This document shows, piece by piece, positions 1 to 64,000 of a stretch of DNA of 64,000 bases. Made by a program: the position numbers and the translations under genes. The notes beneath the pieces were generated by a model, which did no database searches, was not told where the DNA came from, and saw only the letters and a program-made list of their open reading frames with translations. Numbering within the stretch: position 1 is the stretch's first letter; every line of letters begins with the position of its first letter. Source of the DNA: Conexibacter woesei Iso977N (lineage in GTDB: Bacteria; Actinomycetota; Thermoleophilia; Solirubrobacterales; Solirubrobacteraceae); the NCBI RefSeq assembly GCF_000424625.1, contig NZ_AUKG01000002.1:1798001-1862000 (forward strand). The letters are read 5' to 3'.

Positions 1-595
1 GCGGGTCGCTCGGGAAGTCGTAATAGCCCTTGAACGTTGACGTGAGCTCCCGCAGGGCGCCGACGTCCAGCTCGGTGTCGTCCCTGACGCCGCGATCCTT
101 CTTGATGGCCTTGATCGCGTCCTCGAACTTCTCGCCCGGGATCCCGACGACGACGTTCCCGTACATCTGCACGAAGCGCCGGTAGGAGTCCCACGCGAAG
201 CGCTCGTTGCCGGTCTTCTCCGCCAGCCCCGCGACCGACTCGTCGTTCATCCCGAGGTTCAGGACCGTGTCCATCATCCCCGGCATCGACTCGCGCGCGC
301 CGCTGCGAACGCTGACCAGCAGCGGGTCGCCCGGGTCGCCCAGCCGCTTGCCGGCGTGCTCCTCCAGCGCGCGCAGCGCGGTCGCGACCTGGTCGTCCAA
401 CCCCTCCGGGAACGCCTGCTCGGCGTTCATGTACGCCACGCACGCCGCCGTGGTGATCGTGAACCCCGCGGGCACCCGCTCCGGCCCCAGGACGCGCGTC
501 ATCTCGGCGACGTTCGCCCCCTTGCCGCCCAGCAGGTCGCGCATGTCGCGCGACCCCTCGGAGAACTCGTAGACCCACTTCTCGGCGTCGCCCAT
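1..595 (-). CDS. ppdK: pyruvate, phosphate dikinase, N-terminal part (runs off the left edge)
   Basis: PPDK interconverts pyruvate, ATP and phosphate with phosphoenolpyruvate, AMP and pyrophosphate in the cytosol. About 198 of the family's roughly 880 residues are visible. They match the nucleotide-binding N-terminus: the LLGGKGANVAEM glycine loop near residue 21, then PAGFTITT and the SVRSGARESMPGMMDT block. The start ATG at 595 gives MGDAEKWVYEF, the usual beginning of the family. It lies 13 bases downstream of the recO stop, so the two genes are probably co-transcribed. The phosphohistidine and PEP-binding domains are outside the window. Confidence 0.95.
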   Translation of the reverse strand, partial: MGDAEKWVYEFSEGSRDMRDLLGGKGANVAEMTRVLGPERVPAGFTITTAACVAYMNAEQAFPEGLDDQVATALRALEEHAGKRLGDPGDPLLVSVRSGARESMPGMMDTVLNLGMNDESVAGLAEKTGNERFAWDSYRRFVQMYGNVVVGIPGEKFEDAIKAIKKDRGVRDDTELDVGALRELTSTFKGYYDFPSDP

Positions 596-608
596 ATGGC
601 GCCGCAGC

Positions 609-1331
609 CTATCCGTGCGCGGCGGCGCGCAAACGGACGTGGGCGTGGTGCTCGACCGTCTCGCCGATCGCGCGCTCGGCCTGGCGCAGCGCGCGCTCGG
701 TCCCGGCAGGCGGATCGGAGAGCGAACGGGCCAGCGTCTCGGTCAGGAAGTCGTGGGCCTCGGCGGCGAGCGGGAAGCCGCCGCCCTCGCACGACGCGCA
801 CACCACGCCGCCCGCCGCGCCGGAGAAGCCGACGAGGTGGTCGCGCTCGCCGCACGCGGCGCACGCCGACAGCTGCGGCGCCAGGCCCGCGGCGACCAGC
901 AGCTTCATGCGGAACTGCAGCTGGTTGGCGTGGCCGGCGAACGCGGGGTCGCCGTCGAGCAGGCCCAGCTCGTTGCACAGCAGGTAGAAGACCGGCGCGC
1001 TCGCCTCGGCCTCGCCGAACAGCCGGTTGACGGCGTCGCACGCGCGGGACGCCGCCTCGATCGCGGCGCCGCTCTCGCGCAGGCGCGCGTAGCCCTCGAC
1101 GGTCTCGGCGCTCGTCACGGTCAGCAGGTCCGACCTGCCCTCGTGCAGCACGAGCCGCAGCTGGAAGAACGGCTCCAGGCGCCCGCCGAAGCGCGAGCGT
1201 GTCTTGCGCACGCCCTTGGCGATCGCGCTGATCCGGCCGCGTTCCGGGGTGTAGAGATGGAGGATCCGGTCGGCCTCGCCGTAGCGCATCGAGCGCAGCA
1301 CGACGGCCTCGGTCTTCAGCGAGCCGCCCAT
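609..1331 (-). CDS. recO: DNA repair protein RecO
   Basis: RecO works with RecF and RecR to load RecA onto SSB-coated gaps and to anneal strands. The 240-residue protein has the family's N-terminal OB-fold opening (SLKTEAVVLRSMRYGEADRILHLYTPERG) and a zinc site in the C-terminal half, CAACGERD followed by VVCASC, i.e. two CxxC pairs. An open frame extends upstream to 1583 but would cover the glutaredoxin gene. The ATG at 1331 is preceded by GAGGG at good spacing and fits the family length. It is divergent from the glutaredoxin gene, with only 27 bases between them, and leads into ppdK. Confidence 0.95.
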   Translation of the reverse strand: MGGSLKTEAVVLRSMRYGEADRILHLYTPERGRISAIAKGVRKTRSRFGGRLEPFFQLRLVLHEGRSDLLTVTSAETVEGYARLRESGAAIEAASRACDAVNRLFGEAEASAPVFYLLCNELGLLDGDPAFAGHANQLQFRMKLLVAAGLAPQLSACAACGERDHLVGFSGAAGGVVCASCEGGGFPLAAEAHDFLTETLARSLSDPPAGTERALRQAERAIGETVEHHAHVRLRAAAHG

Positions 1332-1358
1332 CAGGCCCTCGCTATCCTTTGTGAAGTC

Positions 1359-1619
1359 ATGGCTGCCGAAGTCACCGTCTACACCACCGACCCGTGCTCG
1401 TTCTGCGCCCGCGCCAAGCAGCTGCTCGACGCCCGCGGGATCGAGTACTCCGAGATCAACCTGGCCCGGGATCCCGCCGGTCGTGCGGAGCTCCTGCAGA
1501 GGACCGGCATGATGAGCTTCCCCCAGGTGATCATCAACGACGAGCTCGTCGGTGGGTTCCAGGAGACGCTCGCGGCCGACCAATCGGGCCGCCTCGCGCA
1601 GCTCATCGCGGCCGCCTGA
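1359..1619 (+). CDS. glutaredoxin-like thiol-disulfide oxidoreductase
   Basis: A small cytosolic redox protein of 86 residues with a thioredoxin fold. The active site is CSFC at residues 13-16 (TTDPCSFCARAKQLL), a variant of the glutaredoxin CPYC. The cis-proline loop is MSFPQVIIND and the GG motif follows (VGGFQE), as in Grx3/NrdH-type proteins. Many Actinobacteria use mycothiol instead of glutathione, so mycoredoxin-type activity is possible; the partner cannot be read from sequence. A TATCCT hexamer ten bases before the ATG may be its -10 box. Its 3' end overlaps the convergent mutM by 17 bases. Confidence 0.88.
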   Translation: MAAEVTVYTTDPCSFCARAKQLLDARGIEYSEINLARDPAGRAELLQRTGMMSFPQVIINDELVGGFQETLAADQSGRLAQLIAAA

Positions 1620-2448
1620 CGCGCGGCCGCGGCTGGCAGGACTCGCACACGTAGGTCCCCCGGCCGGCCGCGACGAGCTTCTTGATCGTCGTGCCGCAGG
1701 TCAGGCACGGCTCGTCGCGCCGCAGGTGCACCAGGAAGTCGTTCTGGAACGCGCCGGACACGCCGTCGGGATGGCGGAAGTCGTCGATCGTCGAGCCGCC
1801 CGCGTCGATCCCGGCGTTCAGCACGTCCTTGACCGCCTGGGCGAGCGCGTCGTACTGCTCGCGCCTGAGCGTGCCCGCCGGGCGCAGCGGGTGGACGCCC
1901 GCGCGGAACAGCGCCTCGTCGGCGTAGATGTTCCCGACGCCCGCGACGTGGCGCTGGTCGAGCAGGAACGCCTTGACGGGTGCTTTGCGATGGCGCGCGA
2001 GGGCGCGCAGGACGGTGCCGTCGAGCTCGTCGCCGAGCGGCTCGATCCCGAGCTTGCCGGCGAAGAACGCGTCCAGCGCCTCTCCGCCGAGCGCCAGCTC
2101 GAAGGTCCCGAACCGTCGCGGGTCGCAGAAGCGCAGCACCTGCCCGTCGCTCAGCGTGAACACCGCGCGCTGGTAGGGCGTGTCGGGCGCCGGGTCCAGC
2201 AGCAGGTTCCCGGTCATCCGCAGGTGGACGAGCAGGAACACCTCGTCGGTCAGCTCGAAGATGAAGTACTTGCCGCGCCGTCCGAGCCGCTCGATCGTCC
2301 GCCCCTCGACGGCGTCGGTGACCGCCTCCGGGTCCAGCGGCAGCGTCAACCGCGCCCGGTCGAGCACCTCCAACCGCTCGACCACCCGCCCCTCGACATG
2401 GGGCGCGAGCTGACGGCGGATCGTCTCGACTTCGGGCAGCTCGGGCAT
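1603..2448 (-). CDS. mutM: formamidopyrimidine-DNA glycosylase (Fpg/MutM)
   Basis: Removes oxidised purines such as 8-oxoguanine and cleaves the abasic site. The protein begins MPELPEVETIRRQL; after Met removal Pro2 is the Schiff-base nucleophile and Glu3 the acid. This fixes the start at 2448 rather than at an in-frame start four codons upstream. The C-terminal zinc finger is intact (CLTCGTT, about 20 residues, then CESCQ) and is followed by a short basic tail. Length is 281 residues, normal for the family. It lies downstream of deoB beyond a strong hairpin, with GAGGG as ribosome-binding site. Confidence 0.96.
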   Translation of the reverse strand: MPELPEVETIRRQLAPHVEGRVVERLEVLDRARLTLPLDPEAVTDAVEGRTIERLGRRGKYFIFELTDEVFLLVHLRMTGNLLLDPAPDTPYQRAVFTLSDGQVLRFCDPRRFGTFELALGGEALDAFFAGKLGIEPLGDELDGTVLRALARHRKAPVKAFLLDQRHVAGVGNIYADEALFRAGVHPLRPAGTLRREQYDALAQAVKDVLNAGIDAGGSTIDDFRHPDGVSGAFQNDFLVHLRRDEPCLTCGTTIKKLVAAGRGTYVCESCQPRPRVRRPR

Positions 2449-2461
2449 CTTCGCCCTCAAG

Positions 2462-2486
2462 GGTAGGCGCCGCGTCGGCGCCTACC
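2462..2486 (-). terminator. hairpin between deoB and mutM
   Basis: Perfect 11-bp stem (GGTAGGCGCCG / CGGCGCCTACC) with a 3-base loop, starting one base after the deoB stop and ending 13 bases before the mutM start. There is no T-run, so it may be a partial terminator or an mRNA-end stabiliser between the two genes, not a full stop. Confidence 0.6.
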
Positions 2487-2487
2487 T

Positions 2488-3681
2488 CTAGCCCGCGGCG
2501 TTGATGCCGCGCGCCAGGAACGGCGCGCCCGGAAGCTCGGGCGCCTCGCGGCCGGTGAGCCACTGCAGGACGGTCGCGCCGACGTCGGACATCGGGCCGT
2601 CGTGGCGGTGGCCGTCCGGGACCGAGGGCGACGCGGCGAGCAGCGGGACGTGCTCGCGCGTGTGGTCGGTGTGGGCCGAGCGGGGGTCGACGCCGTGGTC
2701 GGCGGTCAGGATCAGGAGGTCGTCCGGACCGAGCAGCTCCCGCCAGACGGCGACCTCGTCGTCGATCGCCCGCAGCGCGCGGGCGAAGCCCGCGACGTCG
2801 TGGCGGTGGCCGTAGAGCTGGTCGGTCTCGACCAGGTTGGTGAAGATGAGCCCGTGGTCCAGGTCCTGCAACAACGCGGTCGTCGCGGCGAGGCCGTCGG
2901 CGTTGGTCTTGCCCTTGTGCGCCTCGGTGATCGACCTCCCGGCGAACAGGTCATACACCTTGCCTACGGAGTGCACCGGGACGCCGTCGGCGGCCAGCTC
3001 GTCGAGGTAGGTCCGCGACGGCGGGTCGACGCTGAAGTCCTTGCGCCCCGTCGTGCGCTCGAACGCGCCCGGCGCGCCCGTGAACGGCCGCGCGATCACG
3101 CGGCCGACCGCGTCGGCGCCGGTCATCACGGTGCGGATCCTCGCGCACAGCTCGTGCAGCTCCGGCTCGCTGACGACGTCGTCGTGCGCGGCGATCTGCA
3201 GCACGGAGTCGGCCGACGTGTACAGGATCAGCTCGCCGGTCTTCAGGTGGTGCTCGCCGAAGTCGTCGATGACCTCGGTCCCCGAGTACGGCTTGTTGCA
3301 GCAGAACTCGCGCCCGGTCGCCTCGCGCAGGCGCGCGAGCACGGCGTCCGGGAAGCCGTCCGGGTAGGTCGGCAGCGGCGCCGGGGTGATCGTCCCCATC
3401 AGCTCCCAGTGCCCGGTCGTCGAGTCCTTGCCCGGCCCGATCGGGTGCAGCCGCCCGTGGACGACCGGCGCGCCGGCCGCGGGGACGCCGAGCACGGTCG
3501 TGATGTTGCCCAGCCCCAGCGCGCCGAGGTTCGGCAGCGTCAGCCCGCCCGCATCCTGCGCGACGTGCGTCAGCGTGTCCGCGCCCGCGTCGCCGTACTC
3601 CGCGGAGTCCGGGAGCTCACCGACCCCGCAGGCATCGAGGACGACGACGACGGCGCGGCGGCGGGGCTTGGAGTCGGTCAC
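2488..3681 (-). CDS. deoB: phosphopentomutase
   Basis: Converts ribose or deoxyribose 1-phosphate to the 5-phosphate in nucleoside salvage. The 397-residue protein is a metal-dependent alkaline-phosphatase-superfamily enzyme. It shows VVVVLDACGVGELPDS at the N-terminus (first metal Asp), GDAGADTLTH with the Thr that carries phosphate, STTGHWELMG, and the C-terminal metal motifs TADHGVDP and HTDHTREHVPLL. Translation starts at a GTG that overlaps the upstream lipoprotein stop by four bases (GTGA), so the genes are coupled. A hairpin follows the stop. Confidence 0.96.
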   Translation of the reverse strand: MTDSKPRRRAVVVVLDACGVGELPDSAEYGDAGADTLTHVAQDAGGLTLPNLGALGLGNITTVLGVPAAGAPVVHGRLHPIGPGKDSTTGHWELMGTITPAPLPTYPDGFPDAVLARLREATGREFCCNKPYSGTEVIDDFGEHHLKTGELILYTSADSVLQIAAHDDVVSEPELHELCARIRTVMTGADAVGRVIARPFTGAPGAFERTTGRKDFSVDPPSRTYLDELAADGVPVHSVGKVYDLFAGRSITEAHKGKTNADGLAATTALLQDLDHGLIFTNLVETDQLYGHRHDVAGFARALRAIDDEVAVWRELLGPDDLLILTADHGVDPRSAHTDHTREHVPLLAASPSVPDGHRHDGPMSDVGATVLQWLTGREAPELPGAPFLARGINAAG

Positions 3682-4235
3682 TCAGCAGACGATACGTGCA
3701 CCGACCGCAGCAGCGGGCGGAACACCTTCGCGTCGACCGCCCGGAACGAGTCGGCGTCCGCGTAGGCGTCGATCACGTACTCGGCGCCGTCGGCGTAGAT
3801 GTGCGTCGAGCGCACGGTCCGCGGCTGGCCGGCGATCTGCTCGCGCGCCCGGATCTGGACGGCAGGCGCGTCGGCGATCGTCGTCGCGGCGGTCTTGATC
3901 TTCTCGAACGAGGCGTCGCGCTTGAGCGAGGCGTCGACGAGCGCGTCGCGCGCGGCCTGCAGCTCCAGCTTGGACTTCGGCAGCGTCTCGGTGCGCGGGT
4001 AGCGCCAGATCGCGACCGTCGCGCTGCCCGCCTGCGCGGTCGCGACGAGGTGCCCGGAGCCCGCATCCACCGACCAGTCGGCCGGCGGCGTGAACGTGAT
4101 CCCGGCCTTCGGGAACGCGCCCGTCACCTGCGCGGTGGTGGTCGTCTTCCCGGAATCGGAGGACGAGCCGCAGCCGGCGAGCGCCGCGGCGCCGCACAGC
4201 GCGGCCGTCAGGACGTAGGCAGGTGACCGTCGCAT
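3678..4235 (-). CDS. secreted lipoprotein, PsbP/DcrB/LpqN-like
   Basis: A 185-residue exported lipoprotein. The N-terminus has two arginines, a hydrophobic stretch and the lipobox ALAGC (Cys21), then a Ser/Thr linker. The mature part (AGITFTPPADWSVDAGSG, then VATAQAGSATVAIWRYP) looks like the DcrB/LpqN/PsbP-like fold found in many actinobacterial lipoproteins of unknown role; that assignment is by pattern only. The stop overlaps the deoB GTG start by four bases, which is odd for a surface protein paired with a nucleoside enzyme. ATG at 4235 is chosen because it begins the signal peptide. Confidence 0.8.
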   Translation of the reverse strand: MRRSPAYVLTAALCGAAALAGCGSSSDSGKTTTTAQVTGAFPKAGITFTPPADWSVDAGSGHLVATAQAGSATVAIWRYPRTETLPKSKLELQAARDALVDASLKRDASFEKIKTAATTIADAPAVQIRAREQIAGQPRTVRSTHIYADGAEYVIDAYADADSFRAVDAKVFRPLLRSVHVSSAE

Positions 4236-4288
4236 GGGCCGCACAGCGTGACACGCGGCCCGGAGCGACTGGACGTCTGTCTCAGCGC

Positions 4289-5242
4289 TCAGGCGCCGCC
4301 ACCCGCTCGCGGATGGGCGTTGAAGTACACGTCCTTCAACCGCTCCGCGCTCAGGTGGGTGTAGATCTGCGTCGTGGCGATGTCGGCGTGGCCGAGCATC
4401 TCCTGGACGGCGCGCAGGTCGCAGCCGCCCGCCAGCAGGTGCGTCGCGAAGGTGTGGCGCAGCGTGTGCGGGCTCATCCGGTCCTCGAGCCCGACCGAGC
4501 GCGCGTGGCGCTGGACGATCTTGTAGAGCCCCTGACGCGTCAGGCCCGTCCCGCGCCGGTTGACGAACAGGTGGCGGTCGTCGGTCGTCGCGGTCAGCAG
4601 CGCGCGCCCGCGTTCCAGGTAGATCCGGACCGCGGCGATCGCCTCGCGCCCGACCGGGACGAGGCGCTCCTTGGAGCCCTTGCCGCGCGCCCGCAGGACG
4701 CCCGCGTCGAGGTCGACGTCGCCGACCTCCAGGTCGATCGCCTCGCTCGCGCGCAGGCCGCAGGCGTACATGAGCTCGAGCAGCGCGCGGTCGCGCAGCG
4801 CGCCGGGCTCGGTGCCCCTCGGCGCGCGCAGCAGGCGGTCGACGTCGCCGCGCGACAGGACCTTCGGAAGCTTCTGGGACTTGCGCGGCGCGCGCAGGTC
4901 GGCCGTCGGGTCGTGCGTGACGACGTTCTCGCGGCGCAGGTGGCGGTAGAACGAGCGCAGGCACGCGGCCTTGCGCTGCAGCGTCGCGGGCCGCGCCGCG
5001 GGCCTGTCGTCGGTCCCGGCCGCCAGCGTGTCCAGGAACCCGGCGAGGTCGGAGTGCTGGGCCTCCAGCACGTCGGTGTCGGTCTCGCGGAGGTAGGTGC
5101 CGAACTGCAGCAGGTCGCTGCGGTAGGCCTCGAGCGTGTTGCGGGAGAGCCCGCGTTCGAACTCCAGGTACGCGAGGAAGTCGAGCATGTGGTGCTCGAG
5201 GGCTCGCGCACGGGTGTCGGACGCTGCCGGGAGGACGGCCAT
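4289..5242 (-). CDS. xerD: site-specific tyrosine recombinase XerD/XerC
   Basis: Resolves chromosome dimers at dif with FtsK. The 317-residue protein has the N-terminal SAM-like DNA-binding domain (LAYLEFERGLSRNTLEAYRSDL, about residues 23-105) and the catalytic domain with the Arg box (CGLRASEAIDL), the Lys region (ARGKGSKERLVPV), HTLRHTFATHLL, LGHADIATTQIYTHL and the nucleophilic Tyr. The core order and length are those of Xer housekeeping recombinases, and no phage or element genes flank it, so it is not read as a mobile integrase. An alternative start at Met19 (5188) is possible. Confidence 0.93.
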   Translation of the reverse strand: MAVLPAASDTRARALEHHMLDFLAYLEFERGLSRNTLEAYRSDLLQFGTYLRETDTDVLEAQHSDLAGFLDTLAAGTDDRPAARPATLQRKAACLRSFYRHLRRENVVTHDPTADLRAPRKSQKLPKVLSRGDVDRLLRAPRGTEPGALRDRALLELMYACGLRASEAIDLEVGDVDLDAGVLRARGKGSKERLVPVGREAIAAVRIYLERGRALLTATTDDRHLFVNRRGTGLTRQGLYKIVQRHARSVGLEDRMSPHTLRHTFATHLLAGGCDLRAVQEMLGHADIATTQIYTHLSAERLKDVYFNAHPRAGGGA

Positions 5243-5288
5243 GCCGGGTTGTTCGGGACCGGCCGGCCGTGTCCTCGCGGTGCGGGCG

Positions 5289-5687
5289 TTATTGCAGGAA
5301 GCCGAGCAGGTCGGTGCGGGCCGGGAAGCCCGCGATCTGCTTGGGCGTGGCGCGCGCCGCGACGCGGTACTCGATCGCGCCGGGAGAGATCCGGAACGTC
5401 CGGGCCTGCTTGGTCAGCACGTAGTGCGCGGTCCTGCCGTCCTTGGTGAGGTCGAACGAGCCGGAGCACGGCTTCCTGTCGTTGACCTTCGGGACCGGGA
5501 CGCAGGCGACGCGGATGTTGGTGGCCTTGGCGTTGTCGGCCTCGAGGCGCGCGACGTCGCGGATGCCCTTGCGCATCGCGGCGTCGGCCTGCGGGTTCTT
5601 GACGGCGGCCTGCGCGGTGCCGGCGGCCGTGGGGACGGCGACGGCGGCGAGGGCCAGGATCATGGGGAGCTTGCGGGAGAGGGCCAT
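5289..5687 (-). CDS. small secreted protein of unknown function
   Basis: 132 residues with a clear cleavable signal peptide (MALSRKLPMILALAAVAVPTA, likely cleaved after TAQAA near residue 28). The mature part has two cysteines (RVACVPVP and RKPCSGSF) that could form a disulfide, and a short beta-rich section (SFDLTKDGRTAHYVLT). No family was recognised. ATG at 5687 is preceded by GGAG. It lies 36 bases downstream of the membrane-anchored sigma-operon proteins and 46 bases upstream of xerD on the same strand, so it could be the tail of the sigma operon. Confidence 0.7.
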   Translation of the reverse strand: MALSRKLPMILALAAVAVPTAAGTAQAAVKNPQADAAMRKGIRDVARLEADNAKATNIRVACVPVPKVNDRKPCSGSFDLTKDGRTAHYVLTKQARTFRISPGAIEYRVAARATPKQIAGFPARTDLLGFLQ

Positions 5688-5723
5688 GCTCCGTGAACGC
5701 GCGGCTCGCCGCGAAGGTGACGG

Positions 5724-6998
5724 TCAGAACCCGACGTCGGGCACCGCGCCGCTCTTCGTGTGGCCGTCCTGGAAGTGCGCGGTCCAGCGGATCCCGCCGG
5801 TCGTGAACTGGCCGTCGTAGACGGCAAGGGCGGCGTGGGCGGTGGGCGACAGGACGAGCGTCCGGACGTCACGCGGGGTCTGGAGCGTCACGCGGTCGAC
5901 GCCGGGCGCGCAGCGCATCGTGATCGTCGTCCGGCTGCGCTGGGTGCGGCGCGCGACCCGCCCCGTGCCGCCGGTGTCGCCGCCCTCGCTGGCGGTGTCG
6001 CCGGTCCCGGAGGCGATCCCGGGCAGGCAGGTCATCTTCCTCAGCGCCTGCGCGTCGCTTCCGCACCCGCCGCCGCCGTTGACCTCCAGCTCGCTGAGGA
6101 CGTCGCGGCGGTAGTCGACCGCCCCGGCGCGGTCGCCGACGACCCGGACGCCGCCGCCGAACAGGCACGTCTCGCCGCGCGCCGCTCCCCCGGGCACGAT
6201 CGACGGCGCGGTGACCAGCCCGTAGGGCAGCCCGCCGTTGGGGTCCGGCGCGCGGGCGACGAGCGTGATGCGATCCGTGTTGGCCGGCCCGGAGGCGGTG
6301 TGGCCGTTGTTGTACACCACACCAACATGGACGTCGTGCTGGCCGAAGCGGGCGGGCAAGGCCATCAGGAACGCGTGGTGCGGCGTGGCGCGCTGGGTCG
6401 TCGCCGAGATGTTGGACACCTTGATCCGGACCGTGCGCGCGTCGGGCCCCGCCATCCCCCAGACGATCGTGGACCGGACGCGCGCCGCGGAGGCGTCGGG
6501 GTCGGTGATCGGCGAGAGCGTCCCGATCAGCGGCGCGGCGGCGTTCGGCGTGGAGCAGACGACGCTCGACGTGCCCCACTGCGGCGGGGTCGGCCGGAAC
6601 GTGCCGCGCGCGTCGAGCCAGCCGAACCTACCGTCGTGGATCCGGCCGAGCTGCGCGCACTTGAGGTGGCCGATCACGCCGTCGGTGCCCTGCTGGCGCA
6701 TACGCGGCGTCAGGACGCGCTCGCCGCGGTAGACGCGGACCGCCCAGTCCGGGCCGCCGTGCGGATCGTGCGCGGTCGCCTCGATCGTCGCCGCGCCGAC
6801 CGGGCGCAGCGTCGCGCTGCCCTGGGTCGCGGTCTCGGGCTTTCCGAGGCGTACAACTTGGTCGTGCGGCGCGGCCGGGCGGCCGGACGGCGTGGCGGTG
6901 GCGTTGGCGCTCGCGGTGTCGTGGTGGCGCGGGATCGCGATCGCCGCGACGACGCCGGCCAACAACCCCAAGATGATCCCGAGGAGGAGCTTGTTCAT
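5724..6998 (-). CDS. membrane-anchored extracytoplasmic protein of sigma-factor operon (second paralogue)
   Basis: 424 residues with a single N-terminal membrane segment at residues 4-22 (LLLGIILGLLAGVVAAIAI) and no cytoplasmic domain, so nearly all of it is outside the membrane. The external region has scattered cysteines and shares a pattern with the upstream gene (WAVRV, then a GRFG block, then GPDARTV), indicating an ancient duplication. A low-complexity Gly/Thr/Ser stretch (SGTGDTASEGGDTGGTG) lies near residue 320. No named family was recognised. Its start overlaps the stop of the preceding gene (ATGA), so it is co-translated with the sigma factor and its partner. A sensory or co-regulatory role is inference. 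Confidence 0.75.
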   Translation of the reverse strand: MNKLLLGIILGLLAGVVAAIAIPRHHDTASANATATPSGRPAAPHDQVVRLGKPETATQGSATLRPVGAATIEATAHDPHGGPDWAVRVYRGERVLTPRMRQQGTDGVIGHLKCAQLGRIHDGRFGWLDARGTFRPTPPQWGTSSVVCSTPNAAAPLIGTLSPITDPDASAARVRSTIVWGMAGPDARTVRIKVSNISATTQRATPHHAFLMALPARFGQHDVHVGVVYNNGHTASGPANTDRITLVARAPDPNGGLPYGLVTAPSIVPGGAARGETCLFGGGVRVVGDRAGAVDYRRDVLSELEVNGGGGCGSDAQALRKMTCLPGIASGTGDTASEGGDTGGTGRVARRTQRSRTTITMRCAPGVDRVTLQTPRDVRTLVLSPTAHAALAVYDGQFTTGGIRWTAHFQDGHTKSGAVPDVGF

Positions 6999-8272
6999 GG
7001 CTTGTTGGTGTCGATGAGGTTGGTGTCGCCGCGGGCGTCGATCACGCGGCCGTCGGCGAGGTGGAGGTGCAGGACGACCGCGTCGGGGTCGACGCTCGGC
7101 GGGAGGATCAGCAGGACGCCGCCGTTGCGCTGCAGCGCGAGCGGGCGCTCGGGCGCGCCGCCGCCGGGCACGGTGTAGGAGACGCGGCGCACGTCGCTGC
7201 CGGCCTGGCCCCAGAGCGCCGTGACCGGCGCCGCGCCGCGCGGCCAGTGGCCGGTCGGGACGGGGCCGAGCGTCGTGTGCACCGTCGCTTGCGACAGGCG
7301 CCGGGCCGCGAAGAACCAGCCGCGCCCGTCCTTCAGCCGCGCGCAGACCTGCGGGCTGATCGTGTTCTCGTTGCTGATCCGCGCGCGCTGGAAGTACGCG
7401 CAGCTCGCGCCCGCCAGCGCGCTGTGGACCGATCCGGAGCTCGCGACGCTGACGTTCTCCAGCCGCCACGCGCCGCCGCCGTTCGGGGCCGCGACGACGT
7501 TGGGCCCGATGCCGAACGCGCGCGTCTCGCGGTGGCCGCCGGCGAACCTCAGCGTGACGCGGATCCCGTGGTCCTCGGGATACCCACGCAGGACCGCGGC
7601 GAACGTGCCGTGGTCGAGCGGCAGCGCACGCGCGGCCGTCCCGTCGGCGAGCGCGAGCGTGACGCTGCGGAGGTTCGCGCCGCCCACGCCGCTGACGACC
7701 GTCCGGGCGTCCGCGTCGCGCGGCGCGTCGAAGATCCGGGCGCCGATCAAGGTGATGTCCTTGCCTTGCGGCGCGCCACACGAGTCGCTGACGCCCGCGT
7801 CGAAGACCCGGAACCTGCCGTCGTTGCCGACGAGCCCGAACCGCCCCGTCGCGTCGACCTGCCCGACCGTCGAGCACACCAGCCCACCCTTGCTGCTGCG
7901 CGCGACCCGGACCGTCCACGGCAGCTTGCCCCGTCCCGGATCCGCCAGCCGGAAGCTCGCGACCCGCGCGGTCCCCGGCGCGGCGACCTGCTCCGGCGGC
8001 GTGTCCGACGCCGTCGGGATCACCGCGCCGCGCAGCGCCAGCAACGTCCCACCCGCAGCACTCGCCGCACCGACGGTGACCAGCGCCGCCGCCACCGCCA
8101 GCGTCCGCATCGGCGGCCGGCGCCGCCCGCGCGCCGCCGCGCCCGCACGCCCGCCGGTCCTCCGCGCCGTCGCTGCGCCCGACGGCGCGGCGCCGCGCGC
8201 GACGGCGTTGCTCCGGGCGGCGGCCTCGACGAGGTCGCGCTCCAGCCCGTCCAGGAAGAACTCCGCGCTCAT
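6995..8272 (-). CDS. putative membrane-bound anti-sigma factor
   Basis: 425 residues: an N-terminal cytoplasmic segment of about 50 residues (FFLDGLERDLVEAAAR, then a basic Ala/Gly/Arg linker), one membrane segment near residues 57-80, and a large outer domain. It immediately follows an ECF sigma gene with a four-base ATGA overlap, the normal place for an anti-sigma factor. It lacks the HxxxCxxC zinc motif of the common ZAS family, so any sigma binding must use another fold or just the short helix. The outer domain resembles the downstream 424-residue protein. Identification rests on context, not on a recognised domain. Confidence 0.65.
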   Translation of the reverse strand: MSAEFFLDGLERDLVEAAARSNAVARGAAPSGAATARRTGGRAGAAARGRRRPPMRTLAVAAALVTVGAASAAGGTLLALRGAVIPTASDTPPEQVAAPGTARVASFRLADPGRGKLPWTVRVARSSKGGLVCSTVGQVDATGRFGLVGNDGRFRVFDAGVSDSCGAPQGKDITLIGARIFDAPRDADARTVVSGVGGANLRSVTLALADGTAARALPLDHGTFAAVLRGYPEDHGIRVTLRFAGGHRETRAFGIGPNVVAAPNGGGAWRLENVSVASSGSVHSALAGASCAYFQRARISNENTISPQVCARLKDGRGWFFAARRLSQATVHTTLGPVPTGHWPRGAAPVTALWGQAGSDVRRVSYTVPGGGAPERPLALQRNGGVLLILPPSVDPDAVVLHLHLADGRVIDARGDTNLIDTNKP

Positions 8273-8826
8273 CGCGCCCCCATCCGCGTCCGCAGGACGG
8301 CCAGCCCGCGGCTGACCCGCTGGCGCACCACCGCGTCGGAGACCTGCAGCTCCGCCGCGATGTCGCCGTACTCGCGCTCCTGGACCACCCGCGCCAGGAT
8401 CGCCTCGCGCTGCTCGTCCGGCAGGTCGGCGAGCAAGGACGACATGTCGATCCCCCGCCCCACGTCGACCAGCTCCTCGATCCGCTCCAGGTCGCGGTCG
8501 GTCAGCGCCCGCGGCGGGATGCCGAGACGCTTGCGGGCGGCGTCCTCGACGCGGCCGCGGCGAACCGAGTCCACCAGCCGCGACGAGGCCATCATGAACA
8601 GCCAGCCCCGCGCCGGGCCGCGGGCGGCGTCGTAGCGACCGGCCTGCTCCAGCGCGCAGGCGAACGTCTCGGCGCACAGGTCCGCCGCGACCTCCGTGTT
8701 GCGCGTGCGCGCGATCAGGAACGCCAGGACCGCCCGGACGTGGCGCCGGTAGAAGACCCCGAACGCCTCGGGGTCCTGCGCGGTGGCCGCGAGCAACGCG
8801 GCGTCGGTGGGCGTCTCGGCGGCCAC
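8269..8826 (-). CDS. ECF-type RNA polymerase sigma factor
   Basis: A 185-residue sigma-70 family factor with region 2 (FGVFYRRHVRAVLAFLIARTRN, then ADLCAETFACALEQ and the -10 recognition helix GWLFMMASSRLVDSVRR) and region 4 (LLADLPDEQREAILARVVQEREYGDIAAELQVSDAVVRQRVSRGL). GTG at 8826 is the start. It heads a three-gene overlapping operon with two membrane proteins, the usual arrangement of a membrane-stress or extracytoplasmic signal system. ECF groups are often autoregulated, but no promoter could be assigned confidently in the 54 bases upstream. Confidence 0.93.
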   Translation of the reverse strand: MAAETPTDAALLAATAQDPEAFGVFYRRHVRAVLAFLIARTRNTEVAADLCAETFACALEQAGRYDAARGPARGWLFMMASSRLVDSVRRGRVEDAARKRLGIPPRALTDRDLERIEELVDVGRGIDMSSLLADLPDEQREAILARVVQEREYGDIAAELQVSDAVVRQRVSRGLAVLRTRMGAR

Positions 8827-8880
8827 GGATCCTGATACGAACGACCCGGCTGGGCTGTGACGAACGAACGCGCCCGCGCG

Positions 8881-9431
8881 TCAGCGCGGATGCCGGCGCA
8901 GACGCTCGTAGAGCAGCAGGCCCAGCAGCGTCTTGGAGTCGCTGACCTCGGCGTACAGCCCTTCGAGGTCGTCCAGCGGCCAGCGCACGATCTCGATCCG
9001 CTCGTCCTCGCCGGAGTCGTGCTCGCCCTCGGCGTCGCGCAGGCCCTCGGCCAGGAACAGGTGGACGGCCTCGGTCGCGAAGCCGACCGACGAGTAGTAC
9101 ATCTTCAGCGGCGTCCAGGTGTCGGCGACCTTGCCGATCTCCTCGGCCAGCTCGCGCTGGGCGGAGTGCAGCGGGGACTCGTCGCCCGGGTCCAGGCGCC
9201 CGGCCGGGACCTCCAGCGAGTCCGGGTCGTCGATCGGCTCGCGCGGCTGGCGGACGAGCCAGACGTGGTCGTCGTCGATCGCCACGATCGCCGCGGCGCC
9301 CGACGTGTGCACGATCTCGCGGTCGACGACCTTGCCGTCCGGGAACCGGAAGTGGTCGTTGGTGACGGTCAGGATCCGGCCGTCGTGCAGCAGGTCGCTG
9401 CCGACGCGTTCGAACCTGCGGTCCTCGCCGC

Positions 9432-9435
<4 letters not shown>
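8881..9435 (-). CDS. NUDIX hydrolase, ADP-ribose pyrophosphatase type
   Basis: Hydrolyses nucleoside diphosphates linked to another moiety, most likely ADP-ribose. The 184-residue protein carries the NUDIX helix (AGRLDPGDESPLHSAQREL, then AEEIG) with the Glu residues that bind Mg. The one-residue-longer Gly-to-Glu spacing resembles mycobacterial ADPRase. The N-terminal sheet (LLHDGRILTVTNDHFRFPDG) supports the ADPRase subfamily. Its ATG overlaps the stop of the upstream peptidase by four bases, giving a pyrG - peptidase - NUDIX operon. The substrate is inferred from family only. Confidence 0.9.
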
Positions 9436-12319
<2,884 letters not shown>

Positions 12320-12394
12320 TCACGATCCAGGCCCCGAGGGTAGCCGGAATGGCGGACGGCGTAATGTGAGACGCCCGACCTGAGACTTAGGAAC

Positions 12395-12799
12395 ATGGAC
12401 AAGATCGCAAAGACCGAGGATCAGTGGCGCGAGGAGCTCTCGCCCGACCAGTACGCCGTGCTGCGTCAGCAGGCGACCGAGGCGCCGTTCACGGGCAAGT
12501 ACGTGGACGAGAAGACGCCCGGCGTCTACAAGTGCGCCGGCTGCGGCGCCGAGCTGTTCCGCTCCGATGACAAGTTCGATTCCGGCTCCGGCTGGCCGTC
12601 CTTCACGGACCCGGCCGTCGCCGACAGCGTCGAGCTGCGTCCGGACAACTCCCACGGGATGATCCGGACCGAGGCCGTCTGCGCCAAGTGCGGCGGCCAC
12701 CTGGGCCACGTCTTCGACGACGGCCCGCGCGACCGCGGGGGGATGCGCTACTGCATCAACTCCTGCGCGATGGACCTGGACGCGGGCACCGCCGCCTAG
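12395..12799 (+). CDS. msrB: peptide methionine-(R)-sulfoxide reductase
   Basis: Repairs oxidised methionine (R-epimer) in proteins. The 134-residue enzyme has the two structural zinc CxxC pairs ([10 protein letters not shown] and [11 protein letters not shown]), the substrate motif SGSGWPSF and the catalytic cysteine in [12 protein letters not shown] second cysteine three residues after the catalytic one is unusual, since most relatives have Ala there. The ATG follows an AGGA very closely, so the initiation signal is weak or the message starts nearby. It is convergent with the VOC gene, with a strong hairpin between them. Confidence 0.96.
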
Positions 12800-12861
12800 G
12801 CACGCCCGCCCCGCTCCGCACGCGTTCTGCTCCCGCTGCGCGCGGCCGCCTCTCCGGGGCG

Positions 12862-12901
12862 CGCCGCGCGCCGTCCCTGGGGAGCAGGACGGCGCGCGGC
12901 G
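12862..12901. terminator. bidirectional GC-rich hairpin between msrB and VOC gene
   Basis: A perfect 15-bp stem (left arm 12862-12876, right arm 12887-12901) with a 10-base loop lies between two convergent genes. Neither flank has a clear T-run, so it would act as a U-less terminator or a barrier for both transcripts. Position and stem strength support a terminator role. Confidence 0.65.
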
Positions 12902-12914
12902 GTGGTGGGGATGG

Positions 12915-13307
12915 CTAGACGCCGACGATCCAGACGTAGTTCCCGTCGGCGTCGGTGAGGGAGAACATCGGGGGCGTGCCGGGCATGTCCATCAGGTCGC
13001 CGGGCTCGACGCCGAGGGCGATGAGGCGCTCGCGCTCGGCGGCGGGGTCCGGGGTCTCGAGGCCGATCGAGCTGCCGCCGGGCTGGCCGTTCATCGGCGG
13101 GTTCAGGGCGAGGCGGGCCGTCGAGCCCGGCGGCGCCACCTCGACCCAGCGGCCACCCTGATCGGGGTCGCCGAAGGTGACGTCCGTCCGGACCTCGAAC
13201 CCCAGCTTGCTGGTGTAGAAGTCGATGGCCGCATCGACATCGGAGACGGTGAACATCGCCACCCCGAGGTTGTTGACGGTGGTCTTGGACTGCGTGAGAT
13301 CGCTCAT
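12915..13307 (-). CDS. VOC/glyoxalase-family protein
   Basis: 130 residues folding as two beta-alpha-beta-beta-beta modules. The glyoxalase signatures are visible: VAMFTVSDVDAAIDFYTSKLGFEV at residues 16-39, and PMFSLTDADGNYVWIVGV at the C-terminus. The His normally used as first metal ligand is Met/Phe here, so a classical glyoxalase I reaction is doubtful; similar single-domain proteins act as resistance proteins or dioxygenase relatives. It follows the ArsR/SRPBCC operon by 66 bases on the same strand, and VOC genes often accompany that type of operon. Confidence 0.82.
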   Translation of the reverse strand: MSDLTQSKTTVNNLGVAMFTVSDVDAAIDFYTSKLGFEVRTDVTFGDPDQGGRWVEVAPPGSTARLALNPPMNGQPGGSSIGLETPDPAAERERLIALGVEPGDLMDMPGTPPMFSLTDADGNYVWIVGV

Positions 13308-13373
13308 GCCCCTATAGACCCCGAACGACCCCGGAACTCATCGCCGTCCGGAAAAGAACTTCCGGGCGGCCGC

Positions 13374-13829
13374 TCATCGCCCCGGCTCCGGGGCGCCGTC
13401 GAGCGCGGCGGCGAGGTTGTTGAAGCAGTTGGTCCAGCCCTCCCGGTGGTCGCGGACGGCCTCCTCGTCCCACAGGCCGGTGTGGGTGAAGGCGACGTGG
13501 GTGCCACCGTCGTCCGTCTCGGCGAAGTCGAGCTGGATCAGCGTCCGGGTGCCCTGGTTGTCCCAGAGCCAGGTGAACGCGAGGCGGCGCGGCGGGTCGA
13601 TCTCGGTGTAGCGCCCGCCGCCGCCGTACTCGTCGCCGGTGGCGGGGTTGCGCATGACGACACGGACCTCGCCGCCGACGCGCAGGTCGACCGACGCCTC
13701 CGGCGTGTCCCACTCGCGCTCGGCGTGGAACCAGCGGCGCAGGACCTCCTCGCTGGTCCACGCGTCGAAGACGCGGTCGGGCGGCGCGGCGTAGGTCCGC
13801 TCGATGTTGAGGGTCAGGTCGGCGCTCAC
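13374..13829 (-). CDS. SRPBCC (AHSA1-like) domain protein
   Basis: A 151-residue START/Bet v 1-like hydrophobic-cavity protein of the Aha1 C-terminal (AHSA1) family. The opening (LNIERTYAAPPDRVFDAWTSEEVLRRWF) and the end (TGLWDEEAVRDHREGWTNCFNNLAAAL) are diagnostic. The start is a GTG that overlaps the stop of a 53-residue upstream gene (GTGA). AHSA1 genes are very often partnered with ArsR regulators in Actinobacteria, as here, but the ligand is unknown. Confidence 0.88.
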   Translation of the reverse strand: MSADLTLNIERTYAAPPDRVFDAWTSEEVLRRWFHAEREWDTPEASVDLRVGGEVRVVMRNPATGDEYGGGGRYTEIDPPRRLAFTWLWDNQGTRTLIQLDFAETDDGGTHVAFTHTGLWDEEAVRDHREGWTNCFNNLAAALDGAPEPGR

Positions 13830-13987
13830 TTCTGCAGTCTCCCCCTTCGCTCGGCGGCCCGCCGCTCCCTGCGCGCGAGCCGGACCGACAGCCACGTCCG
13901 CGCGATCAGCAACGCGGTCCCGGACCCCGCCGCCGACGGGATCAGCATCTCCTCGACCGGCACCCCGGCCACATGCGCGAGGATCAC
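13826..13987 (-). CDS. 53-residue putative membrane peptide in arsR operon
   Basis: A very short open frame that begins at a GTG overlapping the DUF899 stop by four bases and ends in another four-base overlap with the SRPBCC GTG. The peptide has a hydrophobic middle (MLIPSAAGSGTALLIARTWL, about residues 14-33) followed by a strongly basic tail (RLARRERRAAERRGR). That suggests a single membrane helix with its C-terminus in the cytosol. No family was recognised. The two precise start-stop overlaps are the main evidence that it is translated. Confidence 0.55.
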   Translation of the reverse strand: MILAHVAGVPVEEMLIPSAAGSGTALLIARTWLSVRLARRERRAAERRGRLQK

Positions 13988-14817
13988 CGCGCCGCCTCTG
14001 CCGCCTGGGAGTCCGCCGCGGGCGTGCAGGCGCAGCCGCCGGCCGCATCGTCGCTCTCCGCCTCCGCGGCGGCCTCGCTCGTCCGGCGGGAGTGCTCCTG
14101 GTTGAGGGCGATCTTCTCCTCCAACTTGCCGTCCCAGGGGTCGATGTCGGGCTCGTACTCGTCGTGGAGGCGCCACCAGGCGTAGGCGCCGTCCTGGGGG
14201 TAGCCGGCGGGTGAGTCCTCCCACTCCTCCTGCCGACCGAACGGCGCGATGTCGAGGTAGGAGAAGGTCGAGCCGAGGCGCTCGTCGCCGCGGTTGTTGA
14301 TGAGGTAGGTCCGGTAGATGCGGCCGTCGTCGTCCTTGATGAAGACGTTGGTCCCGTGCCACTCGTCGACGCCCATGTCGGCGTCGAAGTCGTCGGTCAG
14401 CGTGACCCACGGGACGTCGCGGAAGCCCATGCGGGCGCGGTAGCGGGCGATATCCTCCTGCGGCGCACGCGACATGTAGGCCAACGTGATGCCGCGGGAG
14501 TTGATGTGCGCGGGGTGCGCGTCCTGATCGGCCATCATCGAGCAGCCCGGGCAGCCGGACTCGGGCCAGCGAGCGACGCCCGGCTCGAAGAAGAACCGGT
14601 AGATGATCAGCTGGCGGCGGCCCTGGAAGAGGTCGCCGAGCGACATCGGGCCGTCGGGGCCGAGGAAGGTGTAGTCCTTCTCGATGAGCATGCGCGGCAT
14701 GCGGCGGCGCTGGGCGGCGACGGCGTCGCCGGCGCGGGTGTGCTCCTTCTCCTTGACGAGGAGCTCGCGGCGAGCGGTCTCCCACTCGGTGGGCGAGACG
14801 GTGGCGGGGAGGTTCAT
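13984..14817 (-). CDS. DUF899 thioredoxin-like protein
   Basis: 277 residues of the DUF899 family, which has a thioredoxin-like fold. The characteristic segments are present: TARRELLVKEKEHTRAGDAVAAQRR at the N-terminus, YTFLGPDGPMSLGDLF, the CxxC-type site SGCPGCSMMADQ near residue 90, and the long EEWEDSPAGYPQDG region. The last 25 residues are Ala/Glu-rich with CAC. ATG at 14817 overlaps the ArsR stop. Family members are often found with ArsR and SRPBCC genes; the enzymatic role is not established. Confidence 0.87.
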   Translation of the reverse strand: MNLPATVSPTEWETARRELLVKEKEHTRAGDAVAAQRRRMPRMLIEKDYTFLGPDGPMSLGDLFQGRRQLIIYRFFFEPGVARWPESGCPGCSMMADQDAHPAHINSRGITLAYMSRAPQEDIARYRARMGFRDVPWVTLTDDFDADMGVDEWHGTNVFIKDDDGRIYRTYLINNRGDERLGSTFSYLDIAPFGRQEEWEDSPAGYPQDGAYAWWRLHDEYEPDIDPWDGKLEEKIALNQEHSRRTSEAAAEAESDDAAGGCACTPAADSQAAEAAR

Positions 14818-15128
14818 GACGGATCCTGCTCCTTGAGGTAGTCGTCGACGACATCGAACAGCCGGCCCCACAGGGCCCGTTGGCGATCCATCCAGTCAGC
14901 GGCCTCGCTGAGGACGGCGGGCTCGAGCGACAGCCGGTGCGTCCGCCCGACCACCGCCCGCGTGACGACGCCGGTCTCCTCGAGCACCTTGAGGTGCTTG
15001 GAGATCGCGGGCTTCGAGACCCCGAACCCCGCCGTCGCCTCCCCCACCGTCGCCGGCCCCTCGGCCAACCGCTCGACGATGCCTCGCCGGATCGGATGCG
15101 CGAGCGCCTTGAACGGATCGTTCACCAT
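14814..15128 (-). CDS. ArsR-family transcriptional regulator
   Basis: A 104-residue winged-helix repressor. The core reads DPFKALAHPIRRGIVERLAEGPATVGEA, then the recognition helix VSKPAISKHLKVLEETGVV and the wing RAVVGRTHRLSLEP. The metal-binding ELCVCDL motif of ArsR/SmtB is absent, so the inducer is probably not a metal. It heads an operon with DUF899, a small membrane peptide and SRPBCC, all with four-base overlaps. A 24-base palindrome spans its start codon, which suggests direct autorepression. Confidence 0.92.
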   Translation of the reverse strand: MVNDPFKALAHPIRRGIVERLAEGPATVGEATAGFGVSKPAISKHLKVLEETGVVTRAVVGRTHRLSLEPAVLSEAADWMDRQRALWGRLFDVVDDYLKEQDPS

Positions 15129-15140
15129 GTGGTTAACGAT
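15117..15140. promoter_or_regulatory. probable ArsR operator spanning the arsR start codon
   Basis: A 24-base interrupted palindrome. The left half on the plus strand is ATCGTTCACCAT and the right half GTGGTTAACGAT; ten of twelve base pairs match and the symmetry centre lies inside the arsR ATG region. In a 70%+ GC genome an AT-containing palindrome at this position is unlikely to be chance. Binding here would block transcription or initiation of arsR itself. Confidence 0.7.
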
Positions 15141-15212
15141 AGCCCGGCGTCGTTGGGCCGTCAAGCACCTCGCCCCGGGGTTGGCGCGGCGGAGCAACGG
15201 TGCACGAGGAGA

Positions 15213-15320
15213 GACGGCGGCGCGAGGCGAGGCGGCGCGGAGAGTCAGCGCGGAGTGATGCGGCGCGACGTGAAGCTAGGCGGCCCGAGCTGGGCGGCGC
15301 GAGATGAGGCGGCGCGCCGG
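15213..15320. repeat. degenerate GGCGGCGCGA direct repeats
   Basis: The 210-base gap upstream of arsR holds about six imperfect copies of GGCGGCGCGA spaced 13-30 bases apart (for example near 15217, 15231, 15260, 15278, 15293 and 15308). No open frame or hairpin pattern was seen. They may be simple GC-rich slippage sequence. Confidence 0.4.
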
Positions 15321-15338
15321 TGGAGGTGCTGCGGTGGT

Positions 15339-15707
15339 TCAGATGATGCGGGTGGAGATGAGGGCTCGGGCTGAGGGTGTGGGTTCGAAGGTGGTGCCGT
15401 GGATGGGCTCGTCGTTGAGGAGCTCGATGCCGTCGATGTGGAGGTCGAGGGTGGCGTCCATCAGGAACGTCGCGATGATGGAGGACAAGGACTCGGTCGA
15501 CGGGATGAACGAGGGGTCGAAGCCGGAGAGGCGGGGGCCGGTCAGGATCGAGGCGGCGGTGGCCCCGGTCCGGAGGTAGTGCAGCTCGAGCTGGACCGTG
15601 AGGTCGTTCGCCTCCCGGTCGAGGAGGCAGTGGATCTGGAGGAGGTCTGCTGCGGTCATGTAGGTCTTGGGGTCGGCGGAGATGCGCTGCGCGGAGGCGG
15701 CGGTCAT
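15339..15707 (-). CDS. hypothetical protein downstream of recN
   Basis: 122 residues, soluble, no signal peptide, no cysteines apart from one in LLQIHCLLDRE. The N-terminal part predicts an amphipathic helix (MTAADLLQIHCLLDREANDLTVQLELHYLRTG), the rest mixed strands. No family was recognised. ATG at 15707 overlaps the recN stop by four bases, so it is made with RecN and could share its DNA-damage induction. Whether it acts in repair is unknown. Confidence 0.65.
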   Translation of the reverse strand: MTAASAQRISADPKTYMTAADLLQIHCLLDREANDLTVQLELHYLRTGATAASILTGPRLSGFDPSFIPSTESLSSIIATFLMDATLDLHIDGIELLNDEPIHGTTFEPTPSARALISTRII

Positions 15708-17359
15708 GCGGCCTTGCGGAGCTCCTTGGCGTGGCGGCGGGCTGCGACGTCGTCCGCGGGTGCGCCGAGCATCCGGACCAGCTCGGAGACGACCTGCTTC
15801 TCGGCCAGCTCGGTGACGGTCGTGATGGTCGTGTCCGAGTTGGTGGACTTGGAGATCGAGAAGTGGCGCGTCGCCATCGAGGCGACCTGCGGCAGGTGGG
15901 TGATGCAGACGACCTGACGGCCGGACGCCAGCGTCCGGAGCTGCTCGCCGACCGCGCGGGCGGTGTGGCCGCCGATGCCGGCGTCGATCTCGTCGAAGAC
16001 CAGCACCGCGTCGGACTCGGCGTTCGCGGAGCCCAACAACGACAACATGACGCGGGACAGCTCGCCGCCGGAGGCGGTCTCGCGCAGCGGCGCCGCGGGC
16101 ACGCCCGGGTTGGGCGAGATCAGGAACTCCACGGCGTCGGTGCCGGTCGGGCCGGCCTCGCGCTCGCCCAGCTCGATCGTGAACGTCGCGGACTCCATCG
16201 CGAGGTCGGCGAGCCGGGTGCGGACGTCGACCGCCAGCGTCTTGGCCGCCTTCGCACGCGCCCTGTGCAGGTCCTTGGCCAACGCGCCCCGTGCCTCGAC
16301 CGCCCTCGCCAGCTCCGCCTGCGCCTCCTCCAGCGCGACCTCCGCATGGTCCAGCTCCGCGATCCGCGAGCGGCACTCCGCCCCGTAGGCGAGCACGCTC
16401 TCGATCGAGCCACCGTGCTTGCGCTTCAGCCGGTCCCACGCTGCGAGCCGCTCCTCGATCACGTCGAGGCCCGCGCCGTCCTCCCCGTCCAGACCCTCGC
16501 CGTACGAGCGCAGCTCCGCCGCGAGGTCGTCGGCCTCGATCGCCAGCGCGCGCCAGCGCGCAGACAGCGCGTCCAGCGCCGGATCCAAGGAATCGACACC
16601 ATCAAGAAGCCCGCCGGCCGCCGCCAGCACCCCGGCCACCCCGCCCTCGTCGCTGACGACCGCCTCCGACGCGCCGAACGCCGCGGCGCGCAGCGCCTCG
16701 ACGTGGCGCAGCCGGTCCCGGCGCGCGGTCAGCTCGGCCTCCTCCTCGGTCGACGGTTCCGCCGCCTCGATCTCGGCCAGCTCGAACTGCAGCAGGTCCA
16801 GCTCCCGGTCGCGCGCGCCCGCGCGCTCGCGCAGCGCGTCCAGCGACCCCTCCAGCTCGCGCACGCGCAGGTGCAGGTTCATGTACTTCTCCCGCCGCCC
16901 CGCCTGGGCCGGGCCGCAGGCGCCGTCGAGCAGCTCCAGCTGCGACGAGGCGAGCGTCAGCTTGCGGTGCTCGTGCTGGCCGTAGAACGCAATCAGCCCT
17001 TCGGCCGCCTCGCGCAGGTCGGCGACCGCCGCCGAGCGCCCGTTCAGGTACGCGCGCGTGCGTCCCTCCGCCGACACGCGGCGGGCGAGCACCAGCTCCT
17101 CGGCGTCCGGAGCCACACGGTCGCCGAGCAGCGCGCGCAGCCCGTCCGGCAGGTCGAAGATGCCCTCGACATAGGCCTCAGCCGCCCCCGGTCGCACGAT
17201 CCCCGAACGCGCGCGCCCGCCGAGCAGCAGGTCCAGCGCGTGGGCCAGCACGGTCTTGCCGGCGCCCGTCTCGCCCGTCAGGACGTTGAGGCCCGGCGCG
17301 AGCCGCAACTCGGCCCGCTCGATGAGGAGGAGGTTCTCGACGCGCAGTTCGTGGAGCAC
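15704..17359 (-). CDS. recN: DNA repair protein RecN (SMC-like ATPase)
   Basis: RecN is an SMC-family protein that helps double-strand-break repair. The 551-residue protein has Walker A GETGAGKTVLAHAL near residue 30, a long central coiled-coil (ELDLLQFELAEIEAAEPSTEEEAEL and following), the signature TASGGELSRVMLSLL and Walker B VLVFDEIDAGIGG, then CITHLPQVAS. The start is a GTG giving VLHELRVENLLLIE, the classic RecN opening. A LexA-type SOS box lies 28 bases upstream. The stop overlaps a hypothetical gene. Confidence 0.97.
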   Translation of the reverse strand: MLHELRVENLLLIERAELRLAPGLNVLTGETGAGKTVLAHALDLLLGGRARSGIVRPGAAEAYVEGIFDLPDGLRALLGDRVAPDAEELVLARRVSAEGRTRAYLNGRSAAVADLREAAEGLIAFYGQHEHRKLTLASSQLELLDGACGPAQAGRREKYMNLHLRVRELEGSLDALRERAGARDRELDLLQFELAEIEAAEPSTEEEAELTARRDRLRHVEALRAAAFGASEAVVSDEGGVAGVLAAAGGLLDGVDSLDPALDALSARWRALAIEADDLAAELRSYGEGLDGEDGAGLDVIEERLAAWDRLKRKHGGSIESVLAYGAECRSRIAELDHAEVALEEAQAELARAVEARGALAKDLHRARAKAAKTLAVDVRTRLADLAMESATFTIELGEREAGPTGTDAVEFLISPNPGVPAAPLRETASGGELSRVMLSLLGSANAESDAVLVFDEIDAGIGGHTARAVGEQLRTLASGRQVVCITHLPQVASMATRHFSISKSTNSDTTITTVTELAEKQVVSELVRMLGAPADDVAARRHAKELRKAA

Positions 17360-17386
17360 GCGTGGAGGTCTAACAGGCCCGTCGGA

Positions 17387-17400
17387 CGAACACGCGTTCG
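17387..17400. promoter_or_regulatory. LexA/SOS box upstream of recN
   Basis: The sequence CGAAC-ACGC-GTTCG is a perfect inverted repeat matching the actinobacterial SOS-box core CGAAC-N4-GTTCG. It lies 28 bases upstream of the recN GTG on the minus strand, within the 141-base gap after nadK. recN is a standard LexA-regulon member, so site and gene agree. Confidence 0.85.
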
Positions 17401-17500
17401 CACGTCGAATTGCAACGAAGCGAACGCACTTTCGCAACAGACCGAGCGCGTCTCGGCTCGAAGAAGCGGCCGTGCGGCTACGCGGCGCGGCGCGTCGCGT

Positions 17501-18361
17501 CTACGACGCCAGGCGCCCGAACCGCTCGCGCACGCGCAGGTAGAACGACGACCCCGGCAGCTGGGCCAGGTCCGCGGCCTCCCTGACGAACCGCGACGCC
17601 AGCGCCTCGCCCGGCGACAGCTCGCCCGCGGGGCGGCCGTCGATCGACACGTCCACCGGCTCCAGGCCGCGGTTGTGGACCTCCAGGACGTCGTCCGGCG
17701 AGACGACCAGCGCGCGGGCGGTCAGCGAGTGCGGCGCGATGAACGACACGACGTAGCCCTCCACGCCCCACGCCAGGACCGGGCCGCCGTTGGCGAGGTT
17801 GTAGCCCGTCGAGCCCGCGGGCGTGGAGATCACCAGGCCGTCGCAGCGCACGCGGCCCACCTCCTGGCCGTCGACGACGTAGGCCAGCGTCGCGACGCGC
17901 TCCCCGACCTTGCGGTGGAACGACACGTCGTTGATCGCCGCCTGGTCGCCGCCGGGCATCTCGAGCGCCAGCGCGGGCAGCGTCATCACCTCGAACTCGC
18001 CGCGGAACGCCTTCGCGAAGCCCTCGCCGACCTCGTCCGGGTCGATCGTCGCCAGGAACCCGACCTCGCCGAAGTTCACCGCGAACACCGGGACCGACGT
18101 GCCCGCGTAGCGGCGCAGCGCGCGCAGGATCGTGCCGTCGCCGCCGAGGACGACGCAGAGATCGACGTCGTCGCTCAGAGGCGCGTCGAGGTCGAGCCCG
18201 GGCGCCTTGGCGAGGCCGTGCTTGCCGACCTCCTCGCGATCGAAGCGCAGGACGAAGCCGGCGTCGACCGCGGCCAGGCGCAGCGACTCCAGCGCCGCCG
18301 CGGTCTGCGACGGGCGCCCGTGGGTCATGACCGTCGCGAGCTTCACGCTGCCGCCGTTCAC
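17501..18361 (-). CDS. nadK: NAD kinase
   Basis: Phosphorylates NAD to NADP, using ATP or polyphosphate in actinobacterial members. The 286-residue enzyme shows LCVVLGGDGTILRALR (GGDGT), FAVNFGEVGFLA, and the conserved VISTPAGSTGYNLANGGPVL. GTG at 18361 overlaps the tlyA stop (GTGA). It is separated from recN by 141 bases that hold the SOS box, so recN probably has its own promoter although tlyA, nadK and recN are in the usual actinobacterial order. Confidence 0.97.
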   Translation of the reverse strand: MNGGSVKLATVMTHGRPSQTAAALESLRLAAVDAGFVLRFDREEVGKHGLAKAPGLDLDAPLSDDVDLCVVLGGDGTILRALRRYAGTSVPVFAVNFGEVGFLATIDPDEVGEGFAKAFRGEFEVMTLPALALEMPGGDQAAINDVSFHRKVGERVATLAYVVDGQEVGRVRCDGLVISTPAGSTGYNLANGGPVLAWGVEGYVVSFIAPHSLTARALVVSPDDVLEVHNRGLEPVDVSIDGRPAGELSPGEALASRFVREAADLAQLPGSSFYLRVRERFGRLAS

Positions 18362-19161
18362 TGGGGATCCTCCACTGCTGCGGCCGCTGCCGCGATGCCG
18401 TCGTCGTCGAGTGCGCCCTCGCGGCCGGGCTCCGCGAGCCAGACGAAGGACTCCAGGTTGCCCTTCGGCCCGGGCAGGCCGGAGGAGGCGAAGCCGAGGA
18501 CCGCGCAGCCGGAGGCGTCGCGCGTCGCGCGCGCGACCGACATGAAGGCGTCGATCCGGTCCTGCGCGACGCGGACGACGCCGCCGGAGCCGAGCTTGTC
18601 GCGGCCGACCTCGAACTGGGGCTTGACCATCGCGAGGCAGTCGAAGCGGTCCGGCGACGCGCAGGCCAGCACCGCGGGCAGGACCTTCGTGAGCGAGATG
18701 AACGACACGTCGCTGACGATCAGGTCGGGCGCGTAGGGCAGCTCGTCGGGCGTCATGCGCCGCGCGTTGGCGCGCTCGACGACCGTCACGCGGTCGTCCG
18801 TGCGCAGGGACCAGTGGAGCTCGCCGTAAGCCACGTCATAGGCAATGACATGGTCTGCCCCTTCTTGTAGGAGAACATCCGTGAACCCGCCGGTGGACGC
18901 GCCGACGTCGAGGGCTTTGCGCCCGCGGGGTGAGATCCCGAAGCGGGTGAGCGCGTTGTGCAACTTGGTGCCGCCGCGCGAGACGAAGCGCGGCTTCTCG
19001 TCGACCGACAGCTCCGTGTCCTCGTCGACCAACTGCCCCGCCTTGCTCGCCCGCTCGCCCCGCACGCGCACCTCGCCGGCCATGACCGACGCGGCCGCGC
19101 GCGACCGCGAGTCGAAGAGCCCGCGCTGATGCAACAGGGTGTCCAACCGGACCTTGACCAC
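18358..19161 (-). CDS. tlyA: TlyA-family rRNA (cytidine-2'-O)-methyltransferase
   Basis: TlyA methylates rRNA in the ribosome; loss gives capreomycin resistance in mycobacteria. The protein has an N-terminal S4 domain (VRLDTLLHQRGLFDSRSRAAASVMAGEVRV) and an RrmJ-like methyltransferase domain: DVGASTGGFTDVLLQ (SAM motif I), IVSDVSFISL and AMVKPQFEVG. The most likely start is GTG at 19161 (267 residues). An upstream in-frame TTG at 19194 is less convincing because S4 proteins begin near VRLD. It is coupled to nadK by GTGA. Confidence 0.92.
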   Translation of the reverse strand: MVKVRLDTLLHQRGLFDSRSRAAASVMAGEVRVRGERASKAGQLVDEDTELSVDEKPRFVSRGGTKLHNALTRFGISPRGRKALDVGASTGGFTDVLLQEGADHVIAYDVAYGELHWSLRTDDRVTVVERANARRMTPDELPYAPDLIVSDVSFISLTKVLPAVLACASPDRFDCLAMVKPQFEVGRDKLGSGGVVRVAQDRIDAFMSVARATRDASGCAVLGFASSGLPGPKGNLESFVWLAEPGREGALDDDGIAAAAAAVEDPQ

Positions 19162-19206
19162 CGCGACACCGTACTCGGCGGGGCTCCCTAACACTGGTCA
19201 GGAGTT

Positions 19207-19228
19207 CACTGTGTCCCCTATCACAGTG
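19207..19228. promoter_or_regulatory. inverted repeat upstream of tlyA
   Basis: CACTGTG, eight bases, CACAGTG: a perfect 7-bp inverted repeat in the gap between divergent tlyA and the candidate small transcript. It is moderately AT-rich for this genome, so an operator is plausible, but neither the regulator nor a confident promoter could be assigned. Confidence 0.4.
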
Positions 19229-19248
19229 TCGTCCCGCAACAGCGGGCA

Positions 19249-19415
19249 TAGTGTGTTTCAGAGCAGATGACGACGGCGGCCAGGGCGGCGCCGAGCAGGA
19301 CCCAAAACTTCTCTCATCGCTCGCCGGCTCCTCGGAGCCGGACCCACATACGACACATAGCAGTATCTCTCCTCCCCTGAAGCGGCCCACCTCTCCCGGT
19401 GGGCCGTTTCTCTTT
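19249..19415 (+). ncRNA. candidate small RNA or short coding transcript ending at an intrinsic terminator
   Basis: An orphan plus-strand terminator at 19383-19415 has no annotated gene before it. Upstream are a possible -10 box TAGTGT at 19249, a perfect 8-bp hairpin CCGGCTCC-TC-GGAGCCGG at about 19324-19341, and a pyrimidine stretch TCTCCTCCCC that could pair with Shine-Dalgarno sequences. Alternatively the 37-codon frame 19267-19380 (MTTAARAAPSRTQ...) ends exactly two bases before the terminator stem. The sequence cannot decide between a regulatory RNA and a small peptide gene. Confidence 0.4.
19383..19415 (+). terminator. intrinsic terminator without an annotated upstream gene
   Basis: A 9-bp perfect stem (CGGCCCACC / GGTGGGCCG), 6-base loop, followed by TTTCTCTTT. 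It is the only convincing T-tailed terminator noticed in this GC-rich window. It points along the plus strand, away from the tlyA operon. Confidence 0.85.
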
Positions 19416-19548
19416 AAACGCCGCAAGACGCGCGGTGGCCTGGAGGGGCGGCGGTGTCGAGGTGGCGCGGCGTGGCGCGTGGGCGCTCGGAGGCGCGGCG
19501 GTGTCAAGCCGGGTGTCAGAACCCCGGTGGTCGGGCGGACGCTGCTCC

Positions 19549-19597
19549 GATCCTCGGCCAGTTGGGCTGAAGAAACCGGTCCCAGTGGCCGAGGATC
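19549..19597 (+). promoter_or_regulatory. leader hairpin that can hide the Shine-Dalgarno of the EAL-HDOD gene
   Basis: An 11-bp perfect stem (19549-19559 with 19587-19597) and a 27-base loop that can pair further inside (A60-T86, T62-A84, GGG with CCC). The right arm contains GAGGAT, the only ribosome-binding-like sequence, ending seven bases before the ATG at 19604. Closed, the hairpin would block translation; it could be a thermosensor, a ligand switch or a protein target. Confidence 0.55.
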
Positions 19598-19603
19598 CAA
19601 GCG

Positions 19604-20851
19604 ATGGCCGAGCACGCTGCCTTGGCGGCCACCGCGCCCCCGACCCCGTCACCAGCCGATGCTGAGGTGCTCTTCGCACGTCAGCCGATCCTGGACGCCG
19701 ACTCCCGGCTGGCGGGCTACGAGCTGCTGTACCGCGGCGAGGGTGGCAGCGAGTCCCCGCATGCGGCCACGTCGAGAGTCGCGGCCTCCGCCCTCTCCGA
19801 CCTCGGCCTCCGCCAGGCCACCGGCGGCGCGCCCGCGTTCCTGAACGTCACGACCGAGTTCCTGCTCGCGATGGACCCGCTGCCGTTCGGCCCCGACGGC
19901 GTCGTCCTCGAGATCGCCGCCGACCGCCTCCCGGACGGCCCGCTGCTCGAGCGCCTCGGCCGCCTGCGCCAGCACGGCTACATGCTCGCCCTCGACGGCT
20001 ACGCCGGCCAGCCGTCGGCCGACCCGCTGCTGGACTTCGCGACGCTCGCCAAGGTCGACTCGCGCAACCTCAACCCATCCGGCCTCGCGCTGACCGTCTC
20101 GCACCTGCGCAGCCGCGGGATCAAGCCGATCGCCAACGGCGTCGACGCCCACACCGACCACGACCGCTGCGCCGACGCCGGCTTCGAGCTCTTCCAGGGC
20201 GACTTCGTCTGCCGCCCGCGCGAGGTCGTCGGCCACAACGTCCCGACCGCGTCGATCGGCGCGCTGCGCCTCGCCGCGGGCATCAGCGCCGGCGACGAGG
20301 GCGACGTCGACGAGCTGGAGAAGGCGATCGCGCTCGACCCGGGCCTGAGCCTGCGCCTGCTGCGGTTCGTCAACAGCGCCGCCTTCAGCCTCCGACACCA
20401 GATCAAGTCCGTGCGCCAGGCGATCGTCCTGCTCGGCCCGCGCACCGTCCGCCAGTGGGCGATGCTCCTGCTGCTCTCCGGCATCGACGAGAAGCGCGGC
20501 CCGCTGCTGATCACCGCCCTCTCGCGCGGGCGCACCTGCGAGGCGATCGCCAGGCGCCTCGGCGCCGACGACGCCAACGCCTACTTCTTCACCGGCATGT
20601 TGTCGGTCGTCGACGCGATGCTCGACCAGCCGATGGACGAGGCGGTCCGCGACCTCCCGCTCTCCGAGGACGTCGTCGCCGCCCTCGTCGACCGCGCCGG
20701 CGGCAAGGGCCGCACGCTCACGATGGCCGAGGCCTGCGAGCGCGGCGCCTGGGACGACGCGGCGCTGCCGAGCCTCGACGCCGGCGAGCTGGCGGTCCTG
20801 CACGTCGAAGCCCTCACCTGGGCCGACGGAACGGCGGCGGGACTGACGTGA
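19604..20851 (+). CDS. EAL-HDOD signalling protein, first of a tandem pair
   Basis: 415 residues: an N-terminal EAL-like domain (FARQPILDADSRLAGYELLYRG to about residue 205) and a C-terminal HDOD domain (LSLRLLRFVNSAAFSLRHQIKSVRQAIVLLGPRTVRQW). The EAL active site is eroded: ELL replaces EAL and the DDFG metal motif reads LDGYAGQ, so c-di-GMP hydrolysis is unlikely. Such YuxH/CdgJ-type proteins act as effectors in motility and surface behaviour in other bacteria. It overlaps the second copy by GTGA. The leader contains a hairpin covering the ribosome-binding site. Confidence 0.88.
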   Translation: MAEHAALAATAPPTPSPADAEVLFARQPILDADSRLAGYELLYRGEGGSESPHAATSRVAASALSDLGLRQATGGAPAFLNVTTEFLLAMDPLPFGPDGVVLEIAADRLPDGPLLERLGRLRQHGYMLALDGYAGQPSADPLLDFATLAKVDSRNLNPSGLALTVSHLRSRGIKPIANGVDAHTDHDRCADAGFELFQGDFVCRPREVVGHNVPTASIGALRLAAGISAGDEGDVDELEKAIALDPGLSLRLLRFVNSAAFSLRHQIKSVRQAIVLLGPRTVRQWAMLLLLSGIDEKRGPLLITALSRGRTCEAIARRLGADDANAYFFTGMLSVVDAMLDQPMDEAVRDLPLSEDVVAALVDRAGGKGRTLTMAEACERGAWDDAALPSLDAGELAVLHVEALTWADGTAAGLT

Positions 20852-22065
20852 GCACCGGCGTCGCGGAGGCTCCTCCCGAGGCCCCGCGCGTCCTGTTCGC
20901 CCGCCAAGCGATCGTCGCGCGCGGGGGACGGCTCGCGGGCTACGAGCTGCTCTATCGCGGTCCGCGCGGCGCGGACGGCGAGATCCCGGACGCCGAGCAC
21001 GCCACGTGCCAGGTGCTGGTCGGCGCGTTCGCCGAGGTCGGCATGAGCGCGGCGGTCGGCGGCGCGACCGCGTTCCTCAACGTCACCGAGCGCTTCCTGC
21101 GCGAGATCGATCCGATCCCCCTCACGCCCGAGTCCACCGTGTTGGAGCTGCTGGAGGACGCCACGCCCTCCCCCGCGCTCATGGACCGCCTCGCGCACCT
21201 GCGCGCCCAGGGCTTCCGGATCGCGCTCGACGACTTCGCGCCCACGCGCGCCAACCGCCAGCTGCTGGACGCCGCCGACCTCGTCAAGGTCGACCTGCGC
21301 GCGCACTCCAGGCGCGAGGCGAGCAAGATCATCAAGTCGATCTCGTCGAGCGGGATCCCGGTCGTCGCCGAGAAGGTCGAGGACCAGGACGAGTACGACT
21401 GGGCCGCCGACGCGGGCGCCAAGCTGTTCCAGGGGTACTTCTTCTGCAAGCCGACGCCGCTGGCCGGCCAGGAGCTGCGGGCCGCGTCGATCGACCGCCT
21501 GCGCGCCGCCGCGGGGCTGACGCACCCGGACTCCGGGCTGGAGGAGATCGAGGCGGCGATCACCGTCGACCCGCACCTCTCGCTGAGGTTGTTGCAGCAG
21601 TTGAACTCGGCCGCGGTGATGCTGCCCAACCGGATCTCCTCGATCCGCCAGGGCGTGATCCTGCTCGGCCCGCGGACCGTGCGCCAGTGGGCGCTGGTGC
21701 TGCTGCTGTCCGGGATCGGCGAGCAGCGCGGGCCGCTGCTGGCGACCGCGCTGGCGCGTGCCCGGACGATGGAGCTGGTGGCGCCGATGAAGGGCTTCAC
21801 CGACCGCGACGCGTGGTTCTCGGTCGGCCTGCTGTCGGTCTGCGACGCGCTCGCGAACGCGCCGATGGAGCAGGTTGTACGGGAACTGCCGCTGGCCGAC
21901 GACGTGATCGACGCGCTGGTGCACCGCGAGGGCGTCAAGGGCGAGGCGTTGCAGCACGCGATCGCCTGCGAGCGCGGCGAGCTGCCGGCGCAGGACGCGC
22001 GGATGTTCCTGGCGGCCTACGTGGACGCGGTCGCTTGGGCCGACGCCCACGCCGCGGGCCATTGA
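20848..22065 (+). CDS. EAL-HDOD signalling protein, second of a tandem pair
   Basis: 405 residues, clearly a paralogue of the preceding gene along its whole length (FARQAIVARGGRLAGYELLYRG; LSLRLLQQLNSAAVMLPNRISSIRQGVILLGPRTVRQW). It keeps more of the EAL core: IALDDFAPT retains the DDF motif and LVKVDLR the following Asp, but ELL again replaces EAL. It starts at a GTG that overlaps the first gene's stop, so the two are made together, perhaps as partners in a heterodimer. The TGA ends four bases before a convergent esterase gene. Confidence 0.88.
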   Translation: MSTGVAEAPPEAPRVLFARQAIVARGGRLAGYELLYRGPRGADGEIPDAEHATCQVLVGAFAEVGMSAAVGGATAFLNVTERFLREIDPIPLTPESTVLELLEDATPSPALMDRLAHLRAQGFRIALDDFAPTRANRQLLDAADLVKVDLRAHSRREASKIIKSISSSGIPVVAEKVEDQDEYDWAADAGAKLFQGYFFCKPTPLAGQELRAASIDRLRAAAGLTHPDSGLEEIEAAITVDPHLSLRLLQQLNSAAVMLPNRISSIRQGVILLGPRTVRQWALVLLLSGIGEQRGPLLATALARARTMELVAPMKGFTDRDAWFSVGLLSVCDALANAPMEQVVRELPLADDVIDALVHREGVKGEALQHAIACERGELPAQDARMFLAAYVDAVAWADAHAAGH

Positions 22066-22069
22066 ACGC

Positions 22070-22990
22070 CTAGCGCGCCGTCAGCCAGGCGATCATGTCG
22101 TGCGTGGCGTCGACCACGCCGCCGAAGCGCAGGCAGCCGTGGACCATGCCGTCGAAGACGCGCGTCTGCGCGTCCGGGAGGCGCTCGGCGAGGTGGAGGC
22201 CGTCGTCGCGCAGCGGGTCCAGCTCGGCGACCGCGACACGGGTCGGCGGGAAGTCCGACCAGTCGGACGCCGAGAGCACTGCGAAGTCCGGATCGTCGTC
22301 GCGCGCCGCGTCGGTCCGGTACATGCCCCAGCAGCGCTCGACATCGGCGCGCGTGAGCATCGGCCCATCGCCGAACTCCTGCATCGCGTCGCTCGACAGC
22401 GAGGGGTCGAGGCACGGGTAGACGAGCAGCACCGCGCGGAGCGGCAACGAAGCGTGGCGGGCTGCCACGACGGCGAGCTGGCCGCCGGCGGAGTCGCCGC
22501 CGACGGAGACGGAGGCGGGGTCGATGGAGAGTTGCTCGGCGCCGTGGGTCTGGGCCCAGGTGACGGTGTCGATCGCGTCGTGGACCGGGACCGGCCAGCG
22601 GTGCTCGGGCGCCAGGCGGTACTCGGGTAGGACGACCTTCGCGCCGGACGTGTTGGCGAGCGCGCGGCCGACGCGGTCGAAGGTCTCGATGTCGCCGACG
22701 TACCAGCCGCCGCCGTGCAACCACACCAACAGCTCCGAGGACTCCGGAGCGTGCAGGGGCGTGAAGACGCGGGCTCGGAGCGAGGCGCCGTCGCGGGTGG
22801 GCACGACGATGTCGGAGACAGCGGACACCGGCTCCGCCGCCCCTCCCAGCCGCAGCGTCGAGTCCAGGTAGGCCGAGCGCTCGGCGGCCAGCTCCGCCGG
22901 CGACGGCTCAGCGAGCGGGTCGCCGACGTCGGCGACCTCCCCCATCGCGACCAGGAGCGCCCGCACCTGCGGGTGCAGGCGCGGGTCCAA
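22070..22990 (-). CDS. alpha/beta hydrolase of the hormone-sensitive-lipase (HSL) family
   Basis: A 306-residue esterase. It has the oxyanion motif LHGGGWYVGD near residue 89, the nucleophile motif VGGDSAGGQLA, the Asp in AVAELDPLRDDG and the His in MVHGCLRF. TTG at 22990 is taken as start: it lies three bases after the dxs stop and has GAGG eight bases upstream inside dxs. A later GTG at codon 9 or ATG at codon 16 cannot be excluded. Placement behind dxs makes it the last gene of the isoprenoid operon; a link to isoprenoid esters is only a guess. Confidence 0.9.
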   Translation of the reverse strand: MDPRLHPQVRALLVAMGEVADVGDPLAEPSPAELAAERSAYLDSTLRLGGAAEPVSAVSDIVVPTRDGASLRARVFTPLHAPESSELLVWLHGGGWYVGDIETFDRVGRALANTSGAKVVLPEYRLAPEHRWPVPVHDAIDTVTWAQTHGAEQLSIDPASVSVGGDSAGGQLAVVAARHASLPLRAVLLVYPCLDPSLSSDAMQEFGDGPMLTRADVERCWGMYRTDAARDDDPDFAVLSASDWSDFPPTRVAVAELDPLRDDGLHLAERLPDAQTRVFDGMVHGCLRFGGVVDATHDMIAWLTAR

Positions 22991-22993
22991 CCG

Positions 22994-24970
22994 CTAGGCC
23001 TCGGACAGGACCGAGCCGTGGCCGGCGAGGAGCGCGGCTTCGATCTTGCGTGCGATCTCCTTGCCGGTGAAGCCGATCTCGGCGTGCAGCAGCGCCGGCT
23101 TGCCGTGCGTGACGTAGCGGTCGGGCACGCCGATCCGCAGCATCTTCGGCACGTGCACGCCCGCGTCGTTGAGCGCCTCCCACACGCCGGAGCCGAAGCC
23201 ACCGGACAGGACGCCCTCCTCGACCGTGACGAGCAGCTCGTGCTCGGCCGCCAGCCCACGCAGCAGCTCCATGTCCAGCGGCTTGGCGAAGCGCGCGTCG
23301 ACGACGGTCACGTCGAGGTCATGCTCGGCCAGCAGCGCGGCCGCCTCGAGCGACTTGCCCACGCCGGACCCGTAGCCGATCAGCGCGACCCGCGAGCCCT
23401 CGCGCAGCACCTCGCCCTTGCCGACCGGGATCGCCTGCACCTCGGCGCTCGACGGCAGAGCAACCCCTACACCTTCGCCACGCGGGTAGCGCAGCCCGAA
23501 CGGGCCGCCCTGCGTCAGCGCGGTCCGCAGCAGGTGCTTCAGCTGCGCCTCGTCGCGCGGCGCGGCCAGCGTGATGTTCGGCAGCGCGCGCAGGTAGGCG
23601 ATGTCGAAGACGCCATGGTGCGTCGGGCCGTCGTCGCCGACCAGGCCCGCGCGGTCCATCGCGAACGTCACGTCGAGCTCCTGCAGGCAGACGTCGTGGA
23701 CGATCTGGTCGTAGGCGCGCTGGAGGAACGTCGAGTAGATCGCGCAGACCGGCTTCGCGCCCTCCAGCGCCAAACCGGAAGCGAACAGCACCGCCTGCTG
23801 CTCGGCGATCCCGACGTCGAAGTAGTGCTCGGGCTCGGCCTTCTGGAGCAGGTTCAGCCCGGTGCCGGAGTTCATCGCGGCCGTGATCCCGACGACGCGC
23901 CGGTCGCGGCGCACCTCGTCGATCAGCGCCTCGCCGAACACCGCCGTGTACTGCGGGATCGCCGGCGTGACCGGATGTGCCGCCGAGGCCGGCGTCTTGA
24001 CGACCACCGTCGGCGCGCGGTTGGTGATCGACTTGGGCTTGGCGGCATGCCACTTCTCCATGCCCTCCAGCCCGCCGTCCTCGGCGGGCATGAAGCCCTT
24101 GCCCTTCACCGTCGCCGTGTGCAGGACGACCGGCCGCCCGGCCTCCAGCGCCGCCTTCAGCGCGCGCCGCAGCGCGCGGACGTCATGGCCGTCGATGACG
24201 CCCATGTAGGCCCAGTCCAGCTCCTCCCAGAACAGGCCCGGCGCCCAGAACGACTTGATCGACTCCTTCAGCTGCGGGCCGAGGCGGTCGAACGCCGCGC
24301 CGATCCCGCCCGGCAGCGTGATCAGCTTCTCCTCGACGCCCTCGCGGGCGTGCCACAGCTTCGGGTTCAGCCGCACGCGGTTGAAGTAGCGCGACAGCGC
24401 GCCGACGTTCGGCGAGATCGACATCCCGTTGTCGTTGAGCACCACGACCATCGGCGTGCCCAGCCCGCCGGCCTGGTGGATCGCCTCGAACGCCACGCCA
24501 CCGGTCATCGCGCCGTCGCCGATCACCGCGACCACGCGGCCCGCGTCGACGTCGCCCGCGAGCTTCATGCCCTCCTTGATCCCGACGGCGTAGCCGATCG
24601 AGGTCGAGGCATGGCCCGCGCCCATGATGTCGTGCTCGGACTCGTGGATCGCGCAGAACGGCGCAAGACCTTCGTATTGACGGATCGTCGGGAGCTGGTC
24701 CCGGCGGCCGGTCAGGATCTTGTGCGGGTAGGCCTGGTGGCCGACGTCCCAGAGGATCTTGTCGGTCGGCGAGTCCAGGACCGAGTGCAGCGCGACCGCG
24801 ATCTCGCACGTGCCGAGGTTGGCGCCGAAGTGGCCGCCGATCTCCCCGACCGTGTCGATGATGTGCTCGCGGACCTCCTGCGCCACCTGCTGCAGCTGCT
24901 CCTCGGAGAGCCCATGGAGGTCCTTGGGAGCGTCGATGCGGTCGAGCAGGCGTTCGGGAGGTTGCGTCAT
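22994..24970 (-). CDS. dxs: 1-deoxy-D-xylulose-5-phosphate synthase
   Basis: First enzyme of the MEP isoprenoid pathway, condensing pyruvate and glyceraldehyde 3-phosphate with thiamine diphosphate. The 658-residue protein has WDVGHQAYPHKILTGR, the ThDP site GDGAMTGGVAFEA with LNDNGMSI, and the transketolase-like pyrimidine domain (DVGIAEQQAVLFASGLA). Order and length are standard. ATG at 24970 overlaps the polyprenyl synthase stop (ATGA), linking precursor supply to chain elongation. Confidence 0.98.
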   Translation of the reverse strand: MTQPPERLLDRIDAPKDLHGLSEEQLQQVAQEVREHIIDTVGEIGGHFGANLGTCEIAVALHSVLDSPTDKILWDVGHQAYPHKILTGRRDQLPTIRQYEGLAPFCAIHESEHDIMGAGHASTSIGYAVGIKEGMKLAGDVDAGRVVAVIGDGAMTGGVAFEAIHQAGGLGTPMVVVLNDNGMSISPNVGALSRYFNRVRLNPKLWHAREGVEEKLITLPGGIGAAFDRLGPQLKESIKSFWAPGLFWEELDWAYMGVIDGHDVRALRRALKAALEAGRPVVLHTATVKGKGFMPAEDGGLEGMEKWHAAKPKSITNRAPTVVVKTPASAAHPVTPAIPQYTAVFGEALIDEVRRDRRVVGITAAMNSGTGLNLLQKAEPEHYFDVGIAEQQAVLFASGLALEGAKPVCAIYSTFLQRAYDQIVHDVCLQELDVTFAMDRAGLVGDDGPTHHGVFDIAYLRALPNITLAAPRDEAQLKHLLRTALTQGGPFGLRYPRGEGVGVALPSSAEVQAIPVGKGEVLREGSRVALIGYGSGVGKSLEAAALLAEHDLDVTVVDARFAKPLDMELLRGLAAEHELLVTVEEGVLSGGFGSGVWEALNDAGVHVPKMLRIGVPDRYVTHGKPALLHAEIGFTGKEIARKIEAALLAGHGSVLSEA

Positions 24971-25845
24971 GAAGTCCGGGTGAAGATGAAGTCGGTGATC
25001 TGCTCCAGCTCGGGCGCACCCTGCGGAGCGGAAGTTCTAAGGGTAGCCCTGGCAGCCGCGTGTGAGTCGGCCGCGAGCTTCCTGGCGCCGTCGAGCCCGA
25101 ATTCGGTCACATACGTCCGCTTGCCGTGGCGCTCGTCGGAGCCCTGCGGCTTGCCGAGATCCTGGTCGGTCCCGGTGACGTCCAGGATGTCGTCCACGAT
25201 CTGGAACAGGACGCCCAGCTCCTGGGCGAAGCGGCGCCAGCCGAGCGTCTCGTCCGCGTCGTCGCGGATCCCGCCGAGCAGCAGGACGCAGATGACCGAC
25301 GCGCCGATCAGGCGGCCGGTCTTGAGCTCGTGCAGGCGCCGCAGGTCGGCGGGCGTCTCGGACACGCCGGAGACGTCCAGGTACTGACCGCCGACCATCC
25401 CGTCCACGCCGGTCGCGGCAGCGAGCTCGCGCGCGGCGGCCAGGACCCTGTCGGGCTCGCCGGGCTGAGCGGTCAGCAGGTGGCGGAACGCCTCGGCGTA
25501 GAGTGCGTCGCCGGCCAGGATCGCGACGTCCTCGCCGAACTTGACGTGGCACGTCGGCCGCCCGCGGCGCAGGTCGTCGTCGTCCATCGCCGGGAGGTCG
25601 TCGTGGATCAGCGAGTAGGTGTGGATCAGCTCCAGCGCGGCCGCCAGCGGCAGGACCTGCTGCTGGTCGAGGCCGACGGCGCTCGCGGTGGCGAGCGCCA
25701 GGACCGGCCGGATCCGCTTGCCGCCCGCGAGCAGCGAGTAGCGCATGGCCTCCTCGAGGCCCTCGGTCCGCGGCGCGCGGCTCGGGAAGCGCAGCGCGTC
25801 GAGGTAGACGTCGACCTGCGCGCGGAGGTGGTCGGGGTAGACCAC
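24967..25845 (-). CDS. ispA: polyprenyl (geranyl/farnesyl) diphosphate synthase
   Basis: A 292-residue trans-isoprenyl diphosphate synthase. The first Asp-rich motif is IHDDLPAMDDDDLRRG, the second QIVDDILDVTG, and GGKRIRPVL near residue 42 binds the allylic substrate. The DD-x4-D spacing of the first motif is typical of the bacterial FPP/IspA branch; the exact chain length cannot be read with certainty. GTG at 25845 is the start. It is preceded by xseB and coupled to dxs, the common xseB-ispA-dxs order. Confidence 0.94.
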   Translation of the reverse strand: MVYPDHLRAQVDVYLDALRFPSRAPRTEGLEEAMRYSLLAGGKRIRPVLALATASAVGLDQQQVLPLAAALELIHTYSLIHDDLPAMDDDDLRRGRPTCHVKFGEDVAILAGDALYAEAFRHLLTAQPGEPDRVLAAARELAAATGVDGMVGGQYLDVSGVSETPADLRRLHELKTGRLIGASVICVLLLGGIRDDADETLGWRRFAQELGVLFQIVDDILDVTGTDQDLGKPQGSDERHGKRTYVTEFGLDGARKLAADSHAAARATLRTSAPQGAPELEQITDFIFTRTS

Positions 25846-25856
25846 GGTCTGGACGC

Positions 25857-26084
25857 TCAGAGCAGGTGGTCCTGGCCGGGATGCGGCTCGGCGGCGGCCG
25901 CCCGCGAGAGGCGGTCCAGCTCGGCGCTGGCCTGCGAGGCCAGCGAGGCGGCGTCCTCGACGAGGGTCGCTGCCGCGTCCGGGCTCACGTCGCCGGACCG
26001 CAGCTGCTCCGCGGTGCGCTCCAGCCGCGTGACCAGCGCGTCGAGCTGGGAGGCGGCGTCGTCAGTCGTGCTCACCCGCGACAT
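25857..26084 (-). CDS. xseB: exodeoxyribonuclease VII small subunit
   Basis: 75 residues matching the XseB helical hairpin: LDALVTRLERTAEQLRSGDV, then SPDAAATLVEDAASLASQAS. It forms the small subunit of exonuclease VII, which degrades single-stranded DNA. xseA is usually adjacent but is not in the window. The gene sits 11 bases upstream of the polyprenyl synthase, as in many bacteria. ATG at 26084 is the assumed start; a GTG at codon 4 is possible. Confidence 0.75.
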   Translation of the reverse strand: MSRVSTTDDAASQLDALVTRLERTAEQLRSGDVSPDAAATLVEDAASLASQASAELDRLSRAAAAEPHPGQDHLL

Positions 26085-26109
26085 TGTGCCGCAGCGGGCG
26101 GCGGCTGGG

Positions 26110-27369
26110 TCAGCCGCCGAAGTCGGCGAGGTCGATCGTGGTGGTCCTGCGCGGCGCCGTGCGCGCGGGCGGCGCGGGGTCCGGATCCGGATCGCCGGAG
26201 AGATCGGCGAGGTCGACGGAGGTCCTGGGGTCCTCGTGGGCGGGCGGCCTGGCGGTCGGCGAGTCGGAGACGGGCTGCTGCGCGGGCGGCGTGGCGGTCG
26301 TCGTCGTGGTGCGTGCGGTCGTGGTCGGCTTCGCCCGGGCCGGAGCCGCGGCGCTCTGGGTCGTGACCGGCTTGGCCGCGGCCGCCGCGGCCGCGGGCGC
26401 CGCGGCGACGGCGCGCGGCCTGACGCGGGCGCGACGCTCCGCCGTCCTCGGCCGTTGATGGTGGTCTTGCTCGGTCGCCTCCTTCACGCCGACCGCTGCG
26501 CCACCACCCGCCAGCAGCGCGCAGCACGCGCCGACCGTGAGCTTCGCCGCCAGGCCGCCACCGCCCGCGGTCGTGCTCGCCGCGACGGCCCCGCCGCCGC
26601 CCGCCGCCGCGCCGCCACCGCCGAAGACCTTCAACAACGCCGCCAGCCCCGAGCCGCCGCCCGCGAACGGCACCAACAACGAGAGCTCGCGCTCGACGCC
26701 CGCGTGCGCGCGCCGGAACGCCCGGCACTCCACGCACCCCGCCAGGTGCCGCCGGTCGCGCCGCGCGAGCCTGAGCTTCCCCGCGTCCGACGCCGCCACC
26801 AGCCGGTCCCGGACGTCGCGGCAGGTCGTGTCGCGCGCCTCGGCCGCGTCGGTCAGCGCGACTCGCGCGCGGTGCACGAGCATCCGCGACGACGTCGTCG
26901 AGATCCCGAGCGCCTCGCCGACCGCCTCGTGCGACAGCCCGCCCAGCTCGCGCAGCAGCAGCGCGCTGCGCTGGCCGTCGGTCAGCGCGCCGATGTCCTT
27001 CAACAACGCGCGCATCGTCTCGCGCTGCTCGATCGCGTTGGCGGGATCGGCGGTCGCGCCCTCGCTGGCGGTCTCCTCGGCGTCCAGGTCGTCGGTGAGC
27101 GGCCTGCGCAGCACGTCGATGCAGCGGTTGTGCGCGACCCGGAACAGCCACGGCCGGACGTCGATCTCGCGGTCGTCGCGGCGCAGCGCCTGGTAGGCGC
27201 GCAGGAACACGTCCTGCGCCGCGTCCTCCGGATCGTGCGCGCTGCCGCGCAACATGTAGGCCGCGTAGTTGCGGATGGCGTCGGCGTAGCGCGCGTGCAG
27301 GGCCGCGAACGCCGTCTCGTCACCGGCCCGGAACCTGCGCAGCAGCGCGGCGTCGCTGCGCACGCTCAT
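26110..27369 (-). CDS. ECF sigma factor fused to zinc-finger motif, membrane helix and outer tail
   Basis: 419 residues. Region 2 spans about 9-90 (ARYADAIRNYAAYMLRG, DPEDAAQDVFLRAYQAL) and region 4 about 118-172 (LTDGQRSALLLRELGGLSHEAVGEALGISTTSSRML). A zinc anti-sigma-like motif HLAGCVEC follows at 208-215. Next come a Gly/Ala-rich hinge, a hydrophobic segment near 274-296, a basic patch, then a Pro/Thr/Ala-rich tail ending in two related motifs, SVDLADLSG (384-392) and TIDLADFGG (411-419). The layout resembles known ECF groups with C-terminal membrane extensions. It shares one base (TGATG) with the FG-GAP operon upstream. Confidence 0.87.
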   Translation of the reverse strand: MSVRSDAALLRRFRAGDETAFAALHARYADAIRNYAAYMLRGSAHDPEDAAQDVFLRAYQALRRDDREIDVRPWLFRVAHNRCIDVLRRPLTDDLDAEETASEGATADPANAIEQRETMRALLKDIGALTDGQRSALLLRELGGLSHEAVGEALGISTTSSRMLVHRARVALTDAAEARDTTCRDVRDRLVAASDAGKLRLARRDRRHLAGCVECRAFRRAHAGVERELSLLVPFAGGGSGLAALLKVFGGGGAAAGGGGAVAASTTAGGGGLAAKLTVGACCALLAGGGAAVGVKEATEQDHHQRPRTAERRARVRPRAVAAAPAAAAAAAKPVTTQSAAAPARAKPTTTARTTTTTATPPAQQPVSDSPTARPPAHEDPRTSVDLADLSGDPDPDPAPPARTAPRRTTTIDLADFGG

Positions 27370-29045
27370 CACGGCGCGACCCCGGTGATCACCCACGCGG
27401 CACCCGCCCGCAGGCGGCCGTCGCGCGTCGCGCCGGGGCCGGAGATCAGGAGGTCCGGGCGCCCGTCGCCGTTGAAGTCGCCGGCCGGCGCCGCGGCCAT
27501 GCCGAGCGCGTCCTGCGCGTAGGCGCCGTCGATCCGGACCGTCGAGCCGCGATGCGGTCCGGACAGGGCGATCCGCCCGGCGCCGCTGCGCCCGCGGAAC
27601 ACGAACGCCGAGCCGGCGCCCTGGCGCCCCTTCGGCGACCAGTTGCCGCCCGTGAGGACGTCGTCGCGGCCGTCGCCGTCGAGGTCGCCGACGATCGCCG
27701 CCGCGTCGATCGGCGTCGGCCCGAGCATCGGCGCGGTCGGCAACACCGCCCCCGCCGGGGCGTTCTTCGGCGGGGGCGGCGCCGGGATGTACGGGACCGA
27801 CGGGCTGACCGCGGTCAGCACGCGGGCGCTCGGGCGGTCGACGTAGACCGGAGCGCCCGACGGCGCGCCGTGGACGACGTCGACCGCCCCCGCGTAGCGC
27901 TGGTGGCCGAGCAGCACGTGCGAGACCACCAGGACGTCGCCGCGCCCGTCGCCATCGGTGTCGCCGCCGCCGCTGACCTGCGGCTCCTGGTTGAGCTGGC
28001 GGGAGTCCAGCAGCCGGAAGCCGTCGGCCGGGCCGAGCGCGTCGAGCTGCAGCGGCGGCCCGCCCGCGGCGGTGCGGCCGAAGGCGACCGTCCCGACCAG
28101 CGTGTCGGTGCCGGGCAGCTGCTTCCAGGTCCCGAGCACGACCTCGGCGCGGTGATCGCCGTTCATGTCGGCGGCCAGCGACGCGGAGTCGATGGCGGGG
28201 CTGTCGATCCGGTAGCCGGCGGTGCCGAGCGCGCCGGTGCTGATCGTCGTGCCCGGCTGCGCGAGCGCGCTGCCGTGGCCGCCGAAGAGGACGTAGGCGT
28301 GCCGCGGATTGGGCGCCGGGAGGTCGGCCGGCGTCCTGACGCCGGTGTAGTCCGGCGACGTCGCCTCGTCGGTGAGCACGATGTCCGGGTGGCCGTCGCC
28401 GTTGACGTCGCGGCCGCCCGCGAGGGTCGTCCCGAGCTGGAAGGTCAGCGGCACGTCGTTGGCGATGCGCATGCCGCGCACGCCGAGGTACCCGAGGTCG
28501 ATCGCGCTCGGGTGGCGGCTGCCGTAGATGATGGACACGCTGCCCATCGCGCCTTCGGGCGCCCGCGGCTGGTTGGGGATGATCGGGACCGGCGCGCCGT
28601 CGTCGGACGCCACGACGACGTCGTCCAGCCCGTCGCCGTTGACGTCGCCCGCGGGCGCGATCGCGTTGCCGACCTCGTCGCCCGCGTGGGCGCCGACGAT
28701 CGCGAAGCCCTGCGCGTGCGCGCCGTTCATCGCGATGCGGGCCGCGGGGTGCGCCCTGACCTCCGCGTGGGAGCGGCGGCGGCCGAAGACGACGTAGACC
28801 GCGCCCGCGTTCTTGCGCCTCAGCGGGTCGGCGGACGGTGCGGCGATCAGGACGTCGTCGACGCCGTCGCCGTTGACGTCGCCCGCGGGCGCGACCTGCG
28901 AGCCGGCGAAGTCGATCGGGCCGGCGCCGATGATCTCGAACGACGGCTGGTGGCGCAGGTCGACGTCGGTGCCCGCGTGGGCGGCCGCCGGGACGGCGAA
29001 CGCGAGCGACGTGACGATGGCGAGGGTCGGCAGCAGCTTGGTCAT
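27369..29045 (-). CDS. secreted FG-GAP repeat (integrin-like) beta-propeller, copy 1
   Basis: 558 residues with a signal peptide (KLLPTLAIVTSLAFAVPAAAHA, cleaved near residue 24). Seven calcium-loop repeats of the DxNxDG type can be counted (GDVNGDGVDD, GDVNGDGLDD, RDVNGDGHPD, ADMNGDHRAE, GDTDGDGRGD, GDLDGDGRDD, GDFNGDGRPD), each with FG-GAP-like strands (YVVFGRR). This predicts a seven-bladed extracellular propeller. ATG at 29045 begins the signal peptide. The stop shares one base with the sigma-fusion start. It is paralogous to the next two genes; the ligand is unknown. Confidence 0.92.
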   Translation of the reverse strand: MTKLLPTLAIVTSLAFAVPAAAHAGTDVDLRHQPSFEIIGAGPIDFAGSQVAPAGDVNGDGVDDVLIAAPSADPLRRKNAGAVYVVFGRRRSHAEVRAHPAARIAMNGAHAQGFAIVGAHAGDEVGNAIAPAGDVNGDGLDDVVVASDDGAPVPIIPNQPRAPEGAMGSVSIIYGSRHPSAIDLGYLGVRGMRIANDVPLTFQLGTTLAGGRDVNGDGHPDIVLTDEATSPDYTGVRTPADLPAPNPRHAYVLFGGHGSALAQPGTTISTGALGTAGYRIDSPAIDSASLAADMNGDHRAEVVLGTWKQLPGTDTLVGTVAFGRTAAGGPPLQLDALGPADGFRLLDSRQLNQEPQVSGGGDTDGDGRGDVLVVSHVLLGHQRYAGAVDVVHGAPSGAPVYVDRPSARVLTAVSPSVPYIPAPPPPKNAPAGAVLPTAPMLGPTPIDAAAIVGDLDGDGRDDVLTGGNWSPKGRQGAGSAFVFRGRSGAGRIALSGPHRGSTVRIDGAYAQDALGMAAAPAGDFNGDGRPDLLISGPGATRDGRLRAGAAWVITGVAP

Positions 29046-29069
29046 CAGCTGCAGAACGTGCGAATCCGC

Positions 29070-29086
29070 TGACCGTAACGCGGTCA
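29070..29086 (-). promoter_or_regulatory. inverted repeat shared with the copy-3 leader (copy A)
   Basis: TGACCG-TAACG-CGGTCA, a 6-bp inverted repeat overlapping the last codon of FG-GAP copy 2, 25 bases upstream of the copy-1 ATG. The same core with near-identical downstream bases occurs upstream of copy 3 at 32367-32393, so it is a duplicated leader element. It could be a hairpin attenuator or an operator. Confidence 0.5.
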
Positions 29087-30682
29087 CGGGCGCACCCCGC
29101 TCAGGACCCACGCGACGCCCGCGTTGGGGCGGCCGTTGCGGGTCGCCTCGAAGCCGCCGATCAGGAGGTCCGGGCGGTGGTCGCCGTCGAAGTCCCCGGC
29201 GGGCGCGACCGTGCTGCCGAACGAGTCGTCGGCGTAGGCGCCGTCGATCCGCACGACGCCGGGCGCGCGCTTGGCGGTCAGCTCGGTGGTGCCCGCGCGG
29301 GGCGCGCGGAACAGGAACGCCGAGCCCGCGCCGAAGCGATCGTGCGGCGAGGCGAAGCCGCCCGCCAGGACGTCGGCACGGCCGTCGCCGTCCGCGTCCG
29401 GGACGATCGCGACGTCGCGCAGCGGGTTGGGACCCAGGATGTACCGGTTCCTGTGGCGCCCGTTGTCGACCATCGGGACGGTCGGGCCGATCGCACGCAG
29501 CACTTGCTGACCGGGACGCTCGAGGTGACGCAGCCTGCCGGACGGGCCGCCGAACAGGACCTCCGCGACGCCCGCGTAGGACCGCTTGCCGCGCAACGTG
29601 TAGGTCGCGGCCACGAGGTCGCCGCGCCCGTCGCCGTTGACGTCGTCACCGCCGACGATCCGTGGTTGCTCGGAGTACTTCCGGTCGTTGCGGATCGCGA
29701 ACCCGCCGTGGGCACCGAGCTGCTCCAACACCATCGTCTTGGTGCCGGCCCGCCCGAAGGCCACGTAGGCCACGTTCCTGTTCCCGTAGCTGCCGTCCTC
29801 CTCTCCCACGACCACCTCGGCGCGGTGGTCGCCGTTCATGTCGGCCGCCAGCGAGAGCGTGCCGAGGAAGTGGGCGTCGATCCGGTAGCCGGCGCCGCCG
29901 AGCCGATCGACATGGAGGACTTGCCCGCCACGCAGCGCGCCGCCGAAGATCACGTAGGCCGACGACCGGTCGCGGGGCGGGATCTTCGGAGCCCGCACCA
30001 GCGGGTACGGGACCGTCATGTCGCTCACCACGACGTCCGGATGGCCGTCGCCGTTGACGTCTCGCCCGCCCGCGACCTGCGTGCCGAGCTGGACGCGGCC
30101 GGCCGGCGCGCCCGCGATCTCGACGCCCTGGTCGCCGAGGTGCGCGAGGTCGACGGCCGTCCCGTCCTTCTTGCCGAAGACGACGTAGGCCGCGCCCGCG
30201 TGCACGTACACGCCGCCGATGCCGTTGGACCGTGGGACGTCCGGGCCGTCATCCGGGACGCCGACGATCACGTCGTCCAGGCCGTCGCCGTTGACGTCGC
30301 CCACGCTGGCGACCGACGTGCCGGCGTGTCCGTCGGCGGCGGGACCGTCGATCCGGAAGCCCTGCGTGTCCGCCCCGCCGTCGGCGGCGATCTGGGCGCG
30401 CGGCAGCGCCGGGACCCCGCGGCGCCCGAACACGACGTAGACGGCACCGGAGTAGGCACCCTCCGGGCCGTTCGCGCTCGGCGCCGCGATCAACACGTCG
30501 TCGATGCCGTCGCCGTTGACGTCCCCGGCGGACGCGACCGCCTCCCCGGCGAAGTCCTGCGGATGGGCGCCGACGATCTCGAACGAGGGCGTGGTGCGCA
30601 GGTCGACGGTGGGCGCCGCGACGGCGGCGCCGGGCAGCGCGGCAACGGCGAGCAGCGTGGCGAGGGCGAGGCGCGCGGTCAT
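29084..30682 (-). CDS. secreted FG-GAP repeat beta-propeller, copy 2
   Basis: 532 residues, signal peptide TARLALATLLAVAALPGAAVA cleaved near residue 22. The mature start PTVDLRTTPSFEIVGAH is nearly the same as in the two neighbouring copies. Seven Asp-rich calcium loops are present (GDVNGDGIDD, GDVNGDGLDD, RDVNGDGHPD, ADMNGDHRAE, DDVNGDGRGD, PDADGDGRAD, GDFDGDHRPD). Repeat order matches copy 1, so the whole gene was duplicated. ATG at 30682 overlaps the copy-3 stop (ATGA). It ends inside the shared inverted repeat before copy 1. Confidence 0.92.
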   Translation of the reverse strand: MTARLALATLLAVAALPGAAVAAPTVDLRTTPSFEIVGAHPQDFAGEAVASAGDVNGDGIDDVLIAAPSANGPEGAYSGAVYVVFGRRGVPALPRAQIAADGGADTQGFRIDGPAADGHAGTSVASVGDVNGDGLDDVIVGVPDDGPDVPRSNGIGGVYVHAGAAYVVFGKKDGTAVDLAHLGDQGVEIAGAPAGRVQLGTQVAGGRDVNGDGHPDVVVSDMTVPYPLVRAPKIPPRDRSSAYVIFGGALRGGQVLHVDRLGGAGYRIDAHFLGTLSLAADMNGDHRAEVVVGEEDGSYGNRNVAYVAFGRAGTKTMVLEQLGAHGGFAIRNDRKYSEQPRIVGGDDVNGDGRGDLVAATYTLRGKRSYAGVAEVLFGGPSGRLRHLERPGQQVLRAIGPTVPMVDNGRHRNRYILGPNPLRDVAIVPDADGDGRADVLAGGFASPHDRFGAGSAFLFRAPRAGTTELTAKRAPGVVRIDGAYADDSFGSTVAPAGDFDGDHRPDLLIGGFEATRNGRPNAGVAWVLSGVRP

Positions 30683-32346
30683 CGCGCCGCCCCCGACAGG
30701 ACGAACACCGCGCCGGCCCACGCGCGCCCCTCGCGCATCGCGTCCTGCGCGGCGACCATCACGTCCGGCCGCCCGTCGCCGTCGAAGTCCCCGGCGCCCG
30801 CGACGGCGCTGCCGAGGCGGTCGCCCGCGTAGGCGCCCCGGACCTCCACCGACCCGCGGCCGTGCAGCGCGATCGTCCCGGCGCCGCGGCGGCCCGGCAG
30901 GATCACCGCCGCGCCCTTCCAGTGTCGCTCGTCCGGGTCCGAGCCGCCCAGGACGACGCCCATCGCGATCCGGCCCGGGCCGACGATCGCCGACGTCACG
31001 ATCCCCTCGCCCTTGCGCGTGTTCGGGTTCTCGTACAAGTACGTGTACCTGCCCGACGGCAGCAGCGTGCGCGCCATCGGCTGGGCCTCGGCGCGGACGG
31101 TCAGCAGGCGCGGCGAGGGCCGGTTGAGCCAGACCGTGTCGCCGGACGGCGCGCCGAAGACGACCGAGGTCGCCGACGCCCAGCGGTGGCCGGGCAGCGG
31201 CTCGGCGCCGGTCATGATCAGGTCGCCGCGGCCGTCGCCGTTGACGTCGTCGCCGCCGGTCGCGCCCATGATCCCGTTGACGTCGGTCGGGCGGCCGTCG
31301 TAGACCGCGAAGCCGTCGGCGGGGCCGAGCTGGTCCAGCGTCACGTCGCCGCTGCCGGCCGGGCGGCCGAACACGACGCGCACGTGGATCGTGCCCTTCG
31401 CGCCGGTCCCGAAGCCGTTGATGACGAGCTCGGCGCGGCCGTCGCCGTTCATGTCGGCGGCCAGCGAGACGAGCCCGATGCCGTAGCCGCCGACGCGGTA
31501 GCCGGCGGCGCCGAGCCGGTCGGCGTGCAGGATCGTGCCGCCGTGCAGCTGGGCGCCGGAGATCACGTAGGCGTAGGACCGCTCCGACGGGTCCGGCAGC
31601 GCGCCGATCGGGCGGATCGGCTGGTCGGCGACCACGAGGTCCGGGCGGCCGTCGCCGTCGACGTCGCGCCCGCCGGCGATGGTGCCGCCGAAGCCGGTGG
31701 TCCCGCCGGGCGCCGGCTCCGGGCCGAGGATCTCCATGCCCTGGGCGGGGTCCAGGTGGGCGAGGTCGACCGCGGCGCCGTCGCGCTTGCCGTAGACGAT
31801 GTAGACGGCGCCCTGGTAGTCGAGGATGTCGGGTGCGCCCGCGACGGGCGCGACCGGCCCGAGCGACGTGGTCGTCCCGGTGCGGGCGCCGACCGCGACG
31901 TCGGCGAGGCCGTCGCCGTTGACGTCGCCGACCGCGGCGAGGGTCGCGCCGAGGTGCGCCTGCGCGTTGGGGCCGACGATCCGGAAGCCCTGGGCGCGCC
32001 GGGCCGCGCCGGCGGCGGCGATCCGGGCGATCGGCGCGCGGCGGATCGCGGCCGCGGCGCGGCGGCGGCCGAAGACGACGTAGGCGGAGCCGCCGTTGAA
32101 GCGGCCGGGCGCGTTCTGGAGCGGCGCCCCGACGATGACGTCGTCGATCCCGTCGCCGTTGACGTCGCCCGCCGCCGAGACCGCGTTGCCCGCGTTGGCG
32201 TTGACCGTGGGGCCGACGATCTCGAACGCCGGGTGGGTGCGCAGGTCGATCGGCGCGGCGTGGGCGGCGCGCGGCGGCGTGAGCGTGAGGGACAGCAGCA
32301 GCGCGAGCGCGCAGCCGAGTGGGGCGGTGAGGCGTGGGACGGTCAT
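30679..32346 (-). CDS. secreted FG-GAP repeat beta-propeller, copy 3 (first in operon)
   Basis: 555 residues with signal peptide (PLGCALALLLSLTLTPPRAAHA) and the same mature opening, PIDLRTHPAFEIVGP. Six clear calcium loops (GDVNGDGIDD, GDVNGDGLAD, RDVDGDGRPD, ADMNGDGRAE, DDVNGDGRGD, GDFDGDGRPD) surround a blade whose loop has decayed (VLGGSDPDERHWKG in place of the sixth motif). It is the first FG-GAP gene of the run. A long hairpin element lies 21 bases upstream of its ATG. Adhesion or carbohydrate binding is typical of the fold, but the target is unknown. Confidence 0.92.
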   Translation of the reverse strand: MTVPRLTAPLGCALALLLSLTLTPPRAAHAAPIDLRTHPAFEIVGPTVNANAGNAVSAAGDVNGDGIDDVIVGAPLQNAPGRFNGGSAYVVFGRRRAAAAIRRAPIARIAAAGAARRAQGFRIVGPNAQAHLGATLAAVGDVNGDGLADVAVGARTGTTTSLGPVAPVAGAPDILDYQGAVYIVYGKRDGAAVDLAHLDPAQGMEILGPEPAPGGTTGFGGTIAGGRDVDGDGRPDLVVADQPIRPIGALPDPSERSYAYVISGAQLHGGTILHADRLGAAGYRVGGYGIGLVSLAADMNGDGRAELVINGFGTGAKGTIHVRVVFGRPAGSGDVTLDQLGPADGFAVYDGRPTDVNGIMGATGGDDVNGDGRGDLIMTGAEPLPGHRWASATSVVFGAPSGDTVWLNRPSPRLLTVRAEAQPMARTLLPSGRYTYLYENPNTRKGEGIVTSAIVGPGRIAMGVVLGGSDPDERHWKGAAVILPGRRGAGTIALHGRGSVEVRGAYAGDRLGSAVAGAGDFDGDGRPDVMVAAQDAMREGRAWAGAVFVLSGAAR

Positions 32347-32366
32347 CGAACGGCAGAACGCGCGAG

Positions 32367-32393
32367 GCCGCTGACCGTAACGCGGTCAGCGGC
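32367..32393 (-). promoter_or_regulatory. long hairpin/inverted repeat between nusB and FG-GAP copy 3 (copy B)
   Basis: An 11-bp perfect inverted repeat (GCCGCTGACCG / CGGTCAGCGGC) with loop TAACG. It lies 21 bases after the nusB stop and 21 bases before the copy-3 ATG on the minus strand. No T-run follows. The same core and flank occur upstream of FG-GAP copy 1, so a regulatory role for this gene set is at least as likely as termination of the efp-nusB transcript. Confidence 0.55.
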
Positions 32394-32413
32394 GTTTCGC
32401 TTCGCGCGCGTTC

Positions 32414-32836
32414 TCAGCCGTCGGTCTGCGGCGCCGGCTCGGCGCGCTGCTCGCGCAGCGCGGCGGCGAGGATGCCGTTGACGAACTTCGGCGCGTCGGC
32501 GCCGCAGAACTCCTTGGCGGTCTCGATCGCTTCGTCGATCGCGCCCTCGGCCGGGATCGGGGTCTCGGCCGGGACGGCGTCGGGGTGCAGCATCTCCAGC
32601 AGGGCGACGCGCATGATCGCCTTCTCCAGCGGGGCGATCCGGTCGATCGTCCAGCCCTTGGCGTGGCGCTCGATCACGCCGTCCAGGTCGGAGGCGTAGT
32701 CGGAGGAGGCGTAGGCGAGCGCGCGCGTGAACGTCGTCGCGTTGGTGTCGAAGACGTCGTCCAGCTCGCGCCTGGTGACGTCGTGCTGGTAGAGCGCGAA
32801 CGCGGCGGCGCGGCGCTGGTCGGAGCGGCGGGACAT
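32414..32836 (-). CDS. nusB: transcription antitermination factor NusB
   Basis: All-helical 140-residue protein that with NusE (S10) binds boxA RNA for rRNA antitermination. Visible motifs are SDQRRAAAFALYQHDVTR, GWTIDRIAPLEKAIMRVALLEML and VPAETPIPAEGAIDEAIETAKEFCGADAPKFVNGILAA, split here into the family's helices. Its ATG shares one base with the efp stop (TGATG), the usual efp-nusB pairing. A short acidic/Gln tail ends the protein. Confidence 0.95.
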   Translation of the reverse strand: MSRRSDQRRAAAFALYQHDVTRRELDDVFDTNATTFTRALAYASSDYASDLDGVIERHAKGWTIDRIAPLEKAIMRVALLEMLHPDAVPAETPIPAEGAIDEAIETAKEFCGADAPKFVNGILAAALREQRAEPAPQTDG

Positions 32837-33396
32837 CAGGCGCGCGACATGTACTCGCCGGTCTCCGTCTGGATCTTCACGCGATCCCCGATGTTGACGA
32901 ACAGCGGCACCTGGATCGTGGCGCCCGTTTCGACCGTGGCGGGCTTGTTGCCACCGCCCGAGGCGGTGTCGCCGCGGACGCCCGGCTCGGTCTGGGTCAC
33001 TTCGAGCTCCACCGAGGCCGGCAGCTGGATCGACGACGGGTTGCCGTCCATGAACACCACGTCGACCTCGTCGGACTCCTTCGTCCACCGCAGCGTGTCG
33101 GCCAGCGCGCCGACCGGGACCTGCAGCTGCTCGTAGGACTCGGTGTCCATGAAGTGCGCATCGGTCTCGTCCGAGTACAGGTACTGCATCTTCCGCGCCT
33201 CGGTCCGGACCGCGCGGAACTTCTCGCCGGCGCGGAACGTCTTGTCGATGATGTTGCCGTCGGTGGTCCGCCGCAGCTTCGTCCGCACGAACGCCGGCCC
33301 CTTGCCGGGCTTGACGTGCTGGAACTCGACGACCTTGAAGATCGTGCCGTCGACTTCGATGTGGTTGCCGTTCTTCAACTGATTCGTGCTGATCAA
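32836..33396 (-). CDS. efp: elongation factor P
   Basis: EF-P relieves ribosome stalling at polyproline. The 186-residue protein has three beta-barrel domains: KOW-like (ISTNQLKNGNHIEVDGTIFKVVEFQHVKPGKGPAFVRTKLR) with Lys in the PGKG loop, the middle domain, and the C-terminal OB domain (VPLFVNIGDRVKIQTETGEYMSRA). The start is TTG at 33396: relatives begin with ISTN in the same place, no upstream ATG is in frame, and AAGG lies nine bases before it. It is coupled to nusB. Confidence 0.97.
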   Translation of the reverse strand: MISTNQLKNGNHIEVDGTIFKVVEFQHVKPGKGPAFVRTKLRRTTDGNIIDKTFRAGEKFRAVRTEARKMQYLYSDETDAHFMDTESYEQLQVPVGALADTLRWTKESDEVDVVFMDGNPSSIQLPASVELEVTQTEPGVRGDTASGGGNKPATVETGATIQVPLFVNIGDRVKIQTETGEYMSRA

Positions 33397-33511
33397 GGTG
33401 ATGCCCTTGCACTTCGTCGGTTCGCGTTGACCGTTAGATGGTAGGCGGCGGACGGGTGCGGTGTCCGGACGTCGACCGCTGACGATCCACCAAGTGGGGT
33501 ATCAGCCGCTC

Positions 33512-34405
33512 ATGCTTTCTCACCGTCTTGCGTTGCTGAGCCTCTCCAGTCTCGTAGCCGTCGCTCTCGTGGCGCCGGTGGCGCGGGGTGACACGGTCAT
33601 CCCCGGGAACCAGGAAGTCCAGGGGTTCCAGTGCCTGGGGCCGACCTGCGCCAACGGCGAGAGCTTCCCGGTCAACTCGCCGCTGCTCCTCATCAAGGAC
33701 CCCAACACGCCCGGGATCCGGTTCATGGAGTCCGGCGGCTCGTTCGGCACCCAGACCTGGGACGTCGAGGGCAACGAGTCGAACTTCTTCATCCGCGACA
33801 CGACCAACGGCAACACGCTGCCGTTCCGGATCCGGCCGGGCGCGCCGACGAGCGGGTTCGACATGGGCGCCAACGGCAACATCCTCAACCGCGGCCTGGT
33901 CCAGCAGAACGCCGGCGACATGGCCTCGCCGAGCGTCGCCGACGGGAACGACCTGCTGACGAGGCTCTCGTCGGTGCCGGTCAACGACTACACCTACGCG
34001 AGCGCGAGGCACATCGCCCCGGACCCGGCGACGTTCTTCTCGTCGCTCGGGATCGGCTCCGCCAACAACGTCCTCGCGCCCCAGGACGTGGCGGGCGTCG
34101 CGCTGGCGGGCGTCAAGGCGCTGAACACGAGGCTCGCGTCGATCACGACGACGCCCGGGCCCGCGGGTCCCGCCGGGCCGACGGGCGCGACCGGCCCGCA
34201 GGGGCCGAAGGGCGACAAGGGCGACACCGGCGCGACGGGCGCCACCGGCGCCACCGGCCCGCAGGGCCCGGCCGGCACGACGCCGGACCTGACCGCGCTG
34301 AAGGCCGCCGTCAGGAGGCTCCAGACCTCGAACGCCAGGCTGACGAGGCAGGTCAGGACGCTGCGCACCCAGATGGACGAAGTCCGCAGGGTCCTCGGCC
34401 TCTGA
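33512..34405 (+). CDS. secreted collagen-like protein with coiled-coil end
   Basis: 297 residues. Signal peptide at 1-27 (LALLSLSSLVAVALVAPVARG), then a beta-rich region with TWDVEGNESNFFIRD and NGNTLPFRIRPGAPTSG like those in tail-fibre or head-domain proteins. A collagen tract of 13 Gly-X-Y triplets follows at residues 216-255 (GPAGPAGPTGATGPQ, GDKGDTGATGATGATG). The end is a heptad coiled coil (LKAAVRRLQTSNARLTRQVRTL). ATG at 33512 is chosen because it begins the signal peptide. It probably trimerises outside the cell; the partner is unknown. Confidence 0.82.
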   Translation: MLSHRLALLSLSSLVAVALVAPVARGDTVIPGNQEVQGFQCLGPTCANGESFPVNSPLLLIKDPNTPGIRFMESGGSFGTQTWDVEGNESNFFIRDTTNGNTLPFRIRPGAPTSGFDMGANGNILNRGLVQQNAGDMASPSVADGNDLLTRLSSVPVNDYTYASARHIAPDPATFFSSLGIGSANNVLAPQDVAGVALAGVKALNTRLASITTTPGPAGPAGPTGATGPQGPKGDKGDTGATGATGATGPQGPAGTTPDLTALKAAVRRLQTSNARLTRQVRTLRTQMDEVRRVLGL

Positions 34406-34410
34406 GCGCT

Positions 34411-34416
34411 TAGGAT
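34411..34416 (+). promoter_or_regulatory. candidate -10 box for a leaderless YdeI-like gene
   Basis: TAGGAT followed by seven bases and the ATG at 34424. No good -35 is visible 18 bases upstream. The spacing fits a transcript that starts at or very near the ATG, and there is no Shine-Dalgarno sequence. Confidence 0.45.
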
Positions 34417-34423
34417 CGCGCCC

Positions 34424-34885
34424 ATGGGTGCGATCGAGATCGAGACGACGTTGCAGAAGAAGGGCCCGGCCGCCGCGGTCGTGCTGGACGAGCAGCAGGT
34501 CGCGGCGGTCGGCGAGGGAGCGAAGGCGTTCCCGGTCAAGGCCACCATCAACGGCTTCACCTGGGCCGGGCGCGTCACGCGCATGAAGGGCGAGTTCCTG
34601 CTGGGGATGAGCAAGGAGATCCGGGCCGGCGCGGGCGCCGAGGCGGGTGACGCCGTCAGGGTGAGGATCGCGCTCGATGCCGCTCCCCGGGAGGTGGAGG
34701 TCCCGGAGGTCTTGATGCGCGCGCTCGCCGGCGACGGCGATGCGCGGGCGAAGTTCGACGCGCTCGCGTTCACGCACAGGAAGGAGTTCGCGCGCTGGAT
34801 CGCCGAGGCCAGGAGGGATGACACGCGCGATCGGCGGATCGGCCAGACGCTCCAGATGTTGCACGAGGGCAAGACGCGGAGTTAG
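34424..34885 (+). CDS. YdeI/OmpD-associated, DUF1905-type protein
   Basis: 153 residues. The N-terminal half is a DUF1905-like small beta barrel (MGAIEIETTLQKKGPAAAVVL, then FPVKATINGFTWAGRV and EFLLGMSKEIRAGAG). The C-terminal half is the YdeI/OmpD-associated helix pair (LALAFTHRKEFARWIAEAR-like: DALAFTHRKEFARWIAEARR). The role of this family is poorly known. The -10 box next to the ATG suggests a leaderless message. Confidence 0.85.
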   Translation: MGAIEIETTLQKKGPAAAVVLDEQQVAAVGEGAKAFPVKATINGFTWAGRVTRMKGEFLLGMSKEIRAGAGAEAGDAVRVRIALDAAPREVEVPEVLMRALAGDGDARAKFDALAFTHRKEFARWIAEARRDDTRDRRIGQTLQMLHEGKTRS

Positions 34886-34888
34886 CGT
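34859..34888 (+). promoter_or_regulatory. candidate promoter, leaderless, for the 119-residue gene
   Basis: TTGCAC (34859-34864), an 18-base spacer, TAGCGT (34883-34888), then six bases and the ATG at 34895. It lies over the end of the preceding gene. Spacing equals that of the two stronger promoters at 35853 and 54718. Confidence 0.55.
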
Positions 34889-34894
34889 CCGCGC

Positions 34895-35254
34895 ATGTCC
34901 TCCGCCGACGACGTCCCGACGTTCCCGCTGTTCGTGCACGACGACGAGCGTGCGGTGCTGCGCACAGCGCTCGGGGCCTACCGCGGCGACTTCGGCCACG
35001 ACGAGCAGGCGATCGTCGCTGTGGTCGACGAGGTGCTCGCCGCCGTCCCGGCCGCCGAGCCGGACACCCTCGACCTCGACGCCGCCGCGATGAAGATCAC
35101 CTACGGCGCCCTGCACGCGGCGCTGGAGGACTCCACCCGCGCCCAGGAGGCCGACCGTGAGCGCATCCGCGCCCTGCTCGACCGCCTGCCCGGCGAGCAC
35201 GACATCCGCGCGATCGACCTCGATCGCGAGCTAGCGCGCCGCCGCGACGGCTGA
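34895..35254 (+). CDS. hypothetical protein
   Basis: 119 residues, acidic and helical, no signal peptide or membrane segment (DDVPTFPLFVHDDERAVLRTALGAYRGDFG; LDLDAAAMKITYGALHAALED; ELARRRDG at the end). No family was recognised. Its stop lies 24 bases inside the convergent TetR gene, so both coding ends overlap. A promoter-like pair with leaderless spacing precedes it. Confidence 0.65.
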   Translation: MSSADDVPTFPLFVHDDERAVLRTALGAYRGDFGHDEQAIVAVVDEVLAAVPAAEPDTLDLDAAAMKITYGALHAALEDSTRAQEADRERIRALLDRLPGEHDIRAIDLDRELARRRDG

Positions 35255-35812
35255 CACCGCCGCCTCGAGCATCGCTTCCAGGACCCGGACGACCTCCGCG
35301 CCGTCCAGCCGCTCCTCCCGCGCCCGGTCCAGCAGCGACTCCGCGAAGGCCTGGTAGGACGCCAGCGCCGCACGCGCCAGCGGCGGCGGGTCGGCCGTAC
35401 CGAACGCGTTGAGCGCCATCGCCGAGACGAGGTGGTCGCGGTTGCGGGCGGTCGTCGCCCGCACGACCGGGTCGGCCGAGGCGACCGTGATGCGGGAGAC
35501 CAGCCACGCGTCGGTCGGCGTCCCCGCGTGATGGGCCATCGCCCCGAAGTTCCTCGCCCGGCGCTCGTCGAGCGGCAGCGCGTCGTCGACCGTCCAGTCG
35601 GCCACGAGGTCGAAGCCGGCCTGCTCCGCGCAGGCCCGGAACAGCTCGACCACCCCGCCCGGGAAGTAGTGGTACAACAAGTTGCGGGTGACCTGCGCGT
35701 CCCTCGCGACCGCCTCGAACGACAGCGCCTCGTACCCCTCCCGCGCCAGGATCCCCATCGCCGCGCGGACGAGCTGCTCGCGGCGCTCCTCTGGGCTCAG
35801 CCGGCGTGCCAT
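35231..35812 (-). CDS. TetR-family regulator
   Basis: 193 residues: N-terminal helix-turn-helix (ALSFEAVARDAQVTRNLLYHYFPGG, residues 28-52) and a helical ligand domain. It is divergent from the large secreted protein at 35891 with 78 bases between the ATGs. Its own promoter is TTGGGC, 18 bases, TAGGCT, nine bases, ATG, on the minus strand. The two -35 boxes are separated by one base, so one bound regulator could control both directions. The ligand is unknown. Confidence 0.92.
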   Translation of the reverse strand: MARRLSPEERREQLVRAAMGILAREGYEALSFEAVARDAQVTRNLLYHYFPGGVVELFRACAEQAGFDLVADWTVDDALPLDERRARNFGAMAHHAGTPTDAWLVSRITVASADPVVRATTARNRDHLVSAMALNAFGTADPPPLARAALASYQAFAESLLDRAREERLDGAEVVRVLEAMLEAAVSAVAAAR

Positions 35813-35821
35813 CGCGCCCGC

Positions 35822-35851
35822 AGCCTACCGCTTCGTTGTGCAGATGCCCAA
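35822..35851 (-). promoter_or_regulatory. promoter of the TetR gene (minus strand)
   Basis: Minus-strand TTGGGC (at 35846-35851), 18-base spacer, TAGGCT (at 35822-35827), nine bases to the ATG at 35812. The short leader leaves no room for a Shine-Dalgarno, consistent with a leaderless start. Confidence 0.6.
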
Positions 35852-35852
35852 C

Positions 35853-35882
35853 TTGACAAATCGTAAATAAGACGCGTAGCCT
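35853..35882 (+). promoter_or_regulatory. strong promoter of the secreted 492-residue protein
   Basis: TTGACA (35853-35858), 18 bases including an AT-rich run, TAGCCT (35877-35882), then GCCGCGCC and ATG at 35891. The same -35, spacer length, -10 and eight-base link occur at 54718-54755. Transcription would start at or within a base or two of the ATG. Confidence 0.75.
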
Positions 35883-35890
35883 GCCGCGCC

Positions 35891-37369
35891 ATGTCCCGCC
35901 GCCGCCTCCTCGCTCCGCTCGCCGCCGCGCTCGCCCTCGCCGCCCCCGCCGTCGCGAGCGCCACGCCGATCGCCGATCCCGTCCCCACGACGCTCCCGCC
36001 GTCGACCGGCGCCGCCTTCGCCGCCACGCCCTTCACCAGGACGGCCGCGCCGCAGAACCCGTTCATGGCGACCAACCCCAACAACAACCTCCACGACGAC
36101 CCGTGGATGAGCGACGCCTACAACCGCCCCGGCCCGCTCGGTGGCGCCGCGCTCTCCCCCACCTCCGGCGCCATGCCCTCCGCGCTCTGCGGCTCGCTGA
36201 CCTTCGACAGGCACGGCCGGATCCTCTCCGTCTGCCCCTCGATCGCCACGCCGATCACCGCCCGCGTCATCGACCCCAACACGCTCACGGTCACCGCGTC
36301 CTACACGCTCGGCGCGCCCAACCCGGCCGGCCCGACCGCGTTCCAGAACTTCACCGGCGGCGGCTACTTCTTCCTGGACCACAAGGACCGGATCTGGTCC
36401 GCGACCAAGTCATCGCACCTGGTCGTTCTCGCCGAGAACGCGACGGGCACCAAGCTCTCCAAGGTCGCCGACTACGACCTCACCAGGGTCCTCAACAACT
36501 CCGAGCGCGTCACCTCCGCCCTCCCGGACTTCCACGACAACATCTGGTTCGTCTCCAAGAAGGACGGCAAGGTCGGGATCCTCAACCCCATGACCAGGCA
36601 TATCGGCGTCCTCACCACGCACGAGGAGATCGAGAACTCCTTCGCCGTCGACCGCGACGCCGTCTACATCGTCAGCGACAAGAAGCTGTACCGGTTCTCC
36701 TCCAAGAACGGCAAGCCCCACATCGACTGGCAGATCACCTACAGGAACTCCGGGATCCACAAGCCCAGCCAGGTCGACGCCGGCTCCGGCACGACGCCGA
36801 CGATCATGCCCGGCGGCTACGTCGCGATCACCGACAACGCCGACCCGATGAACGTCGTGGTCTACCGCACGGCGATCAACACGAAGGCCAAGCGGCGCAC
36901 CGTCTGCGAGGTCCCCGTCTTCACGAAGGGCGCCAGCGCCACCGAGAACTCCCTCAACGGCTCCGGCCGCTCGTTGTTCGTCGAGAACAACTACGGCTAC
37001 CAGGACCCGTTCGGGCCCAGGTCCGGCACCCCGACGACCGCCGGCTTCGCCCGCGTCGACATCAAGGCCGACGGCTCCGGCTGCGTCAAGCGCTGGACCA
37101 ACACCACCGTCTCGGCCCCGACCGTCGTCCCCAAGCTCGACACCGCCACCGGCCTGATCTACACCTACGAGCGCGTGCCCTCGCCGGTCGCCACCGAGCA
37201 GCCCTACTACTGGGCCGCGATCGACGCCCAGACCGGCGCCACCGCCTGGACCCGCTACGCCGGCTCGGGCCTCTCGTTCAACAACAACTACGCGGGCATC
37301 GCGGTCGGCCCGGACCGCGCGCTGTACCTCGGCGTCATCGGCGGCCTCGTCAAGCTCACCGACGGGTAG
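35891..37369 (+). CDS. large secreted protein, probable beta-propeller
   Basis: 492 residues with signal peptide (RRRLLAPLAAALALAAPAVASA). The mature protein has repeating blade-like units such as GSLTFDRHGRILSVC, GGGYFFLDHKDRIWSATKS, DFHDNIWFVSKKDGKVGILN, VYIVSDKKLYRFSSKNGKPH and YYWAAIDAQTGATAWTRYAG, which resemble PQQ/NHL-type propellers. Two cysteine pairs may form disulfides. No catalytic motif was recognised. It is driven by the TTGACA promoter and diverges from a TetR gene, so its expression is probably inducible. Confidence 0.8.
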   Translation: MSRRRLLAPLAAALALAAPAVASATPIADPVPTTLPPSTGAAFAATPFTRTAAPQNPFMATNPNNNLHDDPWMSDAYNRPGPLGGAALSPTSGAMPSALCGSLTFDRHGRILSVCPSIATPITARVIDPNTLTVTASYTLGAPNPAGPTAFQNFTGGGYFFLDHKDRIWSATKSSHLVVLAENATGTKLSKVADYDLTRVLNNSERVTSALPDFHDNIWFVSKKDGKVGILNPMTRHIGVLTTHEEIENSFAVDRDAVYIVSDKKLYRFSSKNGKPHIDWQITYRNSGIHKPSQVDAGSGTTPTIMPGGYVAITDNADPMNVVVYRTAINTKAKRRTVCEVPVFTKGASATENSLNGSGRSLFVENNYGYQDPFGPRSGTPTTAGFARVDIKADGSGCVKRWTNTTVSAPTVVPKLDTATGLIYTYERVPSPVATEQPYYWAAIDAQTGATAWTRYAGSGLSFNNNYAGIAVGPDRALYLGVIGGLVKLTDG

Positions 37370-37390
37370 GCCGCCGCCGCGCATGGCACC

Positions 37391-39418
37391 ATGGGGCGGG
37401 TGCCGAAGAAGGACCCCGCAGACCCCGCCACGCGGATCGCCGAGCTCGTCGCGCAGGTCCGGCGGCTCAACGACGAGTACTACGGCGCCGGCGACACGGC
37501 GACGCCCGACGCGGATTACGACGCGGCCAAGGACGAGCTGGCCGCGCTCGTCGCCGAGCACCCGGAGCTCGAGCCCGCCGACTCCCCGCTGAACAAGGTC
37601 AACGCGCCCGAGCAGCTGACCGGCCCGACGATCCGCCACGCGCGGCCGATGCTGAGCCTCGCCAAGGCGACGACGGAGGAGGCCATCCGGACCTTCTGCG
37701 CGCGCTACGAGGGCCAGACGTTCCGGGTCTCGGAGAAGCTCGACGGCCTCAGCCTCTCGATCGTCTACGAGAACGGCAGGCTCGACTACGTCGCCACCCG
37801 CGGCACCGGCGAGATCGGCGAGCTGGTCACCGACAAGGCCGAGCACGTCATCCCCGACCTCCCGCACAGGATCAGGCACAGGGGCCGCGTCGAGGTCCGC
37901 GGGGAGGCGCTGATGCCGCGCTCCATCTGGGCGGCCTACAACGAGACCCACCCCGACAAGCCGCTCACGAACCCGCGCAACGGCGCCGCGGGCACGTTGA
38001 TGCAGAAGGACCCCAGGGCCGCCGCCGAGGCCGGGCGCCTCCTGCGCTTCTTCGCCTTCGGCGCCGAGCTGGCCGACGGGACCGCGATCGATCCGGAGCC
38101 GTTCGGGATCGAGCTCGCCCACCAGACGATCGGCAACGACGCCGACGAGGTCATCGAGGCGATCCACGCGATCGGCTCGCGCCGCAACGACCTCGACTAC
38201 GACATCGACGGCGCGGTCATCCGCCTGCACGACCCCGCGGCGTTCGAGGCGGCGGGCTTCAACAGCGCCGAGCCGCGCGGCGCGATCGCCTTCAAGTACC
38301 CGCCCGAGGAGAAGCTGACGAAGCTGCTCGGCGTCGTCTGGCAGGTCGGCAAGGTCGGCCGCGTCGCGCCGATCGCCAAGGTCAAGCCGGTCTTCGTCGG
38401 CGGCGTGACCGTCGAGAACATCACCTTGCACAACGCCCGCCTGATCCGCGAGCGCGACCTGCGGATCGGCGACACGATCGCCGTCGTCCGCCGCGGCGAC
38501 GTGATCCCGTTCGCGGGCCGCTCGATCCCCGAGGACCGTGACGGCAGCGAGGAGGAGATCGTCCCGCCGACGCACTGCCCCTCGTGCAACACCGAGCTGG
38601 AGATCCGCGGCACCGGCGAGGAGCGCTGGTGCCCGAACCTGCAGTGCCCGGCGCAGATCACCCGGCGGCTGATGCACTGGGCCTCGCGCCCCGCCGCCGA
38701 CATGGAGGGCGTCGGCGACGTCTGGATCGAGAAGCTCGCCGAGGACGGCATCCTGAGGTCGCGCGCCGACTTCTACACCAAGATCACCACCGAGCTCCTG
38801 ACCGGCTACGAGCGCATGGGCGAGGTCTCGGCGCGCAACATGGTGGACTCGATCGCGGGGTCCAAGGACATCGGGTTGCGCCGCGCGCTGATCGGCCTGG
38901 CGATCCCGATGGCCAGCGACGGCACCGCCAAGCGCCTGACGCTCGCGGGCTTCCAGTCGCTGGAGGACGTCGCGAGGGCGAGCGTCGAGGAGCTCGTCGC
39001 GATCAAGGACATCGGCCCGAAGGTCGCCGAGTCGATCGTCGCGTTCTTCGCTCGCGACGACACCGAGGACGAGATCAAGGCGCTGCGCAGGGCGGGCGTC
39101 AACCTCGACGTCCACGACGAGGACAGGCCGGTCGACGTCGCCGCGGCCGGGGACTCGCCGCTGAAGGGCAAGACGGTCGTCATCACCGGCGCGTTCACCG
39201 ACCCGCGGTCGGGCGCGAAGGTCTCGCGCCCGGACGTGACGAGGCTCGTCGAGCAGGCCGCCGCGACCGCCACGTCATCCGTCTCCGGCGACACCGACTA
39301 CCTGCTGGCCGGCGCCAACACCGGCGCGGCCAAGACGAACAAGGCCGACAAGCTCGGCGTCGAGATCGTCGACCAGGACACGCTCTGGGGCTGGCTGAAG
39401 GAGGCGGGCGTCGCCTAG
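37391..39418 (+). CDS. ligA: NAD-dependent DNA ligase
   Basis: Essential replicative ligase, 675 residues. It has the Ia domain with DEYYGAGDTATPDADYD, the adenylation Lys in SEKLDGLSLSIVYENG, the motif PRNGAAGTLMQKDP, an OB domain, a Cys4 zinc finger (HCPSCNTELEI ... WCPNLQCPAQI), helix-hairpin-helix repeats (IKDIGPKVAESIVAFF) and a C-terminal BRCT domain (GKTVVITGAFTDPRSG). ATG at 37391 is used; a GTG three codons on is also possible. It is convergent with glgP. Confidence 0.97.
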   Translation: MGRVPKKDPADPATRIAELVAQVRRLNDEYYGAGDTATPDADYDAAKDELAALVAEHPELEPADSPLNKVNAPEQLTGPTIRHARPMLSLAKATTEEAIRTFCARYEGQTFRVSEKLDGLSLSIVYENGRLDYVATRGTGEIGELVTDKAEHVIPDLPHRIRHRGRVEVRGEALMPRSIWAAYNETHPDKPLTNPRNGAAGTLMQKDPRAAAEAGRLLRFFAFGAELADGTAIDPEPFGIELAHQTIGNDADEVIEAIHAIGSRRNDLDYDIDGAVIRLHDPAAFEAAGFNSAEPRGAIAFKYPPEEKLTKLLGVVWQVGKVGRVAPIAKVKPVFVGGVTVENITLHNARLIRERDLRIGDTIAVVRRGDVIPFAGRSIPEDRDGSEEEIVPPTHCPSCNTELEIRGTGEERWCPNLQCPAQITRRLMHWASRPAADMEGVGDVWIEKLAEDGILRSRADFYTKITTELLTGYERMGEVSARNMVDSIAGSKDIGLRRALIGLAIPMASDGTAKRLTLAGFQSLEDVARASVEELVAIKDIGPKVAESIVAFFARDDTEDEIKALRRAGVNLDVHDEDRPVDVAAAGDSPLKGKTVVITGAFTDPRSGAKVSRPDVTRLVEQAAATATSSVSGDTDYLLAGANTGAAKTNKADKLGVEIVDQDTLWGWLKEAGVA

Positions 39419-39448
39419 CCGTGGCAGCGCCCGCCCCTTCTTCAACCC

Positions 39449-41551
39449 CTAGGCCTCGACCTTCGAGGCGTACATCTTGGCCTCGTAGTCCTGCAACATG
39501 CGCGTCGCCGAGAACTGGCCGCCGAGCGTCTTCAGCGAGTTCTTGACCCGCCGCGCCCAGGCGCCGTCGCCGGCGTAGAACTCGGGGACGACCTCGTCCT
39601 CCAGCAGGCGGTAGAGCGTCGCGGCGTCGCGGGCGTCCTGGGCCTGGTGGTCGGCGTCGACCTCGCCCGGCAGCGCCCAGCCGTTGGAGCCGTCGTAGGC
39701 CTCGGCCCACCAGCCGTCCAGCACCGATAGCTGCAGGCCGCCGTTCAGCACCGACTTCATCCCCGACGTGCCCGACGCCTCCAGCGGCGGCCGCGGCAGG
39801 TTGACCCACACGTCGCAGCCGCCCACGAGCCTGGCCGCGGACGCGAGGTCGTAGTCGGCCAGGAACACCACGCGGCTCTGGGTCCCCTCCGCGCCGCGCA
39901 GGTGCAGCAGCTGCTGGATCATCCCCTTGCCCGGCTCGTCCTTCGGATGCGCCTTGCCGGCGATCACGAACTGGACCGGCCGGTCGCCGCGCAGGAGGTC
40001 CAGCGCGCGCTCGGCGTCGTGGACCATCAGCGCCAGGCGCTTGTAGGTCGCGACGCGCCGCGCGAAGCCGATCGTCAGCGCGTCCGGGTCGAACGCGTGC
40101 TCCGCCGCCTGGACGAACGACCGCTCCTCCCCACGGACCAGCCGGTCATACGGGATCCGCTCGCGGACCAGGTCCACCAACTTGGCCCGCTGCGTGCGGC
40201 GCACGGCCATCAGCTCGTCGTCGGGGATGCCGTCGACCCCCTCCCACGTCGCCGGGTCCGCGGCGCGCGTGATCCAGCCCTCGCCGAGGTGCTGATCGAG
40301 CAGCGACCGCATCGGCAGGCCGATCCAGGACGGCACGTGGACGCCGTTGGTGACGTGCGTGATCGGGACGTCGTCCAACGCACGGCCGGGCCACAGCTCC
40401 TGCCACATCTCGCGCGCGACCTCGCCGTGGCGCCGGGCGACGCCGTTGGTGGCGCGCGCGGTCCGGATGCCCAGCTGGGTGATCCCGAACGGCTCGTGCT
40501 CGTCGTCGGGGTGCGTGCGGCCGAGCGCCAGCACCTCGCTGTCCTTGAAGCCCCGGGCCTCCAGGATCGGCTCCAGCAGCAGCGCGATCTCACCGCCGGG
40601 GTAGGCGTCGTTGCCGGCCGGGACCGGCGTGTGCGTCGTGAAGACCGTGTGCGGTCGCGCGTTGGCGACCACCTCCTCGACCGTCTCGCCGGGCTCCTCG
40701 AGCGCGCCGAACGCGGCGTGGCCCTCGTTGAGGTGGATCACCTCGGGCTCGACGCCCAGGGCCTTCAGCGCGCGACGGCCGCCGATCCCGAGCAGCGCGT
40801 ACTGGTTGAGGCGGATCTCGGGCTGGCCGACGTAGAGCTGCGAGGAGGTGAAGCGCCCCGTCGCCGAGTTCTCGGGCCGCTCGGCGTCGAGCAGCAGCAG
40901 CGGCACGCGGCCGACGTTCACGCGCCAGATCTGCGCGACGATCTCCTCCTCGCGCACCGGCACCGTGACCGTCACCGGCCGGCCGTCGTCGCCGGTGACC
41001 AGCGCGGCGGGCAGGCGCTCGACGTCGGTGTCCAGCCAGTACTCGCGCTGCCAGCCGGACAGGTCGATCCGCTGGCGGAAGTAGCCCTGGCGGTAGAGCA
41101 GGCCGACCGCGACGAACGGCAGGCAGCGGTCCGACGCCTCCTTGACGAGGTCGCCGGCCAGCGCGCCCAGGCCGCCGGAGTAGATCGGCAGCGACGCGTG
41201 GATCGCGTACTCGGCGCAGAAGTAGGCGACCGGCGCGCCCTCGCGCGACGGCGGGGCGTTGCGGTGCGCTTCCAGGCGCCCGTCCAGCGCGGCGGCCCGC
41301 TCCAGCAGCGACGCGTCGCGCGCAGCCGCCTCCAGCCGCTCCGGGGCGGCCTCCTCCAGCAGGCGCACGGGGTTGCCCGCGCACGCCTTCCAGCGGTCCG
41401 GGTCGATGTCCCGGAACACCGCCGGCCCATCGGGATCCCACGACCACGAGTAGTCGTAGGCGATCCGCGCGAGCACCTCAAGCTCGCCCGGCACGCGTGC
41501 AGCGAGCCCGGCGATGGCGCGGTCGATGTCGGCTCTTCCGGCGTCGATCAT
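39449..41551 (-). CDS. glgP: alpha-glucan (glycogen) phosphorylase
   Basis: Releases glucose 1-phosphate from glycogen. The 700-residue enzyme has the DUF3417 N-terminus (LARIAYDYSWSWDPDGPAVFRDID) of the actinobacterial type, the internal FCAEYAIHASLPIYSGGLG and HLNEGHAAF, and the pyridoxal-phosphate site ASGTSGMKSVLNGGLQ with the Lys that binds the cofactor. The end reads TRMLQDYEAKMYA. It is divergent from the ABC-F gene by 83 bases, with a TAGAGG six bases before the ATG as a possible weak -10. Confidence 0.95.
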   Translation of the reverse strand: MIDAGRADIDRAIAGLAARVPGELEVLARIAYDYSWSWDPDGPAVFRDIDPDRWKACAGNPVRLLEEAAPERLEAAARDASLLERAAALDGRLEAHRNAPPSREGAPVAYFCAEYAIHASLPIYSGGLGALAGDLVKEASDRCLPFVAVGLLYRQGYFRQRIDLSGWQREYWLDTDVERLPAALVTGDDGRPVTVTVPVREEEIVAQIWRVNVGRVPLLLLDAERPENSATGRFTSSQLYVGQPEIRLNQYALLGIGGRRALKALGVEPEVIHLNEGHAAFGALEEPGETVEEVVANARPHTVFTTHTPVPAGNDAYPGGEIALLLEPILEARGFKDSEVLALGRTHPDDEHEPFGITQLGIRTARATNGVARRHGEVAREMWQELWPGRALDDVPITHVTNGVHVPSWIGLPMRSLLDQHLGEGWITRAADPATWEGVDGIPDDELMAVRRTQRAKLVDLVRERIPYDRLVRGEERSFVQAAEHAFDPDALTIGFARRVATYKRLALMVHDAERALDLLRGDRPVQFVIAGKAHPKDEPGKGMIQQLLHLRGAEGTQSRVVFLADYDLASAARLVGGCDVWVNLPRPPLEASGTSGMKSVLNGGLQLSVLDGWWAEAYDGSNGWALPGEVDADHQAQDARDAATLYRLLEDEVVPEFYAGDGAWARRVKNSLKTLGGQFSATRMLQDYEAKMYASKVEA

Positions 41552-41634
41552 GGTCAGCCTCTACCCGTGGTTTCCAGGAACTCACGTCGCATCATGCCGA
41601 AGCGACGCCCGGATCGGCAGGATGCAGGGACCTG

Positions 41635-43452
<1,818 letters not shown>

Positions 43453-43455
43453 CGG

Positions 43456-43911
43456 CTAGCGGCCCAGCAGGCTCTCGAGCTTGCGGGCCACGTTCGGCAG
43501 CGGGCCGAGGAGCGTCCGCGTCTCGGCGATCCCTGCGCGGACCTCGGCATCGCCGACCTCGACGGGGAGCAGCCCGTCCTGCAGGTCGGCGAGCAGGTGG
43601 TCGGCGCCCTCCAGGGCTTCCACCGCGTGGTCGATGTGCCCGCGGGCGCCGTTGGCGTGCTTGGTGTCGCCGGCCGGGAACTGCTTCGGCGGGAAGCCGT
43701 GGCGGGCGGCGAACTCGGTGTAGGTCCGCTTCCCGCGCCCCGAGGCATGGGTCGCCGGCCGGAAGAGGACCTCCTCCAACCGGTCGGCCGTCTGCTCGTC
43801 AAGCAGCTCATAGGCCTCGCCCAGCTCGGCGACAGCGATCGAGATCGCATCGATCGCGGCCTCGAGCTCGTCGAGCAGCGACTGCCGCCCCTCCGCGTTC
43901 GTGTACGCCAT
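43456..43911 (-). CDS. conserved hypothetical protein
   Basis: 151 residues, helical and acidic. The N-terminal helix is long and Glu/Ala-rich (RQSLLDELEAAIDAISIAVAELGEAYELLDEQTADRLEEVLF), then FAARHGFPPKQFPAGDTKHANG and a helical end. No family was recognised. Its stop is three bases from the convergent ABC-F stop. TAGTCT (43921-43926, minus strand) sits nine bases before the ATG, the spacing of the leaderless promoters elsewhere in the window. Confidence 0.7.
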   Translation of the reverse strand: MAYTNAEGRQSLLDELEAAIDAISIAVAELGEAYELLDEQTADRLEEVLFRPATHASGRGKRTYTEFAARHGFPPKQFPAGDTKHANGARGHIDHAVEALEGADHLLADLQDGLLPVEVGDAEVRAGIAETRTLLGPLPNVARKLESLLGR

Positions 43912-44013
43912 GTCCCCCGGAGACTACGCGCTGGTCAAGCGGCCCACACCGCAACGCGACGCCGCCAGCGATTCGCGAGATCCTCAACCCCTCCATCTCG
44001 CAGCACCGGTCCG

Positions 44014-44050
44014 ACGACCGCGGCAGAAGCGACGGCGGCGCCGCGGTCGT
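44014..44050 (-). terminator. hairpin downstream of the SDR gene
   Basis: An 11-bp perfect stem (44014-44024 with 44040-44050) and 15-base loop in the 161-base gap after the SDR stop at 44073. No T-run follows, so it is a GC-rich stem of the type common in this window. The rest of the gap has no open frame or repeat. Confidence 0.5.
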
Positions 44051-44072
44051 TGAGGCGCGTGACTTGGTGGCG

Positions 44073-44837
44073 TCAGGCCGCGTAGGTGTTGAGGGCGCCG
44101 CCGTCGACGTCGAGGGTTGTGCCGTGGATGAAGGCTGCGTCGTCGGAGACCAGCCAGGTCACGGCGGCGGCGACCTCCTCGGGTGTGCCGACGCGGCCGG
44201 CGGGTGTGCGGGCGGCCATGGCGTCGAGGAGGTGCTTGCCCGCCTCGGTCCCGCCCGTCAGCGTCACGCCCGGCGATACCGCGTTGACGCGGATCCCGGA
44301 CGGCCCGAACTCCGCCGACCAGCCGCGGGTCAGCGCCTCGATCGCGGCTTTGGTCGACGCGTACAGCGGCCCGGACGGCATCCCGATGCGCGAGACCCAG
44401 GAACCGATGTTGATGATGTTGCCCTCGCCCCGCGCGACCATCCCGGGCGCCAGCGCGGCGACCAGGGCGTGCGGCGCGGCGATGTTCACGGACAACATCG
44501 CGTCGACCGCGGCGTCGTCCAGCTCGGGCGTCGGCGCGCTCGGGTAGACGCCGGCGTTGTTGACGAGGATGTCGACGCGCCCGCCGAGGGCCTGCGTCGC
44601 GTCGGCGGCGAGCCGGCGCGCGGCGTCGTGGCTGGCGCCGATGTCGGCGGCGACGAAGTCGGCGCGGCCGCCGGCGTCGCGGATCGCGGCGACGACGTCC
44701 TCGCCGCGGGCCGCGTCACGGCCGGAAACGGCGACGTGCGCGCCCTGCGCGGCGAGCGCGACGGCGATGGCGCGGCCGATGCCGCTGGTGGAGCCGGTGA
44801 CCAAGGCGGTCCGGCCGGAGAGTTGATTGGACTGCAT
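44073..44837 (-). CDS. short-chain dehydrogenase/reductase (SDR)
   Basis: 254 residues of the classical SDR fold: TGSTSGIGRAIAVALAAQGA (cofactor loop), DIGAS, ILVNNAGVYPS, IINIGSWVS and the catalytic YASTKAA (Tyr-x3-Lys). It ends with SDDAAFIHGTTLDVDGGALN as in FabG-like members. The substrate is unknown. It diverges from a TetR gene; one palindrome spans its start codon and a second lies 22 bases upstream, so it is very likely the regulated target. Confidence 0.93.
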   Translation of the reverse strand: MQSNQLSGRTALVTGSTSGIGRAIAVALAAQGAHVAVSGRDAARGEDVVAAIRDAGGRADFVAADIGASHDAARRLAADATQALGGRVDILVNNAGVYPSAPTPELDDAAVDAMLSVNIAAPHALVAALAPGMVARGEGNIINIGSWVSRIGMPSGPLYASTKAAIEALTRGWSAEFGPSGIRVNAVSPGVTLTGGTEAGKHLLDAMAARTPAGRVGTPEEVAAAVTWLVSDDAAFIHGTTLDVDGGALNTYAA

Positions 44838-44844
44838 GGTCCAA
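44827..44844. promoter_or_regulatory. TetR operator 1, spanning the SDR start codon
   Basis: TTGGAC-TGCATG-GTCCAA, a perfect 6-bp inverted repeat. The SDR ATG (44835-44837, minus strand) is inside it, and the minus-strand -10 box TAGGAT (44844-44849) abuts it. Binding would block transcription start and the initiating ribosome site. Confidence 0.75.
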
Positions 44845-44858
44845 TCCTAGCGCACCTC

Positions 44859-44874
44859 TGGACCGCCCGGTCCA
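44859..44874. promoter_or_regulatory. TetR operator 2, between the divergent promoters
   Basis: TGGACC-GCCC-GGTCCA, the same half-site as operator 1, ending one base before the TATCAT -10 box (44876-44881) of the TetR gene. Together the two sites would repress both directions. Confidence 0.75.
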
Positions 44875-44892
44875 CTATCATGTCAGAGCACG

Positions 44893-45492
44893 ATGTCCCA
44901 GCAGCTCACCGCCAAGGGCGAAGCGACGCGCACCCGGATCGTCGAGGCGACCGCCGACCGCATCCTCGCGGCCGGCATCGGCGCCACCAGCCTCGACGAC
45001 GTCCGCGCCGACAGCTCCACGTCCAAGTCCCAGCTCTTCCACTACTTCCCCGGCGGCAAGGCCGAGCTGGTCCGGGCCGTCGTCGCGCTCCAGGGCCAGC
45101 GGGTGGTCGACGCCCAGGGCGACGGTGCGCTCGACACCTACGACAAGTGGGAGCGCTGGCGCGACGGGTTGCTACAGCACTACGGCGCGATGCACGGCTG
45201 GGGCTGCCCGATCGGCTCGCTCGCCTCCGAGGCCGCGGGCACCGACCCCGAGCTCGCCCAGCAGATCAACGCCTACATGACCGGCTGGCGCGCGCGGCTG
45301 CAGGACGGCCTGGAGCGCATGCACGCCGCCGGGACGCTGCGCCCCGACGCCGACCCGCAGCGCCTCGCCGCCTCGATCCTCGCCGCCGTCCAGGGCGGGC
45401 TGATGCTCACGCAGTTCGAGCAGGCCCTGTGGCCGCTCGAAGCCGCGCTGGACGGCGCGCTCGGCCAGCTGCGCGCCGCGCTCGCCGAGTAG
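44893..45492 (+). CDS. TetR-family regulator of the SDR pair
   Basis: 199 residues: N-terminal helix-turn-helix (IGATSLDDVRADSSTSKSQLFHYFPGG) and a helical domain (LQHYGAMHGWGCPIGSLASEAAG) like that of the LmrA/YxaF group. Members of that group regulate oxidoreductases and often recognise TGGACC/GGTCCA-like sites, as seen in the intergenic region. A -10 TATCAT lies 12 bases before the ATG. The ligand is unknown. Confidence 0.93.
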   Translation: MSQQLTAKGEATRTRIVEATADRILAAGIGATSLDDVRADSSTSKSQLFHYFPGGKAELVRAVVALQGQRVVDAQGDGALDTYDKWERWRDGLLQHYGAMHGWGCPIGSLASEAAGTDPELAQQINAYMTGWRARLQDGLERMHAAGTLRPDADPQRLAASILAAVQGGLMLTQFEQALWPLEAALDGALGQLRAALAE

Positions 45493-45495
45493 CCT
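45490..45495 (+). promoter_or_regulatory. candidate -10 box for the SUI1-like gene
   Basis: TAGCCT, overlapping the TetR stop codon, followed by seven bases and the ATG at 45503. No clear -35. Spacing again fits a leaderless transcript. Confidence 0.4.
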
Positions 45496-45502
45496 CGACC
45501 CC

Positions 45503-45826
45503 ATGGCCAAGGGCGACATGGTGTGGTCGAGCCGCGACGGCGACCTGCGCAAGGCGCGCGATCCCAAGACGGTCACCCGCCAGACGACCGGCGCCGTCAA
45601 GGTGCGCCGCGAGACCGCCGGGCGCAAGGGCAAGACGGCCACCACGGTCTTCAACCTCCCCCTGAACGACATCGAGATCAAGGCGCTCGCCCAGGTGCTC
45701 AAGAAGCGCTGCGGCGTCGGCGGCTCGGCCAAGGACGGCGTCATCGAGCTGCAGGGCGACCACCGCGACGCGGTCGTCGAGGTCCTGAAGGCCCAGGGCT
45801 ACGACGTCAAGCTCGCGGGCGGATAG
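45503..45826 (+). CDS. yciH: SUI1-domain protein (YciH-like)
   Basis: 107 residues with the eIF1/SUI1 fold: a basic N-terminal tail (KARDPKTVTRQTTGAVKVRRET), then GKTATTVFNLPLNDIEIKALAQVLKKRCGVGGS and KDGVIELQGDH, split by the family's core strands. Bacterial YciH can affect start-site fidelity, though its normal role is debated. It lies just downstream of a TetR gene and 27 bases upstream of an FKBP gene. Confidence 0.9.
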   Translation: MAKGDMVWSSRDGDLRKARDPKTVTRQTTGAVKVRRETAGRKGKTATTVFNLPLNDIEIKALAQVLKKRCGVGGSAKDGVIELQGDHRDAVVEVLKAQGYDVKLAGG

Positions 45827-45840
45827 CCCACCGCGCGCGG

Positions 45841-45846
45841 TACCGT
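45841..45846 (+). promoter_or_regulatory. candidate -10 box for the FKBP gene
   Basis: TACCGT followed by seven bases and the ATG at 45854. No -35 was recognised and no Shine-Dalgarno is present. Same arrangement as the other leaderless candidates. Confidence 0.35.
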
Positions 45847-45853
45847 CCCGGCC

Positions 45854-46231
45854 ATGGCCCCCAACGAGAAGCCCGAGATCGACGTCCCCGACGGCCCGCC
45901 GTCCTACCAGCTCGAGGTCGAGGACCTCGTGGTCGGCGACGGCGACGAGGCGGTCGCCGGCAGGATCGTCGACGTCCACTACGTCGGCGTGTCCTGGCAG
46001 AACGGCAGGCAGTTCGACGCGTCCTGGGACCGCGGCGACACGTTCAAGTTCGGCCTCGGCAAGGGCCAGGTCATCCAGGGCTGGGACGAGGGCGTCCAGG
46101 GCATGAAGGTCGGCGGCCGGCGCAAGATCACGATCCCGCCGGCAATGGCCTACGGCAAGCGCGGCGCCGGCGGCGTCATCGGTCCGGACGAGACGCTGAT
46201 CTTCGTCGTGGACCTGCTCGGCGTGCGCTGA
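45854..46231 (+). CDS. FKBP-type peptidyl-prolyl isomerase
   Basis: 125-residue cytosolic FKBP: VDVHYVGVSWQNGRQFDASWDRGDTFKFGLGKGQVIQGWDEG is the typical core, here seen as VHYVGVSW, FDASWDRGD and QVIQGWDEGVQGMKVGGRRKITIPPAMAYG, followed by IGPDETLIFVVDLLGV. No signal peptide or extra domain. It catalyses cis-trans proline isomerisation during folding. Confidence 0.94.
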   Translation: MAPNEKPEIDVPDGPPSYQLEVEDLVVGDGDEAVAGRIVDVHYVGVSWQNGRQFDASWDRGDTFKFGLGKGQVIQGWDEGVQGMKVGGRRKITIPPAMAYGKRGAGGVIGPDETLIFVVDLLGVR

Positions 46232-46256
46232 GCTGACACGGACGGCGGCGCGGCCC

Positions 46257-46946
46257 ATGCTGACCTCACGCTGGGCCCACGCCGTCTACGCGCTCGCGGG
46301 CGTCGCCGCGCTGGTCGCGCTGTGCCTGCTCGTCCACCCGCTGCGGGAGGCGATCGGGCACGCCGCGCACGGCGACACCAAGGCGCTGCGCGAGCAGCTG
46401 CGCGGGACCGGCGCGGCGGGCGTCGCGTTGTTGTACGGGTTGATGCTCGCCCACGTCGTCGTGATCTTCCCGGCCGAGATCACCAACATGGTCGCGGGCT
46501 TCACCTACGGGATCCCGCTGGGGATCCTGATCTGCACGACCGGCTGGTTCCTGTCGGGCCTGGGCACCTACGCGCTGGGCGTGATCGCGGGCCGGCCGCT
46601 GATCGAGAAGCTCGCCGGCGCCGGGCGGGTCGCGTCGGCCGAGCGGATGATGGACCGCGGCGGCTGGGAGTTCCTGCTGGTCGTGCGGCTGCTGCCGTTC
46701 GTGCCGTTCTCGATCGTCGGCTACGTCGCGGGCGCGACGAACGTCCCGCTGTTCCGCTTCGCCTGGACGACGCTGCTGGGCGCGATCCCGCTGGTGACGC
46801 TGGCCGTCGTGCTCGGCTCGCGGCTGTCGGACTTCTCGCTCGGCGACCCGCTGGTGTGGGGCTCGATCCTCGTCTTCGTGCTGCTGATCGCCGTCGGCCA
46901 TCCGGTCGGGCGACGCTTCCAGGCGCGCGCCAAGACCAAGGCGTAG
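46257..46946 (+). CDS. VTT/DedA-type membrane protein (TVP38/TMEM64 family)
   Basis: 229 residues with about five to six membrane segments (HAVYALAGVAALVALCLLVHP; GVALLYGLMLAHVVVIFPAEI; YGIPLGILICTTGWFLSGLGTYALG; GAIPLVTLAVVLGSRL; PLVWGSILVFVLLIAVGHPVG). The VTT-domain motif GGWEFLLVVRLLPFVPFSIVGYVAGATNVPL is present in two parts. Such proteins are lipid scramblases or transporters. It lies 25 bases after the FKBP gene and is convergent with the Hsp15-like gene. Confidence 0.9.
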   Translation: MLTSRWAHAVYALAGVAALVALCLLVHPLREAIGHAAHGDTKALREQLRGTGAAGVALLYGLMLAHVVVIFPAEITNMVAGFTYGIPLGILICTTGWFLSGLGTYALGVIAGRPLIEKLAGAGRVASAERMMDRGGWEFLLVVRLLPFVPFSIVGYVAGATNVPLFRFAWTTLLGAIPLVTLAVVLGSRLSDFSLGDPLVWGSILVFVLLIAVGHPVGRRFQARAKTKA

Positions 46947-46948
46947 GA

Positions 46949-47380
46949 CTAGTCGTCGTCGCGGGTGCGGCGCTGCTCGCGGCCGGCCTCGAAGCGGCGC
47001 CGGTCGCGCTTGGTCGGGCGCCCGCCCCGGTCGTAGTAGCTCGGCGCCTGCGCCATCGACTGCGCCTCCAGCCGGCGCTGCTCGGCGTAGGCCTCGCGGC
47101 CCGCGATCGACTCCGGCGTCTCGTCGTAGAGCTGCTGGGCCAGCGACGCCGGGCCACGCCGCTCGGCGGTCGCCTTGATGTTCACGCTGATCTTGACCGG
47201 GCCGTTGGTCAGCTCCAGGCGATCGCCCGGCCCGACGTCCTTGCTCGGCTTGGCCGGGCGCCCGTTGACCTGGACGCGCCCGCCCTTGACCGCCTCGGTG
47301 CCGAGCGGCCGGGTCTTGACCAGGCGCGCGGCCCACAGCCACTTGTCCACGCGGACGGGTTCGTATGACGGCTGCTGCAT
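46949..47380 (-). CDS. hslR: S4-domain RNA-binding protein (Hsp15/HslR-like)
   Basis: 143 residues. The S4 domain is at the N-terminus (VRVDKWLWAARLVKTRPLGTEAVKGGRVQVNGRPAKPS, seen here in two blocks), followed by a charged helical tail (YYDRGGRPTKRDRRRFEAGREQRR). Hsp15 binds free 50S subunits carrying nascent chains. It is convergent with the VTT gene (two bases apart) and divergent from the hydrolase at 47412. Confidence 0.9.
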   Translation of the reverse strand: MQQPSYEPVRVDKWLWAARLVKTRPLGTEAVKGGRVQVNGRPAKPSKDVGPGDRLELTNGPVKISVNIKATAERRGPASLAQQLYDETPESIAGREAYAEQRRLEAQSMAQAPSYYDRGGRPTKRDRRRFEAGREQRRTRDDD

Positions 47381-47411
47381 CCGGGCTCAATCGTGGCAGG
47401 ATCGTGGGTCG

Positions 47412-48032
47412 ATGGACGACGACGTGCTGGAGATCGAGACGCCGCACGGGCCGGCGCGGGCGACGATCGCGCGGGCCGAGGGCGAGCGCGGCGCGCTGCT
47501 GATCGGCCACGGCGCGGGCGGCGGCGTGCAGGCGCCGGACATCCTGGCGGCGCTGGGCGCGGCGCTGGCGGGCGGCGTGAGCGTCGCCCGGATCGAGCAG
47601 CCCTACCGCGTCGCGGGGCGGCGATCGGTCGCGCCGACGAGGCAGCTCGACGCGGCGTGGCTGGCGGTGCACGCGGCGCTCAGCGAGCGCGTGTTCGACG
47701 GGCTCCCGATCGTGACCGGCGGCCGTTCCTCGGGCGCGCGGGTCGCGTGCCGGACGGCGACCGAGACCGGCGCGGCCGGCGTGTTGTGCCTCGCGTTCCC
47801 GCTCCATCCCCCGCGCCGCAGGCCCGACGCCGAGCTGAAGACGCGCCTGCCCGAGCTGGAGCTCGTCAAGGTCCCCGTGTTGATCGTCCAGGGCGAGCGC
47901 GACCCGTTCGGGATGCCACCCGCCACGCGCCGCCGCAAGGTCGTCGTCGTCCCCGGCGACCACTCGCTGAAGTCCGGCGTCAGGGACGTCGGCCCTGCCG
48001 TGTCCGCGTTCCTGAAGAAGGTGATCAAGTAG
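47412..48032 (+). CDS. small alpha/beta hydrolase (KANL3/Tex30-like)
   Basis: 206 residues. Core: ALLIGHGAGGGVQAPDI, the nucleophile region VTGGRSSGARVACRTA (GRSSG with Ser), VPVLIVQGERDPFG (Asp) and VVPGDHSLKSG (His). This matches the KANL3/Tex30-like dienelactone-hydrolase relatives. The substrate is unknown. Its stop is immediately followed by the oxidoreductase ATG. Confidence 0.85.
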   Translation: MDDDVLEIETPHGPARATIARAEGERGALLIGHGAGGGVQAPDILAALGAALAGGVSVARIEQPYRVAGRRSVAPTRQLDAAWLAVHAALSERVFDGLPIVTGGRSSGARVACRTATETGAAGVLCLAFPLHPPRRRPDAELKTRLPELELVKVPVLIVQGERDPFGMPPATRRRKVVVVPGDHSLKSGVRDVGPAVSAFLKKVIK

Positions 48033-48986
48033 ATGTCGTCCTTGAACTGGGGCCTGCTCTCCACCGCCCGCATCAACGACGCGCTGCTGCACGCGGGCGT
48101 CAACGCGGTCGCGGTCGGCTCGCGCGACGAGGCGAAGGCGCGCGCGTATGCAGACGCGCGCGGGATCGCCAAGGCCTACGGGTCCTACGAGGCGCTGCTC
48201 GCCGACCCGGACATCGACATCATCTACAACTCGCTGCCCAACAGCATGCACCTGCCGTGGGCGGTCAGGGCGCTGGAGGCCGGCAAGCACGTGCTGTGCG
48301 AGAAGCCGCTGTCACGGCGCGCGGCCGACGTCGAGGCGGCGTTCGACGTGGCCCAGCGCGCCGGCCGGGTCCTCACCGAGGGCTTCATGTGGCGCCACCA
48401 CCCGCAGGTCCAGCGCGTCCAGGAGCTGGTGGCCGAGGGCGCGATCGGCACGCTGCGCGTGATCCGCAGCGACTTCGCGTTCAACCTGCTGGACATGACC
48501 GACGTCCGGATGCAGCGCGCGATGGACGGCGGCGCGCTGATGGACGTCGGCAGCTACTGCGTGTCGGCGTCGCGCACGTTCGCGGGCGGCGAGCCGGTCG
48601 CGGCGAGCGCGCAGCGGATCGCCGGCGGCGACGGCGTCGACCTCGCGCTCACGGGCCTCCTGCGGTTCGACGGCGACGTGCTCGCCGTCTTCGACTGCGC
48701 GTTCACCGGCCCCGCGCGCCACTTCGTGCAGCTGCTGGGCAGCGAGGGCTCGCTGCGCCTCGCCGACCCGTGGCACGCGCGCGGCGACCAGGTCATCGAG
48801 CACCGCGGCCTGGACCCCGACGCCGCGCCGGAGCGGATCGTGGTCCCAGCGGTCAACCACTACGCCTTGCAGATCGCCGACCTGGAGGCCGCCGCGCGCG
48901 GCGAGAAGGAGCCGCGGCTGGGCCGGGCCGACGCCGTCGGCCAGGCCCGCGCGCTCGAGCTGCTCTACGCCTCCGCGGAGGCGTAG
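48033..48986 (+). CDS. Gfo/Idh/MocA-family oxidoreductase
   Basis: 317 residues: an N-terminal Rossmann domain (NWGLLSTARINDALLHAG; VGSRDEAKARAYADARGI; YNSLPNSMHLPWAVRALEAGKHVLCEKPLSR) and the C-terminal substrate domain. The EKP motif Lys is intact. It begins directly after the TAG of the hydrolase gene with no spacer, so the two are co-translated. It probably oxidises a sugar or polyol, substrate unknown. Confidence 0.93.
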   Translation: MSSLNWGLLSTARINDALLHAGVNAVAVGSRDEAKARAYADARGIAKAYGSYEALLADPDIDIIYNSLPNSMHLPWAVRALEAGKHVLCEKPLSRRAADVEAAFDVAQRAGRVLTEGFMWRHHPQVQRVQELVAEGAIGTLRVIRSDFAFNLLDMTDVRMQRAMDGGALMDVGSYCVSASRTFAGGEPVAASAQRIAGGDGVDLALTGLLRFDGDVLAVFDCAFTGPARHFVQLLGSEGSLRLADPWHARGDQVIEHRGLDPDAAPERIVVPAVNHYALQIADLEAAARGEKEPRLGRADAVGQARALELLYASAEA

Positions 48987-48999
48987 GCGCGCCGGCGGC

Positions 49000-49425
49000 T
49001 CAGGACTCCAGCGTCGCCTCGAGGCTGATGTCCGGCACGCCCGCCAGCGCCTTGCTGACCGGGCAGCCGGCCTTGGCGGCCGCCGCGGCCTCCTGGAACT
49101 TCGCGTCGTCGATGCCCGGCACCCTGCCGACCGCGACGAGCTTGATCGCCGTGATCGCCGGCGCGCCGTCGACGATCCGCAGCGTCACGGTCGCGTCGGT
49201 GTCGAGCGCGTCGACCGGGTTGCCGCCCTCGGCCAGGATGTTCGACAGCGCCATCGAGAAGCACGACGCGTGCGCGGCGGCGATCAGCTGCTCCGGGTTG
49301 GCGCCCGGGCCGTCCTCGAAGCGCGACTTGTAGGAGTACTGCCCGCTGATGTCGTCACCGGCGGTGAACGTGCCGCTGCCGCTCTTGAGGTCGCCCTTCC
49401 ACTGCGCGTGGCCCTTGGATGGCAT
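49000..49425 (-). CDS. osmC: OsmC-family peroxiredoxin
   Basis: 141 residues reducing organic hydroperoxides. Both redox cysteines are present: AAAHASCFSMALSNIL and AAKAGCPVSKAL, about 66 residues apart. The opening (AQWKGDLKSGSGTF, then YSYKSRFEDGPGANPEQL) is that of OsmC itself rather than Ohr. AGGAGGA lies before the ATG, a strong ribosome-binding site. Confidence 0.95.
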   Translation of the reverse strand: MPSKGHAQWKGDLKSGSGTFTAGDDISGQYSYKSRFEDGPGANPEQLIAAAHASCFSMALSNILAEGGNPVDALDTDATVTLRIVDGAPAITAIKLVAVGRVPGIDDAKFQEAAAAAKAGCPVSKALAGVPDISLEATLES

Positions 49426-49475
49426 GTGCTCTGGTCCTCCTGCTGGTTCGTGGGGATGGTGCTGCTCCCCGCGAC

Positions 49476-49934
49476 CTACCCGGCAGGCTGCGTGGCGAGA
49501 CGTTCGATCGTGTCGAGGATCGCGTCCAGACGCCGGGATTGGACGCGCCGCCACGCGAGCCGGTCGAGCAGCCGGCCGACCGGCCCGAGCACCGGCGCGT
49601 ACTCGAGCGTGAGCGTCAGCGTCGTCGCCTCGCCGCCCTCGTCGCGCAGCTCGAAGACGCGGTCGAAGACCGCGATCATCGGCGCGGACTCGACCCGGTG
49701 GACCTGCCTGCGCGGCGGGTCGAACTCGATGATCCGCCAGCGGTTCTCGGTCCGGACGGGCAGCAGCAGGCGGCTGCGCTCGTCGTAGGCGGCGCCGAGG
49801 CCGGGCGGGCGATCGACGCGACGGGAGTAGGCCGTCCACGGGCCCCAATCGCCAAACCGCTCGACATCACACAGCACTTTCCAGATGTGCCGCTGGGAGG
49901 CGTGGATCCGCCGCCTCCCCCGCACCTCGGCCAC
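49476..49934 (-). CDS. SRPBCC-domain protein
   Basis: 152-residue START-like protein: HASQRHIWKVLCDVERFGDWGPWTAYSRRVDR at the N-terminus, then WRIIEFDPPRRQVHRVES and TLTLTLEYAPVLGPVGRLLDRLAWRR, typical of the polyketide cyclase/dehydrase (SRPBCC) group. Ligand unknown. GTG at 49934 has an AGGAGG ribosome-binding site. A 7-bp inverted repeat lies 22 bases upstream. Confidence 0.85.
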   Translation of the reverse strand: MAEVRGRRRIHASQRHIWKVLCDVERFGDWGPWTAYSRRVDRPPGLGAAYDERSRLLLPVRTENRWRIIEFDPPRRQVHRVESAPMIAVFDRVFELRDEGGEATTLTLTLEYAPVLGPVGRLLDRLAWRRVQSRRLDAILDTIERLATQPAG

Positions 49935-49955
49935 CTCAGTCCTCCTGACCGCGTA

Positions 49956-49978
49956 CTTGTCCTGCTCAATCGGACAAG
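49956..49978. promoter_or_regulatory. inverted repeat between DEAD-box and SRPBCC genes
   Basis: CTTGTCC, nine bases, GGACAAG: perfect 7-bp arms in the 54-base gap. On the minus strand it follows the DEAD-box stop by 10 bases and precedes the SRPBCC start by 21 bases. It could be a weak terminator or an operator. Confidence 0.45.
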
Positions 49979-49988
49979 GCGGAACCTA

Positions 49989-51797
49989 TCAGGCGATCCG
50001 ACGGCGGCGCACCTCTTTGGTGCCGAAGCGCTCGCGGCGCACGGTCGTCTTCTTGCCCTTGATCGAGCGGCCGCGCAGCGCGGCGACGACGTGGTCGGCG
50101 GCCGCCTCGGGCACCTCGACGAGCGAGAACTTGTCGGCGATCTCGATCGCGCCGATCTGGCGACCGTTGAGGCCGGCCTCGTTGGCGATCGCGCCGACGA
50201 GGTCCTGCGGGCGGATCCCGCGCTCGCGGCCGGCGCCGACGAACAGGCGGATCATGCCCTCGCTCGTCTCCCTCGGACCGCCCTTGTGGCGCGGGTCCGG
50301 ACGCTGCCCGCGCGGCGGGCGGTGCTCGCCGCGGTCACCGCGGTCGCCGGAGTAGGACCCACCCGCCCGCGGGCCACGGCCCTCGACCGACCCGCGCGGC
50401 GGGCGCTCCTCGTACGGCCTGCGCTGCGAGAAGTCCGGGATCTCCTCCTCCTCGGCGGCGGCGCCGTCACGGCCGGCGGCCTTGTGGGCGAGCGCGACCG
50501 CGGCCAGCGCGACCTCCTCGAGCCCGTGCTCCTCGGCGAGCGACTCGACGACGACGCGGTAGCTGTCGAGGTCGTCGGCGTCGGTCAGCGCGGCGGCGAG
50601 CGACTCGCGCGTCGCCTCCAGGCGGCGGGAGTTGACGTCGGCGACCGTCGGCAGCCTCTCGACGGCGATCGGCTGGCGCGTCGTGCGCTCGATCGCCTTC
50701 AGCATCCGGTGCTCGCGCGGCTGGGCGAACGTGATCGCCGTGCCCTCGCGCCCGGCGCGGCCGACGCGGCCGATCCGGTGCACGTAGGCCTCCGGCGCGG
50801 CCGGGACGTCGTAGTTGACGACGTGCGTCAGCACGTCCACGTCGAGGCCGCGGGCCGCGACGTCGGTGGCGACCAGCAGCTCGGTCGCGCCGGACTTCAG
50901 GCGCCCGATCGCGCGCGTGCGCTGCTCCTGGCTCATGCCGCCGTGCAGCGCCTCGGCGCGGTGGCCACGGGCCGAGAGCGTCTCGGTGAGCGTGTCGACC
51001 TCGGCGCGCGTGCGGCAGAAGACGATCGTCGCGGTCGGCTGATCGTGGTCGAGCACGCGGGCCAGCGCGGCGGGCTTGTGCTGGCGCGGGACGATGTGGA
51101 CGCGCTGGCGGACCTTCGGTGCCTCGCCCGGCGCGTGGCGCTCGCCACCGAGCTGGATCCGGACCGGGTCGTTGAGGTGCGTCCCGACGATCTTGTTGAT
51201 GCGCGGCGGCATCGTCGCGCTGAACAGGACCGTCTGGCGGTCGGCGCGCGTGTCGGCGAGGATCGCCTCGAGGTCCTCCGCGAAGCCCATGTCGAGCATC
51301 TCGTCGGCCTCGTCCAAGATGATGGTGTCGAACGACGCCGTCCTGATCGAGCCGCGCCTGACGTGGTCCAGCGCGCGGCCCGGCGTGGCGACGACGACGT
51401 CGACGCCGCGCTCCAGCGCCTTGAGCTGGCGGACGATCGGCGCGCCGCCGTAGATCGGCAGCGTCCGGATCCCGAGGCCGCGCCCGTAGCGGTGGACGGC
51501 CTCGGCGACCTGGGTCGCCAGCTCGCGGGTCGGGCACAGCACCAGCGCGCGCGGAGGCGTGCCGGGCAGGGCGCCGTGGCCGAGGCGGTGCAGGAGCGGC
51601 AGCGCGAACGCGGCGGTCTTGCCGGTTCCGGTCGCGGCCTGGCCGAGCAGGTCGCGGCCTTCCATCAGCGGCGGGATGGCTTCCCGCTGGATCGGGGTGG
51701 GTTCTTCGTAGCCGAGAGCGCTGAGCGCGCCGACGAGCTCGTCGGCCAGGCCCAGGTCGGCGAAGCCAACAGGTACGTCGTGCGTGTCTTCAGTCAT
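49989..51797 (-). CDS. DEAD-box RNA helicase (DeaD/CsdA-like)
   Basis: 602 residues. Helicase core motifs are in order: Q motif (FADLGL, EPTPIQ), ATGTGKTAAF, PTRELATQV, VATPGR, IILDEADEML, SATMP, and VHRIGRVGRAGREGT. Beyond residue 450 there is a basic Arg/Gly-rich linker and a DbpA-type RNA-binding domain (EGMIRLFVGAGRERGIRPQDLVGAIAN) with an Arg-rich tail. This is the layout of CsdA/DeaD, which works in ribosome assembly and cold adaptation. ATG at 51797 begins MTEDTHDVPVGFADLGL. Confidence 0.94.
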   Translation of the reverse strand: MTEDTHDVPVGFADLGLADELVGALSALGYEEPTPIQREAIPPLMEGRDLLGQAATGTGKTAAFALPLLHRLGHGALPGTPPRALVLCPTRELATQVAEAVHRYGRGLGIRTLPIYGGAPIVRQLKALERGVDVVVATPGRALDHVRRGSIRTASFDTIILDEADEMLDMGFAEDLEAILADTRADRQTVLFSATMPPRINKIVGTHLNDPVRIQLGGERHAPGEAPKVRQRVHIVPRQHKPAALARVLDHDQPTATIVFCRTRAEVDTLTETLSARGHRAEALHGGMSQEQRTRAIGRLKSGATELLVATDVAARGLDVDVLTHVVNYDVPAAPEAYVHRIGRVGRAGREGTAITFAQPREHRMLKAIERTTRQPIAVERLPTVADVNSRRLEATRESLAAALTDADDLDSYRVVVESLAEEHGLEEVALAAVALAHKAAGRDGAAAEEEEIPDFSQRRPYEERPPRGSVEGRGPRAGGSYSGDRGDRGEHRPPRGQRPDPRHKGGPRETSEGMIRLFVGAGRERGIRPQDLVGAIANEAGLNGRQIGAIEIADKFSLVEVPEAAADHVVAALRGRSIKGKKTTVRRERFGTKEVRRRRIA

Positions 51798-51884
51798 GTG
51801 TGCGACGCGCCAGGGTACCGCCAGTGCGGTGAAGGTGTGTGAAGGCAGACACCGATCGGCCCGTTTCTCCGCTACACCAGAGGT

Positions 51885-53114
51885 GTGACCGTCGCCGAAG
51901 CGGTCCGCGCGCGTCCAAGGCTCCGCTCGCGGACTCCGGCTCCCACGCCCCCGAAGCCGCTCCTGATCGCCACCCTCGCGCTTGCGCTGGGCGGCTTCGC
52001 CATCGGCACGACCGAGTTCGTGGCGATGGGGCTGCTGCCGGAGATCGCGCGCGGCGTCGACATCTCGGTTCCGACCGCCGGGCACGTCATCTCCGCCTAC
52101 GCGCTGGGCGTCGTGATCGGCGCGCCGGTCCTGGCCGGGCTGGGCGCGAAGCTACCGCGGCGCAAGCTGCTCGTCGGGTTGATGGTGGCCTACGCGCTCG
52201 GGAACCTGCTCAGCGCGATGGCGACCAACTACCCCATGTTGATGGCCGCGCGGTTCGTCACCGGGCTGCCGCATGGCGCCTACTTCGGGGTCGCGTCGCT
52301 GGTCGCCGCCGACCTCGCGCCCGCGGGCAGGAAGGCGCAGGCGGTCTCGCGCGTGTTGTTGGGGCTGAGCGTCGCGAACGTCATCGGCGTGCCGCTGGCG
52401 ACCGCCGTCGGGCAGAGCCTCGGCTGGCGCGCCGCGCTGTTCATGGCCGCCGCGCTGGCCGTCCTCACCGCGGTGTCGGTCTTCCGGGTCGTCCCGGACA
52501 CGCCGCCCGACGCCGCCGCGACGATGAAGCGCGAGCTGACCGCCCTGAAGCGCCCGCAGGTCCTGCTCGCCGTCGCGACCGGTGCGATCGGCGGCGGCGG
52601 GATGTTCGCCGTCTACTCCTACATCTCGCCGATCCTGACCGACCGCGCCGGGCTGCCGCTCGGCGCCGTGCCGTTCGTGCTGGCGATCTGGGGCGCCGGG
52701 ATGGTCGCCGGGAACCTGCTCGCCGGCAAGCTCACCGACCGGGCGCCGAAGAAGACGATGGTCGGCGCGCTGATCTTCATGGCGTTGCTCTTCGGGTTGT
52801 TCGCGCTGACCTCGTCGTCGCCCGTGCTGGCGCCGATCACCGTGTTCTTCCTCGGGATGTCGCTGATGCTGCCGACCGGCCTGCAGATGCGCCTGATGGC
52901 GAGCGCCGGCGACGCCCAGACGCTCGCCGCAGCGCTCAACCACTCCTCCTTCAACCTCGCCAACGCCCTCGGCGCCTGGCTGGGCGGCATCGTCCTGGCC
53001 GCCGGCCTCGGCCTCGCGGCGCCGATGCTCGTCGCCGTCGGCCTCTCGATCGCCGGCCTCGCCATCCTCGCCCTGTCCTTCTGGGCCGAGCGAACGCAGC
53101 GCCTGCCGCTCTAG
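51885..53114 (+). CDS. MFS transporter (arabinose/chloramphenicol-efflux type, DHA1)
   Basis: 409 residues with about 12 membrane segments (LLIATLALALGGFAIGTTEFVAMGLLPEIA; SAYALGVVIGAPVLAGLGA; MAARFVTGLPHGAYFGVASLV and others). The motif ALGGFAIGTTEFVAMGLLPEIA is that of the DHA1 group that includes AraJ and Cml-type exporters. The loop motif APAGRKAQAVSRVLLGLSVANV is present. GTG at 51885 is the start. It is divergent from the helicase and overlaps the GGT gene stop by four bases. Confidence 0.92.
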   Translation: MTVAEAVRARPRLRSRTPAPTPPKPLLIATLALALGGFAIGTTEFVAMGLLPEIARGVDISVPTAGHVISAYALGVVIGAPVLAGLGAKLPRRKLLVGLMVAYALGNLLSAMATNYPMLMAARFVTGLPHGAYFGVASLVAADLAPAGRKAQAVSRVLLGLSVANVIGVPLATAVGQSLGWRAALFMAAALAVLTAVSVFRVVPDTPPDAAATMKRELTALKRPQVLLAVATGAIGGGGMFAVYSYISPILTDRAGLPLGAVPFVLAIWGAGMVAGNLLAGKLTDRAPKKTMVGALIFMALLFGLFALTSSSPVLAPITVFFLGMSLMLPTGLQMRLMASAGDAQTLAAALNHSSFNLANALGAWLGGIVLAAGLGLAAPMLVAVGLSIAGLAILALSFWAERTQRLPL

Positions 53115-54583
53115 CCCGCGCCCGGCAGCCCGTCGGCGCGGGGGTCGGTGCCGGAGGTCGTGCCCCAGATGGCGTGGGCGTGGCCGAGCTCTTCGTCGTG
53201 GGGTGTCAGTTCGATGACGGGTGTGCCGGTCGCGTGGAGGGATGTTGCGGCGGCTGGGTTGAGGTCGGATTCGAGGGTCAGCGTGGTGTCGGCGATGGTG
53301 AAGCGGGGTGCGGAGATGGCTTCTTGGGGTGTCGCGCCGGCGAGGAGGCGGAGGAGGATCTGGGTGTGGATCTGGGGTTGGGCCTTGCCGCCCATCGTCC
53401 CGAGGACGCCGGCGAGCGTGCCGTCACGCTCGACCATGACCGGCATCAGCGTGTGCGCCGGGCGCTTGCCGGGAGCAAGGACATTGGGATGGTCCGGGTC
53501 CAGCGAGAACGAGGTGCCGCGGTTCTGCAGGATGATCCCGGTCGAGGGCTCGATGAGCTGTGAGCCGAAGGACCAGTAGAGCGACTGGATCAGCGACACC
53601 GCGCGGCCCTCCCCGTCGCGGGTGACCAAGGCGATGGTGTCGCCGGTCGGGCGTGGGCGAGTCCCCTCGACCCCGAGGACGCGCTCCGTCGCCACCCGTG
53701 AGATCGCCTCCTGGCCGAGCCATGCGTCGAGGTCCTGCGGCGCGAAGCGCGGGTCGGCGAGCGACGCCTCGCGCTGGCGCCAGCCCGCCGCGAAGATCGC
53801 CGCCAGCGCGCCCGCATCGGCGCCGAGCGGGTCGTCGAGCGCAGCCGCTTCGAGCGCCGCCAGCGCCTGCAACAACAAGACGCCGGAGCAGTTCGGCCCA
53901 GCGCTCAGGACGTCGACCCCGCGGAACCCCACGCGCAGCGGCTCCTCCACCGAAGGCCGGAACGACGCGAGATCGCCGACCCGGATCGCGCTGCCGAGTG
54001 CTTCGAGCCCCGCGGCGAACCGCGCCGCCAGCGGTCCCTCGTAGAGCGCTCGCGCACCCTCAGCGCGCAGGATCGCGAACGTCTCGGCCAGCGCCGCCTG
54101 GCGCAGCACGCCGTCGCCGTCCGGGACGAGCACCGGCGCGGGCGCCTCGTCGATCGCCGTCAGCAGCTTCGCGGTCGGCACGAAGCCCTCGCGCGCCAGC
54201 CGCTCGGCGTCGGCGAGCAGCGACGCCCACGGCAGCACGCCGCCCAACGCGTACAACTCGCCCCACCCCGCGACCAGCCCCGGGACCGTCACGGTGTCGA
54301 TCCCCGCGACCGGCAGCACGCCGCCGTGCCGCGCCCGCAGACCATCAACATCAACAAGTCCCGCCGCCGGCCCCGTCGCGTTGACCGCCCGCGTCACGCC
54401 GTCCGCGTCCCGGACCAAGGCCATCAGGTCGCCGCCCAGCGCGCAGTTGTGCGGGTAGACGACGGTCAGCACCGCGGCCGCGGCGAGCGCGCCGTCGACC
54501 GCCGACCCGCCCTCCTCCATGACCCGGCGCCCGACCGCGGTGGCGGTCCGGTGCGGCGTGGCGATCGCGACGGAAGACGTCAT
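53111..54583 (-). CDS. gamma-glutamyltransferase-like Ntn hydrolase, without signal peptide
   Basis: 490 residues of the GGT superfamily. The large-subunit part has VAIATPHRTATAVGRRVMEEGGSAVDGALAAAAVLTVVYPHNCALGGDL in separate blocks, and the autoprocessing site is PTGDTIALVTRDGEGRAVS (Thr after Asp), followed by FSLDPDHPNVLAPGKRPAHTLMP. Classical GGTs are exported, but no signal peptide is present here, so a cytosolic acylase or GGT-like role is likely. TAGGGT (54592-54597, minus strand) eight bases before the ATG looks like a leaderless -10. Confidence 0.85.
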   Translation of the reverse strand: MTSSVAIATPHRTATAVGRRVMEEGGSAVDGALAAAAVLTVVYPHNCALGGDLMALVRDADGVTRAVNATGPAAGLVDVDGLRARHGGVLPVAGIDTVTVPGLVAGWGELYALGGVLPWASLLADAERLAREGFVPTAKLLTAIDEAPAPVLVPDGDGVLRQAALAETFAILRAEGARALYEGPLAARFAAGLEALGSAIRVGDLASFRPSVEEPLRVGFRGVDVLSAGPNCSGVLLLQALAALEAAALDDPLGADAGALAAIFAAGWRQREASLADPRFAPQDLDAWLGQEAISRVATERVLGVEGTRPRPTGDTIALVTRDGEGRAVSLIQSLYWSFGSQLIEPSTGIILQNRGTSFSLDPDHPNVLAPGKRPAHTLMPVMVERDGTLAGVLGTMGGKAQPQIHTQILLRLLAGATPQEAISAPRFTIADTTLTLESDLNPAAATSLHATGTPVIELTPHDEELGHAHAIWGTTSGTDPRADGLPGAG

Positions 54584-54706
54584 GCCGCGGCACCCTAGCC
54601 GCCGCCCGCAACCCCTGCGGGCGCGCGTATTCGCCACTACCCGATCGCGGTATCGCCAGGTGGTCCAACGTCACGCCACACCGTCGCGACGTTCGGTCCA
54701 CAACTT

Positions 54707-54723
54707 TGTCAACGCTGTTGACA
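54707..54723. promoter_or_regulatory. operator overlapping the -35 box of the transporter TetR gene
   Basis: TGTCAAC-GCT-GTTGACA, a perfect 7-bp inverted repeat. Its right arm contains the -35 TTGACA (54718-54723). A dimeric TetR bound here would block the polymerase and repress the whole eight-gene operon. Confidence 0.75.
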
Positions 54724-54747
54724 CCGGCACTGCGACAGGCGTAGCTT
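54718..54747 (+). promoter_or_regulatory. promoter of the TetR-ABC-amidase operon
   Basis: TTGACA (54718-54723), 18-base spacer, TAGCTT (54742-54747), then GCCGCGCC and ATG at 54756. It is nearly identical to the promoter at 35853-35882. A leaderless start is likely. Confidence 0.78.
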
Positions 54748-54755
54748 GCCGCGCC

Positions 54756-55463
54756 ATGGAGGAGGGAGCAGTGCTCGCCGGAGAGGAGCCGGCGCGCCCG
54801 CGGCTTGACCGTGAGCGCATTCTGGATGCAGCTGAGGCCATCGCGAGCAGCGAGGGCGTCGGCAAGCTGACCATGCGCCGGATCGGGGCGGAGCTCGGCA
54901 ACGACCCGACCGCGGTCTACCGCCACTTCCGCAACAAGCAGGAGCTGCTGGTCCACCTCGCCGACCGCCTGTTCGCCACCGAGATCCCGGTCGACCCCAA
55001 GCTCTCGTGGCGCGAGCAGATGAAGGTCGAGTTCCGCCACGCGATGTACCGCTACCGCAGCCATCCGGACCTCTCGATGCTGCTCGCCGTCCAGCCCGAC
55101 GACACGCCGTCGCTGCAGCGGATCGCCGAGAGCACGCTCGCCAAGCTCGTCGACTACGGCCTCTCCGACGCCGACGCGGGCCGCATCTTCCAGCTGATCG
55201 AGAACCACATCGTCGGCACCGGCCTCTACTACGCGCTGGTCGAGGACGCCGACGACCCGCGCCTGCGCGACCCCGACGCGATGCGCCGCGTCTACGCGCT
55301 GCTGCCCGAGGACAGGTTCCCGATCGCCTCCCGGGTCGCGCCCCACCTCTTCCCCGATCTCGACGAAGCGTTCGACTTCGGCACCGACGTGATCTTGGAC
55401 GCCATCGAGCGTCTCGCAAGCCATACCGGTCCCCACACCAACGACGGAGCAACCACACCATGA
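54756..55463 (+). CDS. TetR-family regulator of the transporter operon
   Basis: 235 residues. The helix-turn-helix is LTMRRIGAELGNDPTAVYRHFRNKQELLVHLAD (two blocks), and the C-terminal part resembles the TetR_C_1 domain (FRHAMYRYRSHPDLSMLLAV; IENHIVGTGLYYALVED). ATG at 54756 is the first codon after the promoter link. The stop overlaps the binding-protein start (ATGA), so it is autoregulated along with the operon. Confidence 0.93.
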   Translation: MEEGAVLAGEEPARPRLDRERILDAAEAIASSEGVGKLTMRRIGAELGNDPTAVYRHFRNKQELLVHLADRLFATEIPVDPKLSWREQMKVEFRHAMYRYRSHPDLSMLLAVQPDDTPSLQRIAESTLAKLVDYGLSDADAGRIFQLIENHIVGTGLYYALVEDADDPRLRDPDAMRRVYALLPEDRFPIASRVAPHLFPDLDEAFDFGTDVILDAIERLASHTGPHTNDGATTP

Positions 55464-57106
55464 CGCGAGCTTTCCTGGCTCCCGCGGCGGTCGCCGCGCT
55501 CGCCGCCCTGGCGGCCACGGGCTGCGGCAAGGCCCTGCCCTCCTCGACCGCGGGCAGCAGCAGCACGCCCGCACCCACGTCGACCACCCAGCTGCCGTCG
55601 ACGACGCCGGCCGCCTCGGGGGCGGTAGGCAAGATCACCTGGGCGACCTACCGCGACGTCGGGACGCTCGACCCGATCCAGGCGTTCGACTACCCGGAGA
55701 ACACGGTCGACACCGCGCTCTGCGACTCGCTGCTCAAGCAGAACCCGGACGGCTCGCTGGCCGCCGGCATCTCGTCGCTGCCCGAGCATCCCGACGACAA
55801 GACCACGATCTTCCGCCTCAACCCCGACGCGAGGTTCTCCGACGGCAAGCCGGTCACGGCCGCCGACGTCGTCTGGGACCTCAAGCGCGCCCAGGACCCG
55901 AAGGCCGGCGGCTTCTACCCCGCGGTCTTCACCCGCGTCACGTCGATCGTCGCGACCGACGACCACACGGTCACGATCAAGCTCAGCAGGCCCGATTACT
56001 GGCTCGACGGCGAGCTTTCCCAGATGGCCGGCATCGTCTACGAGAAGGCCTACGCGGAGTCCAAGGGCAAGTCCTTCGGCACGCCGTCGGCCCCGACCGT
56101 CTGCGCCGGCCCCTACAAGGTGAAGTCCTGGAACGCGGGCGCCAGCCTGACCGTCGAGGCCAACCCCAACTACTGGTCGACGCCGAAGGCCAAGGTCAGG
56201 GAGATCTCCTTCAAGGGCGTCCCGGACGAGTCGTCGCTGACGACCGGCCTGATCACCGGCGGCATCCAGGGCTCCTACCCGCAGGCGCTGTCCTCGCTGG
56301 ACCAGCTCAAGACCAACGGCAAGGTCACGGTCACCGAGGGCTCGTCCTACGCGCTGGACGCGATCGTCATCTCCAGCCTCAGGGGCGCGCTCGGCGACGT
56401 CCGCGTCCGCCAGGCGCTGTCGGCCGCGATCGACCGCAAGGCCTACATCAACACCGTCTACAAGGGCGGCGCGCAGGTCCCGCGCAACCTCGCCAACCCC
56501 GGCGCGTGGGGCTACGGCAGGGACGTCTTCGAGGCCGACTGGCAGAAGCTGCCGGAGATGACCCAGGACCTGGCCAGGGCCAAGGACCTGATCAGGCAGG
56601 CCGGCGCCTCGGGCAAGACCATCACCTTGGGCATGACCAACGAGGTCTCCAACCTCGCCTCGGCGGCCAACGCGATCCGCACGGCGGGCGAGGCGATCGG
56701 GCTGAAGGTGAAGTTCAAGGCCGTCTCGGCGCAGAACTTCATCAACTTCTTCACCGACCCCAAGGCGCGTGAGGGCATCGACGGCTTCCCGACCGTCAAC
56801 TACCCCGACTACGCCGACCCGGCCGCGCTCTACAACACGATCGTCGCGCCGGACGGCAGCCAGAACTACTCGGCCTTCAGGGACGCCGAGATCAACTCGC
56901 TCATGGACCAGGCCCGCGCCACCGGCGACCCCGACGGCCGCGCCAAGCTCGTCGCCCAGGCCGGCGACAAGATCGCGCAGCAGCTGCCGTGGATCCCGAT
57001 GGCCGCGCCGGACAACGTCCTGATCACGTCGAGCAACCTGTCGGGCGCGCCCGCCTCGTTCGTGTACATGGGCGGCCCGTGGGCGAACCTGCTGGGAGGC
57101 AAGTAG
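55460..57106 (+). CDS. ABC transporter substrate-binding lipoprotein (family 5, peptide type)
   Basis: 548 residues. Signal peptide and lipobox LAATGC (Cys22), a Ser/Thr/Pro linker, then the extracytoplasmic solute-binding domain of the OppA/DppA family: LDPIQAFDYPENTVDTALCDSLLKQ, FRLNPDARFSDGKPVTAADVVWDLKRA and RQALSAAIDRKAYINTVYKGGA. Family 5 binds peptides, nickel complexes or other small amides. The ligand here is unknown but the amidase in the operon suggests an amide. Confidence 0.93.
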   Translation: MTRAFLAPAAVAALAALAATGCGKALPSSTAGSSSTPAPTSTTQLPSTTPAASGAVGKITWATYRDVGTLDPIQAFDYPENTVDTALCDSLLKQNPDGSLAAGISSLPEHPDDKTTIFRLNPDARFSDGKPVTAADVVWDLKRAQDPKAGGFYPAVFTRVTSIVATDDHTVTIKLSRPDYWLDGELSQMAGIVYEKAYAESKGKSFGTPSAPTVCAGPYKVKSWNAGASLTVEANPNYWSTPKAKVREISFKGVPDESSLTTGLITGGIQGSYPQALSSLDQLKTNGKVTVTEGSSYALDAIVISSLRGALGDVRVRQALSAAIDRKAYINTVYKGGAQVPRNLANPGAWGYGRDVFEADWQKLPEMTQDLARAKDLIRQAGASGKTITLGMTNEVSNLASAANAIRTAGEAIGLKVKFKAVSAQNFINFFTDPKAREGIDGFPTVNYPDYADPAALYNTIVAPDGSQNYSAFRDAEINSLMDQARATGDPDGRAKLVAQAGDKIAQQLPWIPMAAPDNVLITSSNLSGAPASFVYMGGPWANLLGGK

Positions 57107-57109
57107 CCG

Positions 57110-58060
57110 ATGTGGAAGTTCGCCGCCAGGCGCGCGGCGATGCTGGTGGCGGCGCTCCTGGTGTCGAGCTTCATCGTCTACGCGGCGTTGGAACTCGCAC
57201 CGGGCGACCCGCTCGCGACGCTCTCCGGCGGCAGAACGCTGCCGCCGGAGGCCGTGGCCCAGCTGCGCGCGCAGTACCACCTCGATGACCCGTTCCTGGT
57301 GCGCTACGTGCACTGGCTCGGCAACGTCGTCTTCCACGGCGACCTCGGGACGTCGATCGCCTACCGCGAGAAGGTGACCTCGGTGATCGGCTCGCGGATC
57401 GGCGTGACCGTCGACCTGGTGCTCTACGCCGCGCTGCTGATCATCGTCTTCGGCGTCGGCCTCGGCGTGGTGTCCGGCCTCAAGAAGGGCTGGCTGGACA
57501 ACTCGATCGTCGTCGTGACGACGATCTTCGCCGCGGTCCCGTCGTTCGTCGCCGCGATCGTGTTGTTGTCCGTCTTCTCGGTCAACCTGGGGTGGTTCCC
57601 CGCACTGGGGTCGGGTGACGGCGGGTTCGACACGATCAAGCACCTCACGTTGCCGGCGATCGCGCTGGCGCTGAGCGCGATGGCGATCGTGGTGCGCGTC
57701 ACGCGCGTCGCGGTCCGGACCGAGCTGGGCCGCGAGCACGTGCAGACCGCCGTCTCGCGCGGGATCCCGTACCCGCAGGTCGTGCGCAAGCACGTCATCC
57801 GCAACGCGTCGATCCCGGTCACGACCGTCGTCGGGATCACGATCACCTCGCTGATCGCGCTGAGCGCGGTCGTCGAGCGCGCGTTCTCGCTGGACGGGCT
57901 CGGCGCCGCGCTGGTGCAGGCGGCGTTGTCGAAGGACTTCGCCGTCGTCCAGGGGATCTCGCTGATCTTCGTGGCGGCGTTCGTGGTCGCCAACGCGGTC
58001 GTCGACCTGTTGTACGCCTTCATGGATCCGCGCGTCGCGATGGGGAGCCGGGCGACATGA
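57110..58060 (+). CDS. dppB: ABC permease (DppB/OppB-type)
   Basis: 316 residues with six membrane segments. N-terminus FAARRAAMLVAALLVSSFIVYAALELAPGDPLATLSG matches DppB; the EAA-type loop is GREHVQTAVSRGIPYPQVVRKHVIRNASIPVTTVVG. Forms the channel with the next gene. It starts three bases after the binding-protein stop and overlaps the DppC start (ATGA). Confidence 0.94.
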   Translation: MWKFAARRAAMLVAALLVSSFIVYAALELAPGDPLATLSGGRTLPPEAVAQLRAQYHLDDPFLVRYVHWLGNVVFHGDLGTSIAYREKVTSVIGSRIGVTVDLVLYAALLIIVFGVGLGVVSGLKKGWLDNSIVVVTTIFAAVPSFVAAIVLLSVFSVNLGWFPALGSGDGGFDTIKHLTLPAIALALSAMAIVVRVTRVAVRTELGREHVQTAVSRGIPYPQVVRKHVIRNASIPVTTVVGITITSLIALSAVVERAFSLDGLGAALVQAALSKDFAVVQGISLIFVAAFVVANAVVDLLYAFMDPRVAMGSRAT

Positions 58061-58926
58061 GCACCACGACCCCCACGGTCATCATGGACCAGGCGACGCG
58101 CACGCGCCGCCGTCGCGTGGCGGGCAACCAGATCGTCTTCTGGGTCTGCTCGGGCATCGTCGGCATCGCCGTGTTCCTGGCGATCTTCGGCCCCACGCTG
58201 GCACCGCACGACCCTAACGCGTCGAACCTCAACTACGCCTACGTCGGCACGGTCCAGGGCCACCTCCTGGGCTTCGACTCCCAGGGTCGCGACCTCCTGA
58301 GCCGCCTGCTGACCGGCGCGCGGACCTCGATGGCCGGGCCGTTCCTGGTGGTGGTGGTCTCGATGGCCGCCGGGACGACGCTGGCGATCACCGCCGCGTG
58401 GGTCGGCGGCTGGGTCGACTCGTTCATCTCGACCGTGCTCGACATCCTGTTCTCGTTCCCCGCGATCCTGCTGGCCGTCCTGGCCGCGGCGGTCTTCGGG
58501 GCCGGGATCACCGCGCCGACGCTGGCGCTGGGCCTGGCCTACACGCCGTACATCGCCCGCGTCCTGCGCGGCGCGGCGCTGCGGGAGCGGGCCCGCGAGT
58601 ACATCGCGGCCTGCGAGGTCCAGGGGATCGGGGCGCTCGCGATCTGCGCGCGCCACCTGGCCCCGAACCTGCTGCCGCTGATCGTCGCCCAGGCCACGCT
58701 GACCTTCGGGTACGCGATGGTCGACTTCGCGGCGATCTCCTACATCGGGCTGGGCGTCCAGCCGCCGACGGCCGACTGGGGCGTGATGGTCAGCTCCGGC
58801 CAGGCCGGCGTGCTGCAGGGCTACCCGCTGGAGTCGCTGACCGCCGGCGGGGCGATCGTTGTTGTCGTTGTTGCCGTGAACCTGCTGGGCGAGCGCCTGG
58901 CTTCACGAGATACCGAAGGGCGCTGA
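58057..58926 (+). CDS. dppC: ABC permease (DppC/OppC-type)
   Basis: 289 residues with six membrane segments (FWVCSGIVGIAVFLAIFGPTL; FLVVVVSMAAGTTLAITAAWVGG; ILFSFPAILLAVLAAAVFGAG and others). The start is ATG overlapping dppB. The conserved cytoplasmic loop is REYIAACEVQGIGALAICARHLAPNLLPLIVAQ. FGYAMVDFAAISYIGLGVQPPTADWGVM is the OppC-type end. It is followed by the amidase after five bases. Confidence 0.94.
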   Translation: MSTTTPTVIMDQATRTRRRRVAGNQIVFWVCSGIVGIAVFLAIFGPTLAPHDPNASNLNYAYVGTVQGHLLGFDSQGRDLLSRLLTGARTSMAGPFLVVVVSMAAGTTLAITAAWVGGWVDSFISTVLDILFSFPAILLAVLAAAVFGAGITAPTLALGLAYTPYIARVLRGAALRERAREYIAACEVQGIGALAICARHLAPNLLPLIVAQATLTFGYAMVDFAAISYIGLGVQPPTADWGVMVSSGQAGVLQGYPLESLTAGGAIVVVVVAVNLLGERLASRDTEGR

Positions 58927-58931
58927 ACCAG

Positions 58932-60380
58932 ATGACCGAGTTGTACGCCATCTCCGCAACCGAGGCGCTGGCGCGCTTCAAGGACCGCAGCCTCTCCCCC
59001 GTCGAGCTGCTCGACGCCGTGATCGCACGGGCCGAGGTCGTCGAGCCGACCGTCAACGCGCTCGTGCACGAGCGCCACGAGGAGGCGCGTGAGGAGGCCA
59101 AGGCCTCCGAGAAGCGCTACACCGCGTGGGCCGAGAAGGGCGCGCCCGCGCCGGGCGCGCTCGACGGCCTGCCCTGCGCGGTCAAGGAGGAGGAGGCGAT
59201 CGAGGGTCAGCCGTGGACCCAGGGCTCCCTGATCTACAAGGACCTGATCGCCGACCACTCCTCCAACTTCGCGCGGCGGATGCTCGACGCCGGCGCGATC
59301 GTCCACGCCCGCACGACCGCGCCGGAGTTCTCGTGCGCGTTCTACACGCACTCGCGCATCCACGGCGTGACGCGCAACCCGTGGAACCCGGAGTTCGGCG
59401 TCGGCGGCTCGTCCGGCGGCGCCGGCGCGGCGCTGGCCTCGGGCACGACGACGATCGCCTCGGGCTCCGACATCGGCGGCTCGATCCGCGTCCCGGCGTC
59501 GTTCAACGGCGTCGTCGGCTTCAAGCCGCCGTTCGGCCGCGTGCCGCAGGCGGCGCCGTTCAACCACGACACCTACTGCCACTGCGGGCCGCTGGCCCGG
59601 ACGGTCGCCGACACCGCGCTCTACGAGAACGCGCTGGCCGGGCCGTCGTCCGACGACATCGTCTCGCTGCGGCCCAAGTACGTGCTGCCGACCGAGTTCG
59701 ACGGCGACCTGACCGGCATGAGGATCGCGGTGACCGTCGACTTCGGGACGTTCCCGGTCGACCCGGAGATCGCCGAGAACACGCTCGCGGTCGCCGAGGC
59801 GCTGCGCACGGCGGGCGCGGTAGTTGATGTCGTCGACCTGGTCCTGGAGCAGGACAAGGTCATGCGGGCGGCCGCGATCCACTTCCAGCTCGGCTTCGGC
59901 GACTACATCAAGGCCGAGGCCGAGGCGCACGCCGACCTCGTCACCGACTACGCGGCGGCGTTCGCCGCGACCCTCGCGCCGCAGGCCGAGGGCGGCTCGC
60001 TGCTGGAGAAGCACACGATCGAGGCCGAGCTGTACGCCCCGGTCGGCGCGCTGCTGGAGACCTACGACGCGCTGATCTGCCCGACGCTCGGCACCCGCGG
60101 GTTCGTCGCGGGCGAGTCCTACGTCGGCACGCCGATGACGGTCGGCGGGATCGAGCTGCACGACACGTTCCGCGCCTCGCTGACGCCGGTCTTCAACGTC
60201 ATGTCGCGCTGCCCGGTCCTCAACGTCCCGTCCGGCTTCGCCGACAACGGCGTCCCGACCGGCGTCCAGATCGCGGGCCGCACCTACGACGACGTCACGC
60301 CGTTCAAGGTCGGCGCCGCGCTGGAGAAGGTCCGGCCGTGGCCGCTGGTCGCGCCGGCCGTCACGGGGGCCGAGGTCTGA
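58932..60380 (+). CDS. amidase (amidase-signature family)
   Basis: 482 residues. The catalytic triad of the amidase signature is intact: Lys in GLPCAVKEEEAIEG, the Ser-Gly-rich loop GVGGSSGGAGAALASGTT with the cis-Ser in GSDIGGSIRVPASFNG. It lies between the permease and ATPase genes of the importer, an order that points to hydrolysis of the imported substrate. The substrate might be an N-acyl or aryl amide. Its stop shares one base with the next ATG (TGATG). Confidence 0.94.
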   Translation: MTELYAISATEALARFKDRSLSPVELLDAVIARAEVVEPTVNALVHERHEEAREEAKASEKRYTAWAEKGAPAPGALDGLPCAVKEEEAIEGQPWTQGSLIYKDLIADHSSNFARRMLDAGAIVHARTTAPEFSCAFYTHSRIHGVTRNPWNPEFGVGGSSGGAGAALASGTTTIASGSDIGGSIRVPASFNGVVGFKPPFGRVPQAAPFNHDTYCHCGPLARTVADTALYENALAGPSSDDIVSLRPKYVLPTEFDGDLTGMRIAVTVDFGTFPVDPEIAENTLAVAEALRTAGAVVDVVDLVLEQDKVMRAAAIHFQLGFGDYIKAEAEAHADLVTDYAAAFAATLAPQAEGGSLLEKHTIEAELYAPVGALLETYDALICPTLGTRGFVAGESYVGTPMTVGGIELHDTFRASLTPVFNVMSRCPVLNVPSGFADNGVPTGVQIAGRTYDDVTPFKVGAALEKVRPWPLVAPAVTGAEV

Positions 60381-61378
60381 TGGCGGGCGCGCTCCTGGAG
60401 GTCGAGCACCTCGCCACGCAGCTGCAGGTCGAGGGCGAGCTGCGCACGGTCCTGCACGACGTCTCGCTCTCGATCGGCGAGGGCGAGGCGGTCGGGCTGG
60501 TCGGCGAGTCCGGCTCGGGCAAGTCGATGACCGCCCGCGCGGTCGCGCGGCTGCTGCCGACGGGCGCCAAGACCGACGGCGCGATCCGCTACGACGGCAG
60601 GGACGTCAACGCGCTCAGGGGCGGCGGGCTGCGCGACTACCGCGGCGAGGTCGCGATGGTCTTCCAGGACCCGCGCGCGCACATCAACCCGGTCCGGACG
60701 ATCGGCGACTTCATGACCGAGTCGCTGCGCTCGATCCGCAGGGAGGACAAGAGCGCGGCGCGCGCCAAGGCGATCACGGCCTTGGACGACGTCGGGATCC
60801 CGGACGGCGAGCGGCGGCTGAGGCAGTACCCGCACGAGCTGTCGGGCGGCCTGCTGCAGCGCGTGATGATCGCCACCATGTTGCTCACCGAGCCCAGGCT
60901 CGTCCTGGCCGACGAGCCGACGACGGCCCTGGACGTGACGACGCAGGCCGAGGTGATGGCGATCCTCGACGAGCTGCGCCGCGAGCGCGGGATGGCGTTG
61001 TTGTTCATCACGCACGACCTCGAGCTGGCGGGCGCCGTCTGCGACCGCACGTCGGTGATGTACGCGGGCTCGATCGTCGAGACGCGCGAGAGCGCGAAGC
61101 TGCACAGCGACCCGCTGCATCCGTACACGGCGTCGCTGGGCACCGCGCGCCCGACGATCGACGCGTCGGTGCACCGCCTGACGGCGATCCCGGGCCGGCC
61201 GGTCAGCGCCTTCGAGGCGCCGGACGGCTGCCCGTTCGCGCCGCGCTGTGCCTTTGCCGAGGACCGCTGCCGCGCGACGCGGCCGCCGGTCGAGGAGCTG
61301 GACGGCGGGCAGGTCCGCTGCATCCGGGCGACCGAGCTGCGTGGGCGGCTCGTCAAGGAGGTGGTCCAGCATGGCTGA
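60380..61378 (+). CDS. dppD: ABC ATPase (DppD/OppD-type)
   Basis: 332 residues: Walker A GESGSGKSMTARAVARLL, signature LSGGLLQRVMIATML (GLL replaces the usual GMRQ), Walker B LVLADEPTTALDVTT and FITHDLELAGAV. The C-terminal oligopeptide domain has CPFAPRCAFAEDRC, the four-cysteine motif found in DppD-type ATPases. ATG at 60380 overlaps the amidase stop. Confidence 0.95.
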   Translation: MAGALLEVEHLATQLQVEGELRTVLHDVSLSIGEGEAVGLVGESGSGKSMTARAVARLLPTGAKTDGAIRYDGRDVNALRGGGLRDYRGEVAMVFQDPRAHINPVRTIGDFMTESLRSIRREDKSAARAKAITALDDVGIPDGERRLRQYPHELSGGLLQRVMIATMLLTEPRLVLADEPTTALDVTTQAEVMAILDELRRERGMALLFITHDLELAGAVCDRTSVMYAGSIVETRESAKLHSDPLHPYTASLGTARPTIDASVHRLTAIPGRPVSAFEAPDGCPFAPRCAFAEDRCRATRPPVEELDGGQVRCIRATELRGRLVKEVVQHG

Positions 61379-62186
61379 GCTCGTGTTGGAGGCGATCGGC
61401 CTGCGCAAGGAGTTCGGCGAGGTCGCGGCGGTCGACGGCGTCGACTTCCAGGTCCCGCGTGGCGGCTCGCTGGCGATCGTCGGCGAGTCGGGCTCGGGCA
61501 AGACGACGATCGCGAAGATGATCGTCGGCCTGGAGACGCCGACGGCCGGGACGATCACGGCGTGTGGCCGTGACCGCAGCGCCCCGGCGCGCGGCGCCAA
61601 GGAGCGCAAGGCGCGCGGCGGCGAGGTCCAGATCGTCTTCCAGGACCCGTACTCGTCGCTGGACCCGCGCCACTGCGCCGAGCAGGCGATCGAGGAGGTC
61701 CTGCGCCTGCACCAGCCGGGCATGGCCAAGGAGGCCCGCGCCGCGCGGATCGCGGAGCTCGGCGATCTCGTCGGGCTCGACGCACGCCAGCTGCGGGCGC
61801 GCCCCGGCGCGCTGAGCGGCGGCCAGCGCCAGCGGATCGCGATCGCGCGTGCGCTCGCGGCCGAGCCGCAGGTCGTGATCCTCGACGAGTCCGTCGCCGC
61901 GCTGGACGTCTCGATCCAGGCCCAGATCCTCAACCTGCTCGCCGACATCCGCGAGCAGACCGGCATCTCCTACATCTTGATCTCCCACGACCTCGCGGTC
62001 GTGCGCCAGATCACCGACGAAGCGATCGTCATGCACCGCGGCAAGGTCGTCGAGCGCGGGTCCACCGCGTCGATCCTCGACCACCCGCAGCAGCCCTACA
62101 CCCAGCTCCTCCGAGCCTCTGTCCCGAGACCCGGTTGGAAGCCGACGCGCGCGATGCGTGCGCAGACCGAAGGAACCCCCTCATGA
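61371..62186 (+). CDS. dppF: ABC ATPase (DppF/OppF-type)
   Basis: 271 residues: Walker A GESGSGKTTIAKMIVGL, signature LSGGQRQRIAIARALA, Walker B VVILDESVAALDVSIQ, and ISHDLAVVRQITDEAIVMHRG. It has ESVAALD where most have DEPTSALD, a tolerated change. The ATG overlaps dppD by eight bases (ATGGCTGA). Its stop overlaps the amidohydrolase start (ATGA), so the coupling runs from TetR to the end of the operon. Confidence 0.95.
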   Translation: MAELVLEAIGLRKEFGEVAAVDGVDFQVPRGGSLAIVGESGSGKTTIAKMIVGLETPTAGTITACGRDRSAPARGAKERKARGGEVQIVFQDPYSSLDPRHCAEQAIEEVLRLHQPGMAKEARAARIAELGDLVGLDARQLRARPGALSGGQRQRIAIARALAAEPQVVILDESVAALDVSIQAQILNLLADIREQTGISYILISHDLAVVRQITDEAIVMHRGKVVERGSTASILDHPQQPYTQLLRASVPRPGWKPTRAMRAQTEGTPS

Positions 62187-63808
62187 CTCCCCCGCTCGAC
62201 CTCGCGCTCGTCAACGGGCGCGTGCGCACGCTGAACCCCGACCAGCCGTCGGCCACCGCGATCGGCGTCACCGGCGACACGATCGTCGCCCTGGGCGACG
62301 ACGCCGCCGTCCGCGCCGAGGCGGACTCGACCACCGAGGTCATCGACCTCAAGGGCGCGGCGGTGATCCCGGGGATCATCGACTCCCACGTGCACCCGTT
62401 CTTCGGCGGGATCGGCGGCGCCCGCGGCGCCGACCTGATGGACGCGCGCACGCTCGATGACGTCCGCCGGCTGATCTCCGAGGAGCGCGCGAAGTGCGCG
62501 CCGGACCAGTGGGTCCTGGGCTTCGGCCTGGACTACAACGCGTTCGCGGAGACCGGCATCAGCGGTGAGCTGCTGGCCGACGCCGCGGGCGGCGGCCCGG
62601 CGATGCTGACGTTCATCGACTTCCACACCGCGCTGGCCACGCCGCGCGCGCTGGAGCTGGCGGGCGTCGACGGGCCCCGCGAGTTCTCCGAGCACGCCGA
62701 GGTCGTCGTCGACGCAAGCGGCAGGCCGACCGGCGAGCTGCGCGAGGGCGAGGCGATGGAGCTGGTCCGCAGCGCGATGCCGGAGCTGACCGACGCCGAG
62801 GTGTACGCCTTGAACGTCCAGCAGCTCAAGCGCTTCGCGGCGGTCGGCATGACCGGCCTGCACGGCATGGACGGCACGCTCGACACGCCGGGCATCCTGC
62901 GCGAGCTGGAGGCCAACGGCGACCTCGCGACGCGCATGGTGATGCCGTTCTGGTCGCAGCCCGACACGCCCGAGGAGGTCTGGGCCGAGTACGCCAAGCA
63001 CCGCACCGAGGCCGGCGACCGCTGGCGGATGGGCGTCGCGAAGCTGTTCATCGACGGCGTCATCGACACCGGCACCGGCTGGCTGTTCGAGCCCGACTCC
63101 GAGGGCGACGGGCTGAGCGCGTTCTGGCCGGAGATCGAGAAGTACTTCCGGGCGGTGGAGTTCTTCGCGAAGGAGGGCTTCCAGATCGTCACGCACGCGA
63201 CGGGCGACCGCGCGGTGCACGAGGCGCTCAACGCCTACAAGAAGGCGGGCGCGGCGCCGGGGATCCGGCACCGGATCGAGCACATCGAGACGCTGCAGCC
63301 TTCTGATCTCCCGCGCTTCGCGGCCGAGAACGTCATCGCCTCGATGCAGGCCCAGCACATGATGTGGCTGGAGCCCGACCGCAGCGACAACTGGTCGGTG
63401 CGCCTCGGCAAGGAGCGCACCGAGCCCGGCCGCGCGTTCCCGATCCGTTCGATCTGGGAGACCGGCGCGCACGTGACGCTCGGCTCCGACTGGCCGGTCG
63501 CGCGCTACGACTGGCGCGAGGGCATGGCGGCGGCGCAGTTGCGCCGGGCGCCCGGCCACCCCGACCGCGCGGCCTACGACGACCAGGGCCTGACCGCGCT
63601 GCAGGCGCTGGAGGGCTACACGACCCGCGCCGCCGAGACCGTCGGCGACACGCGCCTCGGCGCGCTGCGCACCGGCCGCCTCGCCGACATCACCGTGATG
63701 GCCGAGGACCCGGTCGAGATCTCCCCCGACGACCTGCTCACCAACCCGGTCGCGTTGACCGTGGTCGGTGGCGAGGTCGTGTTCCGGGGTTCGGTGCTCG
63801 AGGGCTAG
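62183..63808 (+). CDS. amidohydrolase (YtcJ/metallo-dependent hydrolase family)
   Basis: 541 residues of the YtcJ-type amidohydrolases. Metal-ligand motifs: IIDSHVHPFFGG (HxH), the carboxylated-Lys region (FIDGVIDTGTG), THATGDRAVHEALN (His), RIEHIETLQPSD (His) and TLGSDWPVARYDWREGM (Asp). It is the last gene of the transporter operon and probably processes the imported compound or its amidase product. The exact substrate is unknown. Confidence 0.93.
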   Translation: MTPPLDLALVNGRVRTLNPDQPSATAIGVTGDTIVALGDDAAVRAEADSTTEVIDLKGAAVIPGIIDSHVHPFFGGIGGARGADLMDARTLDDVRRLISEERAKCAPDQWVLGFGLDYNAFAETGISGELLADAAGGGPAMLTFIDFHTALATPRALELAGVDGPREFSEHAEVVVDASGRPTGELREGEAMELVRSAMPELTDAEVYALNVQQLKRFAAVGMTGLHGMDGTLDTPGILRELEANGDLATRMVMPFWSQPDTPEEVWAEYAKHRTEAGDRWRMGVAKLFIDGVIDTGTGWLFEPDSEGDGLSAFWPEIEKYFRAVEFFAKEGFQIVTHATGDRAVHEALNAYKKAGAAPGIRHRIEHIETLQPSDLPRFAAENVIASMQAQHMMWLEPDRSDNWSVRLGKERTEPGRAFPIRSIWETGAHVTLGSDWPVARYDWREGMAAAQLRRAPGHPDRAAYDDQGLTALQALEGYTTRAAETVGDTRLGALRTGRLADITVMAEDPVEISPDDLLTNPVALTVVGGEVVFRGSVLEG

Positions 63809-64000
63809 TCCTCCTCCTGGAGCCCCAGCACCCGCGCGACGCGGGCCGGGTCGGCGATCGCCTCGATCAGCTGCACCCGGCCGGCGTCGTTGTTCGTGAA
63901 GCGCAGGAGCGCGACCGGCGCGCCGTCCTGGTAGCCGACGAAGCCCGCGTGGCCGTCGATCAGCGCCGGGACCGCGGTGCGGCCCATGCGCGCGCCGATC
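63805..64000 (-). CDS. C-terminal end of a gene running off the right edge (possible SnoaL-domain sigma factor)
   Basis: About 65 residues are visible: the end reads DGHAGFVGYQDGAPVALLRF, then RVQLIEAIADPARVARVLGL and an acidic EED tail. This looks like the C-terminal SnoaL-like domain of ECF41-type sigma factors (a GFVGYxDGxPVA strand followed by an xDPxxx helix), but the match is weak and the rest of the gene is outside. It is convergent with the amidohydrolase; the stops overlap by two bases. Confidence 0.5.
   Translation of the reverse strand, partial: IGARMGRTAVPALIDGHAGFVGYQDGAPVALLRFTNNDAGRVQLIEAIADPARVARVLGLQEED

Follow-up and report, generated by a model that had tools for sequence, protein, structure and literature searches.

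A sigma factor fusion encoded with three secreted FG-GAP propellers between nusB and xseB in Conexibacter woesei

In the ECF52 group of sigma factors, as PMC5826349 describes it for SCO4117 of Streptomyces coelicolor, an ECF domain is combined with a zinc finger, a membrane region and a Pro-rich outer extension. ECF48 and ECF53 proteins carry a C-terminal zinc finger and one or two membrane helices and are expected to be regulated by proteolysis, while IutY (ECF243) of Pseudomonas putida is a fused sigma and anti-sigma factor that is freed by regulated proteolysis (both from PMC8999054). Sigma factors of the ECF48/52/53 type are at present poorly understood.

A sigma fusion of comparable layout is encoded with three FG-GAP propellers (FG3, FG2 and FG1) in a 64,000-nucleotide stretch of the Conexibacter woesei Iso977N genome, referred to here as the window. 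As in SCO4117, an ECF domain, a zinc motif and the Pro-rich extension typical of ECF52 are present, together with a weak candidate for the membrane region. The carbohydrate-binding domain that also characterizes ECF52 was not found, however (no Pfam match in the tail at E<=0.1), the tail is short and predicted to be disordered, and the passages of PMC5826349 consulted do not mention an operon with secreted propellers for SCO4117. A C-terminal zinc motif and one weak candidate helix recall ECF48 and ECF53 as outlined in PMC8999054. The fusion of sigma and anti-sigma parts is shared with IutY, although IutY, according to the same source, belongs to iron-starvation surface signalling, responds to a siderophore and has another outer partner. 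Coupling of a sigma switch to integrin-like propellers was not found in the open-licence papers searched.

Architecture of the four-gene block

All four genes lie on the minus strand at the positions given in Table 1, and the junctions that the sequence-only reading had described were all recovered: FG3 and FG2 overlap by ATGA, FG2 and FG1 are separated by 38 nt, and FG1 shares TGATG with the sigma gene. Its view of an operon-like single block with a tethered-sigma architecture is supported. The mechanically called sigma start (GTG at 27396) was replaced by the ATG at 27369, which agrees with the relatives. A foreign origin of the cassette was also considered, but composition gave no clear sign of it, since GC3 is similar to that of the neighbours and the GC content (0.74-0.77) is just slightly above the window mean of 0.73.

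Table 1. Features of the cassette and its flanks (window positions)
Feature	Position	Strand	Remarks
nusB, 5' flank	32414..32836	minus	
Element TGACCGCGTTACGGTCAGCGG before FG3	32368..32388	minus	-10-like CGTTACGGT at 32374-32382
FG3, secreted FG-GAP propeller	30679..32346	minus	555 aa; 6 calcium motifs
FG2, secreted FG-GAP propeller	29084..30682	minus	532 aa; 7 calcium motifs; model matches integrin propellers
Second exact copy of TGACCGCGTTACGGTCAGCGG, before FG1	29066..29086	minus	CGTTACGGT at 29072-29080
FG1, secreted FG-GAP propeller	27369..29045	minus	558 aa; 7 calcium motifs
ECF sigma with zinc anti-sigma motif, weak membrane helix and disordered tail (predicted)	26110..27369	minus	419 aa
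Sigma region 2	27103..27297	minus	Sigma70_r2, E 4.5e-14; residues renumbered from ATG
Sigma region 4	26854..26994	minus	Sigma70_r4_2, E 1.6e-9; residues renumbered from ATG
Zinc anti-sigma motif C183..H208xxxC212xxC215	26725..26823	minus	Cys/His pattern conservation
Candidate membrane helix LTVGACCALLAGGGAAVGV	26485..26541	minus	mean hydropathy 1.86; low model confidence
Pro/Thr/Ala-rich tail, predicted disordered	26110..26481	minus	123 aa
Tail peptide TSVDLADLSG	26194..26223	minus	TSVDLADLGH in G001 remnant
C-terminal tail peptide TTIDLADFGG	26113..26142	minus	TTIDLADLDGG in G001 remnant
xseB, 3' flank	25857..26084	minus	

The sigma domain has regions 2 and 4 only, as is characteristic of ECF sigma factors, and structure matches to its model were sigmaE, SigW and AlgU. 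HLAGCVEC is found in the extension, as claimed, and the putative zinc anti-sigma segment after region 4 is assigned by this motif, because no Pfam zinc-finger matched the fusion at E<=0.1. The corresponding pattern, C-x(22-28)-HxxxCxxC (here C183, H208, C212 and C215), is present in 63 of the 64 other sigma fusions, with the ligand residues invariant in 23/23 aligned sequences. RsrA has a similar ligand set.

One candidate for the proposed membrane helix was present, but it is weak: its best 19-mer has a mean Kyte-Doolittle value of 1.86 and is Gly/Ala-rich, and its C-terminal (outer) flank is Arg-rich. The low model confidence for this helix, the Arg-rich start of the tail and the conserved Cys/His ligands would fit an RsrA-like, redox- or zinc-responsive anti-sigma segment in the cytoplasm, the tail not being outside and no outer signal being involved. 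We hold this to be highly improbable, as a related group of sigma fusions (clade C, see below) has bacterial SH3 domains in its ectodomains, and proteins that are secreted on their own are homologous to these domains, which points to an outside location of the C-terminal part in relatives.

All three propellers matched Pfam FG-GAP (E 6e-32 to 3e-35) and have little sequence beyond the last blade, and the signal peptides attributed to them are of the Sec type and readable at the N-termini of FG1, FG2 and FG3. Each had been described as seven-bladed; this agrees with the seven calcium motifs of FG1 and FG2 but not with FG3, which has only six. In a comparison of the predicted FG2 structure (pLDDT 79, pTM 0.85) with the PDB at E<=10, the best 50 of 413 matches were all integrin structures (best E 4.7e-13). 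FG1 to FG3 are therefore classed as FG-GAP/integrin-alpha-like propellers of a putative seven-bladed form, FG3 lacking one of the motifs. They resemble bacterial integrin-alpha-like FG-GAP proteins in their propeller fold with calcium motifs, but differ in being linked to a sigma gene and in that their best full-length relatives in named genomes are 31-34% identical. These full-length relatives (from Sphingomonas and relatives and from Bathymodiolus symbionts) came from a peptide-pattern scan of genome contigs, whose 65 loci held no full-length close orthologues of the trio. Such orthologues were likewise absent among 100 relatives, 20 of which had weaker repeat-level matches, and the plasmid records searched contained small pieces in seven and coverage of 80% in none.

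Sigma fusions in relatives and the nusB-xseB locus

Relatives of the sigma fusion were present in 59 of the 61 family genomes, the source genome counted. To compare neighbourhoods, 64 loci were used (4, 20 of 35 matches, and 40 of the roughly 150 matches listed), each selected with its own neighbourhood still unread, but the final 40 were added once the first 24 had shown the pattern. Gene calls came from an in-house codon score trained on the genes of the window, and signal peptides were called by a crude hydropathy rule. No FG-GAP gene was found beside the sigma fusion in any of the 64 over up to 6 kb per side, the flank on one side being shorter than 6 kb in 43 and shorter than 3 kb in three (L152, L160 and L167). 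The search for conservation of the FG-GAP/sigma-fusion pair that the sequence-only reading had suggested thus found none among these relatives, and its coupling is not supported as stated, because the fusion is widespread (59/61) and has no FG-GAP gene near it in 64 relatives, an observation that this reading had itself named as refuting. FG-GAP loci elsewhere were rejected as sigma-fusion partners: a sigma homologue was present at 3 of the 25 examined (20 + 5, a part of all FG-GAP loci matched), about 3 kb away and never adjacent. The FG-GAP coupling is lineage-specific, being known as an intact pair from one genome and as a remnant in its closest relative, G001.

The cassette sits as one unit between nusB and xseB, within a housekeeping cluster. 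By direct search these two genes adjoin in 17 of 20 relatives' loci; xseB is beside nusB in L174, nusB was not found in L186 and xseB was not found in L188. Among these 20 loci, sigma or FG-GAP homologues were found only in G001, as a remnant between nusB and xseB in which an FG3 fragment is joined to the sigma tail end. Most simply, the four-gene block would already have been between nusB and xseB in the common ancestor with G001, and most of the cassette would later have been deleted in the G001 lineage.

The single intact pair, the 0/64 count and the distant sigma homologues at 3/25 FG-GAP loci could all mean that the FG-GAP and sigma genes are adjacent without any functional coupling. We think this unlikely, given that there are TGATG and ATGA overlaps, that the four genes form one block, that G001 lost most of both parts, that FG3 and FG1 have an upstream element in common, and that a pattern of secreted proteins with a sigma fusion recurs in clade C.

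The members of clade C also combine a sigma domain, a zinc motif and a membrane segment, and the pairing with secreted proteins encoded just upstream, suggested for the cassette, is seen there as well. In 11 of the 13 clade C loci, one of the two nearest same-strand genes upstream encodes a secreted protein, vs 5 of 51 other loci (Fisher p 3.8e-7, which overstates independence because the clade C rows are related; the trait requires 7 changes on the tree). Several of the five scored loci outside clade C encode small membrane proteins or are doubtful. Several of the clade C upstream proteins show homology to modules of the predicted sigma ectodomain itself (best E 7e-12). In contrast to the cassette, most clade C ectodomains have a beta module and terminate in an SH3-like part. 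The proteins secreted alongside them are not of the FG-GAP type but SH3-like, beta-module or ~250-aa proteins. In the sigma-domain phylogeny, the grouping of the cassette sigma with clade C had support 96/79; its grouping with clade A was not rejected (p-AU 0.27).

Upstream element, tail peptides and possible regulation

The 21-nt element has two occurrences in the genome at up to 3 mismatches, both exact, before FG3 and FG1. The upstream DNA of these genes is identical at 38 of 44 aligned positions, compared with 73.5% for the coding DNA. The element carries a -10-like site resembling sites upstream of clade A sigma genes. The pattern GTTA[GC][AG]GT, written after 6 of the 8 clade A sites had been seen and widened at one position to fit the cassette sites, occurs upstream of 8/12 clade A sigma genes (expected 0.07), in 2/4 upstream regions of the FG3-sigma cassette and in 0/49 others. 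Some sigma ORFs (L046, L154 and L157) were called too long, which misplaces the upstream regions taken for them. The search for a co-conserved promoter motif gave this candidate for FG3/FG1 and clade A but not for clade C, where the -10-like site was found in 0/12 upstream regions. With a clade-A-only matrix, five sites in the 64-kb window scored at least as high as the cassette sites, two of the five being the cassette's own.

FG3 has only a weak -35 partner and FG1 has none, and the formal -35 pattern was matched in 1/12 clade A and 3/12 clade C upstream regions. Canonical sigma-70 promoters were not found, and a lone terminator-like site was discarded, its T-rich tail being on the opposite strand. 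The -10-like site lies inside a palindrome, which could alternatively be an operator or an RNA hairpin. The 21-mer with 3 mismatches was matched in 16 of 61 genomes vs 3 of 61 for a reversed control. The hairpin core was rejected as a repeated element, as exact 15-nt copies occur twice in the cassette, once in G001 and nowhere else among the 7 genus genomes.

The best explanation, to which we give about an even chance, is an autoregulated, membrane-held cassette of an ECF sigma factor and secreted proteins. By analogy with ECF48, ECF52 and ECF53, the ECF domain, recognized by homology, would be kept inactive by its own C-terminal zinc segment and membrane anchor, and a signal from the envelope, received by the outer tail, would cause the sigma domain to be cut free by proteolysis. 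The freed sigma factor would transcribe its own operon from the elements before FG3 and FG1, as the -10-like site suggests, so that the calcium-type propellers would be made as its cell-surface output. They may also feed back on the tail, since secreted proteins of related operons share modules with the sigma ectodomain. The gene overlaps on one strand, the zinc pattern, the G001 remnant, clade C and the FG3/FG1 element all argue for this model. Against it stand the weak or absent -35, the palindrome, clade C without the -10-like site, the placement of the sigma domain with C vs A, the weak helix with its Arg-rich outer flank, and possible read-through from nusB. If true, the autoregulated cassette would be a one-protein membrane sigma switch linked to secreted integrin-like calcium proteins. 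More widely, sigma fusions co-encoded with homologues of their ectodomains would supply candidate extracellular partners for sigma factors of the ECF48/52/53 type and would offer a direct test of signal sensing by their outer parts.

The propellers could instead be the signal or a co-sensor, the model of the sequence-only reading: by themselves or attached to a polysaccharide, they would bind the outer tail and release or retain the sigma factor. Two peptides of the VDLAD type in the tail, TSVDLADLSG and TTIDLADFGG, show a similarity with weak statistics to the FG-GAP inter-blade segment TAVDLAHLGD. A single-site propeller profile, chosen after the match was seen, gave 3 equally high scores in 18,208 windows of 63 non-FG-GAP window proteins, two being the tail peptides, and 0/64 other sigma tails reached this score; the related operons that pair a sigma factor with secreted homologues of its ectodomain modules also favor a co-sensor. 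However, in a scan of all propeller windows 20/300 shuffled tails and 4/60 other tails did at least as well, and a general tail-propeller shuffle test lacked significance at window lengths 7 and 9; at length 12 it reached 42/1000, through an Ala-rich stretch that matches a signal peptide. An initial profile scan, from which alignment gaps omitted the relevant site, favored nothing in the tail. We accord the co-sensor role only a small chance.

It is less probable still that exchangeable secreted partners mimic the outer part of the sigma factor, with propellers docking on the VDLAD peptides and gating release by bound ligand. Such a scheme would have, just as doubtfully, the three propellers replace the SH3-like/beta modules of clade C and the VDLAD peptides mimic the inter-blade strand. 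The G001 remnant retains both peptides despite a changed linker, which is consistent with a co-sensor role.

Genomic site and distribution of the FG-GAP cassette

The gene content, strand and junctions noted from the sequence alone were all confirmed: three FG-GAP propeller genes (FG3, FG2 and FG1) precede a gene encoding an ECF sigma fusion (see the table), with an ATGA overlap between FG3 and FG2, a gap of 38 nt between FG2 and FG1, and a TGATG shared by FG1 and sigma. This cassette is located between nusB and xseB in the housekeeping cluster efp, nusB, xseB, ispA, dxs. A direct search found nusB and xseB adjoining in 17 of 20 relatives' loci; nusB was not found in one of the others (L186), xseB was not found in another (L188), and the third was that of the closest relative, G001 (ispA 91% identical). 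G001 was also the only one of the 20 with sigma or FG-GAP homologues in the nusB-xseB stretch, its remnant consisting of an FG3 fragment fused to the end of the sigma tail. The simplest account is that the common ancestor of the source genome and G001 already carried the cassette and that most of it was later deleted in G001.

The cassette cuts off xseB, ispA and dxs (window 22994-26084) from efp-nusB, and their expression may depend on cassette read-through or on a promoter of their own. The cluster is broken a second time in another relative, G020, as a 611-aa gene lies on the opposite strand between xseB and ispA (L174:1153-2988). Opposite efp, on the plus strand (window 33494-34405), is a gene whose product is probably secreted and contains a collagen-like Gly-X-Y stretch.

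Sigma fusion matches were detected in 59 of 61 family genomes, the source genome included (E<=1e-30), and in all 7 genus genomes (E<=1e-25). No FG-GAP gene was found near the other sigma fusions in 64 loci, with up to 6 kb examined per side; five of these loci have an isolated single motif, and the source locus has 20. Among 25 FG-GAP loci examined, sigma homologues occurred in three, at a distance of about 3 kb, and none was adjacent. Neither 100 relatives nor a peptide-pattern scan of public genome contigs yielded a close full-length relative of the propeller trio. Searches of the open-licence literature gave no paper on FG-GAP proteins together with ECF sigma factors, on ECF factors in Thermoleophilia or on an SH3 domain with a fused ECF/anti-sigma; FG-GAP repeat, sigma factor and operon together returned only a biofilm review, and the titles found for anti-sigma and FG-GAP did not concern this subject.

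Features of the cassette and of related sigma-fusion loci (cassette positions are those of the window; positions after a colon are within the named locus)
Feature	Position	Strand	Content
Cassette FG3, FG2, FG1, sigma (in order)	26110-32346	minus	three propeller genes followed by the sigma fusion gene
Clade A promoter-like sites upstream of the sigma gene	L045, L149, L151, L152, L257, L260, L261, L262		mostly AAC-type -35 and [ACG]GTTA(G/C)AGT -10
Clade C sigma fusions, ectodomains with SH3-like/beta modules	L242:5033-7491, L159:6593-9367, L256:5052-7520, L240:5013-8279, others		operons encode separate secreted homologues of the modules and ~250-aa secreted proteins

The sigma fusion, its tail and the propellers

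The sigma start that fits best is the ATG at 27369, which gives a protein of 419 aa with clear sigma regions 2 and 4. The zinc motif residues C183, H208, C212 and C215 are invariant across 23 aligned fusions, and the pattern C-x(22-28)-HxxxCxxC recurs among the other sigma fusions (63 of 64). The sole membrane candidate C-terminal to this motif, a Gly/Ala-rich segment of 19 residues, would place the last ~120 residues, which are Pro/Thr/Ala-rich and predicted to be disordered, outside the cell.

All three propellers carry Sec-type signal peptides and calcium motifs (seven in FG1, seven in FG2, six in FG3), with little sequence beyond the last motif. By homology they have the propeller fold. 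An AlphaFold2 model of FG2 (pLDDT 79, pTM 0.85) matched integrin structures in all 50 PDB matches listed (best E 4.7e-13). They would be expected to bind calcium.

In the G001 remnant the tail peptide TSVDLADLSG is conserved as TSVDLADLGH and the C-terminal peptide TTIDLADFGG as TTIDLADLDGG, with a different linker between them. Both resemble a propeller inter-blade segment (VDLAHL in FG2 and FG3, IDLGYL in FG1). Under a profile built only on this segment, three of 18,208 windows in the 63 non-FG-GAP proteins of the window scored as high, two of them being the tail peptides, and none of 64 other sigma tails did so; when any propeller window could be matched, equal or better scores came from 20 of 300 shuffled tails and from 4 of 60 other tails. 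The resemblance is a lead to a possible propeller-tail contact and not evidence of binding.

The sequence-only reading, in which the propellers, alone or bound to a surface or polysaccharide, are sensed by the tail and release the sigma factor, is upheld in part, the observation itself standing. Most likely, on our analysis, the sigma protein would be autoinhibited and held at the membrane, set free by proteolysis, and would then transcribe its own operon, with secreted calcium-type propellers as the output; these may additionally feed back on the tail. Such release would resemble what is anticipated for ECF48/52/53 sigma factors and has been characterised in IutY (PMC8999054), SCO4117 being a comparison case of this type (PMC5826349).

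A repeated element upstream of FG3 and FG1

The 21-nt TGACCGCGTTACGGTCAGCGG, which holds a 15-nt core, has two genomic copies, both exact, one before FG3 and one before FG1, and no further genomic site within 3 mismatches. The DNA upstream of the two start codons is identical at 38 of 44 aligned positions, above the 73.5% agreement of the FG1 and FG3 coding DNA. The element can form a hairpin, at -45.6 kcal/mol before FG3 (z -3.8) and with a z of -1.4 before FG1.

Within TGACCGCGTTACGGTCAGCGG, CGTTACGGT is similar to the [ACG]GTTA[GC]AGT found upstream of clade A sigma genes. The -10-like pattern GTTA[GC][AG]GT occurs in 8 of 12 clade A regions (expected 0.07), in 2 of 4 upstream regions of the source cassette and in none of 49 upstream regions of clades B, C, D and E. 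By reading, six of these eight sites in clade A have an AAC-type -35 at roughly the correct spacing; the formal -35 pattern matched 1/12 in A, 3/12 in C, 1/14 in E and none in the source cassette. These ECF-type promoter-like sites suggest autoregulation in clade A. A matrix built from them alone found five places in the 64-kb window scoring at least as high as the cassette sites, two being the cassette sites themselves. Since FG3 is preceded by a weak -35 half and FG1 by none, we only infer that these elements act as promoters, possibly recognised by the sigma factor.

Secreted proteins in related sigma-fusion operons

In a tree of 65 sigma-plus-zinc regions, clade A (12 rows), clade C (13 rows) and the source sigma form one group (support 81/97). 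The source sigma groups with clade C (96/79), but the AU test did not reject its joining clade A instead (p-AU 0.27). Clade A genes often adjoin a thiolase or Glu/Leu dehydrogenase gene, and the four tails read are low-complexity.

A secreted protein is encoded within the first two same-strand upstream genes in 11 of 13 clade C rows versus 5 of 51 elsewhere, some of the five being doubtful and the rows being related to one another. Several of the clade C proteins share homology with modules found in the ectodomain of the sigma itself, namely an SH3-like set (62-96 aa, best E 7e-12) and a beta-module family of 142-154 aa (best E 5e-5), which argues for an outer C-terminal part in this clade. 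The ~250-aa proteins, a third set, did not match any ectodomain at E<=0.05, and the four tested gave no Pfam match. The clade C association shows that sigma fusions occur repeatedly together with secreted proteins; the FG-GAP cassette appears to be a version of this pairing specific to its lineage, and clade C offers a testable wider pattern beyond it.

In two loci, a gene near a clade B sigma fusion and on the other strand (L046:10921-13311 and L158:9772-12141) encodes a secreted protein of 789-796 aa, that in L046 with a choice-of-anchor A domain. Elsewhere in the window (5724-8826), what looks by eye like another ECF gene, at 8269-8826, precedes two same-strand genes, the second with a secreted-type N-terminus. 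Two adjacent plus-strand genes at 19604-22065, apparently homologous and with an LFARQ motif in common, presumably encode EAL/HDOD-type signalling proteins.
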